DNA from: Paractinoplanes bogorensis
Lineage (GTDB): Bacteria; Actinomycetota; Actinomycetes; Mycobacteriales; Micromonosporaceae
Assembly: GCF_018829635.1 (NCBI RefSeq)
Contig: NZ_JAHKKG010000007.1
Location: forward strand, 558,001-622,000
Length of the DNA stretch: 64,000 nt
Reading direction: 5' to 3'
In this document: piece after piece, positions 1-64,000 of the stretch
How the letters are laid out: every line of letters begins with the position of its first letter
How positions within the stretch are numbered: the first letter of the stretch is position 1
Position numbers and translations under genes: made by a program
The notes under the pieces: model-generated
What the model was told of the DNA's origin: nothing
What the model saw: only the letters and a program-made list of their open reading frames with translations
Databases searched by the model: none

Positions 1-662
1 CGATCGAAGAACCCGCCGGTCGGTCCGTCGGGGCCGATCTGGGCCAGCCGGACGGCGGCCTCGCTGCCCTCTTGCACCGTCTGGGTGCCCTGATGTCCGT
101 TGAAGTCGGTGGCCGTGAAGCCGGGATCGACGCAGTTGACCCGGAAGTGGGGCAGCGCCTTGGCGTATTGCACGGTCAGCATGTTGACCCCGGCCTTGGC
201 CGCGCCGTAGGCGAACGGCGTGAACGCGGAGGCGATCGACTCGGGGTCGGTGGCCAGATGCAGCGAGCCGAGGCCGCTGGTCACGTTGACGATGACCGGG
301 TGGGCCGACTTCTCGAGGGCCGGCAGGAACGCCTGGGTGACCCGGACCAGGCCGAACAGGTTCACCTCGAACATCGGGCGCATCGAGTCGGGGGCGAGGT
401 CGTGGGCCGAGGGCAGCGTGCCGGGGATGCCGGCGTTGTTGATCAGCACGTCGAGCGCGCCCACGGTGGCGACGGCGGCCGCGACCGAGGCGTCGTCGGT
501 CACGTCGAGCTGCACGAAGCGCCCGCCCAGCTCGCGGGCGGTCCGCTCGCCGCGCTCGGGGTCGCGAGCGCCCATCCAGACGTCGTGACCCGCGGCCAGC
601 AGCTGCTTGGCGGTCTCGTAGCCGATTCCCTTGTTGGCGCCGGTGATCAATGTCGTTGTCAT
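1..662 (-). CDS. SDR-family oxidoreductase (C-terminus cut by window edge)
   Basis: Short-chain dehydrogenase/reductase, a cytosolic NAD(P)-dependent Rossmann enzyme. Reading leftwards from the ATG at 662, the protein shows the TGANKGIG cofactor loop near residues 7-14, an NNAG motif, a serine in the NVTSG strand and the catalytic YGAAK (YxxxK) motif. About 220 residues are visible. The frame is open to base 1, so a short C-terminal piece lies outside; classical SDRs have about 240-250 residues. The substrate cannot be read from the sequence. It is divergent from the HTH regulator at 749, a common pairing in which the regulator controls the SDR gene (inference). Confidence 0.9.
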   Translation of the reverse strand, partial: MTTTLITGANKGIGYETAKQLLAAGHDVWMGARDPERGERTARELGGRFVQLDVTDDASVAAAVATVGALDVLINNAGIPGTLPSAHDLAPDSMRPMFEVNLFGLVRVTQAFLPALEKSAHPVIVNVTSGLGSLHLATDPESIASAFTPFAYGAAKAGVNMLTVQYAKALPHFRVNCVDPGFTATDFNGHQGTQTVQEGSEAAVRLAQIGPDGPTGGFFD

Positions 663-748
663 GGGATCGACTGTGCGGCGGCCGCGGACCGCGGAGAAGG
701 CACTGTCAGTACCAGGTAAACCGGCGCGAACCGAGGAAGAGTGGGGGC

Positions 749-1570
749 ATGGCAACCGAGTTCGCGCGTGCGGTTCGGCGCTTCCGAGAGAGGCTCACCC
801 CGGCCGAAGTGGGCCTGATCGCGGGCGGGCGGCGGCGTTCGCCCGGGCTGCGCCGCGAGGAGCTGGGGCGGCTGGCCGGCATCTCGGTCGACTACGTCAA
901 CCGCCTCGAGCAGGGCCGTGCGACCGCCCCGTCGCCGCAGGTGGTCGAGGCGCTGTGCCGGGCCCTGCGGCTCGACGCGGCCGAGCGTGAGCGGTTGTTC
1001 GGGCTGGCCGGCCTGCAGGCGCCGGGCCGCGGCACGGTTCCCGGCCACCTCACCCCGGGCGTCCAGCGCCTCCTCGACCGCCTGTCCGGCACGCCGGTGG
1101 CCGTCTATGACGCGGCCTGGAACCTGATCAGTGCCAACGACCTCTGGACCGCCCTGTCCGGCGGCCTGCTCGAACGCAACGTGGCCCGGCAGCACTTCCT
1201 CGGCGTCGCCCCGAGCGTCTACGAGTCGGCCGCCGACGTCGCCGCCTTCGAGGCCGCGCTCGCCGCCGACCTGCGGGCGGCCCAGGCCCGTTACCCCGCC
1301 GACGCCGAGCTGCGCGACCTCGTCGACGACCTGTGTGCGGGCAGCGCGGTGTTCGCCGCCCTGTGGGAGTCGGCCGTGACCGGCACCCACACGGCATCGC
1401 GCAAGACGATCGATCACCCCGCAGTCGGGCGGATGGAGCTCGACTGCGACGTGCTCACCGTCCCCGGCAGCGACATCCGCATCGTCGCCTACACGGCGGC
1501 TCAGGGCTCCGAGGCGGCGTCAAGACTGGCGTTGCTCGACGTCCTCGGAGCCCAGATCGTGCGGGCCTGA
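749..1570 (+). CDS. XRE-type regulator with MmyB-like ligand domain
   Basis: Transcriptional regulator of 273 aa. The N-terminal helix-turn-helix contains the family hallmark PGLRREELGRLAG followed by SVDYVNRLEQGR (residues about 31-60). The C-terminal 170 residues match the MmyB-like ligand-binding domain (AVYDAAWNLISAN, then LGVAPSVY). The ATG at 749 is preferred over an in-frame start at 650 because an AG-rich ribosome site (GAGGAAGAG) precedes it and homology begins at MATEFARAVRRF. It diverges from the SDR gene with 86 bp between starts, so both promoters and probably its operator lie in 663-748. MmyB-like regulators often control an adjacent SDR gene; that is family knowledge, not shown here. 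Confidence 0.9.
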   Translation: MATEFARAVRRFRERLTPAEVGLIAGGRRRSPGLRREELGRLAGISVDYVNRLEQGRATAPSPQVVEALCRALRLDAAERERLFGLAGLQAPGRGTVPGHLTPGVQRLLDRLSGTPVAVYDAAWNLISANDLWTALSGGLLERNVARQHFLGVAPSVYESAADVAAFEAALAADLRAAQARYPADAELRDLVDDLCAGSAVFAALWESAVTGTHTASRKTIDHPAVGRMELDCDVLTVPGSDIRIVAYTAAQGSEAASRLALLDVLGAQIVRA

Positions 1571-1572
1571 CC

Positions 1573-1944
1573 TCAGGAAGGCTGCTGGCCCCACTTGTTT
1601 CGTAGCCGGGCCAGCTCGGCGTCACCGTGTTTCTGGGTCAGCTTGCGGCCGAGGTCGCGGGCCAGGTCCTGTTCCAGGTCACCGTCCAGGTCCATGTTCT
1701 TGATCGCTTGGAGGGCGGCCCCGTATGCGCGTTCGACCCCGGCCTGCGGCGGTTGTCCGGTTGCGGGCGTGGCCGTCGTCTGGGGTGGGGGATGCTCGCG
1801 GTGCCGCCCGGCGGGGACCAGTTCAACGGAAGCCACGACGTCGGGGGCCTTTTCCGGTGCCGGTCGTACGGTTTCCGGCTCGACCCGAATTTCCTGTTTG
1901 CGGGCCACCGATTTTCTTTTCAAAAGCCATGACCACGGAGCCAT
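1573..1944 (-). CDS. Unknown small protein, third gene of a three-gene operon
   Basis: Not recognised. It encodes 123 aa from the ATG at 1944, which overlaps the end of the upstream gene by 25 nt; an in-frame start at 2133 would read through that whole gene and is rejected. The N-terminus is basic (WLLKRKSVARKQ), the middle is a Pro/Thr/Ala-rich linker, and the C-terminal 50 residues form a predicted helix with the acidic repeat LDGDLEQDLARDL. The same LDxDLxxDLxxDL pattern ends the first protein of the operon (2151-2522), so the two share a C-terminal module. No signal peptide or membrane segment is apparent. Confidence 0.7.
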   Translation of the reverse strand: MAPWSWLLKRKSVARKQEIRVEPETVRPAPEKAPDVVASVELVPAGRHREHPPPQTTATPATGQPPQAGVERAYGAALQAIKNMDLDGDLEQDLARDLGRKLTQKHGDAELARLRNKWGQQPS

Positions 1945-2150
1945 TGCCGGATCCTCCGCTGTTCTGATTCGGTGAGGAACGGGAGGGCGTCCACCGCATT
2001 TCGGACGCCCTGTTTGATGCGGTACTTGAGAAGAATCGGATAGATGTCCAGCAGGTAGTGCTTGGCGTAGTGGAATCGGTAGGTGGCCTCGTCGGCCCAG
2101 GCCTCGACGGCGGAGGTCCCGCGCTGATCCCACCGCTCGAGCGCGGACAC
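1920..2150 (-). CDS. Unknown 76-aa protein, second gene of a three-gene operon
   Basis: Not recognised. The GTG start at 2150 directly abuts the TAG stop of the preceding gene (2153-2151), so translation is probably coupled. The 76-aa product is rich in aromatic and charged residues (FHYAKHYLLDIYPILLKYR in the centre) and ends in a basic helix. It looks like a compact helical protein without a membrane segment. Its end overlaps the start of the third gene by 25 nt. The tight packing of three frames with typical third-position GC bias argues that all three are real. Confidence 0.65.
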   Translation of the reverse strand: MSALERWDQRGTSAVEAWADEATYRFHYAKHYLLDIYPILLKYRIKQGVRNAVDALPFLTESEQRRIRQWLRGHGF

Positions 2151-2522
2151 CTAGAGCGCCGCTCGGCGGTGAGCGCGCTTTACCTCCAGGTCGGCCAGCA
2201 GGTCACTCTGCAGGTCGCTGTCCAGGCCGGACGAGCGTGCGGCGTTGCGCGCGTGCTGGAACGCGTTGGCCATGGCCAGCACCGGGACGATCTCGTTGCG
2301 GACGACCTCGTGGTAGGCATTCAGGTACTCGATGCGGGTGCGGTTCTCGTGGTCGACCTTGACGAGGACGCGCTTGACACCATGGGCGAGGCCGGCGAGG
2401 GCCTCGGCCCCGGCCAGCACCGTGGGCAGAATGACGCTCTGCAGTACGGCCGCGGGCAGGGAGTCGGGGACAATGATCTGAAAGTTCTGGCCGCCGGCGG
2501 CAGAAACCATTTCCTTACCCAT
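2151..2522 (-). CDS. Unknown small protein, first gene of a three-gene operon
   Basis: Not recognised. The ATG at 2522 is chosen over a GTG four codons upstream because GTGGAGG lies 5 nt before it as a ribosome site. The 123-aa product has a hydrophobic helical stretch (LPAAVLQSVILPTVLAGAEA, about residues 22-41), a Val/Lys-rich strand region (VKRVLVKVDHENRT) and a C-terminal module with LDSDLQSDLLADL that resembles the end of the third protein. The hydrophobic stretch could be a buried or membrane-interacting helix. The promoter should lie in 2523-2700. Confidence 0.7.
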   Translation of the reverse strand: MGKEMVSAAGGQNFQIIVPDSLPAAVLQSVILPTVLAGAEALAGLAHGVKRVLVKVDHENRTRIEYLNAYHEVVRNEIVPVLAMANAFQHARNAARSSGLDSDLQSDLLADLEVKRAHRRAAL

Positions 2523-2983
2523 GCTGACCTCCACCGGTTGCGATCCCGATCGCCTTTGCGTAATGCGGAAAGCGCTCGTTGATCATCTGAGGAAAGCAAC
2601 GGTACGGCGTCGATCAAAGCTCGCCCACAGGAAGCGTGGTGTCGAATGAGCCCTGAACGAGAGGAGTGCCAAAACGTGGGTAATCGGACTTAATGCAGAG
2701 TTAATGTGCGGGGCCGGAGCGACCGGCTCCCACGTCCTGATCGGAAAATCGGGCGTATCGGGGTCGATCGCACGGGCAGAATCCGATGCGAGCAGGGTAA
2801 GGCACCGGACCGGGTGGCGCTCGTTGAGCGGGCCCTGAGTGACCGTTCGGCTCGGTCGTTGTGGCGCTTCGCCCGGGCGAGTGGAGTTCGCGGAGAGTCT
2901 TCAGTCGGACTCGTCGGGTGACGATGTTGCTCGGGGCAAGTGTGAGTTGATACGGTCTTCTGCATAGTCATGCGGAGGTTGGT
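2523..2983. other. 461-bp divergent intergenic region before argC
   Basis: No convincing gene is seen. Short open frames here lack a ribosome site and homology. It should contain the promoters of the small-protein operon (leftwards) and of argC (rightwards). A direct repeat of TTAATG occurs around 2690-2705 and an ARG-box-like dyad lies next to argC. Confidence 0.5.
2961..2974. promoter_or_regulatory. ARG-box-like ArgR operator
   Basis: The dyad GCAT-agtc-ATGC (2962-2973) lies 10 nt before the argC start, just upstream of and touching the ribosome site CGGAGG. Actinobacterial ArgR sites are palindromes with TGCAT/ATGCA arms, and argR is in this operon. Feedback repression by arginine-bound ArgR is the obvious reading (inference). 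Confidence 0.5.
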
Positions 2984-3985
2984 ATGGGAATTCGGGTCGC
3001 GGTTGCGGGAGCCAGTGGGTATGCGGGCGGCGAGTTGCTGCGCCTGCTCGCCGGTCACCCGGAGTTCGATCTCGTGGCGGCTACGGCGCACTCGCAGGCG
3101 GGGACGCACGTCACCACCGTTCACCCGCAGCTGGCCGGTCTCGACCTCGTTCTCGGGGCGACCGACGCGGCGAGTCTGAGCGACGCCGACCTGGTGTTTC
3201 TCGCCCTGCCGCACGGGCAGTCGGCGGCCCTCGCGGCCCAGCTGCCCGACAGCGTCAAGATCGTCGACCTGGGTGCGGACTTCCGGCTGCGCGACGCGGC
3301 GCTGTGGGAGCGGTATTACGGCGGTGCGCACGCCGGCACGTGGACCTACGGCCTGCCCGAATTGCCCGGTCGGCGCGAGCTGATCGCGGCCTCGTCCCGG
3401 GTGGCCAACACGGGCTGTTATGCGGCCACCATCACACTCGCGCTCGCCCCGCTCATCGCGGCCGGCGTCGCCGACCCGGCCGACGTGGTCGTGGTGGCGA
3501 GTTCGGGCACCAGCGGCGCGGGGCGCAGCGCCAAGGTCAACCTGCTGGCCAGTGAGGTCATGGGTGATCTCTCGCCCTACAAGGTGGGTGCCCACCAGCA
3601 CGTGCCCGAGATCAAGCAGGCGACTGGGGCGACGTCACTGTCGATGACACCGGTGCTGGCCCCGATGCCGCGCGGCATTCTGGCCACGGTCACGGCGCGT
3701 GCCGTCGGAGACGCGGATCCCCGCGAGGTGCTCCTCGCGGCGTACGGGAACGAAGCTTTCGTCCATGTCCTTCCGGAGGGTTCCTGGCCGCACACGGCCG
3801 CGACCGCCGGATCCAACTCGTGCCACCTGCAGGCCACCGTCGACGTCGACTCCGGCCGCATCATCGTGGTGAGCGCGCTCGACAACCTCGGCAAGGGCGC
3901 CGCCGGCCAGGCCGTGCAGTGCGCAAACCTCATGTCCGGCCTGCCCGAGACGATGGGCCTGTCCGTGTTCGGAGTCGCACCATGA
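2984..3985 (+). CDS. argC: N-acetyl-gamma-glutamyl-phosphate reductase
   Basis: Third step of arginine synthesis: NADPH-dependent reduction of N-acetylglutamyl phosphate to the semialdehyde, in the cytosol. The 333-aa protein has the N-terminal nucleotide loop GASGYAGGELLRLL (residues 9-22) and the active-site cysteine C145 in VANTGCYAATITLAL. Length is normal for the family. CGGAGG precedes the ATG. It is the first gene of argC-J-B-D-F-R-H and its stop overlaps the argJ start (ATGA), implying translational coupling. Confidence 0.97.
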   Translation: MGIRVAVAGASGYAGGELLRLLAGHPEFDLVAATAHSQAGTHVTTVHPQLAGLDLVLGATDAASLSDADLVFLALPHGQSAALAAQLPDSVKIVDLGADFRLRDAALWERYYGGAHAGTWTYGLPELPGRRELIAASSRVANTGCYAATITLALAPLIAAGVADPADVVVVASSGTSGAGRSAKVNLLASEVMGDLSPYKVGAHQHVPEIKQATGATSLSMTPVLAPMPRGILATVTARAVGDADPREVLLAAYGNEAFVHVLPEGSWPHTAATAGSNSCHLQATVDVDSGRIIVVSALDNLGKGAAGQAVQCANLMSGLPETMGLSVFGVAP

Positions 3986-5154
3986 CTGTCACCTCCCCCA
4001 AGGGCTTCCGGGCGTCGGGCGTCGCCGCCGGTCTCAAGCCCTCCGGCAACCTCGATGTCGCCCTGGTCGTCAACGACGGGCCCGACTACACCGCGGCCGC
4101 CGTCTTCACCGGCAACCGGGTCAAGGCCGCGCCCGTGCTCTGGAGCCAGCAGGTGCTCAAGGGTGGCATCGTGCGCGCCGTGGTGCTCAACTCCGGCGGC
4201 GCCAACGCGTGCACCGGCACCCAGGGCTTCCGCGACACGCACGCCACCGCCGAGCACACCGCCACCGTGCTCCGCGGCGGCCCGAAACCGCAGATGATCG
4301 GCGCCGGTGACGTGGCGGTCTGCTCGACCGGCCTGATCGGCGAGCTCCTGCCGATGGACAAGCTGCTGCCCGGCGTGACCGCGGCGGCCAAGTCGCTCGA
4401 CAAAGACGGCGGCGGCCAAGCGGCCGAGGCGATCATGACGACCGACACCGTGGCCAAGAACGCGGTGGTCCAGCGAGAAGGCTGGTCGGTCGGCGGCATG
4501 GCCAAGGGCGCCGGCATGCTCGCGCCCGCCCTGGCCACCATGCTCGTGGTGATCACGACCGACGCCAGCGCCGGCAACGAGGTGCTCGACGCGGCTCTGC
4601 GCGAGGCGACCCGCCTGACCTTCGACCGGATCGACGCCGACGGCTGCATGTCGACCAACGACACCGTGATCCTGCTGGCCAGCGGTGCCTCCGATGTGGA
4701 GCCCACGGCCGCGGAGCTGACCGCGGCGGTCCAGGAGGTCTGCCACAACCTGGCCCAGCAGCTGATCGCCGACGCCGAGGGCGCCACCAAGCACGTCGCC
4801 ATCCAGGTCCAGGGCGCGGCCAGCGAGGCCGACGCGGTCGAGGTCGGGCGCACCGTGGCCGGCAACAACCTGGTCAAGACGGCGCTGTTCGGCAACGACC
4901 CGAACTGGGGGCGCATCCTGGCCGCCGTCGGCACCACCCAGGCCCGCTTCGAGCCCGACCGGGTCGACGTGGCGATCAACGATGTCTGGATCTGCAAGGG
5001 CGGGGCGGCCGCCGAAGATCGCTCCAAGGTCGACCTGAGCGGGCGCGACGTGACCATCACGATCAACCTGCGCGAGGGCGAGATGGACGCGACGATCTGG
5101 ACCACCGACCTGTCGCACGCCTACGTGCACGAGAACTCGGCCTATTCGTCATGA
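3982..5154 (+). CDS. argJ: Glutamate N-acetyltransferase / ornithine acetyltransferase
   Basis: Recycles the acetyl group from N-acetylornithine to glutamate, so the pathway is cyclic; bifunctional forms also use acetyl-CoA. The 390-aa precursor carries the self-cleavage site in [14 protein letters not shown], with nucleophile Thr186 after Ala185, giving alpha and beta subunits. The start is the ATG at 3982, overlapping the argC stop; the frame is open further upstream but that part is argC in another frame. The oxyanion-type CSTGLIG motif is at about residues 114-120. Its stop overlaps the start of a mini-ORF rather than argB directly, which is unusual. Confidence 0.97.
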
Positions 5155-5183
5155 GCGCGGAGCTGTTCGTCATGAGCGCGGAG
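5145..5183 (+). repeat. 21-bp tandem duplication at the argJ-argB junction
   Basis: The 18-bp stretch 5145-5162 recurs exactly at 5166-5183, a 21-nt (7-codon) offset. Each copy contains ATGAGCGCGGAG. The real argB start (GTGAGCGTCGAG, 5192) is a diverged third version. This looks like local amplification of the argB start region. Confidence 0.85.
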
Positions 5184-5195
5184 AAGGCCAAGTGA
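5151..5195 (+). CDS. 14-codon bridging mini-ORF between argJ and argB
   Basis: Encodes [14 protein letters not shown]. Its ATG overlaps the argJ stop (ATGA) and its TGA overlaps the argB GTG start (GTGA), so ribosomes ending argJ could pass through it to argB. The peptide consists of two tandem copies of the argB N-terminus (argB begins MSVEKAEV). It is probably a by-product of the duplication that preserves coupling rather than a functional peptide; whether it is translated is unknown. Confidence 0.45.
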
Positions 5196-6051
5196 GCGTC
5201 GAGAAGGCCGAAGTCCTCGTCGAGGCGCTGCCCTGGCTGGAGCGGTTCCACGGGAAGATCGTCGTGATCAAGTACGGCGGCAACGCCATGATCAACCCAG
5301 AGCTGCAGCAGGCCTTCGCGGCCGACATGGCGTTCCTCCGGTACGCCGGGATCAAGCCCGTCGTCGTGCACGGCGGGGGGCCGCAGATCAGCCGGATGCT
5401 CGACCGGTTCGGCATCGAGAGCGAATTCCGCGGCGGGCTGCGGGTCACCACCCCCGAGGCCATGGAGGTCGTCCGGATGGTGCTGACCGGCCAGGTCGGG
5501 CGCGAACTGGTCGGGCTGATCAACCGGCACGGCCCGCTGGCCGTCGGGCTCTCCGGTGAAGACGCTCATCTGTTCACCGCCGTCCGGCGCGGCGCCCTGA
5601 TCGACGGCGAAGAGGTCGACATCGGCCTGGTCGGCGACGTCGACCGGGTCGACACCTCGGCCGTCGACGACCTGATCGCGGCCGGGCGCATCCCGGTGAT
5701 CGCCAGCGTCGCCCCCGACGCCGACGGCGTGGTGCACAACGTGAACGCCGACACCGCCGCCGCCGCACTGGCCGAGGCCCTGGGCGCGCAGAAGCTGGTC
5801 GTGCTGACCGACGTGCCCGGCCTCTACACCGACTGGCCCGACACGTCGTCGCTGGTCACCGAGATCGATGAGGACGCGCTGGCCAAGCTGCTGCCCCGGC
5901 TCGAGTCGGGCATGGTGCCCAAGATGGAGGCCTGCCTGCGGGCCGTCCGCGGTGGCGTGCCGGCCGCGCATGTCATCGACGGCCGTGTGGCCCACTCGAC
6001 GCTGCTCGAAGTCTTCACCCCGGAAGGAATAGGAACAATGGTGGTCCCCTC

Positions 6052-6055
<4 letters not shown>
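5192..6055 (+). CDS. argB: Acetylglutamate kinase
   Basis: Phosphorylates N-acetylglutamate with ATP, the second and usually arginine-inhibited step. The 287-aa amino acid kinase fold shows [12 protein letters not shown] near residues 19-30, the substrate loop [10 protein letters not shown], and the C-terminal [16 protein letters not shown]. The GTG start at 5192 overlaps the mini-ORF stop. The N-terminus [19 protein letters not shown] matches the usual family start. Its stop overlaps the argD start (ATGA). Confidence 0.96.
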
Positions 6056-8633
<2,578 letters not shown>

Positions 8634-8641
<8 letters not shown>

Positions 8642-10055
8642 GAAGACTTCTTTGTGGGGTGGCCGGTTCGCCGGCGGCCCGGCCGACGCCCTCGCCCGCC
8701 TGTCGGTGAGCGTCCAGTTCGACTGGCGGCTGGCGCCGTACGACATCGCCGGTTCCCGCGCCCACGCCCGGGTGCTCGCGGCGGCCGGGCTGCTCGACCC
8801 GGACGAACTGGGCCAGATGCTGGCCGCCCTCGACGACCTCGAGGCGGCCTGCGCGTCCGGCCAGTTCCGGCCGACCATAGACGACGAGGACGTGCACACC
8901 GCCCTCGAGCGCGGCCTGCTGGAACGGCTCGGCGCGCTCGGCGGCAAGCTGCGCGCCGGCCGCTCCCGCAACGACCAGGTCGCCACCGACCTGCGCCTCT
9001 ACATGCGCGACCACGCCCGCGGGGTGGCCGTGGCGCTGGTCGAGCTGGCCGACGCGCTGACCGAGCAGGCCGCGCTGAACGTGAACACGCCGGCCCCCGG
9101 CCTGACCCACGTGCAGCACGCGCAGCCGGTCAGCTTCGGGCACTGGCTGCTGGCCCACGTGCAGCCGCTGCTGCGTGACCTCGACCGGATGCGGGACTGG
9201 GACACGCGTACGGCCATCTCTCCCCTGGGCAGTGGCGCGCTGGCCGGGTCCTCGTTGCCGCTCGACCCGGCCGCCGTGGCCAAGGAACTGGGCTTCAACG
9301 CCCCGGCCGCCAACTCGATGGACGCCGTGGCCGACCGCGACTTCGTGGCCGAGTTCCTCTTCATCACCTCGCTGATCGGCGTGCACCTGTCCCGCCTGGG
9401 TGAAGAGGTGGTGCTCTGGACGTCGACCGAGTTCGGCTGGGTCGAGCTCGACGACGCCTTCGCCACCGGGTCGTCGATCATGCCGCAGAAGAAGAACGCG
9501 GACATCGCCGAGCTGGCCCGCGGCAAGAGCGGCCGGCTGATCGGCGGGCTGGTCACGGTGCTGACCATGCTCAAGGGCCTGCCGCTGACCTACGACCGGG
9601 ACATGCAGGAGGACAAGGAGCCGGTCTTCGACGCGATCGAGACGCTCGAGCTGCTGCTGCCCGCGCTGGCCGGGATGGTGTCGACCATGACCGTCCGGGT
9701 CGACCGCCTGACCGCGGCCGCGCCGGTCGGTTACTCGCTGGCCACCGAGGTCGCCGACTGGCTGGTCCGCAAGGGCGTGCCGTTCCGCGACGCGCACGAG
9801 ATCACCGGCAAGCTGGTCGCGCTGTGCTCGGTGCGCGAGTGCGAGCTCGAAGACCTGACCGACGACGATCTGGAGAAGGTCAGCGAGCACCTCGACCCGT
9901 CGGTGCGCTCGGTCCTCTCGGTCGAGTCGGCCCTGGCCGGCCGCACCACGCCGGGTTCCACCGGTCCCGGCCCGGTCGCCGACCAACTGGCCCAGGTGCA
10001 GCATCACCTGGACACCTGGCGCCAGTGGGCGGTCGAGAAGGTCGTCCCGCGGTAA
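8634..10055 (+). CDS. argH: Argininosuccinate lyase
   Basis: Last step of arginine synthesis: argininosuccinate to arginine plus fumarate; a tetrameric fumarase-superfamily enzyme. The 473-aa protein begins [13 protein letters not shown], contains [12 protein letters not shown] (105-116), LTHVQHAQP (157-165) and the signature [12 protein letters not shown] (279-290). The start overlaps argR by 8 nt. In many actinobacteria argG sits between argR and argH; here it is missing, so argininosuccinate synthase must be encoded elsewhere. It converges with the next gene with no gap. Confidence 0.97.
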
Positions 10056-11429
10056 CTAACCCACGACCCTCGTCCTGGGCGTGTCGCCGGGCGGGCCGCC
10101 ACTGTCGGTCTCGAACGGCGGCACGGGCGTAGTGCCAAGTTCAACCCCGTTTTCCCCGTACGCGGTGACGTGCGCTTCGGCGTACGGGGGAACCGTGGTT
10201 GTCGCACCGGGCGTGACGTTGACCGGAGCACCGCCACCGACCGTCAGTGTCACCCGCGTCGCAGCGTCCGGGGCGGTGACGACGACCTGGTCGGTGCGGT
10301 CGTCCTTGCCCTCGGCCCGCATCCGCCACGCGATCGGCCGCTCGGCCGCGCCCTGGGCCGGCAGCAGCAGGCGCAGATCCTGGCGGTAGGAGTCGGCGGC
10401 GCCGTGGAACGCGTACGCGAGCACGCCACCACCCCGGGGCTGCAGCGTGAACATCGCCGACGGCTGCCCGTTGACCGTGCCGACCCAGCGGACTCTCACC
10501 GTCGTGCCCTCCGTCGTGAGCCGGGCGTCCTGGATCGCGGACTCCACCCAGCGCCGCATCGTCTCGTGGTCGAATTCGCGCCCGGCCAGCGCCTGCGTGA
10601 TGAGCGACGACGGCACCTCCTGCGGGTTGGTGCCGGTGTTGCCCGACCAGCCGCCGCCCGCGCCGCCCTCGTAGAGCACGTCGGCCCCGCGGGTCACCAC
10701 GATGCGGGTCGTGGGCGGGATCGGCGTCGCGGACATCGACCCGATCATCAGGCCGCCGTCGGCATCGGCCCGCTCGGGGCCCCATTCGAGACGTCCTTCG
10801 GGGGTGTACCGGACGCCTTCCCGCATCGAGATGTGGGTGTCGGTGGGTGCGACCACGGCCAGCACGCCCCGGCGGTCGCTGCTGCGATTCGAATAGGTCG
10901 ACACGACCGTGCCGCCGTCCTCGCGGCTGCCCTCCATCATGGCTTCCGGTGCCGCTCCGGCGTCGCCCGAGTACCAGACGAGCGCCCGGTCCTCCAGGAA
11001 GCCGAAGCGCAGCGGAACGAGCGCGAGCACCAGACGCTGGTCCCCGAAGTCGCTCGCGAACACGAACTTGATCTTCTTGCGATCGGCCACCCGCCAGGTC
11101 TCGCCCGGGTCCTCGATGTCCTTGATCTCGCGGCGCATGCCGTCCAGGAATGCCTTGTCGCCGGCGAGCGAGCCGCGGACCGGGTCGTCGCCCAGCACCG
11201 GATCGAACCCGGCGACCGCGATGCCGGGCACGAACGCCGGAAGGGGCAGGACGCCGGCCTGCACTCCGATCGCGGCGGCCAGCACGGCGGCCACCCCGGC
11301 CACCCGGAGCCGGCGGTTGCGGCGGTGCTTGCGTTCCCGCCGCTCGAACCCGGGCCACGGGTTGTCGAGGGCGCCCAGCGCGTCGGCCTCGTCCGCGAGC
11401 GCGTCCTTCAGCACGGTCTCGGTGTTCAT
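10056..11429 (-). CDS. Membrane-anchored partner protein of an ECF sigma factor
   Basis: A 457-aa protein whose N-terminal 45 residues are charged and cytoplasmic-like, followed by one transmembrane helix (RVAGVAAVLAAAIGVQAGVL, about residues 44-63) and a large extracellular domain without recognisable catalytic motifs. The start ATG overlaps the sigma factor stop (ATGA), so the two are co-translated. That arrangement is typical of sigma factor/anti-sigma or sensor pairs. No ZAS zinc motif is visible, so calling it an anti-sigma factor is inference; CU044_5270-like or similar actinobacterial membrane proteins are alternatives. Confidence 0.7.
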   Translation of the reverse strand: MNTETVLKDALADEADALGALDNPWPGFERRERKHRRNRRLRVAGVAAVLAAAIGVQAGVLPLPAFVPGIAVAGFDPVLGDDPVRGSLAGDKAFLDGMRREIKDIEDPGETWRVADRKKIKFVFASDFGDQRLVLALVPLRFGFLEDRALVWYSGDAGAAPEAMMEGSREDGGTVVSTYSNRSSDRRGVLAVVAPTDTHISMREGVRYTPEGRLEWGPERADADGGLMIGSMSATPIPPTTRIVVTRGADVLYEGGAGGGWSGNTGTNPQEVPSSLITQALAGREFDHETMRRWVESAIQDARLTTEGTTVRVRWVGTVNGQPSAMFTLQPRGGGVLAYAFHGAADSYRQDLRLLLPAQGAAERPIAWRMRAEGKDDRTDQVVVTAPDAATRVTLTVGGGAPVNVTPGATTTVPPYAEAHVTAYGENGVELGTTPVPPFETDSGGPPGDTPRTRVVG

Positions 11430-11935
11430 GCTCGCGTCCTTTCCAGCGGCGTGGTGAGTTGTGCGCGCAGTCGCTCCAGTCCGCGCGAGTTCTGGCTCTT
11501 GACGGTGCCGACCGAGCAGCCGAGCGCTTCGGCGATCTCGGCCTCGCTCAGGTCGCCGAAGTAGCGCAGGACGAGGACCGCGCGCATCCGTGGCGGCAGC
11601 GTGCGCAGGGCGGCGACGACCTGCTGGCGGTGCTCGACCGATCCGTACGGGTCGGGAACGGGACCGTCGGTGGCCAGCAGCGGCACCTCGCTGACCCGTC
11701 GTCGCCGGCGCCACGACGTCGCGGTGTTGACCATCGCCTTGCGTACGTAGGCGACCGGTGCCTCCATCCGCGCGACGCGACCCCACCGGCGATGTGTCTT
11801 CTCCAGGGCGGCCTGAACCAGATCCTCGGCGTGCCCGCGGTCGCCGGTCAGCAGATAGGCGAGCCGGACGAGCGGCCCCCACTGCTGTTCGACGAACGCG
11901 CGGAACCCGTCGTCCGCCGGTGCTTGTGATGACAT
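11426..11935 (-). CDS. SigE-family ECF RNA polymerase sigma factor
   Basis: ECF sigma factor of 169 aa. Region 2 contains FVEQQWGPLVRLAYLLTGD and AEDLVQAALEKTHRRW, and region 4 contains LPPRMRAVLVLRYFGDLSE and the HTH GCSVGTVKSQNSRGLERL. These match the actinobacterial SigE-like family. I choose the ATG at 11935 (MSSQAPADDG). An ATG at 11980 is in frame, but the sequence between them looks like the gene's own promoter. The ribosome site is poor, consistent with a leaderless mRNA. Confidence 0.93.
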   Translation of the reverse strand: MSSQAPADDGFRAFVEQQWGPLVRLAYLLTGDRGHAEDLVQAALEKTHRRWGRVARMEAPVAYVRKAMVNTATSWRRRRRVSEVPLLATDGPVPDPYGSVEHRQQVVAALRTLPPRMRAVLVLRYFGDLSEAEIAEALGCSVGTVKSQNSRGLERLRAQLTTPLERTRA

Positions 11936-11942
11936 GTCCTGC

Positions 11943-11970
11943 TCAACGCCGCCCGATATCCAAAAGGTTG
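11943..11970 (-). promoter_or_regulatory. Candidate ECF autoregulatory promoter
   Basis: On the minus strand CAACC (11970-11966) and CGTTGA (11948-11943) are separated by 17 nt, resembling -35/-10 elements of actinobacterial ECF factors. The -10 ends 7 nt before the ATG at 11935, so transcription would start at or next to the start codon (leaderless). The call is from pattern only. Confidence 0.5.
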
Positions 11971-12126
11971 ACTGCCTCATTGTTCGCCCTGGTCAACAGC
12001 GTTTTCAGTGGTCACTCGGACGGGCGCGACCGCCATCACATTCCTCGCGAACCGTCGGTCTGACCAACATTTCGTCCGTAACTTGAGGGGAGACGTAACT
12101 GATAGTGACGAAAGTGAAGACGGACC

Positions 12127-13488
12127 GTGCCCGCCAACCCGATCATCCTTGTGGCTCTGGGCCTCGCGCTCTGCGCCCTGGTCGCGGCCCTGCTGCGCCG
12201 CACCGTCCGTCCCGCCGTCCATTCCGGTTACCGGGCCATGCACGCCCGGGTCCGCCCGCACCTGCCCGCCTTCGTTCAGCGCCCGTTCGCCTGGTGCCGG
12301 GACCGGATCGACGGCAACGCCGCCCGGTCGGTGGTGGTGGCCGCCATCGCGGCCGGCCTCGCCTGGACCGCGGCCGGCATCCTCGGTCTGGCCGGCCCGG
12401 TCATCGCGGCCATCTCGGCGACCCTGTCGGTGCAGATCAGCTCGCACGCCTCCCTCCGCGAGGGTGCGAAGCGCCTGGTCGCCACCGTCGCCGCGATCGG
12501 TGTGGCGGTCGGTGTGTGGCACTTCTTCGGTCTGCACTGGTGGTCGGTCGCGGTGATCGCCGGATGCGGTCTGGCCCTGGGCCGGTTGCTGCTCCTCGGT
12601 GACGGTGCGGTCGCGGTGCCGGCCACGTCGCTGGGCATCCTGGTCGCCGGCAGTTCGGTCACCGAGGCGTTCATGTGGCAGCGGGTGGCGGCGACCGCAC
12701 TCGGCATCGTCGTCGGCGTGATCCTCTCCCCGCTGGTCGGTGGCGAGACGCCGCTGGAACGGGCCCGGCTCAAGCTGGCCCAGCTGTCCACCGAGATCGC
12801 GCTGCTGCTGGGCGATCTGGGCGCGGGTGCGCGCGGCGGCTACGACCAGGACGAGGCGGCCGGCTGGCTGGCCCGGTCGCGGGCCCTGGACGAGGATCTG
12901 GCCGGCGCCGTGACCGCCGTCGAGGATCTGCGCAAGCAGGCCCGATGGTCGCTGATGACCCCGGTGGCCCAGGTCGTCCCGCTGCAGCAGACGCTGCGGG
13001 CCATGGAGCACGGCGTGGCTCAGGTGAACTCGGTGGCCCGCTCGATGTTCGACGCGGCCGCCGATCCGTCCGCGGCCGACGTGCCGCCTCAGGTCGGGCA
13101 GGTGCTCACGACCGCCGCCGAGGCATTCGCGGCGCACGCCGGTCTGGTGTCGGAGCCGGACCCGGAGGCCGCCCCGGAACACGCCCACGACGTCACGCGG
13201 GACGCCGGTCATCTCGACGACCTGCTGGCCGACCTGCGCGAGGCGCCCCGCCGTACGTTGCGGACCGTGCGCAGCGAACTGGCCGACACCGGCGTCCTGG
13301 TGCTGACCGGCTCGATCATGAACGACGTGGATCGGATGGCCGGGTCGCTCGCCCGGTCGGCGCCGGCCCTGGCGGTCGGCGAGCCCGAGCCGGAGGCGGG
13401 CATCCCGGCTGTCTCCGAGGTTCTGCCCGCCGTCCGCCGGCTCTGGGACAAGCGCCGCGACCGGATGTCCCTCATGGACGGTCGCTAG
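12127..13488 (+). CDS. FUSC/aromatic-acid-exporter-like membrane protein
   Basis: 453 aa. The first about 210 residues hold an N-terminal membrane anchor and a block of closely spaced helices (SVVVAAIAAGLAWTAAGI, VAAIGVAVGVWHFFG, VAVIAGCGLALGRLLLLG, ALGIVVGVILSPLVGG). The remaining half is soluble, alpha-helical and acidic. This resembles the FUSC/ArAE efflux-like architecture, where a membrane bundle is followed by a cytoplasmic helical domain. The GTG at 12127 has only a weak purine-rich site before it. The transported substrate is unknown. It is divergent from the sigma factor, and 11981-12126 holds both promoters. Confidence 0.65.
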   Translation: MPANPIILVALGLALCALVAALLRRTVRPAVHSGYRAMHARVRPHLPAFVQRPFAWCRDRIDGNAARSVVVAAIAAGLAWTAAGILGLAGPVIAAISATLSVQISSHASLREGAKRLVATVAAIGVAVGVWHFFGLHWWSVAVIAGCGLALGRLLLLGDGAVAVPATSLGILVAGSSVTEAFMWQRVAATALGIVVGVILSPLVGGETPLERARLKLAQLSTEIALLLGDLGAGARGGYDQDEAAGWLARSRALDEDLAGAVTAVEDLRKQARWSLMTPVAQVVPLQQTLRAMEHGVAQVNSVARSMFDAAADPSAADVPPQVGQVLTTAAEAFAAHAGLVSEPDPEAAPEHAHDVTRDAGHLDDLLADLREAPRRTLRTVRSELADTGVLVLTGSIMNDVDRMAGSLARSAPALAVGEPEPEAGIPAVSEVLPAVRRLWDKRRDRMSLMDGR

Positions 13489-13805
13489 ATCGTTTCCTGT
13501 TGATTTCGGGCAGATTTCCGATGGTCTGGTCAGGAGATCCGGTGCACTTGGGTCGGTTGATCGGCTAGGGCTGTACCCGCGCTGTGAGCGAGACGTTACG
13601 GTGGGGAGGCGTCAGAGCGGTTGTGGCTGGTGGCACGAGTGCGTCGTGACCAGGCTGATTCGAAATTCTTTGACCGGACGGCCCATCCGCGGGCGCGCCG
13701 AACACGAATAGACAAGCAGGAGTACACAGGAAAGTGCTTTCCCGGGGTGCCTGCCGGGTAAGAGACCCGGGCACGGGTGCTGGCGTCCATCGGCGAGGTG
13801 ATGTG
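13489..13805. other. 317-bp leader region with two hairpins
   Basis: No gene is seen. The first part is AT-richer than its neighbours. Near the 3' end are two strong stem-loops (13729-13774) shortly upstream of the response-regulator start, so this is probably an untranslated leader with a regulatory structure. Confidence 0.5.
13729..13774 (+). promoter_or_regulatory. Paired hairpins in a 5' leader (class unknown)
   Basis: Stem 1 is GGAAAG-TG-CTTTCC (13729-13742). Stem 2 is CCGGGT-AAGAG-ACCCGG (13754-13770), extended by GTGC/GCAC (13747-13750 and 13771-13774). The second ends 31 nt before the GTG start at 13806. No known riboswitch consensus was recognised. Confidence 0.45.
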
Positions 13806-14411
13806 GTGATCCGTGTTGCGGTGGCCAGAGACGAGGGATACTTCGGTGTCCCGGTCCGAGCCCTGCTCGAGTCGAACCCCGATATGCATTTCATCGGCAC
13901 GCTCCCGTTCGGCAACGACCTGCCGCAGGTGGCGTCCGAGATGTGGCCCTCCGTGATCGTCATCGACACGGAATACATGGTGAGTCAGGTGCTGCCGGTC
14001 GCGAACGCGGTCCGCTCGGCCAACCCGTCGTGCGCGCTGCTGCTGCTCTGCGATCCCAACAAGCGCGGCATGCTGCCGCCCCGGCACCGGTCCGGCCCGC
14101 TCAACTTCCTGCCCAAGGACGCCTCGGCCAACCTGCTGGCCGACTCGGTGCGCCGGCTGGCGGGCGGCGAACGTGTGGTCTCGGCCCGGCTCCAGACGGC
14201 CTCGCTGCTCACCGACAAGGGCCTGACCACCCGCGAGCTCGAGGTGCTGGGGCTGGCGGCCGAGGGCGAGCCGGTCAAGGAGATCGCCCGCAAGCTGTTC
14301 CTGTCCGGCGGAACGGTCCGCAACTATCTGTCGGCCATCATCGCCAAGACCGGCGCGCGCAACCGGCTCGACGCGATCCGGATCGCGCGCAAGGACGGCT
14401 GGTTGCGCTGA
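13806..14411 (+). CDS. LuxR/NarL-type response regulator
   Basis: 201 aa: an N-terminal receiver-like domain and a C-terminal LuxR HTH. The receiver has the phospho-acceptor-like Asp in SVIVIDTEYM and the conserved Lys in NFLPKDAS, but the usual paired N-terminal acidic residues read ARDEG, so phosphorylation may be altered. The HTH contains LTTRELEVLGLAAEG and SGGTVRNYLSAIIAKTGARN. The GTG at 13806 follows GAGGTGATGTG; a GTG one codon earlier is also possible. No kinase gene is adjacent, so it is an orphan regulator. The structured leader suggests post-transcriptional control. Confidence 0.88.
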   Translation: MIRVAVARDEGYFGVPVRALLESNPDMHFIGTLPFGNDLPQVASEMWPSVIVIDTEYMVSQVLPVANAVRSANPSCALLLLCDPNKRGMLPPRHRSGPLNFLPKDASANLLADSVRRLAGGERVVSARLQTASLLTDKGLTTRELEVLGLAAEGEPVKEIARKLFLSGGTVRNYLSAIIAKTGARNRLDAIRIARKDGWLR

Positions 14412-14424
14412 GGGGCGTGAGCGG

Positions 14425-15018
14425 ATGGGTACCGTTGGTTCGGTGCCATCCGGTCAACTGCATGTGCCCGCGCTCCCGGTGCTGATCCCGCTCGGGTTGG
14501 CGCTGATGGCCGTCGTGCTGCTCCGCGCCCGCACGCTCGGAGTCGCCCAGATCGTCGCGACCTGGGCCGCTTCCTGGTACGCGGTGGCCGTGTTCGGCGC
14601 GACCACGCTGCCGCTCGACCTCGCCTGGGGTGCCGGCTCGGGCCCGCCCGATCTCTACCGCATCCTGCTGGTCCCGTTCGTCACCATGCGGGTCGACGAC
14701 TTCATCCTCAACATCGCCATGATGCTGCCGCTGGCCGCCGCCCTGCGCCTGGTGTTCGGGGTCCGCGACCGCCGCCGGGCCGTGCTGATCGGATTCCTGA
14801 TCAGCCTGACCATCGAGACCAGCCAGTTGCTGATGCTCGTCTTCGTGCACGGCGACCGCTGGGCCGACACCAACGACCTGATCGCCAACACGCTCGGCGC
14901 CTGGATCGGCTGGATGCTCATTCAGGGGCCCGCACTGACCGCAGCCCTCGATCGCTGGTCGTTCAGGGTCTGTCCCGTGGATCACGGGGGCCTGCGCCGA
15001 GGCCCAGGCGGTGGCTGA
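14425..15018 (+). CDS. VanZ-like membrane protein with element-derived C-terminus
   Basis: 197 aa with four to five transmembrane helices and the VanZ-family signature: DDFILNIAMMLPLAAALR, then LTIETSQLLML and TNDLIANTLGAWIGW. VanZ proteins are small membrane proteins linked to glycopeptide tolerance or the envelope; the exact role here is unknown. It begins 14 nt after the response-regulator stop. The last about 17 residues (from VCPVDHGGLRR) are encoded by the left arm of the inverted-repeat element at 14964-15130, so the native C-terminus has probably been replaced. Confidence 0.82.
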   Translation: MGTVGSVPSGQLHVPALPVLIPLGLALMAVVLLRARTLGVAQIVATWAASWYAVAVFGATTLPLDLAWGAGSGPPDLYRILLVPFVTMRVDDFILNIAMMLPLAAALRLVFGVRDRRRAVLIGFLISLTIETSQLLMLVFVHGDRWADTNDLIANTLGAWIGWMLIQGPALTAALDRWSFRVCPVDHGGLRRGPGGG

Positions 15019-15130
15019 CGGCGTCCGCAGAACGGCCACATCCAACACCGGGATGCGACCGCCCTGCGGCCGACGCCAGCCACCGCCTGGACCGCACCGC
15101 AGACCCGCGTGATCCACGGGACAGACCCTG
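14964..15130. repeat. 167-bp long inverted repeat, MITE-like
   Basis: The terminal 23 bp (14964-14986) are a perfect inverted copy of 15108-15130, starting with CAGGGTCTGTCCCGTGG. Complementarity continues inwards with few mismatches (CCAGGCGGTGGCTG on both sides), so almost the whole element can fold into one hairpin of about 75-80 bp. It encodes no transposase and ends 1 nt before the stop codon of the next gene. A non-autonomous miniature transposon is most likely; a large bidirectional terminator is the alternative. No clear target duplication is seen. Confidence 0.75.
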
Positions 15131-15131
15131 G

Positions 15132-16190
15132 TCACGCTCTCACCCGCTCGTAGAGATCGCCTACCTCGGCCGCCATCCGCCCGGCGTCGTAGCGGTCGCC
15201 GGCCGACCGTGCCTCGAGCCGTTCGCCCGCCCGCTCGGCCCAGCAGATGACCTCGGCCCGCAGCGCCCGGGGCAGCGACTCCGGATCGTGCGGGGTGAGC
15301 CGGCGGGCCCCGTCGACCCGGATGCCCTGCAACGGCTCGCACGCGGCGTACAGGACGGGCAACCCGGTGGCGAGCGCCTCGAGCACGACCAGCCCGTACG
15401 TGTCGCGGCCGGGTGACGCGAAGACGTCCATGGCGCAGAGCATCTCGCGCGCGTGCGGCACCGGCCCGGCGAACAGCACCCGGTCGGACACTCCCTCGAT
15501 CGCGGCCAGCCGTTCCAGCGCGTGCCGGGCCGGGCCGTCGCCGACCAGCAGCAGCATCGCGCCGGGCACCTCGCCCACGGCCCGGATCAGGACGTCGAAC
15601 CGTTTACGCGGTTCGAGCTGACCGAGGCCGCCGATCACCGGGGTGCCGGGCGGAATCCGCAACCGCTCGCGCACCGCCGCGCGCAGCTTCGGGTCGAAGC
15701 GGAACTCGCGGACGTCGAGGGCCTTGGGGATCGTGGTCAGCCGGTCGCCCGGTACGCCCCAGCGGCGCAGCCGGTCGGCGATCATCGTGGACACCGCGAT
15801 GGTCACCCGCTTCCCGGCCCGGTGGGCGAGCACGTTGGGGCGCCCGTCGTCGAGGTGATATTCGGTCGCGACCACGAGCGCCACCCCGGCCAGCCAGGCG
15901 GCGAACCGGCCCTGCAGACCGGCCCGGAACAGATGGGTGTGCACCACGTCGAAGCCACCGCGACGGGCCAGGCGGCGCAGCCGGCCGATCGTGCCCGGGT
16001 CGAGGTCGCGGTTGCTGAGCAGTTCGTGCACCGCCGTGCCGTCCTCGCGCAGCGCGGACAGCACCGGTCCGGGCGGCGACAGCGTCGCCACCTCGCACTG
16101 CTGCGGCAGGTGACGGATCAGCAGGCGCAGTTGATGTTCGGCGCCGTCGCCGGCCGGGGCGCTGATCACGTGCAGCACCCGAACGGCCAT
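15132..16190 (-). CDS. Family 4 glycosyltransferase (EPS locus)
   Basis: 352-aa GT-B enzyme that would transfer a sugar from a nucleotide donor to a lipid-linked acceptor on the cytoplasmic side. The N-terminal domain starts VRVLHVISAPAGDGAEHQL. The donor-binding C-terminal domain has GLGQLEPRKRFDVLIRA, LLLVGDGPARHALE and the EX7E-like region SPGRDTYGLVVLEALATGLP. The ATG at 16190 follows GGGAGGCGACAA; an in-frame start at 16283 is rejected. It diverges from the dehydratase gene and lies on the side towards which the shared 50-bp element points. Confidence 0.92.
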   Translation of the reverse strand: MAVRVLHVISAPAGDGAEHQLRLLIRHLPQQCEVATLSPPGPVLSALREDGTAVHELLSNRDLDPGTIGRLRRLARRGGFDVVHTHLFRAGLQGRFAAWLAGVALVVATEYHLDDGRPNVLAHRAGKRVTIAVSTMIADRLRRWGVPGDRLTTIPKALDVREFRFDPKLRAAVRERLRIPPGTPVIGGLGQLEPRKRFDVLIRAVGEVPGAMLLLVGDGPARHALERLAAIEGVSDRVLFAGPVPHAREMLCAMDVFASPGRDTYGLVVLEALATGLPVLYAACEPLQGIRVDGARRLTPHDPESLPRALRAEVICWAERAGERLEARSAGDRYDAGRMAAEVGDLYERVRA

Positions 16191-16530
16191 TTGTCGCCTC
16201 CCGTCATGCCTATTGTCGGCAATACGATTGCGCGCCCCTCGAAATGGACATTCGCAGAGGTCGGGCATGAATGTAAGGCGCAAATGTCACGCCGAACGAG
16301 AGCGTTATTCATGTTCATTTCTCGATCTTCCGGCCGTGATATGCCTGGCCAGGTGCGGTGTCATGTCGAACATGAGGAAACCTCAGATCCCGCATGACAA
16401 TTGCTACTGTATTCATCCGCCCTCGCCTGACACGCTCGGGACGCGGCGATGAAAGCGCTTCTGAAGTGATTATGGGGCGCATTTTTATTTGCCTGACGAA
16501 GCTCCCCGGCGTCCGCGCAAGGAGGAATTC
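16191..16530. other. 340-bp divergent promoter region of the EPS locus
   Basis: No gene. It is AT-richer than its surroundings, with several short dyads. It holds one copy of a 50-bp element also found at 38067-38116 and must contain the promoters of the GT4 gene (minus) and the dehydratase operon (plus). Confidence 0.6.
16360..16409 (-). promoter_or_regulatory. Shared EPS regulatory element, copy A
   Basis: Read on the minus strand, this 50-bp block matches 38067-38116 at 38 of 50 positions without gaps, starting with an identical CAGTAGCAATTGTCAT. Both copies contain TTGTCA, 17 nt, then YCTCAT, compatible with a -35/-10 pair, and a TGAG...CTCA dyad. This copy also has the palindrome TCATGT-tcg-ACATGA (16361-16375). 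It points to the GT4 gene at 16190. Confidence 0.65.
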
Positions 16531-18408
16531 ATGCAGCTTCGCAGTGCGGCGCCCCGTGAGGAGATCGACTCCCCGGGCCGATGGCCGGGCACCCGCCGGA
16601 TCCTGCCCGGCCGGGCAGGACGGGCCGGCGTCGACGCGCTGGCCCTGACCATCGCGCTGCTCCTGGCCACGGTGCTCCGCCACGACGGCAACCTGGCCGA
16701 GTCGCACATCCCGCAGGTGCTGGTGCTGTCCGTGTTCGCGGCCGTCGTGCACACCGCGGTCGGGTACCGGTTCGGGCTCTACACCGGCCGATGGGCGTAC
16801 GGGTGCTTCGAAGAGATCCTGGCCCTGGCCAAGACCGCGGCCGTCACCACTCCGGTGCTGTTCGTCCTCGACACCCTGCTCGGACGGCTCGTGCCACGGT
16901 CGGCCATCATCGCCTCCGGCCTCATCGCCCTGGTGCTCGCGGCGGGTGCGCGTTATGCCGTACGCCTGGCGCGCGACCAGCGATTGCGACCGTCACCCGA
17001 GCACGGCGCCCGGGTGGTCGTGATGGGTGCGGGCGAGGGCGCGGCCCAGGTCGTCCGGGCCATGCTGCGCAACCCCGACAGCCCGTACTACCCGGTCGCC
17101 CTGCTCGACGACGACCCGGCCAAGCGCGCGCTGCAGGTGATGGGCGTACCGGTGGCCGGCACCCGGCACGCGATGGCCCAGGTGGTCAGCCGCTACGAGG
17201 CCGACGTCGTGCTGATCGCCATTCCCAGTGCGGGCGCTGACCTCGTACGGGAACTGACCGATCTCGCTCGTCCGACCGACGTCGAGGTGAAGGTCGTGCC
17301 GCCGGTGGTCGAACTGTTCGGCCGCACGGTCAGCGTCGACGACATCCGCCCGGTCAGCCACGCCGACCTGCTGGGCCGGCGCGAGATCGGCCTCGACATG
17401 CGGGCCATCGCCGGCTACCTGACCGGCAAGCGCGTGCTCGTCACCGGGGCCGGCGGCTCGATCGGTTCCGAGCTGTGCCGCCAGCTGATCCGGTTCGACC
17501 CGGCCGCGCTGGTGATGCTCGACCGCGACGAGTCCGGGCTGCACGCGGTGCAGCTCTCGATGGACGGCCGCGGCCTGCTCGACGACCGCAACCTCGTGGT
17601 CGCCGACATTCGCGACCAGGAACGCCTCGACGAGGTGTTCGCCGAGCACCGGCCCCAGGTGGTGTTCCATGCCGCCGCCCTCAAACACCTGCCGCTGCTC
17701 GAGATGCACCCGTCCGAGGCCCTCAAGACCAACATCCTCGGGACCTACCAGATCCTGCAGACCTCACTGCGTCACGGCGTCGAGCGGCTGGTCAACATCT
17801 CGACCGACAAGGCCGCCGATCCGGGCAGCGTCCTCGGCTACTCCAAGCGCATCACCGAACGGCTCACCGCCGCGGCCGACGAGGCCGGTGACGGCACCTA
17901 CTGCAGTGTCCGGTTCGGCAACGTGCTGGGCAGCCGCGGCTCGGTGCTGACCGCGTTCGCCGCCCAGGTCGAGTCGGGTGGCCCGATCACGGTCACGCAC
18001 CCCGAGGTCTCGCGCTTCTTCATGACCGTGCAGGAGGCCGTACGTCTCGTGGTGCAGGCCGGTGCGCTCGACAGTCACGGCGAGGTGCTGGTGCTCGACA
18101 TGGGTGAACCGGTGCGCATCGCCGACGTCGCCCGCCGCCTGGCCGACGCCGCCGAACGGCACATCTCGATCGTCTACACCGGACTCCGGCCCGGCGAGAA
18201 GATGCACGAGAGCCTGTTCGGCGCGCACGAGAAGGACCTGCGCCCCAGCCATCCGCTCATCTCGCAGGTGCCCGTGCCGCCGCTCGACGGGGCCGCGCTC
18301 AGCCTGCTCCACCCGACGTCGACCCGGCCCGAGCTGATCGCCGTCATGCGCTGGCTCGCCGAGAGCCCGGCCCTCTCCGTCGCCCGTCAGTTCCTGAAAG
18401 CCAGTTGA
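16531..18408 (+). CDS. Membrane nucleotide-sugar 4,6-dehydratase (CapD/FlaA1/PglF-like)
   Basis: 625 aa. About four transmembrane helices (residues about 30-140) precede a Rossmann CoA-binding-like domain (VVVMGAGEGAAQVV, about 167) and the SDR catalytic domain (VLVTGAGGSIGSELCRQL, about 301). The catalytic STDKAADP motif and GYSKR are present. This family makes UDP-4-keto-6-deoxy sugars, commonly from UDP-GlcNAc, for bacillosamine- or QuiNAc-type residues. The start follows AAGGAGG 5 nt away. It heads the left EPS operon; with the DegT enzyme at 36106-37245 it could make a 4-amino-6-deoxy sugar (inference). Confidence 0.9.
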   Translation: MQLRSAAPREEIDSPGRWPGTRRILPGRAGRAGVDALALTIALLLATVLRHDGNLAESHIPQVLVLSVFAAVVHTAVGYRFGLYTGRWAYGCFEEILALAKTAAVTTPVLFVLDTLLGRLVPRSAIIASGLIALVLAAGARYAVRLARDQRLRPSPEHGARVVVMGAGEGAAQVVRAMLRNPDSPYYPVALLDDDPAKRALQVMGVPVAGTRHAMAQVVSRYEADVVLIAIPSAGADLVRELTDLARPTDVEVKVVPPVVELFGRTVSVDDIRPVSHADLLGRREIGLDMRAIAGYLTGKRVLVTGAGGSIGSELCRQLIRFDPAALVMLDRDESGLHAVQLSMDGRGLLDDRNLVVADIRDQERLDEVFAEHRPQVVFHAAALKHLPLLEMHPSEALKTNILGTYQILQTSLRHGVERLVNISTDKAADPGSVLGYSKRITERLTAAADEAGDGTYCSVRFGNVLGSRGSVLTAFAAQVESGGPITVTHPEVSRFFMTVQEAVRLVVQAGALDSHGEVLVLDMGEPVRIADVARRLADAAERHISIVYTGLRPGEKMHESLFGAHEKDLRPSHPLISQVPVPPLDGAALSLLHPTSTRPELIAVMRWLAESPALSVARQFLKAS

Positions 18409-18417
18409 GGAGTTCTC

Positions 18418-19674
18418 ATGCGGGTCGTCATCGTCGGTCAGGGATACGTCGGGCTGCCCCTCGCGGTCCGGGCGGCCCGGGTCGGCCACCACGTCGTCGG
18501 CTTCGACGTCGACGACGAGCGGATCAAGCGGCTGGCCGCGGGCGAGTCCTACGTGGACGACGTCTCCTCGGCCGACCTGCGCGAGCTGCTCGACGCCGGA
18601 ACCTTCCACCCGTCGGCCGATCCGCGGTCGTGCGCGGGCTTCGACATCGCGGTCATCGCCGTGCCCACGCCCCTGCGCGAGGGCACACCCGACCTCAAAT
18701 ACATCGAGGAGTCGGCCCGCACCCTGGCCCGCTACCTGCGGCCGGGCGCGACCGTGGCGCTCGAGTCGACCACCTATCCCGGCACCACCACCGACCTGGT
18801 CGCGCCCCTGCTCGAAGAGGGCTCCGGGCTGATCGCGGGCGACGACTTCTTCCTCGGCTACAGCCCCGAGCGCATCGACCCGGGCAACCGCGAGTGGACG
18901 CTGGAGACGACACCCAAGGTGGTCTCGGGCATCAACCCGGCGTCGCTGGAACGGATCGACGCGTTCTACCGCCAGATCGTGGCCAAGACCGTGCCGGTCG
19001 CCGACTGCAAGACGGCCGAGCTGGCCAAGCTCCTCGAGAACACGTTCCGGCACGTCAACATCGCGCTCGTCAATGAGCTCGCCGTCTTTGCCCACGCCCT
19101 CGGCATCGACGTGTGGGAGGCCATCGACGCCGCGTCGTCCAAGCCGTTCGGCTATCTGCGCTTCGTGCCCGGGCCCGGCGTCGGCGGCCACTGCCTGCCG
19201 ATCGACCCGTCCTACCTGTCCTGGCGCGTGCAGCGGACCCTCGGCCAGAGCTTCCGCTTCGTAGAGCTGGCCAACGACATCAACAACCACATGCCGGATT
19301 ACGTCGTACGCCGTCTGGTCGCGGCCCTGAACACACAACGCAAGGCGGTCAACGGCTCGACCATCCTGCTGCTCGGCCTGGCCTACAAGAAGAACAGCGG
19401 CGACGCCCGCGAATCGCCGGCCCGCCGGGTCGCCTCACTGCTGCTCGACATGGGCGCCGACGTGCGGGCGGCCGACCCCCACGTGGTCGAGGACGCGCAG
19501 GTCGACCGGCGCGTCGTGCGGGTCTCCCTGACCGCTGCGCAACTGGCCGAAGCCGACGCGGTGGTGCTGCTGGCCGACCACGACGAGTTCGACCTTTCCC
19601 TCATCGCCGAGAACGCGGCGTACGTGCTCGACACCCGCCGCCGCCTGACCGGAGAGAACGTGGAGACGCTGTGA
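18418..19674 (+). CDS. Nucleotide-sugar dehydrogenase (UDP-glucose/ManNAc type)
   Basis: 418 aa. It oxidises the C6 alcohol of a UDP-sugar to the acid with two NAD, supplying uronic or aminouronic acid residues. The N-terminal Rossmann motif [14 protein letters not shown] matches the WecC/TviB-like branch more than UDP-glucose dehydrogenase proper. The catalytic Cys259 is in [15 protein letters not shown], and [15 protein letters not shown] lies before it. GAGGAG precedes the ATG by 6 nt. It is 9 nt after the dehydratase, and its stop overlaps the next gene. Confidence 0.93.
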
Positions 19675-20339
19675 AGCTCTGGGACTTCGCCAACCGTCTG
19701 ACCGCCGCCGTCGCCCTGATCCTGCTGTCCCCGGTGCTGCTCGTCGTGTCGCTGTGGATCCGGCTCGCCGACGGGCCCGGCATCCTGTTCGTGCAGGACC
19801 GGGCCGGGCTGCGCGGGAAACCGTTCCGCATGCTCAAGTTCCGCTCGATGGTGCACGATTCGGTCGCGCTGAGCGGTTCGCTCGGCATCGACGACCCGTT
19901 CGGTCTGGTCGAGAACGATCCCCGGATCACCCGGTGCGGCCGCTTCCTGCGCCGGACCAGCCTGGACGAGTTGCCGCAACTGCTCAACGTGGTGGCCGGC
20001 CACATGCGCCTGGTCGGGCCGCGCCCCGACGTGCTGCCGCAGGTGGCCAACTATTCGCCGCTGGACGCCCGGCGCCTCGAGGTGAAGCCCGGCATCACCG
20101 GTTGGGCCCAGGTCAACGGCCGCGACGACATCGACTGGCCGCAGCGCTTCATCCTCGACCGCTGGTACGTCGACCACTGGTCGCCGATGCTCGACCTGCG
20201 CATCATCGTGCGCACTTTCGCCGACCTGCGCCGCGGCGAGCCACCCGTGCATGTCGACACGCTCAACATCGCTCGCTCCACGTCCACGTCCCCTTCGTTC
20301 TCCTCCTCGGAGGATCGGAATGTCGAGCGCGCGGCCTGA
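19671..20339 (+). CDS. Undecaprenyl-phosphate sugar phosphotransferase
   Basis: 222-aa bacterial sugar transferase (PF02397 type), the probable priming enzyme that loads the first sugar phosphate onto undecaprenyl phosphate at the membrane. One N-terminal membrane segment ([20 protein letters not shown]) precedes the catalytic core, with [26 protein letters not shown] and [13 protein letters not shown]. The GTG at 19671 overlaps the dehydrogenase stop. It lacks the large N-terminal membrane domain of WbaP-type enzymes, so it is the short PglC-like form. The Ser-rich C-terminal tail overlaps the next gene by 20 nt. Confidence 0.93.
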
Positions 20340-21339
20340 GATCGGCTCGGAGTTCCACTGGGACCCGGCCGTCCTGCTCGATGATGCGCGGGACGGCCAC
20401 CTCCCCGCCGGCTCCGAGTTGTTCGCCACCGGTTGCGGGGCGATCAGTGCGCTGCTGCGGCGGCTCGCGTTACCCGGCCGGTTGCACGTTCCGTCGTTCT
20501 TCTGCACGGGCGTGGCCGAGGCGCTCAGCAAAGACATGCCGCTGGCCTGGTACCGCCACCTGCCCGACGGCCACGGCCCCCACCTGGACACCCTGCAGGC
20601 CGAGCCCGGCGACATCGTGCTCGCGCAGAACCTGTTCGGCCGCGAGGACGGCTCCGCCTGGCGCGCCTGGATCACCGCCCACCCCACCGTGACCGTCCTC
20701 GAAGACCATTCACACGATCCGTTCGGCCCGTGGGCGAGAACGAGCATTTCCCCGTACGCCGTAGCGTCCCTCCGCAAAACCCTGCCCGTCCCCGACGGCG
20801 GTCTGCTCTGGTCACCCCTGGGCCTGGACCTGCCCGCCCCCACCGGTCGTCCGAGCGAGGGCGCCCACCTCAAGCTGACCGCGATGCTGCTCAAATCCGC
20901 CTGGCTCGACGGACACACCGCGGCCAAGGACGTGTTCCGCACCTTGCAACAGCAGGGCGAACACACCCTGCTGGGCAGCGACGCCCCCGCGTCCGCCTTC
21001 ACCACGGCAGTGCTGCCACTGCTCGACATCCCCGCCGTGCGCTCCGCGAGCACCCGAAACGCCCGCGCCCTGTCCGCCCTGCTCGACCTGGACTGGTCGG
21101 TCCCCGAGGGCGCCGCCCCCTTCCGCGTCCAGCTGACCAGCAACACCCGCGACACCTTGCTGGCGCACCTGGCCGCGCACGGCGTCTTCGCTCCAGTGCA
21201 TTGGCGCCAGTCCCGAGACGCCTTCTGGAGCGGCGACGAGGAGGCCGCCACCTGGGCCGACCGCATCCTCACCGTCCCGGTCGACCACCGCTGCACACCC
21301 TCCGACATCCACCGCTTGGCCACCCTGCTCAAGCCCTGA
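20320..21339 (+). CDS. PLP-dependent aminotransferase-like protein of the EPS locus
   Basis: 339 aa. The segment SPYAVASLRKTLPVPDGG, with Lys153, is a typical PLP Schiff-base region, and VLEDHSHDPFG supplies a cofactor-side acidic residue. The fold appears to be type I, similar to small DegT-like or unclassified aminotransferases in polysaccharide clusters. The start ATG at 20320 follows CGGAGGATCG, inside the tail of the priming transferase. The last recognisable gene of the left EPS operon, it is followed by tandem repeats. The substrate is unknown; an amino-sugar role is inferred from position. Confidence 0.65.
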   Translation: MSSARPEIGSEFHWDPAVLLDDARDGHLPAGSELFATGCGAISALLRRLALPGRLHVPSFFCTGVAEALSKDMPLAWYRHLPDGHGPHLDTLQAEPGDIVLAQNLFGREDGSAWRAWITAHPTVTVLEDHSHDPFGPWARTSISPYAVASLRKTLPVPDGGLLWSPLGLDLPAPTGRPSEGAHLKLTAMLLKSAWLDGHTAAKDVFRTLQQQGEHTLLGSDAPASAFTTAVLPLLDIPAVRSASTRNARALSALLDLDWSVPEGAAPFRVQLTSNTRDTLLAHLAAHGVFAPVHWRQSRDAFWSGDEEAATWADRILTVPVDHRCTPSDIHRLATLLKP

Positions 21340-21907
21340 CCCATCCCCGTCACATGCCGGCCACCTGCCGTAGCCGCGGCTCGTTGCGGTCGCATGTCGG
21401 CTGTAGTGCCGGACCCACCTGCCGTCGTCACGGCTTGTTGGTCGCATGCTGGCTGTCGTGCGGGCGCCTCGGCTGGCTGCGGTCGCGTGTTGCCCGCAGT
21501 GCTGTCGCTTTGATTGGTTGCGACCGCATGTTGCCCGCAGTGCTGTCGCTTTGATTGGTTGCGGCCGCACATTGCCCGCAGTGCTGTCGCTTTGATTGGT
21601 TGCGTCCGCACATTGGCTGTCGTGCGGTCGCCTTGGCTCGTCGTGGTCCATGTCGGCCGCCCTGCCGGCGCCTCGGATCGCGCGGTGACGTGTCACGATG
21701 GTGACGTCCGGGTGGGCCGAGTTGGCCGCTTGCTGATGCCCTCGGCTCGCTGCGGTCGAACGGTGAGGTCGTGCTGGCGTCGTGGTTCGTTGCGGTGACG
21801 AGTCGGCTGTCGCGGTGGCGCTTTGGCTGGTTGCGGTCGCGTGTTGACGCCTTGGGTCGCTGCTGTCACATGTTGGCTGCCCGGCTGACCACCTTGAGCT
21901 GCCGCGG
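21340..21907. repeat. Degenerate tandem-repeat region, about 570 bp
   Basis: No gene. A core of three near-identical 41-bp units begins at 21490, 21531 and 21572, and a fourth, diverged unit begins at 21613. Each unit contains TTTGATTGGTTGCG followed by CCGCA, giving a TGCGNCCGCA dyad. Degenerate relatives of the unit flank the core on both sides (21360-21480 and 21620-21900). The period is not a multiple of three, and open frames through it change peptide each unit, so it is non-coding. Confidence 0.8.
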
Positions 21908-22351
21908 TCAGGTCAGCGTGAGGGCGTAATGGCGGTACTGACCCTCGTCTTGGGTGTGCTTGAAGCCGTGCCGGACGTACAGCGCCTCGGCCGGGTTGCT
22001 GTGGAAGACGGCCAGCGCCAGAGCCGTGTGCCCGAAGGTGCGGGCGTCGTTCATGTATGCCCGCAGCAGAGCAGCCCCGCGCCCACGGCCCCGGAACGCG
22101 GCCAGGACGTGGATGGTGGTCAGTGTCGCCCGGTTGTCGATGACGTCCCAGGCCGCGTAGCCCACTGGCTCGCCGTCGGCCTCGAGGATCAGCGTGTGTT
22201 CCAGGCACTCGATCCAGCGGGCCAGGTGCCGGTCGGTCGCCGCCGCCCAGCGGGCCTCGTGTTCCGGCTCGATCTCCCTCATGTAGGCGGCCTCACCGCG
22301 CCACAACAGAGGAAGGTCTTCGACCCGCGCCCGCCGCAGCACATCAGCCAC
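21908..22351 (-). CDS. GNAT-family N-acetyltransferase
   Basis: 147 aa. The acetyl-CoA-binding region is TTIHVLAAFRGRGRGAALLR (motif A, R-x-x-G-x-G/A), followed by the motif-B-like ALAVFHSNPAEALYVRHGF. The N-terminus begins at the GTG at 22351 (ADVLRRARVEDLPLLW); a much longer in-frame extension upstream is not homologous to GNAT proteins and is rejected. The substrate is unknown. It borders the tandem-repeat region and does not look like part of the EPS pathway. Confidence 0.85.
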   Translation of the reverse strand: MADVLRRARVEDLPLLWRGEAAYMREIEPEHEARWAAATDRHLARWIECLEHTLILEADGEPVGYAAWDVIDNRATLTTIHVLAAFRGRGRGAALLRAYMNDARTFGHTALALAVFHSNPAEALYVRHGFKHTQDEGQYRHYALTLT

Positions 22352-22486
22352 GCCGTCGATCTTGCCACCCCCACTCACGCTCGTCGCGTCGCTGTCGGGC
22401 GTCTCGATCGCGGTGCGCCGGCTGGTCGCCGCATCCGGATTCCTGCGGGCGTCGGATCCAGCTGAGGACCTGGCGCAGACCCCGAG

Positions 22487-22894
22487 GTGGCGGTAGCGCG
22501 CGGGACGGCCGAATTCGACGTAGACGTCGCCCCCGCGTTCAATGGGCGCGTGCCGGTGGAGTCGAGTGGGCAGGGCAGCTGTTGGGACGCCGTGCGGCAT
22601 GGAGCCGAGTGGCGCGACGGTTTGACTGCTCTGCACGAGCGAGGTTGGCGGGCGCGCCTGACTTGTGCTGCTGCGCCGGTCCAAGTCGAGGGAACGCTGC
22701 CGGGCGGGGACCTCTTCTACTTCCGGGCGCGTCACGGTGAGGCCTGTCTGGCCGTGGGCGGTCCGGATCCCTCCGACGTGCCCCGGTGGGAGATGTGCGA
22801 GGCGCACCCGGATGCCAGCTATCTGCCGGCCGTTGACGGGCTGTCGATCATGAGCAGGCTCGCAGCGGTGTACCAAGCAGAAGACCTCGCCTGA
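22487..22894 (+). CDS. Conserved hypothetical actinobacterial protein
   Basis: Up to 135 aa; the exact start is uncertain, as GTG codons at 22487 and further in are possible and none has a good ribosome site. The C-terminal half contains PVQVEGTLPGGDLFYFRARH and ACLAVGG, a pattern I have seen in uncharacterised small actinomycete proteins. There is no membrane segment and no assigned function. It diverges from the GNAT gene and ends at a small hairpin. Confidence 0.6.
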   Translation: MAVARGTAEFDVDVAPAFNGRVPVESSGQGSCWDAVRHGAEWRDGLTALHERGWRARLTCAAAPVQVEGTLPGGDLFYFRARHGEACLAVGGPDPSDVPRWEMCEAHPDASYLPAVDGLSIMSRLAAVYQAEDLA

Positions 22895-22907
22895 CCCGCT
22901 TCGCGGG
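22895..22907 (+). terminator. Short GC hairpin after the hypothetical gene
   Basis: CCCGC-TTC-GCGGG directly follows the stop codon at 22894. It has a five-base stem and no T-run. It may act as a weak terminator. Confidence 0.3.
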
Positions 22908-23125
22908 CCACGGACGGCCGATTCGGGGCGAGAGCTGAGAAGATGGGGGAGCGCGAAGGCGGCAGCCCGGTGCTTCAGCTGCTTGCGCGAATCAGGAAAG
23001 CTGCTCGGCGCGGAGTGGCGGTTCGGGGAGTTGAAGGTGCTGCTCGCCACCCAACAGTTCCTGGCGGCCGAAAAGGCTCATCTGCCTGCACTGCGCCGCC
23101 GGCCACGGCCTGCGAGCCGTCCGGG

Positions 23126-24085
23126 TCAGTGCGGATACGCCCGGGGGATCCGGGTTGTGACCTCGTGGCGGAAGGCCTCGATCCGGCTGATCACCTGGCG
23201 GCGGCCGACCGTGTTCTCGATGCGGTCGAGGTACAGGCAGCGCGCGGCCAGCTTGTCCAGGTCGACGGTGAAGTAGATGGCCATCAGCGGATTCACGAAC
23301 AGGGCGCTTCCGCTCGTACGCCGAGTGAACTGCACGTCTCCGAAGGCGCCGGCCGTGGCGGCGGCGATCTGACCGTTCACGATCGACGGGCGGTCGGGGG
23401 TGGCGGCCGCGGCGTGGGCCACGGCGTCGCGATACAGCTGAGCCTCGCGGCTCGAGCCGGGAATGGACAACGCGCCCAGGTAGCCGCCCTCGCGGTCGAG
23501 TGCGGCCAGGTTTTCCAGCACCTGCACGTGGTTGACGCCGTCGTTGGCGTCGATGCCGAAACCGAGGCAGGTCACCAGTTTCACGCCCACGTCGAGGCCG
23601 GCCACGGCGGCCACACTGGTCAGGTCTTCGACGGGGGTGCCGAGACCGTTCTCGTCGCCGCGCAGCAGGATGTCGGTGCCGCCGTCGACCAGGACGATCG
23701 CGTCGAGGTCGAGCCGGTCGATCAGGAACTGGTAGGCCTCGCGCAATGTCTGGACACCGAGCGGCGGGAACGCGTACACCGTGGAAGGAAGTTGATTGTC
23801 GGACAGCCAACCGGCGAGCGCTCCCTCGGGGAAGTACCAGTCGGGGCTGGCCGTCGCCGGGGTCACCTCGACGACGTGTTCGGACAGCCACGATTCGCGG
23901 TCGACCAGCTCGAGCTCGGAGAACGACAAGTTGGCCAAGTGAACGTCGACGCCGCTGGACCACAGCGCGAGGGCGAGCGGCAGACCGGCGTAGACGTCGA
24001 AGCCACCACCGGCCCCGGCGATCAGGATGCGGCGGGCGGACGACAGGGCGGCGAACAGCGGCGGGGTGGCCAGCGAGGTCAGCAC
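23126..24085 (-). CDS. DUF1152 domain protein
   Basis: 319 aa. It matches the DUF1152 family: the N-terminal glycine-rich GAGGGFDVYAGLPLALAL, the central VLVDGGTDILLRGDE and TCLGFGIDANDGV, and a conserved C-terminal half. The family has a Rossmann-like look but no proven reaction. The GTG start at 24085 overlaps the stop of the upstream SRPBCC gene by 7 nt, so the two form a coupled pair. Confidence 0.85.
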   Translation of the reverse strand: MLTSLATPPLFAALSSARRILIAGAGGGFDVYAGLPLALALWSSGVDVHLANLSFSELELVDRESWLSEHVVEVTPATASPDWYFPEGALAGWLSDNQLPSTVYAFPPLGVQTLREAYQFLIDRLDLDAIVLVDGGTDILLRGDENGLGTPVEDLTSVAAVAGLDVGVKLVTCLGFGIDANDGVNHVQVLENLAALDREGGYLGALSIPGSSREAQLYRDAVAHAAAATPDRPSIVNGQIAAATAGAFGDVQFTRRTSGSALFVNPLMAIYFTVDLDKLAARCLYLDRIENTVGRRQVISRIEAFRHEVTTRIPRAYPH

Positions 24086-24483
24086 GCGGACTCGAGCACC
24101 TCTTTGATCTCCAGGATGCCTCGGCCAACCCGGGCCTGCACGGCGGGCGCCAGGGCGTGCGGCAGCACGTCGGTGAGCCAGACCAGGTGGCTGCCGGCGC
24201 CGGCCTCGAAGACCTGGAAGCTGGCGTGGTGGTAGGTCAGCGGGAGCTTCTGGCCCTCGACCACGGCGTAGGCCAGGCGGCGGTCGGTGTGGTCGATCGC
24301 CACGATCAGCTCGCGGATCTCGGAGCCGTCCGGCATGGTCAGGATGCGGATGTCGCCCTCGATACGGGCGTCGGCGACGCGGCCGGGCAGCAGGCGGTGG
24401 TGCACGGCACCCACGTCGGCGATCGCTTCCCAGGCCGACGACGCGGACACGTCGAGGAAAGTCTCCACGCGGACGGTTGTCAT
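24079..24483 (-). CDS. SRPBCC-family (polyketide cyclase-like) protein
   Basis: 134-aa START/Bet v1-like protein. VRVETFLDVSASSAWEAIAD is the characteristic first strand and helix, followed by alternating strands (EIRELIVAIDHTDRRLAYAV) and a long C-terminal helix. Such proteins bind small hydrophobic ligands or act as cyclases; the ligand is unknown. It is coupled to the DUF1152 gene and divergent from the reductase-like gene at 24523, only 39 bp away. Confidence 0.8.
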   Translation of the reverse strand: MTTVRVETFLDVSASSAWEAIADVGAVHHRLLPGRVADARIEGDIRILTMPDGSEIRELIVAIDHTDRRLAYAVVEGQKLPLTYHHASFQVFEAGAGSHLVWLTDVLPHALAPAVQARVGRGILEIKEVLESAC

Positions 24484-24522
24484 ACCCGGAGCCTACGATG
24501 AGCGGCGAGGACGGGAGGCCCC

Positions 24523-25095
24523 GTGGGCGGTCGGTTCGTGTACTGGATGAACGTGTCGGCCGATCTGCGGATCGAGCACGCCGCCGGTGAGCAGGGTGGC
24601 GGCGAGTGGATGCGGATCGGCGAGCCGCTGCACCGCGAGTTCAACCGGCGGGCGCGGGCGCTCTCGGCGATGGTCCAGGGGCGCACGATCTACGAGACCA
24701 TGGAGGGCTTCTGGCCCGCCGCGCGTGCGGACGAGTCGCTGCCCGACTTTCTGCGGGAGTACGGCGAGATCTGGACATCAAAACCGAAGATCCTGGTTTC
24801 CCGTACGCGGACAAGCGCCGGACACAACACGACAGTGGCCGCGTCGATCGAGGAACTGGCCGAGCTGAAGAGCCGGACCGAGGGCGACATCGGGGTCGGC
24901 GGCGCGACGGTGGCTACCGGTCTGCTGCGGGCCGGGCTGCTCGACGAGTTGCTGCTCTTCACGCACCCGGTCGTCCTCGGCGCCGGTCGCCCGCTGTTCG
25001 ACGACCAGGTCGCCCCCGTCGAGCTCGACCTGCTGGAACACGAGGCCTTCGACGAGGGCGTCCTGTTGCATCGATACGAAGTGCGTTATCGGTAG
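24523..25095 (+). CDS. Dihydrofolate-reductase-like (RibD C-terminal) protein
   Basis: 190 aa of the DHFR/RibD-C superfamily: an N-terminal strand FVYWMNVSADLRIEH, MVQGRTIYETMEGFWP, then EGDIGVGGATVATGLLRAGLLDELLL and HPVVLGAGRPLF. Members reduce pteridine- or flavin-type substrates with NADPH, but most of this actinobacterial branch is uncharacterised. GGGAGG stands 4 nt before the GTG. Its 3' end overlaps the convergent FemAB-like gene by 10 nt. Confidence 0.85.
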   Translation: MGGRFVYWMNVSADLRIEHAAGEQGGGEWMRIGEPLHREFNRRARALSAMVQGRTIYETMEGFWPAARADESLPDFLREYGEIWTSKPKILVSRTRTSAGHNTTVAASIEELAELKSRTEGDIGVGGATVATGLLRAGLLDELLLFTHPVVLGAGRPLFDDQVAPVELDLLEHEAFDEGVLLHRYEVRYR

Positions 25096-26090
25096 GGCGG
25101 GAAACGGCCCATCAAGGAATCAGCAGTGGCCGGGCCGGCCAGTTTTTCGAAGTTGCACGGGTCGGTGATCACGCGCCAGGTGTGGAAGTCCTGGCGCCCC
25201 GACCCGAACTGCGACTTGTAGCGGAACAACGAATCGGCCGAGCCGCCGACCCCGCCGCCCAGGTGGTACACCGTGTTGCCGCGGTCGCGGCCCCACATCC
25301 GTACGGCGTGGTAAAGCAGTTTGTCGGCGTAGTGGATCGGTGCGTCCGCGGTGGATTGCAGGTGGGTGTGCATGGTGCCCGCGTACTCGAAGAACAGGTT
25401 GCCCCCGAGGACCTCGCCGTCGAGAGTCGCCACGGCGAGATGAACATGGTCGGCGAGAGCCGTGCGCAGCCGGTGGAAATGGGCGGCGCTGAAGAAGTAG
25501 AAGGCGGTCGCCCCGACGCGGCGCATCGTGGCGTGGTAGGTGTCGATCCATTCGTCGAACCGGGACCAGTCGTCGAAGGTGATCTCGACTCCGGCCCGGG
25601 TGGCCTTGCCGATCTGGTTGCGGTGACTGCGATGGGTCTGCGACCACAGCTCGTCGGGGCTGAGCGTGAGGTCGATCGAGACGGTCTCGCCGTGGTTCAC
25701 CAGCGTGCCGGCGACGGCCAGAGCCTCCGAGTGGCCGGGAAGCAACGGATGGAGCCGCGCGAACGCGGTGACCACCCCCTCGGTGCAGAGGAGTTCGGTC
25801 ATCGTGCCGGCCGCACGTGACCAGAAGGCAGCGTCATCACTGCCCACGGGGCCCGGATACCCGTACGGGGAAATCGCGTCCTGCAGGTCGGTGTCGGGCA
25901 CCGGCCGGAGCAGCAAGGGGAGGAGAAAGACGCGTCCCGCCTCGTCGTATCGGTAGGCCACCGGAGTGCCGCCGGTCAGGCCGGCGTCGAGCCGCACGTA
26001 CTCGGGGATGTGGTAGATGTCATGCCGGACCCGGTCGAGCGCCTCCGTCCAAGCCGGATCCTGGGGTGACAGCAGTGCGGCATCTGCCAT
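25086..26090 (-). CDS. FemAB-like acyl/aminoacyltransferase, second copy
   Basis: 334 aa with the double-GNAT FemAB-like fold. The N-terminal part includes DAISPYGYPGP; the C-terminal GNAT half includes LWSQTHRSHRNQIGKA, GGNLFFEYAGTMHTHL and HLGGGVGGSADSLFRYK. It is a clear paralogue of 27315-28328: same length, same landmarks, both ending FPPYR. FemABX proteins move amino acids from tRNA to peptidoglycan precursors; EPS-linked relatives may acylate amino sugars. It is last in the 10-gene EPS operon, 3 nt after the monooxygenase gene. Confidence 0.82.
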   Translation of the reverse strand: MADAALLSPQDPAWTEALDRVRHDIYHIPEYVRLDAGLTGGTPVAYRYDEAGRVFLLPLLLRPVPDTDLQDAISPYGYPGPVGSDDAAFWSRAAGTMTELLCTEGVVTAFARLHPLLPGHSEALAVAGTLVNHGETVSIDLTLSPDELWSQTHRSHRNQIGKATRAGVEITFDDWSRFDEWIDTYHATMRRVGATAFYFFSAAHFHRLRTALADHVHLAVATLDGEVLGGNLFFEYAGTMHTHLQSTADAPIHYADKLLYHAVRMWGRDRGNTVYHLGGGVGGSADSLFRYKSQFGSGRQDFHTWRVITDPCNFEKLAGPATADSLMGRFPPYR

Positions 26091-26093
26091 AGG

Positions 26094-27305
26094 TCAACCT
26101 CCTGTTAGTAGGGGAACTCCCATCTCGGCGTCGGGGCGGCGCCGAGCGCGGTTCCATCGCCGGGCGCTCAGGGCCGACCGCAGCATCGCGCGCGGAACCG
26201 AGCGCTGGGTGCTCAGGTGCAACAGGTACCGCCACAATGGATACTCGCCGCGGCGGTTGGACAGGGCATAGGAGAACTGCGCGGAGGGCAGATCCGCGTA
26301 TTCGGGCATCCGCTCGAACCATTCGCTGCTGGCCAGCGCGGCCCGCTGCAACGGGACGAGGTCGGCGCGGCGGCGGTGCTCGTAGCGCTCGAGGGCAACC
26401 GGCAGCGGGGCGCCCGAGGCGACCGCGTCGGCCAGCGCCATGGCGTCCTGCATGGCCAGCTTGGTGCCCGAGCCGATCGCGAAGTGGGTGGTGTGCGCGG
26501 CGTCGCCCATCAGCACCACGTTGCCGTTGTCCCAGCGCTGGTTGGTGACCCGGCGGAAGCTCATCCAGCCGGTACCGCCCGCCTCGGCCCGATGGTCGAT
26601 CAGCCGTTCGCCGCCCAGGTGCCGGGCGAAGATGGTCTCGAGCCGGGCGCATCCGGCCGCCCCGTCGAGCCGGTCGAGCTCCAGCGCCGACCAGACCGCG
26701 GGTGTGCACTCGACGATGAACGTGCTGGTGCCGTCGTCGAACGGGTAGGCGTGGTACCAGATCCAGCCCGCGTGTGTCTTTTCGAAGCCGAACGTGAACG
26801 TGTCGAAGACATGTTTGGTGCCGAGCCAGATGTACTTGTTGCGACCCATGTCGACCGACGCGCCGAAGTGGGACGCGTCCTGTGACCGGATCGCCGAGCC
26901 CGCCCCGTCACATGCCACTACCAGGTCCGCGTCCGGAACGACCGACAAATCGGACGAGTATCGGATGTCGACCCCGAGCTCCGAGGCGCGCGTGCCGAGG
27001 ATCGACAGCAATTTGTGGCGGCCCAGACTGAATCCGTAGCCGGGCAGGTGGGAGACCGACTTGCCGGTCGCGCGCACCTCGTACTCGTCCCACCGGCAGG
27101 CCGCGTCCGAGATCCGGCGGGCACTGACCGGGTCGTACGCGAAAAGGTCGTCCAGAAGGTCGTCCCAGAAGACGACCCCCCAGCCGTACGTGACGCCGGC
27201 CGGATTGCGTTCCAGCACGGTGACGTCGTGCGCGGGGTCGGCCAGTTTGGCCAGCACCGCGAAGTAGAGACCGGCGGGCCCGCCGCCGACACAGGTGATC
27301 CGCAT
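26094..27305 (-). CDS. FAD-dependent aromatic monooxygenase-like protein
   Basis: 403-aa class A flavoprotein hydroxylase. The FAD dinucleotide motif VGGGPAGLYFAVLAK is at residues 6-20, and the second FAD motif is VVLMGDAAHTTHFAIGSG. The GWGVVFWD segment after the first strand-helix resembles the salicylyl-CoA hydroxylase and VioD subgroup. These enzymes hydroxylate aromatic or indolic substrates with NAD(P)H and O2. Such an enzyme is unexpected between two FemAB-like genes in an EPS operon. The substrate is unknown. Confidence 0.82.
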   Translation of the reverse strand: MRITCVGGGPAGLYFAVLAKLADPAHDVTVLERNPAGVTYGWGVVFWDDLLDDLFAYDPVSARRISDAACRWDEYEVRATGKSVSHLPGYGFSLGRHKLLSILGTRASELGVDIRYSSDLSVVPDADLVVACDGAGSAIRSQDASHFGASVDMGRNKYIWLGTKHVFDTFTFGFEKTHAGWIWYHAYPFDDGTSTFIVECTPAVWSALELDRLDGAAGCARLETIFARHLGGERLIDHRAEAGGTGWMSFRRVTNQRWDNGNVVLMGDAAHTTHFAIGSGTKLAMQDAMALADAVASGAPLPVALERYEHRRRADLVPLQRAALASSEWFERMPEYADLPSAQFSYALSNRRGEYPLWRYLLHLSTQRSVPRAMLRSALSARRWNRARRRPDAEMGVPLLTGG

Positions 27306-27314
27306 GGCGCGCTC

Positions 27315-28328
27315 CTAGCGATAGGGCGGGAAAGTCCCCGATTCGTCGGTCTCACGACCCAGGGCAAAGACCATTTCCTCGTACGCGGGCCGGTCGGCCA
27401 CGATCCGCCAGGTGTGGAACGGATGACGCCGCGGGGAGAACCCGGCCTTGTACGTGAACAGCGAGTCCTCGGCGCCACCCTTGCCCCCGCCGAGGTGGAA
27501 CACCGTGTCGCCACGGGACTTGCACCATCGCCGGACCTCGTCGTAGAGCATCTCGTCGGCGTACCGCTTGGGCGCCCGCCGCGTCGAGGACACGTATCCG
27601 GTGGCAATGCCGTGATGCTCGAAGAAGGTGTTGCCCCCGACCACCTCGCCGTCCTCGAGCGCCACGGCCAGGTGCATGCGGTCGCCCATCAGGTCGTGCA
27701 TGGCGACCAGGTGCTCGCGGGTGAAGAAGTAGTAGTCCGACGCGCCGACCCGCCGCATGTTGTCGTGATAGACGTCGACCCACTCGCCGAGCCGGTCCCA
27801 GTCGTCGAACACGACCTCGGTGCCCGCCCGCCGCGCCCGGTTGATGTGGTTGCGGTGATCGCTGCGCGTTTGTGACCACATCTCCTCGTGGCTGACCGTG
27901 AGGTCCATCGAGACGGTGTCGCCGTGGTGCACCATCGTGCCGAACCGGCTCAGCAACGGCAGCGGGGCGGGCAGCAGCGGGTGCATCCGGACGAACGCGG
28001 TCACCACACCCTCGCCCCGCAGCGTCTCGAGCATGGCCATGCAGGCCCGCTCCCAGAAGTCCCGGTCGCCGGGCATCGCGTCGCTGGCCGGGCCCGGGTA
28101 GCCGTACGGGGAAATCGCATCGCGCAGACCCGTGCCCGGGATCTCGCGCAGGATGAGCGGGAGCAGGAGTTGCCGGCTGCCGTCGGAATACCAGAAGGCG
28201 GCCGGGGTGCCGGAGGTCAGCGCCGCGTCCAGGGTGATGTATCCGGGCAGGTGGTACGTGTCGTGCCGGGTGCGGTGCAGAGCCTCCTTCCATTCGCGTG
28301 CCGCCGGTCCCACGAGCGCAGCAGTCAT
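27315..28328 (-). CDS. FemAB-like acyl/aminoacyltransferase, first copy
   Basis: 337 aa, same architecture as 25086-26090, with DAISPYGYPGP, MWSQTRSDHRNHINRARRAG, GGNTFFEHHGIATGYVSS and HLGGGKGGAEDSLFTYK. The ATG at 28328 is chosen because AAAGGAG lies 6 nt upstream; an in-frame start at 28472 would overlap the lipoprotein gene. The pair flanks the flavin monooxygenase, suggesting the three act on one decoration. Substrate and donor are unknown; no aminoacyl-tRNA or NRPS gene is nearby. Confidence 0.82.
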   Translation of the reverse strand: MTAALVGPAAREWKEALHRTRHDTYHLPGYITLDAALTSGTPAAFWYSDGSRQLLLPLILREIPGTGLRDAISPYGYPGPASDAMPGDRDFWERACMAMLETLRGEGVVTAFVRMHPLLPAPLPLLSRFGTMVHHGDTVSMDLTVSHEEMWSQTRSDHRNHINRARRAGTEVVFDDWDRLGEWVDVYHDNMRRVGASDYYFFTREHLVAMHDLMGDRMHLAVALEDGEVVGGNTFFEHHGIATGYVSSTRRAPKRYADEMLYDEVRRWCKSRGDTVFHLGGGKGGAEDSLFTYKAGFSPRRHPFHTWRIVADRPAYEEMVFALGRETDESGTFPPYR

Positions 28329-28339
28329 GTCTTTCTCCT

Positions 28340-29482
28340 TTACGGACGCAGGATCCGCGCATTGAGCGCCATGTTGGCGGCGAACTGGTCGTTGACCACG
28401 CGATGACTCTCCAGCCGCTGCTGGACCCCCGGGTCGAAGCGGCCGAGCTTGACGAAGCCGTCCGAGAGCCATCCGTTGTCGGCACCGGTGCCGTCCACGT
28501 AGGCGCGATAGGTTGTGCCGCCGGGCCAGACGACCCGGGTCAGCAGGCGGGAGAAGGCCGCCATATCGGTCTTGGTCCAGGTGGTGCCGTGGTCACGGGC
28601 CTCCACCACGTACGCCATGACACCGTTGCCGTGGCTGACGTCCTGTCCCGGCCGCGCACCGGAACCCCAGACGTCGCTCCAGAAATAGGCCGTGGCCTCG
28701 GCCGGGTTGCGCCGCATCTGCTGTTTGAGGCCGCCGCTCTGGCCGGGCATGTGCTGGTCGACGTCGGCGACAACGCGTTGATATCGCGCACGACGCGCGG
28801 TGTCGGCGGTGACCAGGGACAGGTTCTGAGCGATCAGGGCCCAGTGTGAGGCCATGTGGGTACGCTCGCGATAGATGGTGTCGTCGGGGCCGCGCGAGTA
28901 CCACTTCTCGAACACGTGCTTCTCGGCGAACGAGAGCAGCCGGGTGTAGCGGGCCCGGTACGCCGAATTGGCGTACACGGAAGGGTTTTGCCGGATGGCC
29001 GTGAGCAAGGCCGTGCCGTACCGCCAGAAATAGCTCTCATAGAGCGGCACCTCGGTGCCGTCCTCCTGCGCGCTCGTCCAGCCGAGGTAGCCGCCGCGCA
29101 CTCCCTTGGCCGTGCCGACCACGTTCTCGGTGTATTGCAGGGCGCGGTCGAGGTAGCGATTCTCGCCGGTGGCCCGGAACATGGCGACGAGAGCATCCAC
29201 TGTGTACGAAACGTTGTAGTGGTCCCAGCTGTCGCCCGAGCGGGTCATCGGCAGGGCCGTGCGGGTCTGGTAGTCCCAGGAACGCAGGAACATCTCGGCC
29301 CAGTGGCTGACCGGTTTGAGGGTGGCCGCCGCGACCGCCGGGCCCTCGGGTTCGGCCGGCAGCGGGCTCATCACCTGAGCGGCGTCGTCTTCCCGGACGC
29401 CGCAGGCCACGGCCGTGCCCGCCGCGGCCGCCACACCCAGAGCGCCCAATCCCCCCAGCAACAGAGCCCGTCGAGCGATCAT
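28340..29482 (-). CDS. Exported lipoprotein with predicted helical-toroid domain
   Basis: 380 aa. The signal peptide is MIARRALLLGGLGALGVAAA with a twin-arginine-like pair and a lipobox at TAVAC, so the mature protein would be lipid-anchored at Cys27. The rest is mostly helical with repeats of aromatic residues (WDHYNVSYTVDALVAMFRAT, RYLDRALQYTENV, HWALIAQNLSLV), the look of an (alpha/alpha)6 glycoside hydrolase or polysaccharide lyase. I cannot assign catalytic residues. A role in trimming or releasing the exopolymer is inferred from its position in the operon. Confidence 0.65.
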   Translation of the reverse strand: MIARRALLLGGLGALGVAAAAGTAVACGVREDDAAQVMSPLPAEPEGPAVAAATLKPVSHWAEMFLRSWDYQTRTALPMTRSGDSWDHYNVSYTVDALVAMFRATGENRYLDRALQYTENVVGTAKGVRGGYLGWTSAQEDGTEVPLYESYFWRYGTALLTAIRQNPSVYANSAYRARYTRLLSFAEKHVFEKWYSRGPDDTIYRERTHMASHWALIAQNLSLVTADTARRARYQRVVADVDQHMPGQSGGLKQQMRRNPAEATAYFWSDVWGSGARPGQDVSHGNGVMAYVVEARDHGTTWTKTDMAAFSRLLTRVVWPGGTTYRAYVDGTGADNGWLSDGFVKLGRFDPGVQQRLESHRVVNDQFAANMALNARILRP

Positions 29483-30672
29483 GCGTGCACCTCCTCACGT
29501 ACCGGGGCCACCGCCGGCACCACGGCGGCCGCCGCGGCCAGTGCGGCGAACATCCAAGCCAGCCGTGAGTCGTAGTAGTCACCGGAGAACAGGCTGCTCA
29601 GCCCGACGAACACCGCCGCCGAAACCGCCAGCCCGGTCAGTTTCGGGCGGTGGCCACCGCCGTACACCGTCTTTGTCCACAACAACACGGCCGTGGTGAG
29701 CAGCCCGATGCCGATCAGGCCACCCTCGGCCGCGACGGCGAGCACATAGTTGTGCGGGTATTCCACGAACTGGTTGACGCCGATGATCCCGTAGAAGCCG
29801 TCCAGCCCGGCCCCCGCGATCGGATGGTCGACCGCGAGCTGCCACGCCGCCGCCCAGATGCTGGTGCGGTCGGACAGATAGCGTTCCTGCACGGTCTGCT
29901 CGACGAACCTCTCCTGGAACAGGCTGGTGAACGCGGGCGGCGCGAACGCCCAGATCACGGTCACGGCCGCGGCCACGAAGACGAACGCGCCCGCCACCGC
30001 CCCCGGATGCAGCCGGCGCCGGATCTTGAACAGGGCCACCCCGCCCACCGCGGCCGCCGCCAGCAGACCGGCCCGCGAACCGGAGAGCACGGCGGCCAGG
30101 CCGAACAGGGGAGTGGCGAGCAGCCACAGCAACCGGCGGTGGATCATCGCCAGCGCGATCGCACTGATCACGCCGAGGATCTCGATGCGGACGAAGACGT
30201 TGGGGCCGCCGCCGAAGGCCGAGTAGCGGCCCTGCTCGCCCGGCCCGTTGATGAACAGGGCGGCCAGCGCGAACACGATCGCGGCCACATAGAACAGCAG
30301 GAACGCCTGGCGCACGACGGTTTCAGGGTCGCCCACGGCGTACAGGTAAAGGGCTATGACCAGCGCACCCATGAGCAGCAGGTCGACGGTCTGCGGGCCG
30401 ACCCGCGAGGCCGACGGCGCCCACAGGCCGGAGGCGATCTGGAACAGGAAGAACAGCACCATCGCGACGAGCCAGCCCTCACGCGTTCTCGGCGCCGGCG
30501 TGGCCGGCCGCCGGGCCACGTCGATGATGAGGACGGTCAGGGCCAGCAGCAGCCCGACCACGCGCAGGTCGACCCAGACCAGGTCGGGATAGCCGGCGCG
30601 GTCGAGCGTGAACCGGCCGCCGATCGCCACCAGGATCAACAGCAGGCCGGGAGCCGTCAGCGTCCGTTTCAC
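29479..30672 (-). CDS. Wzy-like O-antigen ligase/polymerase
   Basis: 397-aa integral membrane protein with about 11-12 helices and a large external loop in the C-terminal half. That loop contains DHPIAGAGLDGF and EYPHNYVLAVAAEGG, the O-antigen ligase/polymerase (Wzy_C-type) hallmark with the conserved His. It would polymerise undecaprenyl-linked repeat units outside the membrane. The GTG at 30672 overlaps the flippase stop and uses AAGGAG inside the flippase gene; the stop overlaps the lipoprotein ATG. Confidence 0.87.
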   Translation of the reverse strand: MKRTLTAPGLLLILVAIGGRFTLDRAGYPDLVWVDLRVVGLLLALTVLIIDVARRPATPAPRTREGWLVAMVLFFLFQIASGLWAPSASRVGPQTVDLLLMGALVIALYLYAVGDPETVVRQAFLLFYVAAIVFALAALFINGPGEQGRYSAFGGGPNVFVRIEILGVISAIALAMIHRRLLWLLATPLFGLAAVLSGSRAGLLAAAAVGGVALFKIRRRLHPGAVAGAFVFVAAAVTVIWAFAPPAFTSLFQERFVEQTVQERYLSDRTSIWAAAWQLAVDHPIAGAGLDGFYGIIGVNQFVEYPHNYVLAVAAEGGLIGIGLLTTAVLLWTKTVYGGGHRPKLTGLAVSAAVFVGLSSLFSGDYYDSRLAWMFAALAAAAAVVPAVAPVREEVHA

Positions 30673-31940
30673 TCCTTGCCGCCCGTCACCCGGTTGGTGA
30701 TCAGCGCGAACAGCAGGCACGAGCCGTACCCGATCAGCGAACCGTAGGCGGCGCCCAGGATGCCGAACGGCGGGATCAACAGCAGATAGGCGGCGAAGCT
30801 GACGACGAAACCGGTGATCTCGGCCGCCGACACCAGGCTGCCGCGGCCCTTGGCGATGAGCAGGCCCAGGGTGACCCGCGACACCGCGTACAGCCCGGCC
30901 GCCGCCACCAACGGCACCACGACCGACTTGGCCTGCGCGTATTCATGCCCGAAGACCGGCACGATCAGCAGGTAGAGCCCACCGGCCGCGATCGGCGCGA
31001 CGACCAGGCAGTAGGCGGCCACCGCGAGCAGGATCGGCCGGGTCGGCAGACCGTCGGTGTTGTGCGCCTGCCGCCACTTGCCGAGCTTGGCGTCCGCGTA
31101 CGCCCGGACCGGCCAGGCCAGAAGTTCGGTCATCGTGGCCACGGCGGTGTAGATGCCGAGCGCCGACGTCGAGGCGAGCGCGGGCAGGGCCAGCCGGTCC
31201 GAGCGCAGCATCGCCATGTTCGAGATCGCGGCCGGGAACAGGGACAACCCTTCCCGCCGGACCAGCCGGTTGTGGTCGGGCGCCTCCGGACCGGGCCTCC
31301 GCAGCCAGACGATCAGGTAGGCCACCGTCGGCAGCAGCCCCGCCACCAGATAGGCGACGATCCAGATGGCCGGCGTGGTGGTGTTGGCCAGATAGAGGAC
31401 GACGAGCAGCGCGAGCAGGATCAGCGCCTCGACGATCCGGCAGATCAGGAAGTCGCCCACCCGCCCGGCCGCGATGGCGATCGAACGCGTGGCCAGCCCG
31501 GCCACCTCGACCAGCGTGTAGGCCGCGATCAGCCCGATGACGAGCAGCCCCGGGTTGTAGTGATGCGGCGCCAGCACTTCATAACCCGCCGCCAGCAGAA
31601 GCCCGACACCACAAGGAACAACCAGCAGTTTCCCGTACGCCTTCACCGCCGCGGCCGGGGTCACCTCGTGATAACTGGCGACGAAGCTACGTTCGGTGCC
31701 GAGCAGCATGAACTGGGTAGCCAGGTAGACGACCTGCAGCATCAGCGCGACCTCACCCCGATGGGCCGGCGCCAGGGCCCGCACCATCAGGATGTTGGCC
31801 ACAAAGGCGACGCCACCGGTCAGCAGCTGAGAGGCGAAGAGCTGCACGTACGGCTCCCGCAGCAGCCCGCCGACCCAGGCCGCCGCACTCTTTTTCGCGA
31901 CCGGTTCGGTGAGCGGGCGCTCCGCCTGGAGCTCACTCAT
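30669..31940 (-). CDS. Wzx-like polysaccharide flippase
   Basis: 423-aa MATE/Wzx-type protein with about 12-14 membrane helices. It starts LFASQLLTGGVAFVANILMV, and the ISNMAMLRSDRLALP and GLYAVSRVTLGLLIAKGRG segments are typical. It would flip the lipid-linked repeat unit across the membrane. The start at 31940 (MSELQAERP) overlaps the previous gene by 8 nt; a longer in-frame start lies inside that gene and is rejected. Confidence 0.88.
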   Translation of the reverse strand: MSELQAERPLTEPVAKKSAAAWVGGLLREPYVQLFASQLLTGGVAFVANILMVRALAPAHRGEVALMLQVVYLATQFMLLGTERSFVASYHEVTPAAAVKAYGKLLVVPCGVGLLLAAGYEVLAPHHYNPGLLVIGLIAAYTLVEVAGLATRSIAIAAGRVGDFLICRIVEALILLALLVVLYLANTTTPAIWIVAYLVAGLLPTVAYLIVWLRRPGPEAPDHNRLVRREGLSLFPAAISNMAMLRSDRLALPALASTSALGIYTAVATMTELLAWPVRAYADAKLGKWRQAHNTDGLPTRPILLAVAAYCLVVAPIAAGGLYLLIVPVFGHEYAQAKSVVVPLVAAAGLYAVSRVTLGLLIAKGRGSLVSAAEITGFVVSFAAYLLLIPPFGILGAAYGSLIGYGSCLLFALITNRVTGGKE

Positions 31941-34605
31941 GCCCGTTCTCTTCCGTGGGCTCGTCCTCGGCCACGGCGGCTTTCCCCTGCACGACAGCTT
32001 TCCCGTGCCCGTTGAGCGAAACCGCGGCCCGGTCCGCCCGCACCGGCGGCACAATCCGCTGCGTGATCATGCCGTCGTCCTCACCGCGCGGCCGCACCGG
32101 AAACAGCCGCTGCACCTTGTCCCCGTCGTCCTCCTCGTCCGGGCTGCGCGCCGCAGTCGTTTGTTGCGCGGTGGCGTCCGGGTCGTTCGGGTTGCGCGCC
32201 GCGGTCGTTTGTTGCGCGGTGGCGTCCGGGTCGTTCGGGTTGCGCGCCGCGGTCGTTTGTTGCACGGTCGCGTCCGGGTCGTTCGTGGCGGGGCTCTGGA
32301 CCGTTCTGCCATCGGGTGTGCGCGTTGCGGTCTGTTGTTGCACGGTGGCGTCCGGGTCGTTTGGCGTGCGCGTGGTGCTCGTTGGTTGCGCGTTGTTGTC
32401 CGGGCCGCTCGGGTTGCGCGCGGTGGCCGTTTGTTGCGCGGTTTTGTCGGGGTCGTCGTCGGGGATGCGCGCTGCGCTCACTTGTTGCACGGTGGCGTCT
32501 GGGTCGTTCGGTGTGCGCGTGGTGTTCGCTTGTTGCACGTTGTTGTCCGGGTCGTTCGGTGTGCGCGTGGTGCTCGCTTGTTGCGCGTTGTTGACCGGAT
32601 CGTTCGAGGTGCGCGCGGCGGTCGCTTGTTGCGCGTTGTTGGCAGGGGCGCCCGGGTTGCGCGACGTGGACGCCTGCTGCACGGTCACTTCATCGTTCGC
32701 CGCGCGCTGCTCGACGTCCGCGGTCCGGGTCACGGTCAGGCGCTGCACCTTGTCCCCGTCGTGCTCGCCCGGGCTCTGGATCGGGATGCGCTGAGTGCGC
32801 TCCACGTCCTCCGGCTCCGGCGGACGCACCGGGATGATGCGCTGAGTCCGGTCGCGGTCGTCGGCGGCCGGTCTTTGTATGTCTCGTCCGGCCGGGTTCT
32901 GCACGTCGGTGTCCGGCGCGTGCATCGTGCCGGGCGATCGCTGCGCGTTGTTGTTCGTCCCGTAAGCGGTGCCGCCCGCTGACTGCGCGTTGTTGTTCGT
33001 GCCGTAAGCCGGGCTAGCCGTTGATTGCACGTTGTTGCTCGTGCCGTATGCGGTGCCGCCCGTTGATTGCACGTTGTTGTTCGTGCCGTAGGCCGGGCCG
33101 GCCGCTGATTGCGCATCGGTGGGCGCCTTGTGTGCGATGTCGGCCGTTCGCCAGGTGGCCAGCGCCGTCTGCGAGACGTCGGTGTCGACCCGGGCCCGGC
33201 CGCTGACCGGGTTGGCCGGGGGCTGCGGCTCGTCGTGCGCGGGCGTGCCCAGCAGCGTGGTGACCAGCCCTGGGCTGTCGATCGGTTCGGTGATCGCGGG
33301 CGCCGCGGCCCGGGTGTCGGGCAGCCGCCGCGGCAGCGCGTTGAGCACCGCCCCGACCAGCCGCGCCCCGACCCGCTCGAGCAGGTCGGTCGAACGGCGC
33401 ACGTCGGCCGTACGGGTGCGCCCGGCCCGCACCACCAGCAGCGCGCCGTCGGTCACCTTGCTGAGCACCGTCGCGTCGGCCACCGTGTGCAACGGCGGGG
33501 CGTCCACCAGCACCACGTCGAAGCGCCCGGCCAGCTCGCCGAAGGTCGCGGCCAGCCGCGGCGACGACAGCACCTCGCCCGGGTCGGGCCGTTTCTCGCC
33601 CGGCGGCAGCACGGTCAGCCGCCCGCCGAGCGGATCCCGCAGCACATCGCTCACCCGGGCCCGCCCGGCCAGCACATCGGCCAGGCCGGGGCCGGCGTCC
33701 ATCGAGAGATAGCGGCCGACGCCGGGCGAGCGCAGGTTCCCGTCCACGAGCAGCACCCGCGCACCGGTCTCGGCCAGCGCGATCGCCAGCCCGCAGGCCA
33801 CCGCGGTCGTCCCCTCCTTGGGGTTGGCCGCGGTCAGCAGCAGGGTGGTGCCCCGGGCCGAGGCGGCCTGCTTCTCGGTCACGTCGGCCGGCAGCAGGCT
33901 GCGCAAACGGCGGAAGGCCTCGGCGATCGCGGAGTCGGCCTGCCCCTTGCGGGCCCAACGCCCGCTGAGCGAGATGACACCGACCGTCCCGATCCCGAGC
34001 CGGCGCAGATCGTCCTCCTCGGCGACCGTCTTGCGGGTCGCCTCGCGCACCGCCACCCCGACTCCACCCACGAGGAGTCCGAGCACGGCCGAGAACCCGA
34101 TGTTGCGCGCGAGGTTGCCCGGCTCCTGCGTGGTGACCGCATCCTGGGCGATGGTGATCTGCGGCGGTGGCCCGCTGTCGGCCGTCGTGGTCGGCGGGTC
34201 GAGCTTCTTGGCCAGCGCGACCAGCGCCGACGTGGCGTTGGTGACCATCGTCTTGCTGCGCGCGGCCGACGGGTCGGTGGCCGTCACGACGAGCAGGTCA
34301 GTGCCCGCCTGCACCTCGGCGGTCAGACTTTCCTGCACCCGTTCGGTGGTCAGCGGCGGGCCCATCTTGGCCACCACGTTCTGCGCCACCCGGGGCCCGG
34401 TCAGCAACGCGATGTACGAGTTGAGCCGGCTCGCCTTGGCGTCCGGATCGCCCGACCCGGTCGTCACGAACAGCACCATCGACGACCGGTAGGCCGGTTC
34501 CTGGGTCAGCGACAGCCCCGCTGCCGCCCCCATCGCCAGCAGGATCGGCACCACGATCCAGACCCATCGGCGCCGGCAGGCCCGCACATACTCGCGCAGT
34601 TCCAC
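31933..34605 (-). CDS. Wzz/Wzc-like co-polymerase with degenerate P-loop and repeat tail
   Basis: 890 aa. Residues 1-190 form a Wzz domain between two membrane helices (WVWIVVPILLAMGAAAGL and NIGFSAVLGLLVGGVGVAV). Residues about 250-440 are a BY-kinase-like ATPase with Walker B DVVLVDAPPLHTVAD and Walker A' VLLVDGNLRSP. Walker A reads NPKEGTTAV, so the GK[S/T] lysine is missing and kinase activity is doubtful. A tail of about 400 residues follows with a 4 x 14-residue Tyr-containing repeat (AYGTNNNVQSTGGT), QR[IL]xPVRP-like motifs and about ten 16-residue NDPDATVQQTTAARNP-type repeats. It likely controls chain length and export; the tail could be a phosphorylation or interaction region (inference). 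Confidence 0.82.
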   Translation of the reverse strand: MELREYVRACRRRWVWIVVPILLAMGAAAGLSLTQEPAYRSSMVLFVTTGSGDPDAKASRLNSYIALLTGPRVAQNVVAKMGPPLTTERVQESLTAEVQAGTDLLVVTATDPSAARSKTMVTNATSALVALAKKLDPPTTTADSGPPPQITIAQDAVTTQEPGNLARNIGFSAVLGLLVGGVGVAVREATRKTVAEEDDLRRLGIGTVGVISLSGRWARKGQADSAIAEAFRRLRSLLPADVTEKQAASARGTTLLLTAANPKEGTTAVACGLAIALAETGARVLLVDGNLRSPGVGRYLSMDAGPGLADVLAGRARVSDVLRDPLGGRLTVLPPGEKRPDPGEVLSSPRLAATFGELAGRFDVVLVDAPPLHTVADATVLSKVTDGALLVVRAGRTRTADVRRSTDLLERVGARLVGAVLNALPRRLPDTRAAAPAITEPIDSPGLVTTLLGTPAHDEPQPPANPVSGRARVDTDVSQTALATWRTADIAHKAPTDAQSAAGPAYGTNNNVQSTGGTAYGTSNNVQSTASPAYGTNNNAQSAGGTAYGTNNNAQRSPGTMHAPDTDVQNPAGRDIQRPAADDRDRTQRIIPVRPPEPEDVERTQRIPIQSPGEHDGDKVQRLTVTRTADVEQRAANDEVTVQQASTSRNPGAPANNAQQATAARTSNDPVNNAQQASTTRTPNDPDNNVQQANTTRTPNDPDATVQQVSAARIPDDDPDKTAQQTATARNPSGPDNNAQPTSTTRTPNDPDATVQQQTATRTPDGRTVQSPATNDPDATVQQTTAARNPNDPDATAQQTTAARNPNDPDATAQQTTAARSPDEEDDGDKVQRLFPVRPRGEDDGMITQRIVPPVRADRAAVSLNGHGKAVVQGKAAVAEDEPTEENGHE
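32134..32640 (-). repeat. About 48-bp coding repeats in the co-polymerase tail
   Basis: About ten imperfect copies of a 16-codon unit (consensus near NDPDATVQQTTAARNP) lie in frame at the C-terminal end of 31933-34605. Some copies are nearly identical in DNA (32160-32270). Copy number is likely to vary among strains. Confidence 0.8.
32926..33093 (-). repeat. Four 42-bp coding repeats with one Tyr each
   Basis: Exactly four 14-codon units in frame: AYGTNNNVQSTGGT, AYGTSNNVQSTASP, AYGTNNNAQSAGGT, AYGTNNNAQRSPGT. They lie just after the ATPase domain of the co-polymerase. Confidence 0.88.
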
Positions 34606-34608
34606 GCC

Positions 34609-36084
34609 TTACTCCCCGATCCCGTTCGCCGCCACAACACCGTTCGTGTTCGCCGCCGCCACGACGTTGCTCGGGTCGGCCGAATCGCTCATCGGTGGCG
34701 CACCACCGCTCGTTGTCGCCGGTCTGAGCGTTTCCCCGGACGCGTTGCGTTTTTCGCCGAGCGCGTCGCGAGTTGTCGCCGACCCATTCGTTTCCGTGTC
34801 GAGCGTTTCGGTCGACGTGTTGTGCGTTTGCGCGGCGTTGCTCGGGGTCGCGGACGCGTTGCGCGTTTTGCGCGCGGTAGCGGCCGCGCGATCGAGCACA
34901 TCCGCGAAACGGTCGAACAGCATGTCGCGCGAGAACTGGTCGACCGCCAGCTTGTGCGCAGCGATGCGCGCCTGCGCCAGCCACGACTCGTCCCGGCAGT
35001 AGTGCGCGAACATCTCGCCCGCGGCGTCCGTGTCGGTCGGGTCGAGCACCAGCCCGGCCCCGGTCTCGTCGATCAGGTCGGCCTGCCAGCCGCCGTAGTT
35101 GACCGCGATCGGGCGCCCCGCGGCCAGCGCGTCGAAGAACTTGTTGGCCGAGTTCTCCCACAGCGCGCGAATCGGCCGCACGAAACTGGTCGACATCGTC
35201 GCCGCGCCGAGGATCACCGGCAGCTCGGACTTGGGCACCTTCTCCCACATCCGTACGGTGTCGTCGAGCAATCCGAGCTCGGCCGCCAGCCGCTTGGTCG
35301 GCTCCCACTCCTTGCCGTGCCCGACGATCAGCACCCGGATCTCGGGGTCCAGCTCGCGCATCCGCTTGGCCGCCCGCACCAGGTATTCCACGCCGTTCAC
35401 GGCGCCCAACGCTCCGGTGTAGACGATCAGCGGCCGGTCACCCAGCCACTCGTGCCGAGCCCGGAACTGCGCTACCGCCGTGGGTTCGACCTCGAACAGA
35501 GCCAGATCAGCAGCGTTGGGGATCACGGTCGTACGGGAAGAGGGTCGTCGCCGGAGAACTCCCGCCGCCATGCCCGGCGAGAGCGCGACGACCTCGGAAG
35601 CGTTGCGGTAGGCGAAGTTGGCCAGCGCGCCGGCCGCACCGCGCAGCACCGGGTTACGCAGCGCGCCCATCTCGATCGGCACCTCGGGCCACAGATCGCG
35701 CACCTCGAACACGAACGGCACCCGGCGCATCTTGGCCGCGAGCACCCCGGGCACGGCCACGGTCAGCGGAGTGCTCGTGGCGAACACCAGATCGGCCTTC
35801 AAACGCGCAGCTTTCGCGGTGGCGACCACCATGAACTGAGCGAACGCGCGAATACGCCGTGCGTACGACATCGAGTTGTTGTACGGAATCGAGAACCAGT
35901 GGACCCGTACGCCGTCGTCCTCGGTCTGCCGCCACCCGGGCTGCCCCTGCGTGCCGGTGATGTCCGTGGTGATGACGTCGACCGTGTGTCCCCGCGCCAC
36001 GAGCCGCCGGGCCTGTTCGTAGGAGCGGATGCCGCCGGCCATGCCCGGGTTGCAGTAGTACTGGTGGATATAGACGATGTGCAT
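34609..36084 (-). CDS. Family 4 glycosyltransferase (WcaI/WbuB-like) with low-complexity tail
   Basis: 491 aa. The GT4 core covers residues 1-about 405: HIVYIHQYYCNPGMAGGIRS at the start, the acceptor-side FVFEVRDLWPEVPIEMGA, and donor-site YTGALGAVNGVEYLVRAAK with SANKFFDALAAGRPI. These are typical of WbuB/WcaI-like enzymes that act on undecaprenyl-linked sugars. The last about 80 residues are Asn/Thr/Ser/Ala-rich and AT-richer in codon use, unlike the core. It lies 3 nt upstream of the co-polymerase gene and is the third gene of the operon. Confidence 0.9.
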   Translation of the reverse strand: MHIVYIHQYYCNPGMAGGIRSYEQARRLVARGHTVDVITTDITGTQGQPGWRQTEDDGVRVHWFSIPYNNSMSYARRIRAFAQFMVVATAKAARLKADLVFATSTPLTVAVPGVLAAKMRRVPFVFEVRDLWPEVPIEMGALRNPVLRGAAGALANFAYRNASEVVALSPGMAAGVLRRRPSSRTTVIPNAADLALFEVEPTAVAQFRARHEWLGDRPLIVYTGALGAVNGVEYLVRAAKRMRELDPEIRVLIVGHGKEWEPTKRLAAELGLLDDTVRMWEKVPKSELPVILGAATMSTSFVRPIRALWENSANKFFDALAAGRPIAVNYGGWQADLIDETGAGLVLDPTDTDAAGEMFAHYCRDESWLAQARIAAHKLAVDQFSRDMLFDRFADVLDRAAATARKTRNASATPSNAAQTHNTSTETLDTETNGSATTRDALGEKRNASGETLRPATTSGGAPPMSDSADPSNVVAAANTNGVVAANGIGE

Positions 36085-36105
36085 CCCGCTATCCCTTGGC
36101 TCTCG

Positions 36106-37245
36106 CTACTCGGCTTCGGCGGCGACCGCGCGCACGGCGGCCACGACCCGGTCCCGGTCGTTCTCGGTCAGCGCGGACCCGCTCGGCAGGCACAGTCCCC
36201 GCTCGAACAGGTCGGCGCAGACGTCACCGCCGCGCATCACGCAGTCGCGGAAGACCGGCTGCAGGTGCATCGGCTTCCAGGTGGGCCGCGCCTCGATGTC
36301 GTGGGCGGCGAGACGCGCGAGCACCCGGTCGCGGCTCGCGCCGAACCGCTCGGCGTCGATCAGCAGGCAGGTCAGCCACCAGTTGGCCGTGCCGTAGCCG
36401 GCGATCGGCATGAAGGTCACCCCGGGCAGGTCGCCCAGCGCCGACCGGTAGTAGCGGCCGGTCTCGCGGCGGGCGGCGATCATCGAATCGAGCCGTTGCA
36501 GCTGCCCCCGGCCGACCGCGGCGAGCAGGTTGCTGAGCCGGTAGTTGTAGCCGACCGAGCGGTGCTCGTAGTGTGGCAGCGGCTCGCGGGCCTGCGTCGC
36601 CAGGTGCCGCGTACGGGCGGCCACCCGGTCGTCGTCCGTGACGAGCATTCCGCCACCGCCGGTGGTAATGATCTTGTTGCCGTTGAACGACAGCACCCCG
36701 GCCAGCCCGAACGACCCGGCCGGCCGCCCCCGGTACGACGCCCCGAGCGCCTCGGCCGCGTCCTCGATCAGCGCGACGCCGTATCGGTCGCACGCGTCGA
36801 CGAGCGGTTCGTAGTCGGCACATTGTCCGTACATGTCCACGGCGATCACCGCGCGCGGCGGCCGTCCCTTGGCGCAGCGCCGCTTCAGTTCCTCGGTCAC
36901 CAGCGCCGGGTCGACGTTCCAGCTCGCGGTCGTGCTGTCCAGGAACACCGGTCGCGCACCCAGATACATGACCGCGTTCGCCGTGGCGGCAAAAGTGAAA
37001 GACGGGACCAAAACCGTGTCTCCCGTACGCACCCCCGCCGCCACAAGCGCAAGATGCAGCGCGGCCGTACCACTGCTGAGGGCCACCGCATGCCGTACGC
37101 CGACGAGCTCGGCCATCTGCGCCTCGAACGCGTCGAGATCGGGGCCGACCGGCGCGACCCAGTTGGAGTCGAACGCCTCGAGCAGCAGCTTGCGTTCGAG
37201 CTCGCCGACGTCGGGCGGGGACAGCCAGATCCTGGTCTCAGTCAT
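36106..37245 (-). CDS. DegT/DnrJ/EryC1/StrS-type sugar aminotransferase
   Basis: 379-aa PLP enzyme. SSGTAALHLAL (58-68), EDAAEALGASYRGR (161-174) and Lys191 in SFNGNKIITTGGGG match PglE-like 4-keto sugar aminotransferases. It would convert the 4-keto-6-deoxy product of the dehydratase at 16531-18408 to a 4-amino sugar (inference). The ATG at 37245 overlaps the deacetylase stop by 8 nt. It is second in the minus-strand EPS operon. Confidence 0.92.
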   Translation of the reverse strand: MTETRIWLSPPDVGELERKLLLEAFDSNWVAPVGPDLDAFEAQMAELVGVRHAVALSSGTAALHLALVAAGVRTGDTVLVPSFTFAATANAVMYLGARPVFLDSTTASWNVDPALVTEELKRRCAKGRPPRAVIAVDMYGQCADYEPLVDACDRYGVALIEDAAEALGASYRGRPAGSFGLAGVLSFNGNKIITTGGGGMLVTDDDRVAARTRHLATQAREPLPHYEHRSVGYNYRLSNLLAAVGRGQLQRLDSMIAARRETGRYYRSALGDLPGVTFMPIAGYGTANWWLTCLLIDAERFGASRDRVLARLAAHDIEARPTWKPMHLQPVFRDCVMRGGDVCADLFERGLCLPSGSALTENDRDRVVAAVRAVAAEAE

Positions 37246-38008
37246 GAACCCTCGTCCTAACCGCCCACAACGGCCAGGCCGGGTGCAGGCCCTGCCGGTG
37301 GATCATCAACGGGGAGTCGCCCGGATGCATCGCCGGGCGCAGGGTGCTGGCGAAGCACCGGTAACCGGCCTCCCGCGCCAGCGTCACGTCGCGCTGTCCG
37401 AAATCGACGGCCGGATGCCCGTACGGGGCCGCGAAGTCTTTGATCTCGACGCCCAGCTCGTCCTCGATCTCGCGCTTGGAACCGGCGATCTCGCGGTGCG
37501 CGTCGGCGTCGTTCAGGTCGGCCAGGCGCTGGTGGGTGACCGTGTGCGAGCCGAAGGAGAAGCCGTCCACCGCCATCTTGCGGCAGTCGTCCCAGCTCAG
37601 GTTGCCCGGGCGGCCGACCAGATCGGTGGTCAGGAAGAACATGGCGGGCACGTTCAGCTCGCGCAGCACCGGCACGACGACGTCACGCCAGCTCGCGTGC
37701 CCGTCGTCGAACGAGAGGCAGAACGCCGGCCCGGTCAGCTTGCGCCGCCCGTCCAGGATCGCGAGCGCGTCGTCCCAGCTCACCATCGGGCCCAGGCGCA
37801 GGAAGGCCCGGAGGTGGCGGCGCAGGTCGGCCGAGTATTCCGGCAGGACGTCGTGATAGAAGGGGAAGTAGAGCCCGGCCGTGGTGGGCAGCCGGCGGAA
37901 AGCACCGGCCGTCGCCAGGATGCGGCCCTGCACGCGGGGGCGGGCCCGGAGCCTGCTGCGCAGCCCGAGCTCGTTCAAGCGTCGTTTGATCAAGGTCGGG
38001 GACGGCAT
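37238..38008 (-). CDS. Polysaccharide deacetylase (NodB/CE4-like)
   Basis: 256 aa. CE4 motifs are seen: FCLSFDDGHASW (motif 1, catalytic and metal Asp), FGSHTVTHQRL (motif 2, metal His pair) and KDFAAPYGHPAVDFG (motif 3). No signal peptide is obvious, so it may act in the cytosol or via a non-classical anchor. It would remove N-acetyl groups from amino sugars, creating free amines that the FemAB-like proteins could modify (inference). The ATG at 38008 follows GGAGGGTGCCG and is preferred over the GTG at 38026. First gene of the right EPS operon. Confidence 0.88.
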   Translation of the reverse strand: MPSPTLIKRRLNELGLRSRLRARPRVQGRILATAGAFRRLPTTAGLYFPFYHDVLPEYSADLRRHLRAFLRLGPMVSWDDALAILDGRRKLTGPAFCLSFDDGHASWRDVVVPVLRELNVPAMFFLTTDLVGRPGNLSWDDCRKMAVDGFSFGSHTVTHQRLADLNDADAHREIAGSKREIEDELGVEIKDFAAPYGHPAVDFGQRDVTLAREAGYRCFASTLRPAMHPGDSPLMIHRQGLHPAWPLWAVRTRVHD

Positions 38009-38066
38009 CGGCACCCTCCGGCTCACTTCGTCCGCATCAACCTTTCCAAGCGGCGCGCAACGATGT

Positions 38067-38116
38067 CAGTAGCAATTGTCATAAGGAATGTGAGGACTTC
38101 TCATGTCATTTATGAC
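38067..38116 (+). promoter_or_regulatory. Shared EPS regulatory element, copy B
   Basis: Plus-strand partner of 16360-16409, with 38 of 50 identical bases and the same CAGTAGCAATTGTCAT block. It contains TTGTCA-N17-TCTCAT. It lies between the divergent deacetylase operon (minus) and the FemAB-like gene (plus) and points to the latter. Confidence 0.65.
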
Positions 38117-38207
38117 GTCGTTGCTCTGTTGTTCCGCCATGCCCGCGGAATAGCCTCGGGAGGGCGCCGCGCGCGTCATTCCGGGCGCTTTTTACGGAGG
38201 GTGACTC

Positions 38208-39218
38208 ATGCTGCGACTGCACCGGGTGACACCTTCGGCCGACGTGTGGGCCGAGCGGGCGACGTACGACGACCGCCTGATCTTCCACACCGAGCCGTGG
38301 CTGCGATTCGTCGCCGAAGCCCAGCGGGCCGAGCCCGTCCTGGCCCGCGTCGTCGACGGCACCACCACCGTCGGCCACTTCACCGGCCTCGTCTCCAAGC
38401 GCTTCGGCCTGCGGATTCTCGGCAGCCCGATGGCCGGCTGGACCACCTCGTACGTGGGCTTCACCCTCGATGAAGGGGTGGCCCGCCGGGCCGCGCTCGA
38501 GGCGCTGATGCCGTTCGCGTTCGGTGACCTGGGCTGCGCACACCTCGAGATCCGTGACCGCGGCCTGACCCCTCTTGATCTGGACGGCCTGGGACTGAAG
38601 TGGGCCGACGCCCCCACCGCGGTGATCTCGTTGGAGCCCTCCGAAGACGAGTTGTTCGGTGCGATGGCAAGCGCGTGCCGGCGCAATATCCGAAAAGCCG
38701 ACCGAAGTGGAGTCGTTGTCGAGGAAGTTGTCGATGATCCGACTTTCGCCGACGATTTCTACGCGCAGTTACGCGACGTTTTCGCCAAACAGAATCTCGT
38801 ACCCACCTATTCCATCGAGCGCGTCCGTTCCCTGATTCGCCACGTCGCCCCGTCCGGTCAGCTGCTGCTCCTGCGCGCCCGCGACGCGTCCGGCCGGTGC
38901 ATAGCCACCGCGATCCTGCCCTGGTACCACCGCACGATGTATTTCTGGGGCGGTGCCAGCTTCCGCGCCGACCAGCACCTGCGTCCCAACGAGACCCTGA
39001 TCTGGCACGCGTTGCGTTGGGCCCGGGCCCGAGGCGTAACCGAGTTCGACTTCGTCGGCGGTAATGCCTACAAGTCCAAGTACGGCACCACTACCGTTCC
39101 GGTGCCTTGGGCCCGCCGCTCCCGCTCGCCGTTGGTGGCCAACCTGCGGGACGCGGCTCAGCAGGGGTTCGCCTTGAAGCAGCGTGCGGTCGCCCGGTTG
39201 ACCGGTGCTCACTCCTGA
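38208..39218 (+). CDS. FemAB-like GNAT protein, third copy
   Basis: 336 aa of the FemAB-related group found in EPS and exosortase-type clusters. It has FHTEPWLRFV, the GSPMAGWTTSYVGF segment, ACRRNIRKADRSGV, YFWGGASFRADQHLRPNETL and the C-terminal EFDFVGGNAYKSKYGTTTV. It differs from the other two FemAB-like proteins here, so it is not a recent duplicate. ACGGAGGGTGACTC precedes the ATG. It forms its own unit opposite the EPS operon and closes the locus. Confidence 0.85.
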   Translation: MLRLHRVTPSADVWAERATYDDRLIFHTEPWLRFVAEAQRAEPVLARVVDGTTTVGHFTGLVSKRFGLRILGSPMAGWTTSYVGFTLDEGVARRAALEALMPFAFGDLGCAHLEIRDRGLTPLDLDGLGLKWADAPTAVISLEPSEDELFGAMASACRRNIRKADRSGVVVEEVVDDPTFADDFYAQLRDVFAKQNLVPTYSIERVRSLIRHVAPSGQLLLLRARDASGRCIATAILPWYHRTMYFWGGASFRADQHLRPNETLIWHALRWARARGVTEFDFVGGNAYKSKYGTTTVPVPWARRSRSPLVANLRDAAQQGFALKQRAVARLTGAHS

Positions 39219-39256
39219 TCGCGCCGCTCGGGTACAAATCAGGTCCAGAAGCATTG

Positions 39257-39879
39257 CTACGACGTGGTTGTCCAGCGGCTCGTGGTCAGGAGTGATGTCT
39301 TGTTGATGGGCAGCAGGCCGTCGTCGAGGTCGCGGAGCCGCTGGTAGATGTCGCGCATCCTGCTGCGGTCCGGGATGAAGGCGGAGCCGGCTGCCTTTTC
39401 CAGCACGGTGAGGGTGCTGGCCACGCTGATCGATCCCAAGGCGCTGTCGGCGGCTCTAAGCCTTTGCAGGCGTCGCACTCACTGGAGGCGATCCGGACGC
39501 CGGGCCCGTCATCAATAAGCACGATGACATCGGAGCCGGACTCCGCGGCAACGACGGCGTGGGCGATCACCATCGTTTCGCCTAGATCCTTTGAGTGCTT
39601 GAGCCGCTCGTCCATGGGCAGCTGCGCGATCCGGTGTACGACTCGAGCCAGTTCGGGAGTCACATCGTCGGGCAGGATCTGAATCCAGTCGGGGGTCAGC
39701 TTGCGCCAGACCATTTCCGCGGGCCGGAATCGCCGGTCCTGAGCCGCCTTGCGGAGGACCTCAGTCTCCACCGACGCGGGGACGCTGAGCCGGCCCATCA
39801 TGGAGATGAGTAGCCTTTCCTGGTTGATCGACAGAAAGTTCAGGCCAGGCCCGGCATCCATGATGGGTCGATGGATCAT
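39257..39879 (-). pseudogene. PIN-domain nuclease gene, frameshifted
   Basis: From the ATG at 39879 the frame gives a PIN-like ribonuclease: MDAGPGLNFLS (first acidic residue), VPASVETEVLRKA, DLGETMVIAHAVVAAES and DVIVLIDDGPGVRIA. After SSE the frame collapses. From about 39478 the continuation is in another frame (RRLQRLRAADSALGSISVAS, then RDLDDGLLPINKTSLL), ending at 39257. One missing base near 39476-39480 would restore a protein of about 207 aa. It overlaps the ImmA-like gene by ATGA and is the third gene of that operon. A sequencing error cannot be excluded. Confidence 0.75.
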
Positions 39880-40751
39880 CTCGCATCTGGCTCCGATGCC
39901 TTGTTTGGGGAATCGGCTGCGCTGTCGAGCGCGTCGTTCAAGGCTTCGAGATCGATCTCCACATCGGGCAGTTCGTCGGGATCTGTCCACGTGACCGAGT
40001 GCTGCGCCGGGAAGATCCCGGCTTCGCGTAGCTCGGCTGCCGCCTCCTCCGACGTGATCCCTCGTAATGTGGCGATCGTCTGAGTGGAAACGACGCCCTC
40101 GATATAGCCATGGATAGCCCGGGCGAGCAGCCGCTGAGGCGCCCGGCGCTGGTCGGCGTCGTCCTGGAGCGAGCGATAGTGATCGCTCCAGCCGAACCGG
40201 ACCGCAAGCTGTGGGGCGGTCACGGTCATCCACTCTCGTTTGGTGTCGCCATCGATGAGTCCAGCCAGCTCGAGAGCGATCGCGGCAATCTGGGGCGACA
40301 CCAGAAAACGTTGTACCACCGCCGAAAGCGCGGCCAAGCCGATCCCGTCTGCTCCGTCCAGAAAGATTCGCAGCCCATCCATCGGCAGCAGTAGATGCCG
40401 GGCGAAGGCGTTGGCCCGGCTCTCGGCCTGCGATGGAGCGCTCCAGTCGCAGTCGCTGTTGTCGGCCCAGTCGCCAAAGGTGACATGGCCGAGTTCGTGA
40501 GCCAGCGTGCTGCGTTGCCGCATCGGATGTCTGGTTCGGGCGACGCCGATGAACACGGCGCTCCGCTGCGGATCGCGCATCGTCAGACCGTGTTCATCGG
40601 CTCCGACGTCGAGGATGGCCACGTCGACGCCGGCTGACTGCTCGATCAGGGCCACAAGATCACCCAGCGGCTGGAGTCCCAGACGGTGCTTCGCGCGGAA
40701 CCCTTCGGCCGCCGCGCGTCCTTCCGCCTGGGGGTTCACGATCGCTGTCAC
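39876..40751 (-). CDS. ImmA/IrrE-family metallo-endopeptidase
   Basis: 291 aa. The zinc protease motif HELGH (His85, Glu86, His89) lies in STLAHELGHVTFGDW, followed by ESRANAFARHLLLP, which supplies the third ligand region. ImmA-type enzymes cleave partner XRE repressors in phage-like or stress switches, so the partner is probably the HTH protein encoded just upstream. The GTG at 40751 overlaps that gene's TGA. The C-terminal acidic segment is family-atypical. It is followed by the broken PIN gene. Confidence 0.9.
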   Translation of the reverse strand: MTAIVNPQAEGRAAAEGFRAKHRLGLQPLGDLVALIEQSAGVDVAILDVGADEHGLTMRDPQRSAVFIGVARTRHPMRQRSTLAHELGHVTFGDWADNSDCDWSAPSQAESRANAFARHLLLPMDGLRIFLDGADGIGLAALSAVVQRFLVSPQIAAIALELAGLIDGDTKREWMTVTAPQLAVRFGWSDHYRSLQDDADQRRAPQRLLARAIHGYIEGVVSTQTIATLRGITSEEAAAELREAGIFPAQHSVTWTDPDELPDVEIDLEALNDALDSAADSPNKASEPDAR

Positions 40752-41095
40752 CGCCGCCAGACCGTGGCCGGGATGGCCTGGTCGTCCAGGTAGTCGTCCA
40801 GCTCGAGGTAGTGCAGCAGGATGTCTCGCATGCCGCCCATGTCGGATCCATTGGTGGCCCGGGCCGCGCATTGGACGCGATCGGCCACCGTGCCGGTGCC
40901 GGCGAGCTGCGCGACCGTATGACCAGTCGCCCATGAGATCGCCACGATCTCCGGCATCTTTGCCACGCGATCGCCCGAGATGATCCGCGACAGTGTGGGC
41001 TGTGAGATGCCCGTCGCGTCGGCAAGTGCGCGTTGGCTGAGACCCGCGGCCACTCGTGCCTTCTCTATCAGCGAGCCAACGTCGATGCTTTTCAT
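40748..41095 (-). CDS. XRE-family helix-turn-helix regulator
   Basis: 115 aa. The HTH spans residues about 8-62 (LIEKARVAAGLSQRALADA, GISQPTLSRIISGDR). The C-terminal half (ILLHYLELDDYLDDQAIP) is acidic and may contact the protease. It is first in the three-gene operon with the ImmA protease and PIN nuclease and probably represses its own promoter through the dyad at 41114-41140. This layout resembles antitoxin and protease-controlled repressor modules. Confidence 0.88.
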   Translation of the reverse strand: MKSIDVGSLIEKARVAAGLSQRALADATGISQPTLSRIISGDRVAKMPEIVAISWATGHTVAQLAGTGTVADRVQCAARATNGSDMGGMRDILLHYLELDDYLDDQAIPATVWRR

Positions 41096-41113
41096 ACCGC
41101 CGCCCCCGCACGT

Positions 41114-41140
41114 TGAATCATGATCGCTCGTAGTGATTCA
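41114..41140. promoter_or_regulatory. Operator dyad of the XRE-ImmA-PIN operon
   Basis: TGAATCA (41114-41120) and TGATTCA (41134-41140) are perfect inverted repeats separated by 13 nt, 19 nt upstream of the HTH gene start. The arms are AT-rich in a GC-rich region. Autorepression is the likely role. Confidence 0.6.
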
Positions 41141-41257
41141 GTCTACTCGCCGGGCGACGGCGGCGCCATGTTTCGGAGGACGCTGAGCTCCTGTTCCGAC
41201 TGCCGCGACGTGGGGCAGCCCGAGTCGCCGCTAAGGAGTAGCCGGATCTCGCAGGAT

Positions 41258-41273
41258 CTGCAAGAACTTGCAG
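41258..41273. promoter_or_regulatory. Maltose-repressor-type palindrome CTGCAAG-AA-CTTGCAG
   Basis: Perfect 7-bp arms with a 2-nt centre, matching the CTTGCAG half-site described for Streptomyces MalR/Reg1 repressors. It lies 9 nt beyond the stop codon of the LacI-type gene, where no promoter for a recognised gene is expected. Confidence 0.6.
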
Positions 41274-41281
41274 GAGAGAGA

Positions 41282-42331
41282 TCAAGCGGCCGGAGTATCA
41301 ACCGCCCGATCAGCCCGCTTAGGGGCCTTTGCGGTGGAATCGCGAACCACGAGCTCGGGCCGGAAGAGGTACTCCGAGTGGGGAGCACCGTGCCCGTTGA
41401 TCTCGTCCATCAGGGAGCGGACGGCCGCCACGGCCATGGCGGTCACCGGCTGGCGCAGGGTGGTCAAGGGGGGATCGGTGAAGGCGATCAACGGCGAATC
41501 GTCGAACCCGATCACGGAGACGTCGGCCGGGACGGCGAGGCCCCGGCGGCGGGCGGCTCGGATTGCGCCCAGCGCCATCAGGTCGGAACCGCAGACTATG
41601 CCGGTTACGCCCTTGGAGAGCAGGCGGTCGGCGGCCACCTCGCCGCCCTCTACGCCGAACAGCGTCAGTGAGACGTAGTCGTCGAGGGCGCTGTCGGGTA
41701 CGCCCAGCTCGCGTTTCATTGCCTGGCGGTAGCCGGCCAGCTTGCGCTGGACGGCGATGAAACGGTTGGGGCCCGAGATCATGCCGATGCGTTTGTGGCC
41801 CAGCGCCACCAGATGTGTCACGGCCAGGTCGCCGGCCAGCCGTTCGTCGCAGGAGACGAACGGGACCTCGATGCCCTCGGCGTAGCCGTTCATCAGGACG
41901 ATCGGCAGTGGGCGGTCGAGGAGGCGCTGGTAGCGGGCGTGGTCGGCGGTGGTGTCGGCGGACAGGCCGGACACGAAGACGATGCCGGAGACTTGGCGGT
42001 CGAGCAGCATCTCGACGTATTCGTCCTCGGTCACGCCGCCGGGGGACTGGGTGCACAGCACCGGCGTGTAACCCTGCTGGGCCAGCGTCGACTCGATCAC
42101 CTGGGCGAAGGCCGGGAAGATCGGGTTGTCGAGCTCGGGAACGACCAGGCCGACCAGGCCGGCGCTGCGCTTGCGCAGCCGTTCGGGGCGCTCGTAGCCG
42201 AGGACGTCGAGCGCCGTGAGCACCGCCTGGCGGGTCTCGTGGGAGACGCCGGGGCGGTCGTTGATGACACGCGAGACCGTCGCCTCACTGACCTGGGCCT
42301 GACGGGCGATGTCGGCCATCCGTGCACGCAT
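41282..42331 (-). CDS. LacI-family repressor of the maltodextrin genes (MalR-like)
   Basis: 349 aa. The N-terminal LacI HTH is MADIARQAQVSEATVSRVIN and GVSHETRQAVLTAL with the minor-groove hinge (residues about 5-60). The periplasmic-binding-like sensor domain includes LVGLVVPELDNPIFPAF, SGPNRFIAVQRKLAGYRQA and VIGFDDSPLIAFTDPPLTTL. The ATG at 42331 is preferred to an upstream in-frame ATG (42385) that has no HTH homology before it. It is divergent from malE and flanked by CTTGCAG half-sites, as in Streptomyces MalR systems, so relief of repression by a maltodextrin is expected. Confidence 0.92.
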   Translation of the reverse strand: MRARMADIARQAQVSEATVSRVINDRPGVSHETRQAVLTALDVLGYERPERLRKRSAGLVGLVVPELDNPIFPAFAQVIESTLAQQGYTPVLCTQSPGGVTEDEYVEMLLDRQVSGIVFVSGLSADTTADHARYQRLLDRPLPIVLMNGYAEGIEVPFVSCDERLAGDLAVTHLVALGHKRIGMISGPNRFIAVQRKLAGYRQAMKRELGVPDSALDDYVSLTLFGVEGGEVAADRLLSKGVTGIVCGSDLMALGAIRAARRRGLAVPADVSVIGFDDSPLIAFTDPPLTTLRQPVTAMAVAAVRSLMDEINGHGAPHSEYLFRPELVVRDSTAKAPKRADRAVDTPAA

Positions 42332-42357
42332 GCCGCCAACTCTAGTGCCGCCGTGTT

Positions 42358-42416
42358 GCGCGAGAGTTCCTGCAAGCTCTTCCATTCATTGCAAGAGGTT
42401 GCTAACGTCCCGGCAA
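42358..42416. promoter_or_regulatory. Cluster of TTGC/GCAA repressor half-sites before malE
   Basis: TTGCGCG (42358), CTGCAAG (42370), TTGCAAG (42389), TTGCTAAC (42399) and GGCAA (42412) lie within about 60 bp in the divergent repressor-malE region. They resemble MalR-type half-sites and probably cover the malE and repressor promoters. Confidence 0.5.
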
Positions 42417-42581
42417 CAAGAACGACACTGGCCGATGTCCGATGGCCGCGCCTCACGCTGCGCGTTTCCGCAGCTGAGGGCGAATTCGCAGCGATCCCAC
42501 CGAAGTGATGACCAGCGACCCGCCCCTGCGGCGGCGCGCCTGCTGATGAAACTTTCACCAAGACATGACAGGAGACTGCAC

Positions 42582-43853
42582 ATGCGCATCCGTCTCGCGA
42601 GCGTGGTGGGAGTTGCCACCACCACAGCCGCCCTGACCTGCGCCCTGGCCGGCTGTGGTGGCGGCACTGACAAGGCCACCGACAGCCCATCCGGGAAGGC
42701 GCAGGCCGAAACGAAAAGCGAGCTCGTGATCTGGGCCGACGACAAGCGGTCGGCCGCCCTCCAGCCGTTCGCCGAGAAGTTCGGCACCGAGAACGGCGTC
42801 ACCGTCAAGGTTCAGGCCATCTCGAAGGACCAGCAGACCACCTTTGTCACCGCGTCCCAGCAGGGCAGCGGCCCGGACGTGATGGTCGGCGCGCACGACT
42901 GGATCGGCAACCTGGTGCAGAACGGCGCGATCGACCCGGTCCAGCTCGGTGACGAGCAGAAGAGCGGCCTGAACCCCAACGCGCTCAAGGCGGTCACCTT
43001 CAACGGGCAGACCTACGGGGTCCCGTACGCGATGGAGAATCTCGCCCTGATCCGCAACACCGATCTGGCTCCGCAGGCCCCGGCGACCATCGAAGACCTG
43101 GTCAAGACGGCGAATGAGTTGAAGGCGGCCAAGAAGGTCACCGAGACGCTCTGCCTGCAGGTCGGTCAGAACGGCGACGCCTACCACCTGTACCCGCTGT
43201 ATTCGAGCGCCGGCGGCTATCTGTTCGGCACCAGCGCCAACGGTGACTACGACCCGAAGGACCTGGGCGTGGGCAAGCCGGAGTCGGTGGCCGCGTTCAA
43301 GAAGATCGCGGCGATCGGCGAAAAGGGAACGGGCGCCCTCAAGCGCTCGATCACCCCGGAGAACTCGATCGCCACGTTCACCGGCAAGAAGTGCGCGTTC
43401 CTGGTCAGCGGTCCGTGGGCGATCACCGACGTCAAGAAGGCCAAGCTCCCGTACGACATCAGCCCGGTCCCCGGTTTTGCCGGTGGACAGCCGGCCCGCC
43501 CGTTCCTCGGCGTGCAGAGCTTCTATGTCGCGTCGAAGGGCAAGAACAAGGCGCTGGCCCAGGAGTTCGTGACCAACTATGTGACCACGCCCGACCTGGC
43601 CGTCGCGCTCTACGAGGCCGAGCCCCGGCCGCCGGCCCTGACGTCGGCGTTCGACCAGGTGAAGACCAAGGACGCGGATCTCGAGAAGTTCGTGGCGGCC
43701 GGCAAGGACGGTCAGCCGCTGCCGGCGATTCCCGAGATGGCGGCGATCTGGGACCCGTTCGGCAAGGCCGAGGCGGCGGTGATCGGTGGCGCCGACCCGA
43801 CGAAGACGATCACGGCCGCGGGCAAGACCATCACCGCCGCGATCAGCAAGTAA
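42582..43853 (+). CDS. Maltodextrin ABC transporter substrate-binding lipoprotein (MalE-like)
   Basis: 423 aa. The signal peptide ends with the lipobox LAGC (ALTCALAGCGGG), so the protein is lipid-anchored outside. ELVIWADDKRSAALQPFAEK and GPDVMVGAHDWIG are typical of MalE/CycB proteins, and SGPWAITDVKKAKLPYDIS is the conserved hinge region. It captures maltose or maltodextrins for the MalFG permease. AGGAG precedes the ATG by 7 nt. It is the first gene of malEFG; the ATPase is not here and is probably the shared MsiK-type protein encoded elsewhere (inference). Confidence 0.93.
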   Translation: MRIRLASVVGVATTTAALTCALAGCGGGTDKATDSPSGKAQAETKSELVIWADDKRSAALQPFAEKFGTENGVTVKVQAISKDQQTTFVTASQQGSGPDVMVGAHDWIGNLVQNGAIDPVQLGDEQKSGLNPNALKAVTFNGQTYGVPYAMENLALIRNTDLAPQAPATIEDLVKTANELKAAKKVTETLCLQVGQNGDAYHLYPLYSSAGGYLFGTSANGDYDPKDLGVGKPESVAAFKKIAAIGEKGTGALKRSITPENSIATFTGKKCAFLVSGPWAITDVKKAKLPYDISPVPGFAGGQPARPFLGVQSFYVASKGKNKALAQEFVTNYVTTPDLAVALYEAEPRPPALTSAFDQVKTKDADLEKFVAAGKDGQPLPAIPEMAAIWDPFGKAEAAVIGGADPTKTITAAGKTITAAISK

Positions 43854-45440
43854 ATGACGACGCAGCTGAGCGGGCCCGTCACCCGGGCCCGCCCCGCGCC
43901 GGAGGAGGAGCCGGCCGCGAAAAATGGGTGGATCAGGATCCCGCTGCTGGCCGTCACGGTGGCGATCGCGATCTGGGCGGCCTTCCCGCTGATCGACAAC
44001 CGGGCCTGGACCGGGCTCGCGATCCTCACCGCCACCACGGCCGGCCTGGTCTACCTGTACACGACGCCGCGCCACGTTCCGCTGAAGTACCTGGCACCGG
44101 GCACGATCCTGCTGGTCCTGTTTCAAATCTTCCCGGTGCTTTACACGGCAAGCACAGCCTTCACCAACTTCGGCGACGGCCATCGCGGCACCAAACAGGA
44201 CGCCGTCGTGGCCATCCAAACCGCGTCGGTCACCCAGGTGCCGGGTTCCCGCCAGTACGCCCTCACGGTCGCGACCACGGGTGACCCGGCGACGGGCCCC
44301 CTGGTCTTCCTGATCACCGATCCGGCCACCGGGCAGGTGAGCGCGGGCGATGCGAGCGGTCGGAAAGACGTGACATCGGAGGTCACGATCGGTGGCACCG
44401 GCCGGGTCACAGCGGCCGACAACTACACGGTCCTCAACGCCGGCCAGGCGAGCCTGCGCAGCCAGGAGATCACCGCATTGGCCGTGCCGACCGAGGGCGG
44501 GGCCATTCGCTCCTCGGGGCTTTCCCGCGCGTACGAGGGAAGGGCCGGCCGTGCCTATGACCGGAACTGTGACTGCATCCGGGACACCACGACGGGAAAG
44601 ACGTGGACCGCGGACGAGAGTGCCGGCGCGTTCGTGTCGAGCGACGGCGAACGGCTGGCCCAGGGCTGGAAGGTGAGCGTCGGGCTGAGCAACTTCACCA
44701 GGGTGCTCACTGATTCGGCGATTTCCACACCCTTCCTCCGTACGCTCGTCTGGAACTTCGCCTTCGCCCTGGCCTCGACGGGCGGGACGTTCGTGCTCGG
44801 ACTGCTGCTCGCGATGGCCATGCACTCGGACCGCGTCCGTGGACGCACCTTCTATCGGGTGCTGCTGGTCCTGCCGTACGCGATGCCCTCGTTCGCGATG
44901 CTGCTGGTCTGGCGGGACATGTTCAACACCGACTTCGGCCTGATCAACAACCTGTTCGGCAGCCACGTCGACTGGTTCGGGGGCAGCGCGTCGGCCCGGC
45001 TGGCGGTGATCCTCGTGCAGTTGTGGCTGGGCTACCCGTACATGTTCCTGGTCGCGACCGGGGCGTTGCAGGCGATCCCGCGCGAGTTGTCCGAGGCCTC
45101 CCGCATCGACGGCGCGAGCCCGTGGGCCGGCTTCCGGCGGATCACGCTGCCGCTGCTGATGGTGGCGCTGACCCCGCTGCTGATCTCGTCGTTCGCGTTC
45201 AACTTCAACAACTTCAACGCGATCTACCTGACCACCGAGGGCGCGCCGTTCCCGGCCGACAATCCGGCCAACGGTGCGACCGACCTGCTGATCACCTACA
45301 CCTACCGGATCGCGTTCGGCGGCGGGGGCGCGCAGTACGGCTACGCGGCCGCCATCTCGATCTTCATCTTCCTCATCGTCGCCGTGGTCTCCGCGGTGAG
45401 TTTCCGCCGTACGCGTCGTCTCGAGGAGGTCCACGCATGA
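43854..45440 (+). CDS. Maltodextrin ABC transporter permease (MalF-like)
   Basis: 528 aa. It is longer than most sugar permeases because it keeps the MalF-type P2 extracellular domain (about residues 95-280, including YDRNCDCIRDTTTGKTW) between membrane helices. The EAA loop ASRIDGASPWAGFRRITLPL that contacts the ATPase is present. The N-terminus has extra helices (LLAVTVAIAIWAAFPLI, GLAILTATTAGLVYLY). The ATG directly follows the MalE stop with no gap, and the stop overlaps MalG by ATGA. Confidence 0.93.
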   Translation: MTTQLSGPVTRARPAPEEEPAAKNGWIRIPLLAVTVAIAIWAAFPLIDNRAWTGLAILTATTAGLVYLYTTPRHVPLKYLAPGTILLVLFQIFPVLYTASTAFTNFGDGHRGTKQDAVVAIQTASVTQVPGSRQYALTVATTGDPATGPLVFLITDPATGQVSAGDASGRKDVTSEVTIGGTGRVTAADNYTVLNAGQASLRSQEITALAVPTEGGAIRSSGLSRAYEGRAGRAYDRNCDCIRDTTTGKTWTADESAGAFVSSDGERLAQGWKVSVGLSNFTRVLTDSAISTPFLRTLVWNFAFALASTGGTFVLGLLLAMAMHSDRVRGRTFYRVLLVLPYAMPSFAMLLVWRDMFNTDFGLINNLFGSHVDWFGGSASARLAVILVQLWLGYPYMFLVATGALQAIPRELSEASRIDGASPWAGFRRITLPLLMVALTPLLISSFAFNFNNFNAIYLTTEGAPFPADNPANGATDLLITYTYRIAFGGGGAQYGYAAAISIFIFLIVAVVSAVSFRRTRRLEEVHA

Positions 45441-46282
45441 TGACCTGGATCAGACAGGTCGGCTGGCGACATCTCGTCGGCGTCGCCATGCTCGTGTTCG
45501 CCCTGGCGCCGATCGTCTTCGTGATCTCGGCGGCGGTCAACCCGCTCGGCACCCTGTCGTCGAGTGAGCTCGTGCCGACCGGCGCCTCGGCCGGCAACTT
45601 CGAGCGGCTCTTCGAAGACACCCAGTTCGGCCGCTGGTTCCTCAACTCGCTGGTGATCGCGCTGGCGTCGTCGGCGGCGTCGGTGTTCATCTCGGCCCTG
45701 GCCGCCTACGCGTTCAGCCGGCGGCGATTCCGCGGGCGGCGGGTGGGCCTGCTGTCGGTGCTGCTCATCCAGATGTTCCCGCAGTTCCTGGCGATCGTCG
45801 CGATCTTCCTGATCTTCTCGACGGTCACCGAATATTGGCCCGCGATCGGCTTCAACACGTGGTGGGGCCTGATCCTGCTCTATCTCGGCGGCGCCCTGGG
45901 CGTGAACACCTGGCTGATGAAGGGCTTCTTCGACACCCTGCCGCGTGAGCTGGACGAGTCGGCCACGGTGGACGGCGCCTCGCACACGCAGGTGTTCTTC
46001 CGCATCCTGCTGCCGCTGGTCGCGCCGATCCTCGCGGTCACCGCGCTGCTGGCCTTCATCGGCACGATCAACGAGTTCCTCATCGCCAACGTGTTCCTCA
46101 CCGACCAGGGTTCCAAGACGCTGGCCGTGGGCCTGTTCGGCATGGTGGCGGGGGAGCGCAACAACAACTTCGGCATGTTCTGCGCCGGCACCCTGCTCAC
46201 CGCGATCCCCACGGTTCTCGTCTTCCAGCTGTTGCAGCGTTACATCACCGACGGGCTGACGGCTGGGGCGGTAAAGGGGTGA
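45437..46282 (+). CDS. Maltodextrin ABC transporter permease (MalG-like)
   Basis: 281 aa with six membrane helices and the EAA loop ESATVDGASHTQVFFRILLP. It contains the MalG-typical FPQFLAIVAIFLIF and GLFGMVAGERNNNFG segments. GAGGAGG lies 7 nt before the ATG that overlaps the MalF stop. A longer in-frame extension is MalF in another frame. It pairs with MalF to form the channel. Confidence 0.94.
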   Translation: MMTWIRQVGWRHLVGVAMLVFALAPIVFVISAAVNPLGTLSSSELVPTGASAGNFERLFEDTQFGRWFLNSLVIALASSAASVFISALAAYAFSRRRFRGRRVGLLSVLLIQMFPQFLAIVAIFLIFSTVTEYWPAIGFNTWWGLILLYLGGALGVNTWLMKGFFDTLPRELDESATVDGASHTQVFFRILLPLVAPILAVTALLAFIGTINEFLIANVFLTDQGSKTLAVGLFGMVAGERNNNFGMFCAGTLLTAIPTVLVFQLLQRYITDGLTAGAVKG

Positions 46283-46286
46283 CGGG

Positions 46287-48041
46287 ATGAGGCCGCACCA
46301 CGACGGCAGTGAGCTGTACGTCAGCGATCCCGCGCCGACGCTCGGCGACACGGTCAGTGTGTTCGTCCGGGTGCCGCGCGGGACCGGGGTGTCGCGCGTG
46401 CACATGCGCTGGGTCCGCGACGGCGAGCCGATCTTCAGCTCCCTCAAGGTTGATCGTCGGACCGGAGGTGACACCTGGTGGCGCGGCGATGTAACCGCGC
46501 ACAACCCGGTCACCCGCTACCGGTTCCTGCTCGGCACCACGGCCGGAGTGCGATGGCTGACCGGGCTCGGCCTGACCGCTCACGACGTCCCCGACAGCAC
46601 CGATTTCCGGCTGGTGGCGCAACCGTCCGCACCGTCCTGGGCGCGCGACGCCGTCGTCTATCAGATCTTTCCCGACCGGTACGCCCGTTCGCCCGCGGCG
46701 GATCTGCGGGACACCCCGGACTGGGCGATCCGGGCCACGTCGTGGGACGAACCGGTGACGCCGGGCCCCGACGCCGTCCGCGTCCTCTACGGCGGCGACC
46801 TCGACGGCATCGCCCGGCGACTCGACCACGTCACCGCCCTCGGTGCCGACACGCTCTATCTGACCCCGTTCTTCGAGGCCCGTTCCAACCACCGCTACGA
46901 CGCCGCCGGTTTCGACCGTGTCGACCCGCTGCTCGGCGGCGACCGGGCCCTCGAACGGCTCTCGTCGGCCGCCCGCGAACGGGGACTGCGGCTGATCGGC
47001 GACCTCACCACCAACCACACCGGCGCCGCGCATCCGTGGTTCGCGGAACGGCCCGACTTCTACTACCCGGGCGTGTTCTGGCTCGGCGAACCCAGTCTGC
47101 CCAAGCTCAACTGGGCCAGTGCCGAACTGCGGCGAGAATTCCGGGCCATCGTCCGGCGATGGCTTTCCCAGCCGTACGGGCTGTCCGGCTGGCGTGTCGA
47201 CGTCGCCAACATGACCGCCCGGCACGGCGCCGACGACTGGAACCACGAGGTCGCCGCGATGCTGCGGGAGGCCCTGCTCGAGGCCCGGCCGGACGGGCTG
47301 CTGCTGGCCGAGCACGGGCACGACGCGACCGGCGACCTCGACCGCGACGGCTGGCACGGCACGATGAACTACGCCGGCTTCACACGTCCGGTGTGGAGCT
47401 GGCTGCGCGCCGACCACGTGCCGTTCGACGGTTTTCTCGGGCAGCCCGAAGACCTGCCGTCGACCGGGGCCGAATCGCTGGTCGCGACCATGTCGGCGTT
47501 CGCGTCGCAGATGTCGTGGCGCTCGTGGGAGTCGTCGTGGTCGCTGCTCGGCTCGCACGACACGGCCCGGATCCGCACTGTCGTGGGTGATGCCGACCGC
47601 CAGCACGTCGCCGCCGGGCTGCTGTTCACCCTGCCCGGTACGCCGATGGTGTTCGCCGGCGACGAGATCGGCCTGACCGGCGGCGGCAACGAGTCGGCGC
47701 GCGTCCCGATGCCCTGGAACCGCCCGTGGGACACCACGACGCTGACCCGCTACCAGGAGTTGATCGCGCTGCGCAAAGCGTCGCCGGCCCTGCGTCGCGG
47801 TGGCCTGCGGTGGGTCCACGCGGACGGCGATGCGCTGCTGTTCCGACGAGAAAGCGCGGAGCAGAGCGTGCTCGTGCTGGCGTCCCGCAACCCCGCCGGC
47901 CGCATCAAGGCAGCCGGATTGATGCCCGGCACGACTCTGGAAAACCTTTACGGCGGCGCGCCGCCGCTGCACATTGAATCCGATGGTTCCACCGCCATCG
48001 ATGCCTCCGGCCCGGCCGTGCAGGTCTGGGCTCTCCCATAG
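46287..48041 (+). CDS. Cytoplasmic GH13 maltodextrin hydrolase (neopullulanase/glucosidase type)
   Basis: 584 aa, no signal peptide. An N-terminal immunoglobulin-like domain (residues about 1-105) precedes a GH13 barrel starting AVVYQIFPDRYARS. Catalytic residues are visible: nucleophile Asp305 in GWRVDVANM, acid/base Glu342 in LLLAEHGHD and Asp425 in LLGSHDTARI. The N-terminal domain and DRY motif suggest the GH13 subfamily with MalZ, cyclomaltodextrinase and neopullulanase. It lies 4 nt after MalG, so it likely degrades imported maltodextrins. Confidence 0.9.
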   Translation: MRPHHDGSELYVSDPAPTLGDTVSVFVRVPRGTGVSRVHMRWVRDGEPIFSSLKVDRRTGGDTWWRGDVTAHNPVTRYRFLLGTTAGVRWLTGLGLTAHDVPDSTDFRLVAQPSAPSWARDAVVYQIFPDRYARSPAADLRDTPDWAIRATSWDEPVTPGPDAVRVLYGGDLDGIARRLDHVTALGADTLYLTPFFEARSNHRYDAAGFDRVDPLLGGDRALERLSSAARERGLRLIGDLTTNHTGAAHPWFAERPDFYYPGVFWLGEPSLPKLNWASAELRREFRAIVRRWLSQPYGLSGWRVDVANMTARHGADDWNHEVAAMLREALLEARPDGLLLAEHGHDATGDLDRDGWHGTMNYAGFTRPVWSWLRADHVPFDGFLGQPEDLPSTGAESLVATMSAFASQMSWRSWESSWSLLGSHDTARIRTVVGDADRQHVAAGLLFTLPGTPMVFAGDEIGLTGGGNESARVPMPWNRPWDTTTLTRYQELIALRKASPALRRGGLRWVHADGDALLFRRESAEQSVLVLASRNPAGRIKAAGLMPGTTLENLYGGAPPLHIESDGSTAIDASGPAVQVWALP

Positions 48042-48052
48042 AAGGGGACATA

Positions 48053-51000
48053 GTGGTCTCTCGAAGTCGGCGGCTCCTGGCGGCTGCCGTAGCACTGACA
48101 CTGCCGTTCCTCACGGCGATTCCGGCGCGGGCGGACGAAAGCAAGGCCCCCAGCGACGCCGTCATCGCCCAGTGGGGCACCGACGAACCCGCCGGCAACG
48201 AGCAGTACTACTTCGTCCTGCCCGACCGCTTCGCCAACGGCGACAAGTCCAACGACAAGGGCGGCCTCACCGGCGACCGGCTCAGCACCGGCCTCGACCC
48301 GGCCGACAAGGGCTTCTATCACGGCGGCGACCTGGCCGGCGTGATCGACAAGCTGGACTACATCCAGGGCCTCGGCACCACCGCGATCTGGCTCGCCCCG
48401 GTCTTCAAGAACCGGCCCGTTCAGGGCAGCGGCGACGACATCTCGGCCGGCTACCACGGTTACTGGATCACCGACTTCACTCAGGTCGACCCGCATTTCG
48501 GCACCAACGACGAGCTCAAGAAGCTGGTCCGGCTGGCCCATCAGCGCGGCCTCAAGGTGTATCTCGACATCATCGCCAACCACACGGCCGACGTCATTCG
48601 CTACGCCGAGAACAAATACGACTACATAGATAAAACCGTTTCCCCGTACGAGGATGCGCAAGGTCGCCCGTTCGACGACCGCCGCGGGGAGTTCCCGAAG
48701 GTGTCGGCCTCGTCGTTCCCGTACACGCCGGTCTTCCCGTCGGCGGCCGACAAGACGGTGAAGAAGCCCGCGTGGCTCAACGACCCGACGATGTACCACA
48801 ACCGCGGCAACTCCACGTTCGCCGGCGAGAACAGCGAGTACGGCGACTTCTTCGGCCTCGACGATCTGTGGACCGAGCGGCCCGAGGTGGTGCGCGGGCT
48901 CACCGACATCTACGCGTGGTGGATCGCGCAGACCGGCATCGACGGCTACCGCCTCGACACCGTCAAGCACGTGAACCTCGACTTCTGGCCCCAGTTCAGT
49001 GCGGGCATCGAGAAGGCGGCCGCCCGTACGGGGAAGAAGGATTTCTTCATGTTCGGCGAGGTGTACAGCGCCGACCAGGAGGTCGAGTCGACCTACGTGC
49101 GCCAGGGGAAGCTGCCCGCCACTCTGGACTTCTCGTTCCAGGAGGCGGCCAAGAACTTCGTGGCCGGCGACGGGTCGGCCCAGGCGCTCGCGGATCTCTA
49201 CGCCAAGGACGACCTCTACACCGCGCGTGACACGAACGCCGGGCGCCTGCCAACCTTCCTCGGCAACCACGACATGGGCCGGATCGGGTCGTTCCTCAAG
49301 GGCGACGACGCGCTCCGACGTGATCAGCTCGCGCACGAACTGATGTTCCTGACCCGCGGGCAGCCGGTCGTCTACTCCGGCGACGAGCAGGGTTTCACCG
49401 GGCCGGGCGGCGACAAGGACGCGCGGCAGGACATGTTCGCGTCCAAGACGGCCGACTACCTCGACGACGACCTGATCGGCACCGACCGCACGCACGCGGT
49501 CGACAACTACAACACCGCGCATCCGCTCTACAAGACGATCGCGTCGCTGGGTGCGCTGCGGAAGGCCAACTCGGCGTTGCGCGGGGGAGTGCAGGTCACC
49601 CGGCATGCGGCCGACGGCGTTTTCGCGGCTTCGCGCCTCGACCCGGCCCAGCGCGTCGAGTACGTGGTGGCGGCGAACAGTGGGACGACCGCCAAGACGG
49701 TCACGATCGACACGTGGTCGGCCTCGACTGGCTTCCGGGGCATTTACGGAATTTCCGACACGGTGCAGGCGGCGGGAGACGGGAAGCTCGTTATCAACGT
49801 GCCGCCGTTGTCTTCTGTCGCGCTAAAAGCTGATAAATCGGTCAAGGGAAGTAGCTCTGCGCCGACCGTGACCTTCAGTTCGCCTACGGCGGGCGGGCTG
49901 GCGCCGACCCGCGCCGAGCTGGGAGCCTCCGTCAGCGGGGATCCGCTGTCGACGGTCACGTTCGCGGCGCAGGTCGGCGACGGCCCGTGGCAGCTCGTCG
50001 GCACGGCCACGAACAGCGGGGCCGGCGCCTATTCGGCCTACCACGATCTGACCGGGCTGGCCGGGGGCACGACCGTGCGCTACAAGGCGGTCGTTCGCGA
50101 CGGCAAGGGCAAGCTCGCCTCGGCGACCACGAGCATCAAGGTGGGCACGGCGGTCGAGGCGACCAGCCCCGACTACGCCGTCGTGCACTATCAGCGGCCG
50201 GCCGGGGGCTACGACGACTACGGGCTCTATGTGTTCGGTGATGTCGACCCGTCGATGACGACCACCTGGCCGGCCGGGCAGCCGTTCGTGGGCGAGGACG
50301 CGTACGGGAAATTCGCCTATGTGAAGCTGGCGCCGAACGCCAGGAACGTGGGCTTCATCGTGGTCAGCAAGGACGGTGTGAAGGATGTCGAAGCCGATCG
50401 CACCTTCGACCCGTCGCAGAGCGGCGAGATCTGGCTGAAGCAGGGCGACCCCGCGATCACCACCACGCCACCGGCCGCGTCGCCGGACACCACGACCGCG
50501 ACCATCCACTATCGACGGACCGACGGTGACTACGCGGGATGGGGTCTGCACGTCTGGGACGGCGCGGCGACCGGCACCGACTGGGCGTCACCGCTGCCGC
50601 CGACCGGCACCGACTCGTTCGGCGCCTATTGGAAGGTGCCCCTCGCGGCCGGAGCGACGGCGCTGAAGTACATCATCCACAAGGGCGACGAGAAGGATCT
50701 GCCGACCGATCAGCAGCTCACGTTCGCCGACGGCGGGCACGAGATCTGGTTGCTGGCCGGGGTTCCGACGCGCTTGGCGCCGGTCGTGAAGAAGACCGGC
50801 TCGGGTGGGGTGGTCGACACGACGAAGTCGTCCGCGGTGTGGCTCGATCGGGGCACGATCGCGTGGGCGCGCAACGGCTCCACCGACGGCAAGGTGTACG
50901 ACCTGGCCTACGCGCCGGACGGGGTCGGTGACCTGACCGGCACCTACAAGCAGGTCCGGCTCGCCGCCGTGGACGGGCTGACCGACGCGCAGCGAGCCAA

Positions 51001-53404
51001 GTTCCCGCACCTGTGGCAGTACGACGCGTTCCGGCTGCCTCCGGGCGTGGACGTGAAGGAGGTGCTGCGCGGCCAGGTCGTGGTCACCGAGCGGGACGCG
51101 ACCGGCAAGCTGCTCGCCGCGACCGGGGTGCAGCTCGCCGGGGTGCTGGACGACGTCTACGCCTCGGCGGCGGCGGGGGCCCAGCTCGGGCCGGTCGGCA
51201 CCACGCTGTCGGTGTGGGCGCCCACCGCGCGGAAGGTCGACCTGCAGCTGTTCGACACCGCCGAATCGGGGCCGTCGATCGTGGCGATGCGGCGCGACGA
51301 CCGTACGGGAATCTGGTCGGTGAAGGGTCCGTCGAGCTGGAAGGGCAAGTACTACCAGTATCGGGTCACGGCGTGGCAGCCGGCGGCTCAGCGCCAGTTC
51401 ACCGCCGCGGTCACCGACCCGTACTCGCTGGGGTTGTCGACCGACTCGAAGCTGAGCCGGATCGTCGACCTGACCGACCCGGCGCTGGCCCCGGCGGGCT
51501 GGAACTCGCTGCGCAAGCCGGCGGCCGTCCCGAGTGCGAAGATTCAGATCTCCGAGTTGTCGGTGCGCGATTTCTCGATGGCCGACAAGACGGTCCCGGC
51601 TGCGCAGCGTGGAACGTTCCAGGCCTTCACGAACCCGTCGACCGACGGTATGAAGCACCTGACCGCGCTGGCCGATTCCGGCGTCACGCACCTGCATCTG
51701 TTGCCGGTGTTCGACTTCGCGACGATTCCCGAGAAGCGCGCCGACCAGATGGTGCCCGCGTGTGACCTGGCTTCGCTGCCGCCCGACTCCGAAGAGCAGC
51801 AGAAGTGTGTCGCCGCGGTGGCCGCCACCGACGGCTACAACTGGGGCTACGACCCGCTGCACTACACGGTTCCCGAGGGTGGTTACGCGGCCGATCCTAC
51901 GCAGCGCACCAAGGAATTCCGGCAGATGGTGGCCGGGGTGAACAAGGCCGGGCTGCGCGTGGTCATGGACGTCGTCTACAACCACACGTCGGCCGCCGGC
52001 AACGACCCGAACTCGGTGCTCGACCAGATCGTGCCCGGCTACTACCAGCGGCTGCTGGCCGACGGCACGGTGGCGAACTCGACCTGCTGCGCCAACACGG
52101 CCACCGAGAACGCGATGATGGGCAAGCTGGTCGTCGACTCGATCGTCACCTGGGCGCGGGCCTACAAGGTCGACGGTTTCCGGTTCGACCTGATGGGCCA
52201 TCACCCGAAGGCCAACATCCTGGCCGTACGGGCCGCGCTCGACCGGCTGACCCTGGCCCGAGACGGCGTCGACGGCAAGAACATCAACCTGTACGGCGAG
52301 GGCTGGGACTTCGGGGAGGTGGCCGGCAACGCGCGCTTCGTGCAGGCGACGCAGGCCAACATGGCCGGGACCGGGATCGCCACCTTCAACGACCGGTTGC
52401 GCGATGCCGTACGCGGGGGTGGGCCGTTCGACGAGAACCCGCGGGTGCAGGGCTTCGCCACGGGGTTGCTGTCGGCCCCGAACGGCGACGCGGTCAACGG
52501 AACCGAGGCGGAGCAGAAGGCGCGGCTGCTGCACTACCAGGATCTGATCAAGGTGGGGCTGAGCGGCAACCTTTTGTCCTACAAGTTCGTGGCGTCCTCG
52601 GGTGCGACCGTCACCGGCGCGCAGGTCGACTACAACGGCTCGCCGGCCGGATACACGGCGGCGCCGGGGGAGGCGATCACCTACGTCGACGCGCACGACA
52701 ACGAGATCCTGTACGACGCCATGGCGTTCAAGCTTCCCCAGGCCACGTCCGGTGTCGAGCGGGCCCGCGCGCAGTCGGTCGCGCTCGCCACAACGGCGTT
52801 GGGGCAGGGCGCCGGGTTCGTGACGACCGGCACCGAGCGGCTGCGGTCCAAGTCGCTCGACCGGAACTCGTACAACTCGGGAGACTGGTTCAACCAGATC
52901 ATCTGGGACTGTGCGGACGGCAACGGCTTTGGACGGGGTCTTCCACCCGCGACCGACAACGCCGACAAGTGGCCTATTTCCCAGCCGCTGCTCGCCGACC
53001 CGCAGCTGGTGCCGACTTGTGCCGACGTGGCACTGGCCGACGCCCGCTATCAGGAACTGCTGAAGATCCGCGGCTCGTCGCCGGTCTTCGGCCTGCCGAC
53101 CGCCGCCGAGGTGCAGAAGAGGCTGTCGTTCCCGCTCTCCGGCGCGGCCGAGACCCCGGGGGTCGTCACGATGACCCTGGACGGACGGGGAATCGACCGC
53201 AACTGGAAGTCGGTGACGGTGGTCTTCAACGGCACCTCGGCGGCCACCACCCAGACCGTCCCGGCCCTGGCCGGTAAGGCGGTCACGCTCCACCCGGTGC
53301 AGCGGAACTCGGCCGATCCGCTGGTCCGCACGGCCACCTTCACCCGGGCGACGGGCGCGCTGACCGTCCCCGCCCGCACGGTGTCGGTGTTCGTGGAGAG
53401 CTAG
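48053..53404 (+). CDS. Secreted bifunctional alpha-amylase/pullulanase
   Basis: 1783 aa with signal peptide [20 protein letters not shown] ending near ARA. Module 1 is a GH13 alpha-amylase (about 35-590) with Asp302 in GYRLDTVKH, Glu336 in [10 protein letters not shown] and Asp407 in [11 protein letters not shown] linker Ig-like domain is followed by two CBM41/PUD-type domains ([20 protein letters not shown] and [20 protein letters not shown]). Module 2 is a type I pullulanase with a CBM48 region, [18 protein letters not shown], Asp1379 in [10 protein letters not shown], Glu1416 in [10 protein letters not shown] and Asp1549 in YVDAHDNEI. It cleaves alpha-1,4 and alpha-1,6 links outside the cell. 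The GTG follows GAAGGGGACATA. Confidence 0.93.
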
Positions 53405-55782
53405 GTAACCGCGATGGAGTCGGCCGCGAGTCTGGCCCGCAGGCTCGCGACCGGCTCCGGCCGGCCCAGGTGATAGCCCTGGGCGAACCGGTCACCCATC
53501 TCCACCAGCAGGTCGGCCTGTTCCTCGGTCTCCACGCCCTCGACCACCACCTTGAGCCCGAGCGTGGTGCCGAGTTGCAGGACCGCGCTGACCAGCTCCT
53601 GCTGCCGCTCGTTGCCGACGATCCCGGTGATGAACGAGCGGTCCACCTTGAGGACGTCGACCGGGATGTCGCGCAGATAGCCGAGCGACGAGTATCCCGT
53701 GCCGAAGTCGTCGATGGCGATCCGGACGCCCAGTTCGCGCAGCTCGTCCAGGCGCTCCGAGGTGACCGCGATGTCGCGCATGAGCACGGTCTCGGTCAGT
53801 TCGAGCACCAGACATTCGGGCGGCAGCCCGGTGCTCGACAGCGAATAGGCCACCCGGTCGGTCAGGTCCGGCACCTCGAGGTTGGCCGCCGACAGGTTGA
53901 CGCTGACCCATTTCGGCGCGGTCTCCGGCGAGCTCTCCCGCCACTCCTGCACGGCCCGGCAGGCCTCGGTCAGCATCCACCGGTCGATCTCGGTGATCAG
54001 CCCGGTCTCCTCGGCCAGCGGAATGAACGCCCCCGGTTGCTGGAGACCGTGCTCCGGGTCCTCCCAGCGGACCAGCGCCTCGACCCCGCGCAGTTGCCGC
54101 GTCGCGATCTCGACCACCGGCTGCAGGTGCAGGCGCAGCTCGCCGCGGTGCACCGCCTCGCGCAGCCGGGTCTCCTGGTCCAGCCGGTCGAGCAGCTGTT
54201 CGTGCATGCGCGTCTCGAACACCTGATAGCAGGCCCGACCGGCCGCCTTCGCGGCATACATCGCGACGTCCGCGTTGCGCAGCACCTCGTCGGCGTCCGT
54301 GTAGCGCTCGGCGCCGGGCAGCACCCCGACGCTCACGCTCACCGTCGCCTCCCGGTGCTGCAGGAGGAACGGCCGGCTCAGCGCGTCGACACAGGCCTGG
54401 GCCCACCGCTCCGGGTCCTCGGGATCCTCCAGCAGCACGGCGAACTCGTCGCCGCCGAGCCGGGCCACCGTGTCGTGCGGCCGCAGAGCCGCGGTCAGCC
54501 TCTCCGCGGCGGTGCGCAGCAGCAGATCGCCGGCGTTGTGGCCCAGGCTGTCGTTGATCTTTTTGAAGCCGTCGAGGTCGAGGTAGAGCACGGCGATGTC
54601 GGCTCCCCGGCCGGTCCGGGCCCGGGTCATCGCGTGATCGATCCGGTCGAGCAGCAGTTTGCGGTTGGGCAGGTCGGTCAGCCCGTCGTGCAGGGCCTGG
54701 TGACGCAGGTCGTGCTCGAGCGCCCGCTGCCGGCTCACGTCGCGCAGCACCACCACGCCGCCGATCTGCCGCCCGTCCTTCTCGATCGCGCTCACCGTGT
54801 AGGCGACCCGCACCGACGTGCCGTCCGGCCGGTCGACGGTGATCTCGGCCCGTTCGACGTCGGGCAGCAGGCTCGTGGCCTCCCGGCCGAGCAACCCCTC
54901 GGCCCCGAGACCGGTGAGCCGTCCCGCCGCCTCGTTGGCGAAGGTGATGCGGCCCTCGGCGTCGACGCCGCAGATGCCCTCACCGGCGTTGGCCAGGATG
55001 CTGTCGGTGTACTCCTTGGCCAGGATCTCGCGGGCCGAGGCGTCCAGGCGGGCGGCCATGTCGTTGAAGGCGTTCCCGAGCCGGGAGATCTCGTCGCGCC
55101 GGCCCAGCGACACCCGGGACGTGTAGTCGCCGTCGCGGATGCTCTCCACCGCCCCGGTCAGCCGCCGGATCCGGCGGGTGATCGACTCCGCGGTGACCAC
55201 GCCCAGCACCAGCACGAGCAGGATGCAGAGGACACCGGCGATCACGATGATCGACTCGGCGTGGCCGGTGACCGCCTCCATCTGATCGAGCAGCGGGGTG
55301 TATTCGAGGATGACCGCGCCCTCGGTGACGCCGCCCGCGCCGATCACCGGCACGACCACCTGCTGGATGCCCTCGGGATAGTCGACGCTCGTCTCGACGA
55401 AGACCCGCGACCGGCCGTCCGCGATCGTGCGGCCGACCTGGTTGCCGGTGTCGTGGTCGAACGGCAGGCCGATGTTCTGCGGCACGGCGTCGGCCAGGAT
55501 CATCTTCCGCGTGTCGACCACCACGATGTCCCGGTCCTGCAGATCATGCAGTCTTTCCAGATACGCGATGAGCGCGGCCGGACGGTCGATCAGGCCTTCC
55601 TCGGCGCCCCCGGCCGGGCCGAACGCCACGTCCTTGGCGATGCCGCGGGCCACCTGATCGGCCTCGGTGACCGCGGCCTGATGCGTGGTCTCGGCGTCGG
55701 TGCGCAGCACGACGGCCCCGGTCACGGTGACCATGGCGGCCACCGTGAGGAAGCCGCCGAGCAGCTTTTGCCGTACGTTCAT
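53401..55782 (-). CDS. Membrane sensor with HAMP, PAS, GGDEF and EAL domains
   Basis: 793 aa controlling cyclic di-GMP. An N-terminal helix, an extracellular sensor (about 30-175), a second helix (SIIVIAGVLCILLVLVLGVV), HAMP (about 205-255), PAS (about 262-365), GGDEF (about 370-530) and EAL (about 540-785) follow in order. Both catalytic motifs look intact: LGGDEFAVLL, and EALVRWEDP, DDFGTGYSSL, KVDRSFI and EGVETEEQ. It may make and degrade c-di-GMP in response to an external cue. Its stop shares the palindrome CTAG with the convergent pullulanase stop. Confidence 0.94.
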   Translation of the reverse strand: MNVRQKLLGGFLTVAAMVTVTGAVVLRTDAETTHQAAVTEADQVARGIAKDVAFGPAGGAEEGLIDRPAALIAYLERLHDLQDRDIVVVDTRKMILADAVPQNIGLPFDHDTGNQVGRTIADGRSRVFVETSVDYPEGIQQVVVPVIGAGGVTEGAVILEYTPLLDQMEAVTGHAESIIVIAGVLCILLVLVLGVVTAESITRRIRRLTGAVESIRDGDYTSRVSLGRRDEISRLGNAFNDMAARLDASAREILAKEYTDSILANAGEGICGVDAEGRITFANEAAGRLTGLGAEGLLGREATSLLPDVERAEITVDRPDGTSVRVAYTVSAIEKDGRQIGGVVVLRDVSRQRALEHDLRHQALHDGLTDLPNRKLLLDRIDHAMTRARTGRGADIAVLYLDLDGFKKINDSLGHNAGDLLLRTAAERLTAALRPHDTVARLGGDEFAVLLEDPEDPERWAQACVDALSRPFLLQHREATVSVSVGVLPGAERYTDADEVLRNADVAMYAAKAAGRACYQVFETRMHEQLLDRLDQETRLREAVHRGELRLHLQPVVEIATRQLRGVEALVRWEDPEHGLQQPGAFIPLAEETGLITEIDRWMLTEACRAVQEWRESSPETAPKWVSVNLSAANLEVPDLTDRVAYSLSSTGLPPECLVLELTETVLMRDIAVTSERLDELRELGVRIAIDDFGTGYSSLGYLRDIPVDVLKVDRSFITGIVGNERQQELVSAVLQLGTTLGLKVVVEGVETEEQADLLVEMGDRFAQGYHLGRPEPVASLRARLAADSIAVT

Positions 55783-55856
55783 CCCGCCGCGTCCCGTTCT
55801 GTCCGGGTGGTCGTCCCCTTTCCCTGTTCGGCCGGGAACGCGGCGGCGTGAGGCGT

Positions 55857-55876
55857 TGTCGCCAGTCCCGGCGACA
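55857..55876 (-). terminator. Hairpin after the TauE/SafE gene
   Basis: TGTCGCC-agtccc-GGCGACA lies just downstream of the minus-strand exporter gene and upstream of the GGDEF-EAL start. It has a 7-bp stem and no T-run, so only a possible terminator. Confidence 0.35.
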
Positions 55877-55884
55877 CCGACAGC

Positions 55885-56784
55885 TCAGGGGGCCGCGACA
55901 GGCTCCCGGTCCGGTTCGGCGGCGGGAGCGGGCTGGCGGGTCTTGTTGTAGAGGCCGATGGCCACCGCGACCACGACGGCGGCGCCCGAGACGATGCCGA
56001 CGACCGTGGTGGGCAGGTCGAACAGCTTCATGGCGCTGGCCAGCAGCACGATCACCAGGGCGGCGCGGACCAGCCCGCCCGGGGCCCGGGACGAGATGCG
56101 CGAGCCGATCAGCACACCCGGGATCGAGCCGATCAGCACCGCCGCGGCCAGGTCGAGGTGCAGGTCGCCGAAGAAGGCGTGGCCCAGTGCGGCCGCGGTG
56201 ACCAGCGGGATGGCCTGCACCAGGTCGGTGCCGACCAGCTTGTTGGCGCGCAGCGTGGGATAGAGGGCCAGCAGCGCCACGATGATCAGCGAGCCCGAGC
56301 CGACCGAGGTCAGGCCCACGACCAGTCCGCCCAGCGCGCCGAGCAGGGCGGTGGGCAGCGGCTTGACGGTGATCTCGGCGTCTTCCGAGTCGCCCTGCTT
56401 GCGGCTGACCCAGGCCTTGAGCAGCAGCCCGCCCGCGGCCAGCACCAGAGCGACGCCGAGCGCGATCCGGATCGTCTGCTGCACCGCCTCGTCGTCGCCG
56501 AGCAGGCGCAGCAACAGCACGCCGAGGAACGCGGCCGGCACGCTGCCCACGCACAGCCAGCGGACGAGGGCCCAGTTGACCGTGCCGCGGCGGGCGTGCA
56601 CCCAGCCGCCGAACGGCTTCATGACCGCGCTGGCGGCCAGGTCGCTGGAGACCGCGGCCACCGGCGGAACGCCGAAGAACAGCACCAGAATGGGCGTCAT
56701 CAGGGCGCCGCCACCCATGCCGGTCAGCCCGACGACGATGCCGACGCCGAGCCCGGCGAGCGCAAGAGTCCAGTCCACGGCCAC
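55885..56784 (-). CDS. TauE/SafE-family (sulfite exporter-like) membrane protein
   Basis: 299 aa with eight or so membrane helices in two inverted halves, each with the family glycine motif: LGVGIVVGLTGMGGGALMTP and LGGLVVGLTSVGSGSLIIV. These permeases export or import small anions, often sulfite or organosulfonates; the substrate here is unknown. The GTG at 56784 or 56778 may be the start. A strong dyad lies 27 bp upstream. Confidence 0.9.
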   Translation of the reverse strand: MAVDWTLALAGLGVGIVVGLTGMGGGALMTPILVLFFGVPPVAAVSSDLAASAVMKPFGGWVHARRGTVNWALVRWLCVGSVPAAFLGVLLLRLLGDDEAVQQTIRIALGVALVLAAGGLLLKAWVSRKQGDSEDAEITVKPLPTALLGALGGLVVGLTSVGSGSLIIVALLALYPTLRANKLVGTDLVQAIPLVTAAALGHAFFGDLHLDLAAAVLIGSIPGVLIGSRISSRAPGGLVRAALVIVLLASAMKLFDLPTTVVGIVSGAAVVVAVAIGLYNKTRQPAPAAEPDREPVAAP

Positions 56785-56810
56785 GAGTCTCGGCGACGAT
56801 CCCCCACCTT

Positions 56811-56829
56811 GTCCACTAAATCAGTGGAC
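56811..56829. promoter_or_regulatory. Operator-like dyad GTCCACT-aaatc-AGTGGAC
   Basis: Perfect 7-bp inverted repeat with a 5-nt AT-rich centre in the divergent region between the TauE/SafE exporter and the PhoD gene. It is nearer to the exporter start (27 bp) than to PhoD (105 bp). The regulator is unknown; no regulator gene is adjacent. Confidence 0.55.
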
Positions 56830-56934
56830 TTTGTCGAGTTTCCCATCCCCCGGGAACCGGCCGTACGGTGAAGCGTTGCCGAACATCGTTCGCGGGGTCA
56901 CACCGGCGGCGCGCGGACTGATAGACCGAGGTGC

Positions 56935-58539
56935 ATGACTGCCTCATCGAGCGGGACCAATGCGGTCGACCGCCGCACGGTTCTGCTTCTCGCCGGCGCC
57001 GGAGCGGTGGCCGCCGCGGCCGCCCCGAGTCCCGCACGCGCCGCCGCTGCCACCGTCTTCCAGCACGGCCTGGCCTCGGGCGACCCGACCCCGGGCGGCG
57101 TCCTGCTCTGGACCCGCGTCACCACCGGGAGCACCGGAGCAGCGGACGTCGGCTGGCAGGTCGCGGCCGACGCCGGCTTCACCTCCGTCCTGCAGACCGG
57201 GACGTTCACCACCGGCCCCGAGCGCGACTACACGGTCAAGGTCGACATCGCCGGGCTCGCCGCCGGCACCACCTACTGGTACCGCTTCGGCTACGCGGGC
57301 GAATGGTCCCCGGTCGGGCGGACGATGACCGCGCCGGCCCCCACCGACGCCATCACCCGGCTCAAGATGGGGGTCGTGAGCTGCGCGAACTGGGAGGCCG
57401 GCTACTTCTCGGCCTACCGCCACCTGGCCGCGCGGGGCGACCTCAACCTGGTCGTGCACCTCGGCGACTACCTGTACGAGTACGGCTCGGGCGAGTTCGA
57501 CGCCGGCGGCAAGGTCGTGCGGGCCACCAGGCCGGCCCACGAGACGCTCACGCTGGCCGACTACCGGACCCGCCACGCGCAGTACAAGACCGACCCCGAC
57601 CTGCAGGCCCTGCACGCCTCGGTGCCGTGGATCATCACGTGGGACGACCACGAGGTGGCCAACGACATGTGGAGCGGCGGCGCCGAGAACCACACGCCGG
57701 GCACCGAGGGCGGCTTCGCGGCGCGGGTGGCAGCGGCCCGGCAGGCGTACGCGGAATGGATGCCCGTCCGGCTCGCCGAGGACGGGCACATCTACCGCCG
57801 GCTGCGCTACGGCACCCTGCTCGAGCTGTCGATGCTCGACCTGCGCACCTACCGCTCGGAGCAGGCGAGCGGCACGGCCGTCGACGACCCCGGCCGTACG
57901 ATCACCGGCGCCGCCCAGATGTCGTGGCTGCTCGACGGCCTGACCGGCTCGAACTCGGCCTGGAAGCTGGTCGGCAACCCGGTGATGATCTCCCGGCTCG
58001 ACGTCGGCGCGCTGCCGGCCTGGCTGCTCGGCCCGCTCGGCGAGCTGATCGGCGTGCCGCAGAACGGGCTCGTGCTCAACGGCGACCAGTGGGACGGCTA
58101 CAACGCCGACCGCGGAAAGCTGGTCGACGTCCTGCTGAGAAACAAGATCAAGGATGTCGTCTTCCTGACCGGCGACATCCACACGAGCTGGGCCAACGAG
58201 CTGACGACCAAGGCCACCGGTACGTCGAGCCCGGCCGCCGCCGAGTTCGTGGTGCCCTCGGTGACCAGCGACAACGTCAACGACTTCCTCGGTACGAGCC
58301 CGGGCGGCCCGCTCAGCCTACTCGCCGGTTCGCTCATCCGGGGCACCAACCCGCACGTCAAGTGGGTCGAGACCGACGGGCACGGTTTCGGCGTGCTCGA
58401 GGTGACCTCGGCCCGCTGCCGCATGGACTGGTATCACCTGGCCGACCGCACCAAGCGCGACAGCACCGCCAAGTGGGTGCAGGGCTGGTCGGTCGGCCGG
58501 GGTTCTTCGAAGATCCGAAAGGAGCCGGCCCCGTCATGA
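56935..58539 (+). CDS. PhoD-type alkaline phosphatase/phosphodiesterase
   Basis: 534 aa exported through Tat: DRRTVLLLAGAGAVAAAAA is a twin-arginine signal. The PhoD metallophosphatase motifs are present: MGVVSCANWEAGYF, HLGDYLYEYGSGEF, WDDHEVANDMW and FLTGDIHTSW, which supply Ca/Fe ligands. It would release phosphate from organic phosphoesters outside the cell. It overlaps the next gene by ATGA, so the two form a phosphate-scavenging pair. No convincing PHO box was found upstream. Confidence 0.93.
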   Translation: MTASSSGTNAVDRRTVLLLAGAGAVAAAAAPSPARAAAATVFQHGLASGDPTPGGVLLWTRVTTGSTGAADVGWQVAADAGFTSVLQTGTFTTGPERDYTVKVDIAGLAAGTTYWYRFGYAGEWSPVGRTMTAPAPTDAITRLKMGVVSCANWEAGYFSAYRHLAARGDLNLVVHLGDYLYEYGSGEFDAGGKVVRATRPAHETLTLADYRTRHAQYKTDPDLQALHASVPWIITWDDHEVANDMWSGGAENHTPGTEGGFAARVAAARQAYAEWMPVRLAEDGHIYRRLRYGTLLELSMLDLRTYRSEQASGTAVDDPGRTITGAAQMSWLLDGLTGSNSAWKLVGNPVMISRLDVGALPAWLLGPLGELIGVPQNGLVLNGDQWDGYNADRGKLVDVLLRNKIKDVVFLTGDIHTSWANELTTKATGTSSPAAAEFVVPSVTSDNVNDFLGTSPGGPLSLLAGSLIRGTNPHVKWVETDGHGFGVLEVTSARCRMDWYHLADRTKRDSTAKWVQGWSVGRGSSKIRKEPAPS

Positions 58540-59597
58540 ATCGTCTCGCCGTTCTCAGTCTGCTCGTCTCCGCGGCCGTCGTGCCCGTCGGCGCGGCCGC
58601 ACAAGCCGCTCCGGCGTCGAACTCCGCCGGCGCGACGCGAGGGGCCGCGGGCAACTGCGCTCCCGGTGTCTCCGCCGTCTCGTTCAGCGACGCGCTCGAC
58701 AAGGTCGTCCGCGACGGCGTGACCGTCGGTGGCCTGTCCAGCCTGGCCTGGGACAAGCGCACCCGCTCGTGGGCATCGACGGTCGACAACCGCGGCACCG
58801 AGCCCGCCCGCATCTGGTTCTTCCGCGATCCGGCGAACCCGAAGCTGATCGGCGACCCGCTCATCCTGCGCAAGCCCGACGGTTCCCCGTACGACGGTGT
58901 CACCGCCGACGACGAAGGTCTGGTCGTTCTCGCGAACGGCGATTTCGTGGTCAGTTCCGAGGTCGAGCCGGCCATCCGGATCTTCGGCCGGGACGGGGTC
59001 GAGAAGGCGTCACTGCCGGTACCCGCCCGCTTTGTCGCGGAAAAGACAGTCAACGCCACGCTCGAAGGCCTGACCATCATGCCGGACGGGAACCGGATCA
59101 TCGCGGCCATGGAGGGCGCGCTGTCGGGGGACACGGATGCGGCCCTGCACCGCTTCCTGGTCTACGAGCGCCGCCACAACCAGTGGAAGCTGTCGAAGCA
59201 AATCGCCTACCGCACCGAGCCGGGGCTGCGCGTCCCGGAAGTGACCGCGTACGGGAAAAACTCTCTTCTGGTCATGGAGGCCAGCTTCACCGCAGGCGTC
59301 GGCAACACTGTGAAGCTGTACGCCGTCCCGACGATCAAGCACGCGCCGGACGTAAGTCAGGTCGCCGATCTGGCCACCCTGCCGCCGCGCGCGGTGCCGG
59401 CCAAGAAGCTGGTCGTCGACCTAGTCAACTGCCCGACCCTGGGTGCGACGGCCAAGCAGCCGCAGCCCAATCCTCTGCTCGACAACTACGAGGCGATGGC
59501 CCTCGACGGCAACCGGCTGCACATCCTGAGCGACGACAACTTCGGCGCCACCCAGATCACCCGCCTGCTCACTCTCAAGGTCAAACTGCCTTCCTGA
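58536..59597 (+). CDS. Secreted esterase-like/phytase-like beta-propeller protein
   Basis: 353 aa with a Sec signal peptide (LAVLSLLVSAAVVPVGAAAQ). The mature part matches the esterase-like/phytase-like family (PF13449 type): GGLSSLAWDKRTRSWAS, VTADDEGLVVLANGDFVVSSE, ATLEGLTIMPDGN and DNYEAMALDGNRLHILSDDN. It is coupled to PhoD. A role in extracellular phosphoester metabolism is inferred from the pairing; biochemical activity in this family is poorly proven. Confidence 0.85.
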   Translation: MNRLAVLSLLVSAAVVPVGAAAQAAPASNSAGATRGAAGNCAPGVSAVSFSDALDKVVRDGVTVGGLSSLAWDKRTRSWASTVDNRGTEPARIWFFRDPANPKLIGDPLILRKPDGSPYDGVTADDEGLVVLANGDFVVSSEVEPAIRIFGRDGVEKASLPVPARFVAEKTVNATLEGLTIMPDGNRIIAAMEGALSGDTDAALHRFLVYERRHNQWKLSKQIAYRTEPGLRVPEVTAYGKNSLLVMEASFTAGVGNTVKLYAVPTIKHAPDVSQVADLATLPPRAVPAKKLVVDLVNCPTLGATAKQPQPNPLLDNYEAMALDGNRLHILSDDNFGATQITRLLTLKVKLPS

Positions 59598-59612
59598 TTT
59601 CCCCGTACGCAC

Positions 59613-59642
59613 CGGCGCCGTCCTCGCTCGAGGGCGGCGCCG
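59613..59642 (+). terminator. GC-rich stem-loop terminator
   Basis: CGGCGCCGTCCTC-gctc-GAGGGCGGCGCCG forms a 13-bp stem with one T-G wobble, 16 nt after the phytase-like gene. There is no T-run, which is common for actinobacterial terminators. Confidence 0.6.
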
Positions 59643-59700
59643 TTCGCTGCGTCACAATCGACAGCGGAGATCGCGATCGCGGGGCGGGAGGCGTAGTGTA

Positions 59701-59713
59701 CGAAACGGTTTCG
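59701..59713. promoter_or_regulatory. TetR-type operator CGAAAC-G-GTTTCG
   Basis: A near-perfect dyad 32 nt before the TetR gene start, within an AT-richer patch that also contains a second TTTCG. Autoregulation by the adjacent TetR protein is likely. Confidence 0.55.
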
Positions 59714-59744
59714 TTTCGCAAAGGTTTGACGACGGGGGCCGACC

Positions 59745-60344
59745 ATGGCTGAGCAGGCGCGAACCGCCTCGCCGGCCGGGCGCTCCCGGCGACTCGACGG
59801 CGAGCGTGAGCAGGCGATCCTGCGCGCCGCCTACGAGTTGCTGAGTGAGACGGGCTATCAGGGCCTGCGGGTGGACGCGGTGGCCGCCCGGGCCCAGGCC
59901 AGCAAGGCGACCCTCTACCGGCACTGGCCGACCAAGGCCGACCTGGTGATCGACGCCGTGCGGGCGTGCAAGGCGGCCGACGCGCCGTTGCCCGACACCG
60001 GATCGCTCCGCGGCGACCTGGTGGCCTGGTTCGACGACATGGCCTGCATGATCCGGAGCGAGGAGGGGCCTCTCCTCGCCGGCCTGTTCATGGCCCTGCA
60101 CACCGACCCCGACCTGGCCGCGCATCTGCGTCAGATGCGTGAGTCGAAGGCCCCGCTCGCGGAAGCCATCTGCGCGCGCGCCGAGGCCCGTGGTGAGCTG
60201 CGCCCCGGCTACGACGCCGGGCTGATCGAGGAAATCGTCCCGGCCATGGTCTTCATGCGCGGGTTCGCCCTGGGCGAGCCGGTCGACCAGGCCTTCCTCG
60301 ACCACCTGGTCGACGACATCATCCTGCCCCTGCTCGAGCGCTGA
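59745..60344 (+). CDS. TetR/AcrR-family regulator of an efflux pump
   Basis: 199 aa. The HTH spans residues about 20-65 (REQAILRAAYELLSETGYQG, AVAARAQASKATLYRHWPTK). The C-terminal ligand domain belongs to the TetR_C_11-like branch. It lies 96 nt upstream of the DHA2 transporter gene in the same direction, so it probably represses itself and the pump until a drug or metabolite binds. Confidence 0.9.
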   Translation: MAEQARTASPAGRSRRLDGEREQAILRAAYELLSETGYQGLRVDAVAARAQASKATLYRHWPTKADLVIDAVRACKAADAPLPDTGSLRGDLVAWFDDMACMIRSEEGPLLAGLFMALHTDPDLAAHLRQMRESKAPLAEAICARAEARGELRPGYDAGLIEEIVPAMVFMRGFALGEPVDQAFLDHLVDDIILPLLER

Positions 60345-60440
60345 CCCCGTCGGTTCTTACTGCATCCCGCCCGCTTCCGCTTTCCAGCACCCGTGTCGCT
60401 GACACCGGTGGATCTCCGCATGCCCTTTGGGGGACCTCTC

Positions 60441-61928
60441 ATGTCCGTATCGACTCCTGACGCCGCCGTTCCGCCGGATATTTCGCCCAAGTCGCGAAAC
60501 CGGTGGCTGGCCCTGGCCGTCATCGCCGTCTCCCAGCTGCTGATCGTGCTCGACGCCACGATCGTCAACATCGCCCTGCCCACCGCCCAGGTCGCGCTGC
60601 ACATCAGCGACGCCGACCGGCAGTGGATGATCACCGCCTACACCCTCGCCTTCGGCGGCCTGCTGCTGCTCGGCGGCCGGATCGCCGACTACACCGGGCG
60701 CAAGCGGGCCTTCATCATCGGCCTGCTCGGCTTCGCCGCCGCCTCCGGACTGGGCGGCCTGGCCACCAACGCCGAGACGCTGTTCGCCGCCCGCGCCCTG
60801 CAGGGTGCCTTCGGCGCGCTCATGGCCCCGGCCGCGTTGTCGCTGCTCACGGTCACCTTCACCGAGGCCCGGGAGCGGGCCCGGGCGTTCGGCGTCTACG
60901 GCGCCATCGCCGGTGGTGGCGGCGCCGTCGGCCTGCTGCTGGGCGGGCTGCTGACCGAGTACGCCTCCTGGCGCTGGACCCTGCTGGTCAGCGCGCCCAT
61001 CGCGATCGTCGCCGCGCTGGCCGCCGTCCGCTTCGTCGGCGAGAGCCGGGCCGAGGGCAACACCCGCTACGACCTGCCCGGTGCCTTCACCTCGACCGCC
61101 GGCCTGGTCGCCCTCGTGTACGGCTTCACCAAGGCCAGCGAGGACGGCTGGAGCTCGCCCGTCACCGTCGCCTGGCTGATCGCGGCCGTGCTGCTGCTCG
61201 TCTCGTTCGTGGTGATCGAACTGCGCAGCTCGCACCCGCTGCTGCCGATGCGGGTCATCCTCGACCGCAACCGCGGCGGCGCCTACATCGCGGCGCTGCT
61301 GATCGGGTCCGGCCTGTTCGGCATGTTCCTGTTCCTGACGTTCTACCTGCAGCTCACCCTGGGCTACTCGGCCCTGATGACCGGCGTCGCGTTCCTGCCG
61401 TTCACGTTCGGCATCATCGCCGGCGCCGGGTTCTCGGCCCAGCTGCAGACCCGGATCGGCCCGCGCATCCTGATGACCGGTGGTCTGCTGCTGGCCGCGA
61501 TCGGCATGGTGATGCTGACCCGGATCGGCGTGGACACCGGATTCTGGACCCACGTCTTCCCGGCCGAGCTGGTGCTCAGCTTCGGCATGGGCGTCACCTT
61601 CGGACCGATGTCCAACACCGCCCTGGTCGGGGTGGCCGGTCACGACGCCGGCGTGGCCAGCGCGATGATCAACACGACGCAGCAGATCGGTGGTTCGCTC
61701 GGCACGGCTCTGCTCAACACCATCTTCACCTCGGCCGTGGCCGGCTACCTGGTCGACCACCGTGCCGACGCGGCCAACCCGGACTTCCAGGCGGTCGCGA
61801 CGGTGCACAGCTACACGGTGGCCTTCTGGGTCAGCGCGGCGTTGATCGGTCTGGCCGCGCTGACCTCGTTCGTCCTGGTCCGCGCGGACCGCTCGGACGC
61901 GCCCAGCGGTATGCCGGTCGCCGTCTGA
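60441..61928 (+). CDS. MFS drug transporter, DHA2 (EmrB/QacA) family
   Basis: 495-aa integral membrane protein with 14 predicted helices. The N-terminal SQLLIVLDATIVNIALPTAQ is the DHA2 motif D1 region, ITAYTLAFGGLLLLGGRIAD and YTGRKRAFIIGLLGFA are motif A, and GVYGAIAGGGGAVGLLLGG is motif C. It is a proton-coupled exporter. The ATG at 60441 is preferred over a GTG at 60393 because GGGGGACCTCTC lies before it. Probably controlled by the upstream TetR. Confidence 0.92.
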   Translation: MSVSTPDAAVPPDISPKSRNRWLALAVIAVSQLLIVLDATIVNIALPTAQVALHISDADRQWMITAYTLAFGGLLLLGGRIADYTGRKRAFIIGLLGFAAASGLGGLATNAETLFAARALQGAFGALMAPAALSLLTVTFTEARERARAFGVYGAIAGGGGAVGLLLGGLLTEYASWRWTLLVSAPIAIVAALAAVRFVGESRAEGNTRYDLPGAFTSTAGLVALVYGFTKASEDGWSSPVTVAWLIAAVLLLVSFVVIELRSSHPLLPMRVILDRNRGGAYIAALLIGSGLFGMFLFLTFYLQLTLGYSALMTGVAFLPFTFGIIAGAGFSAQLQTRIGPRILMTGGLLLAAIGMVMLTRIGVDTGFWTHVFPAELVLSFGMGVTFGPMSNTALVGVAGHDAGVASAMINTTQQIGGSLGTALLNTIFTSAVAGYLVDHRADAANPDFQAVATVHSYTVAFWVSAALIGLAALTSFVLVRADRSDAPSGMPVAV

Positions 61929-61950
61929 CGTCAGCGCGGAGGCGCCGGCG

Positions 61951-62868
61951 TCAGAGCAGCGCCTGAGCCGTCTCCACGATGGTGGTCTCGGCGTCGCGGG
62001 GTTTCCAGTCGAGTCGCTTCGCCCGGTCGTTGTGAATGACCGGGCGGGGCGGCTCGTCGCCGGGCGCCTCGGTCGTCGGGGGAGTGGTGAGCCCGAGCCG
62101 GCGCCGCAGGATCTCCGCCACTTCGAGGAAGCTCCAGGTGGAACCGTCCGAGACGGCCAGGAACCGGTGGCCGGCCGCATCCGGCGCGGCCATCGCCCGT
62201 ACGTGCAGATCGGCTACGTCGCGGACGTCGGCGATGCCGAACCGTTGCCGCGGCGCGACGGTCATCGTGCCGTCGAGCATCGCGCCGATCAGACTCATCG
62301 ACGAGCCCCGGTCGGCGGTCAGTGGCGGCCCGAAGATCGCGGTCGGGTTGACGACGACCAGCTCGGTGCTGCCCTTGTCGAGGTCCCAGGCGGCGCGCTC
62401 GGCGATCGTCTTGGACCGGGGATAGGGCGCCAGGCCGGGCGTGTCCGGATCGGTCCAGTCGTCTTCGGTGAATTCCCGCACGGGTTTGGGGGAGTAGCCG
62501 ACGGCCGCGAACGACGAGGTCAGCACGACCCGCCGCGCGCCGGCGTCGCGGGCCGCCCGCAGCACCCGCAGCGTGCCCTCGCGGGCGGGCACGATCAGGT
62601 CGTCCGGGTTCTCGGGTTGGGTCACCGGGATCGGCGAGGCCACGTGGTGCACCTCGGCGCAGCCGTCCACGGCGGCGGCCCACCCGTCGTCCGACATCAG
62701 GTCGGCGACCACCACCTCGAGCGGCCCGGGTCCGACGGCCGCACGCAGGGCGGCCTCGCGGGACCGGGAGCGAACTGTGGTGCGTACGGGCTGATCGTCT
62801 CGCAGCAGCCGGGCGATCAGGTGACTGGCCAGATAGCCGGAACCGCCGGTGACCAGGGTCGTGTTCAT
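61951..62868 (-). CDS. NAD(P)-dependent extended SDR (dihydroflavonol-reductase-like)
   Basis: 305 aa. LVTGGSGYLASHLIARLL is the Rossmann loop (about residues 5-22), HVASPIPV follows the fourth strand, and the catalytic YPRSK (YxxxK) is present with the serine in VLTSSFAAVGYS. It resembles dihydroflavonol-4-reductase-like and aldehyde reductase enzymes; the substrate is unknown. The ATG at 62868 overlaps the MerR stop by ATGA, so the two are co-expressed. Confidence 0.9.
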   Translation of the reverse strand: MNTTLVTGGSGYLASHLIARLLRDDQPVRTTVRSRSREAALRAAVGPGPLEVVVADLMSDDGWAAAVDGCAEVHHVASPIPVTQPENPDDLIVPAREGTLRVLRAARDAGARRVVLTSSFAAVGYSPKPVREFTEDDWTDPDTPGLAPYPRSKTIAERAAWDLDKGSTELVVVNPTAIFGPPLTADRGSSMSLIGAMLDGTMTVAPRQRFGIADVRDVADLHVRAMAAPDAAGHRFLAVSDGSTWSFLEVAEILRRRLGLTTPPTTEAPGDEPPRPVIHNDRAKRLDWKPRDAETTIVETAQALL

Positions 62869-63308
62869 CGTGTCATCACTCCCATGCGGGCGATCGTTTC
62901 GGGCATCCGGCGGGACAGGTCGTCCACGGCGGCCGCGTCACCGCGGTGCCGGGCGTCCCACAGCGCCGCCTTGTCGCGCAGGTAGCCGAGCCGGGCCTGC
63001 TGGGCGGCGATCTCGGCCTCGATCCGCTCGGCGTGCCGCAGCAGCAGGTCGCGCTGCTCGGCCGCGGCGGGCAGCCCGACCGCGCGGTTGGCCAGATAGG
63101 TGCGCATCTCCTCGATGCCGACGCCGACGGCGCGCAGGCAGCTCAGCACCTCGAGGGTGTCGATGTCGCCGGGGCCGTAGCGGCGGTGGCCGCTGTGCTC
63201 GTCGCGGCTGATCGGGCCGATCAGCCCGACGTCCTCGTAGTAGCGCAGCGTGGGCTCGCTCAGCCCGCTGTGCCGCGCCGCGTCCTGGATGGTGAACGTT
63301 GGTGCCAT
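62865..63308 (-). CDS. MerR-family regulator
   Basis: 147 aa. The winged HTH is FTIQDAARHSGLSEPTLRYY and GLIGPISRDEHSGHRRYGP (residues about 5-45), followed by a long coiled coil (IEEMRTYLANR to LRDKAAL). No metal-binding cysteine pattern is seen, so it likely senses an organic ligand. It is transcribed with the reductase gene from a promoter containing a palindrome in a MerR-type 19-nt spacer. Confidence 0.92.
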   Translation of the reverse strand: MAPTFTIQDAARHSGLSEPTLRYYEDVGLIGPISRDEHSGHRRYGPGDIDTLEVLSCLRAVGVGIEEMRTYLANRAVGLPAAAEQRDLLLRHAERIEAEIAAQQARLGYLRDKAALWDARHRGDAAAVDDLSRRMPETIARMGVMTR

Positions 63309-63314
63309 GCGTCC

Positions 63315-63345
63315 AGCGAACCAGGGTTCAAGCGCTTGAGGTCAA
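63315..63345 (-). promoter_or_regulatory. MerR-type promoter with 19-nt spacer
   Basis: On the minus strand TTGACC (63345-63340) and the weak -10 TTCGCT (63320-63315) are 19 nt apart, the over-long spacer typical of MerR-activated promoters. The perfect palindrome TCAAGCGCTTGA (63328-63339) lies inside it and resembles SoxR-type sites. It overlaps the end of the kinase gene. The -10 ends only 7 nt before the MerR start codon. Confidence 0.55.
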
Positions 63346-64000
63346 GACGCCGGGAGGCGGACCACGACTTTGGTGCCGGCCTGCTCCTGCGAGGCCAGCG
63401 TGATCGTGCCCCGATGCCGCTCGACCACGACCCGGCTCAGGGCCAGGCCGAGGCCGGCGCCCGGGATGCCGGTGTGCCGGGCGTTGCCGCCGCGATACAG
63501 GCGCCGGAAGAGGCGGGCCTGCTCGGTCGGTGCCACGCCCATGCCGGAGTCGGCGACCGTCAGCACCGCCACCTCGCCGTGCTCGTCGGCCAGCGACACG
63601 GTCACCGTCGAGTCGGGGCGGCTGAACTTCACCGCGTTGCCGAGCAGCGCGTCCACCACCTGGCGCAGCCGTTCGGCGTCGCCCGGCACGACCAGGCTGC
63701 CGGGCAGGGTGGACTGCACGGTGATCCGCCGGCTCTCGGCGCTCGGGGCCAGCGCGACCAGCGCCTCCTCGACCACCTCGGCCAGGTCGACCGGCCGGAT
63801 GATGAGCTGGGCGTGTCCCGATTCCAGGGCGGCCAGGTCGAGCAGTTTCTCGACCAGGTCGCGGAGCCGGGCGTTGTTGCGCTGGACGACCGAGAGCAGC
63901 TCGCGCACCTCACCCAGCGAGGCGTCGTCGGGCGACTCGGCGATCAGGTCCACGTACGCCCCGATCGAGGTCAGCGGCGTGCGCAGCTCGTGCCCGACCA
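63342..64000 (-). CDS. Sensor histidine kinase, C-terminal part
   Basis: The frame is open to the window end, so the sensor part is missing; about 219 residues are visible. The dimerisation H-box is VGHELRTPLTSI with the phospho-accepting His, followed by the HATPase domain: N-box LLGNAVKFS, G1 VADSGMGVA, F-box LFRRLYRGG and G2 GAGLGLALSRVV. A classical HisKA kinase. Its response regulator must lie elsewhere or beyond the window. Confidence 0.92.
   Translation of the reverse strand, partial: VGHELRTPLTSIGAYVDLIAESPDDASLGEVRELLSVVQRNNARLRDLVEKLLDLAALESGHAQLIIRPVDLAEVVEEALVALAPSAESRRITVQSTLPGSLVVPGDAERLRQVVDALLGNAVKFSRPDSTVTVSLADEHGEVAVLTVADSGMGVAPTEQARLFRRLYRGGNARHTGIPGAGLGLALSRVVVERHRGTITLASQEQAGTKVVVRLPAS

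What the first reader, a model, noticed from the sequence alone, without database searches (positions are those of the whole stretch)
16360..16409. A 50-bp element shared by both divergent promoter regions of the EPS locus
Read on the minus strand, this block matches 38067-38116 at 38 of 50 positions without gaps, beginning with 16 identical bases (CAGTAGCAATTGTCAT). The two sites are 21.7 kb apart, in opposite orientation, each between divergently transcribed EPS genes. Such conservation outside genes suggests a common regulator or sigma factor coordinating the two EPS blocks.
Basis: seen in the sequence. Interest (0 to 1): 0.7.

Follow-up and report, generated by a model that had tools for sequence, protein, structure and literature searches.

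The report
Shared promoter switch for exopolysaccharide genes
In Actinoplanes soil bacteria the same promoter-side DNA signal sits in front of each block of one sugar-coat gene cluster, and it was found only in genomes that also carry a particular unstudied regulator gene, so the two probably form one dedicated control circuit.

Summary
In detail: 38 of 50 bases match, far above chance. The 50-mer contains most of a composite promoter element: a palindrome (ACRTGAR-N5-YTCRYGT), a nearly invariant block (RTGACANNTGCNACTG) and, about 20 bp on, an extended -10 (YTG-N-NANNNT). A profile finds exactly these three in the 10.19-Mb genome. Copies stand at 47 of 47 and 48 of 48 orthologous promoters examined in Actinoplanes. 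Of 300 family genomes 53 have it: 51 of 67 Actinoplanes and two from other genera. The likeliest binder is the orphan, DesR-like NarL/FixJ response regulator at window 13734-14411: the element pattern is present in 51 of 52 Actinoplanes genomes with an ortholog and 0 of 15 without. The two outside genomes carry a relative of it too, one adjacent to the element, one 12 kb away. Binding and activation are inferred, not shown. The operon matches wps-3 of A. missouriensis (PMC13390465). A real, lineage-specific EPS regulon; new member of a known kind.

The parts
16370..16388 (+). Site A palindrome ACATGAGGAAACCTCAGAT, facing the FlaA1-like gene (proposed response-regulator dimer site)
   Evidence: the corresponding palindrome columns are conserved in 47 orthologous promoters
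16394..16409 (+). Site A proximal block ATGACAATTGCTACTG
   Evidence: 12 or more of 16 positions matched in 47 of 47 orthologous promoters
16427..16436 (+). Inferred extended -10 of the FlaA1-like promoter, CTGACACGCT; start point inferred near 16443
   Evidence: (conserved columns +33 to +42); the identical 10-mer is at the same distance in G109 and a 9-of-10 match in G094
16296..16314 (-). Site C palindrome, facing the GT4 gene
   Evidence: profile E 6.9e-6 in the own genome
16275..16290 (-). Site C proximal block GTGACATTTGCGCCTT (weaker); CTGCGAATGT at 16257-16248 is its inferred extended -10
38088..38106 (-). Site B palindrome ACATGAGAAGTCCTCACAT, facing the deacetylase operon
   Evidence: profile E 2.6e-9
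38067..38082 (-). Site B proximal block ATGACAATTGCTACTG
   Evidence: 13 or more of 16 positions matched in 48 of 48 orthologous promoters
38040..38049 (-). Inferred extended -10 of the deacetylase operon, TTGGAAAGGT; start point inferred near 38033
13734..14411 (+). Orphan NarL/FixJ-type response regulator (225 aa as listed, P0001), the candidate binder; true start probably near codon 24-26
   Evidence: GerE domain; DesR 4ldz E 1.4e-23 over residues 25-224; ortholog in 46 of 47 A loci
15132..16190 (-). GT4-family glycosyltransferase, unit facing site C
   Evidence: start ATG read from the sequence
16531..18408 (+). FlaA1/PseB-like sugar-nucleotide dehydratase (Polysacc_synt_2), first gene facing site A
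18418..19674 (+). UDP-glucose/GDP-mannose dehydrogenase family, next gene of the site A unit
25086..38008 (-). Operon facing site B: deacetylase, DegT aminotransferase, GT4, Wzz/BY-kinase, Wzx, Wzy, unassigned, acyltransferase, FAD enzyme, acyltransferase; same order as wps-3 of A. missouriensis
   Evidence: PMC13390465 section 8

Best explanation
The 50-bp block is part of a composite activator-dependent promoter that turns on the two halves of one Wzx/Wzy exopolysaccharide locus together. An orphan DesR-like response regulator encoded 2 kb away (13734-14411) binds as a dimer to the palindrome ACRTGAR-N5-YTCRYGT and probably as a second unit to the adjacent RTGACANNTGC block, one to two helical turns downstream. 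This places it just upstream of a weak -35 region and an extended -10, where it recruits RNA polymerase carrying the ordinary sigma factor. Three such promoters (GT4, FlaA1-like, deacetylase operon) form the regulon of this genome. Shown by computation: the element, its conservation, its orientation to genes, its rarity, its co-occurrence with the regulator. Inferred: binding, dimer arrangement, -10 and start points, activation rather than repression.
For: Element in 47 of 47 and 48 of 48 orthologous promoters; a matrix trained on one promoter set finds every member of the other above the highest background score. Exactly three profile hits in the own genome. Regulator ortholog in 52 of 67 genus genomes; element pattern in 51 of those and 0 of the 15 others (Fisher 4.6e-14, not corrected for relatedness). 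G009, G022 and G050, which lack the window's deacetylase and dehydratase orthologs at the thresholds used (G022 has only a 54% dehydratase relative), keep regulator and element 10-12 kb apart; in G009 and G050 the element faces a Bac_transf sugar transferase. In G094, another genus, the element lies between the regulator (70%) and a Bac_transf gene. In G109 it faces a sugar-transferase-like gene (read by eye) with a 49% regulator 12 kb away; the six other genomes of that genus searched have no regulator better than E 2e-35 and none of the six shows the element except two weak one-mismatch matches. Inferred -10 keeps its distance across genera. In nine genomes the deacetylase ATG is at +50/+51 and in five an unassigned gene's ATG is at +49/+50, fitting leaderless starts. 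NarL-family orphan regulator BldM uses GTGA/TCAC half-sites too (PMC4125116, passages).
Against: No binding or expression data. Most co-occurrence comes from physical linkage and shared descent within one genus. G057 has a 67% ortholog but no element found. Relatives at 51-58% in G108, G120 and G139 have no element within the 6-9 kb inspected around them. Three weak sites stand before a WD40 protein (G043) or genes without a Pfam match (G061, G059), so not every copy is at EPS genes. The divergent acetyltransferase gene at 38208 has no composite site of its own. The one-mismatch pattern also gave 20 hits when read backwards in the 67 genomes, so single one-mismatch hits mean little.
Confidence: 0.77

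Rival explanations
1. A different, more widely conserved regulator, for example an ortholog of the developmental regulators BldM/WhiI, binds the element, and the neighbouring regulator is a bystander of the locus.
For: BldM is also an orphan NarL-type regulator with GTGA/TCAC half-sites, and A. missouriensis wps-3 is switched on early in sporangium formation (PMC4125116 passages; PMC13390465 section 10).
Against: BldM's 16-bp site TCACcCgnncGgGTGA has the half-sites in the other order with 8 bases between; here the nearest such arrangement, TCRY-N7-RTGA, has 7 and no CC/GG arms. Of the window proteins compared, the candidate regulator is the only regulator shared by the loci of G094, G009 and G050 and also present in G109. 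Presence of BldM itself in these genomes was not searched.
Confidence: 0.13
2. The block is the recognition site of an alternative sigma factor rather than an activator site.
For: RTGACANNTGCNACTG is nearly invariant and directional, as promoter cores are.
Against: The upstream palindrome is equally fixed in spacing; a second conserved signal with extended -10 character lies at +33 to +43, and start codons of 14 genes lie 7-8 bases beyond it.
Confidence: 0.06
3. The regulator binds the element as a repressor.
For: Palindromic operators often serve repressors; wps-3 transcripts rose 2.3-4.1-fold in a tcrA mutant, so negative input exists somewhere (PMC13390465).
Against: The palindrome and block lie upstream of the inferred -10 at a fixed distance, the usual place for activators.
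Confidence: 0.15
4. Repeat, mobile element or structured RNA.
For: Imperfect dyad symmetry.
Against: Three copies per genome, promoter-oriented, no homology beyond the element; no Rfam match in 13500-39300.
Confidence: 0.01

Closest known systems
DesR (Bacillus subtilis) and the NarL/FixJ response regulators
   Same: Regulator aligns to DesR over its full length (residues 25-224, E 1.4e-23). Recalled, not looked up here: DesR binds tandem dimer sites upstream of the des promoter and activates.
   Different: Receiver pocket altered (E8 to R, T80 to C or S), no sensor kinase noticed next to it, targets are EPS genes.
BldM / WhiI orphan atypical response regulators of Streptomyces
   Same: Orphan NarL-type regulators with altered receivers, GTGA/TCAC half-sites (PMC4125116, passages).
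   Different: Half-site order and spacing differ; BldM regulates a development regulon, this one a few EPS promoters.
wps-3 gene cluster of Actinoplanes missouriensis
   Same: Predicted gene content and order of the deacetylase operon match AMIS_58080-AMIS_58170 (PMC13390465 section 8; window Pfam).
   Different: The paper tests only TcrA as regulator and finds no dependence (section 10); its main text has no occurrence of 'promoter', 'LuxR' or 'inverted repeat'.
RcsB-RcsA control of capsule genes in Escherichia coli
   Same: NarL-type regulator driving exopolysaccharide operons (mentioned in PMC4125116).
   Different: Uses a partner protein and a phosphorelay; neither was found here.

Membership tests
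NarL/FixJ response regulators | C-terminal GerE/LuxR helix-turn-helix | tested here: met
   PF00196 E 1.4e-15
NarL/FixJ response regulators | N-terminal receiver domain | tested here: met
   Sequence match to the DesR receiver chain 4le0, residues 25-153, E 1.3e-5; but no Pfam receiver hit at 0.001
NarL/FixJ response regulators | Complete phosphorylation pocket | tested here: not met
   Phospho-Asp kept in 51 of 51 and Lys in 48 of 51, but the first acidic residue is Arg in 50 of 50 with a residue there and the Thr is Cys/Ser in 51 of 51; Asn at the phospho-Asp in relatives of G108, G109, G120 and G139
DesR/MadR equivalog | NCBIfam score above cut-off | tested here: not met
   Best model MadR 52.7 bits against a cut-off of 300
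BldM Group I binding site | TCACCCG-N2-CGGGTGA palindrome | tested here: not met
   Spacing 7 not 8, no CCG/CGG arms
wps-3 cluster | Deacetylase, DegT, GT4, Wzz, Wzx, Wzy, unknown, BioF2-like, FAD enzyme, acyltransferase in this order | tested here: met
   Domain order against section 8 of PMC13390465; sequence identity to AMIS proteins was not computed by name
Response-regulator regulon | Direct binding of the regulator to the element | not testable with these tools
   Needs a gel shift or footprint

The most novel reading that the evidence does not exclude
The regulator belongs to a distinct subfamily of atypical response regulators (signature DT.YMVSQ.LP and DP.KRGMLPPR) that has drifted from phosphorylation control, with the phospho-Asp already Asn in other genera, and that senses something else, such as a sugar precursor or partner protein. 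Regulator and operator move and persist together with exchangeable EPS clusters, so the operator sequence can be used to list the EPS clusters under this control in the family.
Probability: 0.35. Interest if true: 0.6.

Novelty: new member of a known kind. Interest (0 to 1): 0.48.

Why it matters
Actinoplanes builds sporangia in a polysaccharide matrix. Wps-3 is known to be switched on as sporangia form, but the parts of PMC13390465 that I read name no regulator for it. A 41-base profile and one candidate gene turn this into a direct test, in a model species (A. missouriensis) where gene deletion is routine. It also gives a way to predict which EPS clusters in the family share this control.

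Tried and rejected
Full symmetric 39-bp element (GTCAT-N8-TGAGG-N3-YCTCA-N8-ATGAC) as the unit: found in 33 of 67 genus genomes at up to 2 mismatches with no control hits, but the outer GTCAT half is not general; the directional composite describes more sites.

TACTGT of the block as the -10: considered; dropped because position +16 is T in only 43 of 47 A sites and in 0 of 48 B sites, and because a better -10 with fixed distance to start codons lies downstream.

BldM/WhiI, sigma factor, repeat, RNA: see rivals. Other regulators of the window (LacI family 41282-42385): seen by tblastn in only some of the B loci. Second response regulator next to the G094 element: no match in the window. L024 (G048) and the G035:C19 hit (L191): taken as chance matches. 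Literature searches for a published regulator or element listed none that I recognised; only three papers were opened (outline/abstract, sections 8 and 10 and passages of PMC13390465; passages of PMC4125116; abstract and outline of PMC11960193). A search for DesR binding sites gave no paper that I opened, so what I say of the des operator is recalled.

I first called the 286-aa gene downstream of five extra sites a GNAT enzyme by eye; Pfam gives no match, so it is reported as unassigned.

Dropped rows: G030 was left out of the A set because its dehydratase match starts at residue 161; its sites are nevertheless found. Three of the 33 genomes (G061, G062, G065) were not among the 31 loci.

Full report
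Observation. The two 50-mers match at 38 positions, first 16 identical. Chance is excluded: 300 Markov resamplings of the two intergenic regions never exceeded 30. Both regions lie between divergent EPS genes.

What it is. A pattern search of the own genome (10,190,949 bases) for the symmetric form found these two places only. The same search in 67 genomes of the genus found it in 33, with no hit for the reversed control pattern. Of 31 loci compared with the window's proteins, 28 fall at one of the same two promoters (23 at GT4/FlaA1, 5 at deacetylase/acetyltransferase); three, L008, L012 and L024, do not. L008 (G009) has the element before a Bac_transf sugar transferase; L024 looks like chance.

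Unbiased test. Orthologs of the FlaA1-like protein (76% identity or more over the aligned part) and of the deacetylase were found in the same 48 of 67 genomes. I took the upstream DNA, leaving G030 out of the first set. The best match to the 16-base block within 861 bases was 12-16 of 16 in 47 of 47 and 13-16 of 16 in 48 of 48. A matrix trained on one set placed every promoter of the other set above the highest score of the remaining sequence (47 of 47; 48 of 48). Sites were anchored on the block, so its conservation is partly selected; that of the palindrome and of the -10 is not.

Anatomy, counting the first base of RTGAC as 0. Columns -24 to -6 form ACRTGAR-N5-YTCRYGT; 0 to +15 form RTGACANNTGCNACTG. 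At +33 to +43 a second conserved stretch reads YTG-N-NANNNT, offset by one base between the two promoter families. It has the form of an extended -10. In nine genomes the deacetylase ATG is at +50 (six) or +51 (three), and at five extra sites an unassigned 286-aa gene starts at +50 (four) or +49 (one), as expected of leaderless transcripts. The RTGAR, YTCRY and RTGAC half-sites are spaced 10 and 12 bases centre to centre, so all face one side of the helix. A site facing GT4 scores -11.9 or better in 46 of 47 A loci; the exception, G062, has no GT4 match there. No composite site faces the acetyltransferase at 38208. In the own genome the three profile hits have E 2.6e-9, 2.2e-7 and 6.9e-6.

Distribution. 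An exact pattern in 84,980 species genomes gave 51 stretches, 50 in Actinoplanes/Paractinoplanes/Amorphoplanes and one in a Nitrospinaceae assembly. The list is not exhaustive: closed chromosomes with the pattern, such as G034, are not recognisable in it. In 300 family genomes the profile found 53: 51 of 67 in the genus, G094 and G109 outside it; the profile was trained on 53 sites including theirs, but both had been found by pattern before. That pattern, with one mismatch, hit 13 genomes outside the genus; G083 was inspected and scores poorly, and apart from G094 and G109 none of them is listed with a profile match.

Candidate regulator. The gene at 13734-14411 is an orphan NarL/FixJ-type regulator closest to DesR among solved structures. 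It stands within 4.5 kb of the FlaA1-like gene in 46 of 47 A loci, and in the 47th (G061) about 6 kb further. It is 68-100% identical there, against 45-72% for VanZ and 54-79% for GT4. An ortholog (E 1e-60) is in 52 of 67 genus genomes. The element pattern is in 51 of these 52 and in 0 of the other 15 (recount); the exception is G057. Reversed control hits were 20 in the 67 genomes. Linkage and descent inflate this figure, so the independent cases matter more: G009, G022 and G050, whose EPS genes differ, keep regulator and element 10-12 kb apart; G094 has regulator, element and sugar transferase in a row; G109 has a 49% relative 12 kb from the element. Against it, G108, G120 and G139 have 51-58% relatives and no element within the stretch inspected.

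Receiver. The phospho-Asp is kept in 51 of 51 sequences, the Lys in 48 of 51, but the first acidic residue is Arg (50 of 50 with a residue there) and the Thr is Cys (48) or Ser (3). In G108, G109, G120 and G139 the phospho-Asp is Asn. Control may therefore not depend on phosphorylation. Motif-bearing relatives read GTVRNY in the helix; G120 and both G139 copies read GTVRNH, but G108 and G057 read GTVRNY without a found element, so this is only a hint.

Literature. The operon has the content and order of wps-3, activated on day 3 of sporangium formation, 2.3-4.1-fold up in a tcrA mutant, and without visible phenotype when deleted (PMC13390465: abstract, sections 8 and 10 and passages). BldM/WhiI are the nearest well-studied kind of regulator, with a different site (PMC4125116, passages). 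No Rfam family matches the region.

Verdict. Real, rare, functional-looking promoter element; a shared regulator is well supported and a specific candidate is proposed.

Noticed in passing
L178 to L182 (G012, G015, G027, G040, G047): A further copy of the element stands 33-34 bases before the start codon of an unassigned 286-aa gene (no Pfam match for the one scanned) outside the EPS locus in five genomes.
   Followed up: partly
L183:2644-5513 (G035): A second EPS locus in the same genome with two divergent copies of the element, before a Bac_transf sugar transferase and a sugar epimerase.
   Followed up: partly
L184, L185, L186: Weak copies before a WD40 protein (G043) and two genes without Pfam match (G061, G059); the only clear non-EPS candidates.
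   Followed up: partly
window 21908-25095: GNAT, DUF1152, cyclase-like and RibD_C genes lie between the two EPS blocks and look unrelated to EPS.
   Followed up: no
window 36106-37245: DegT aminotransferase is closest to the LegC-type model (380.7 bits, just under the 420 cut-off), hinting at an amino-sugar in the polymer.
   Followed up: no
L214 to L217: Relatives of the regulator with Asn in place of the phospho-Asp also lie near GT4-like genes in three of four loci.
   Followed up: no
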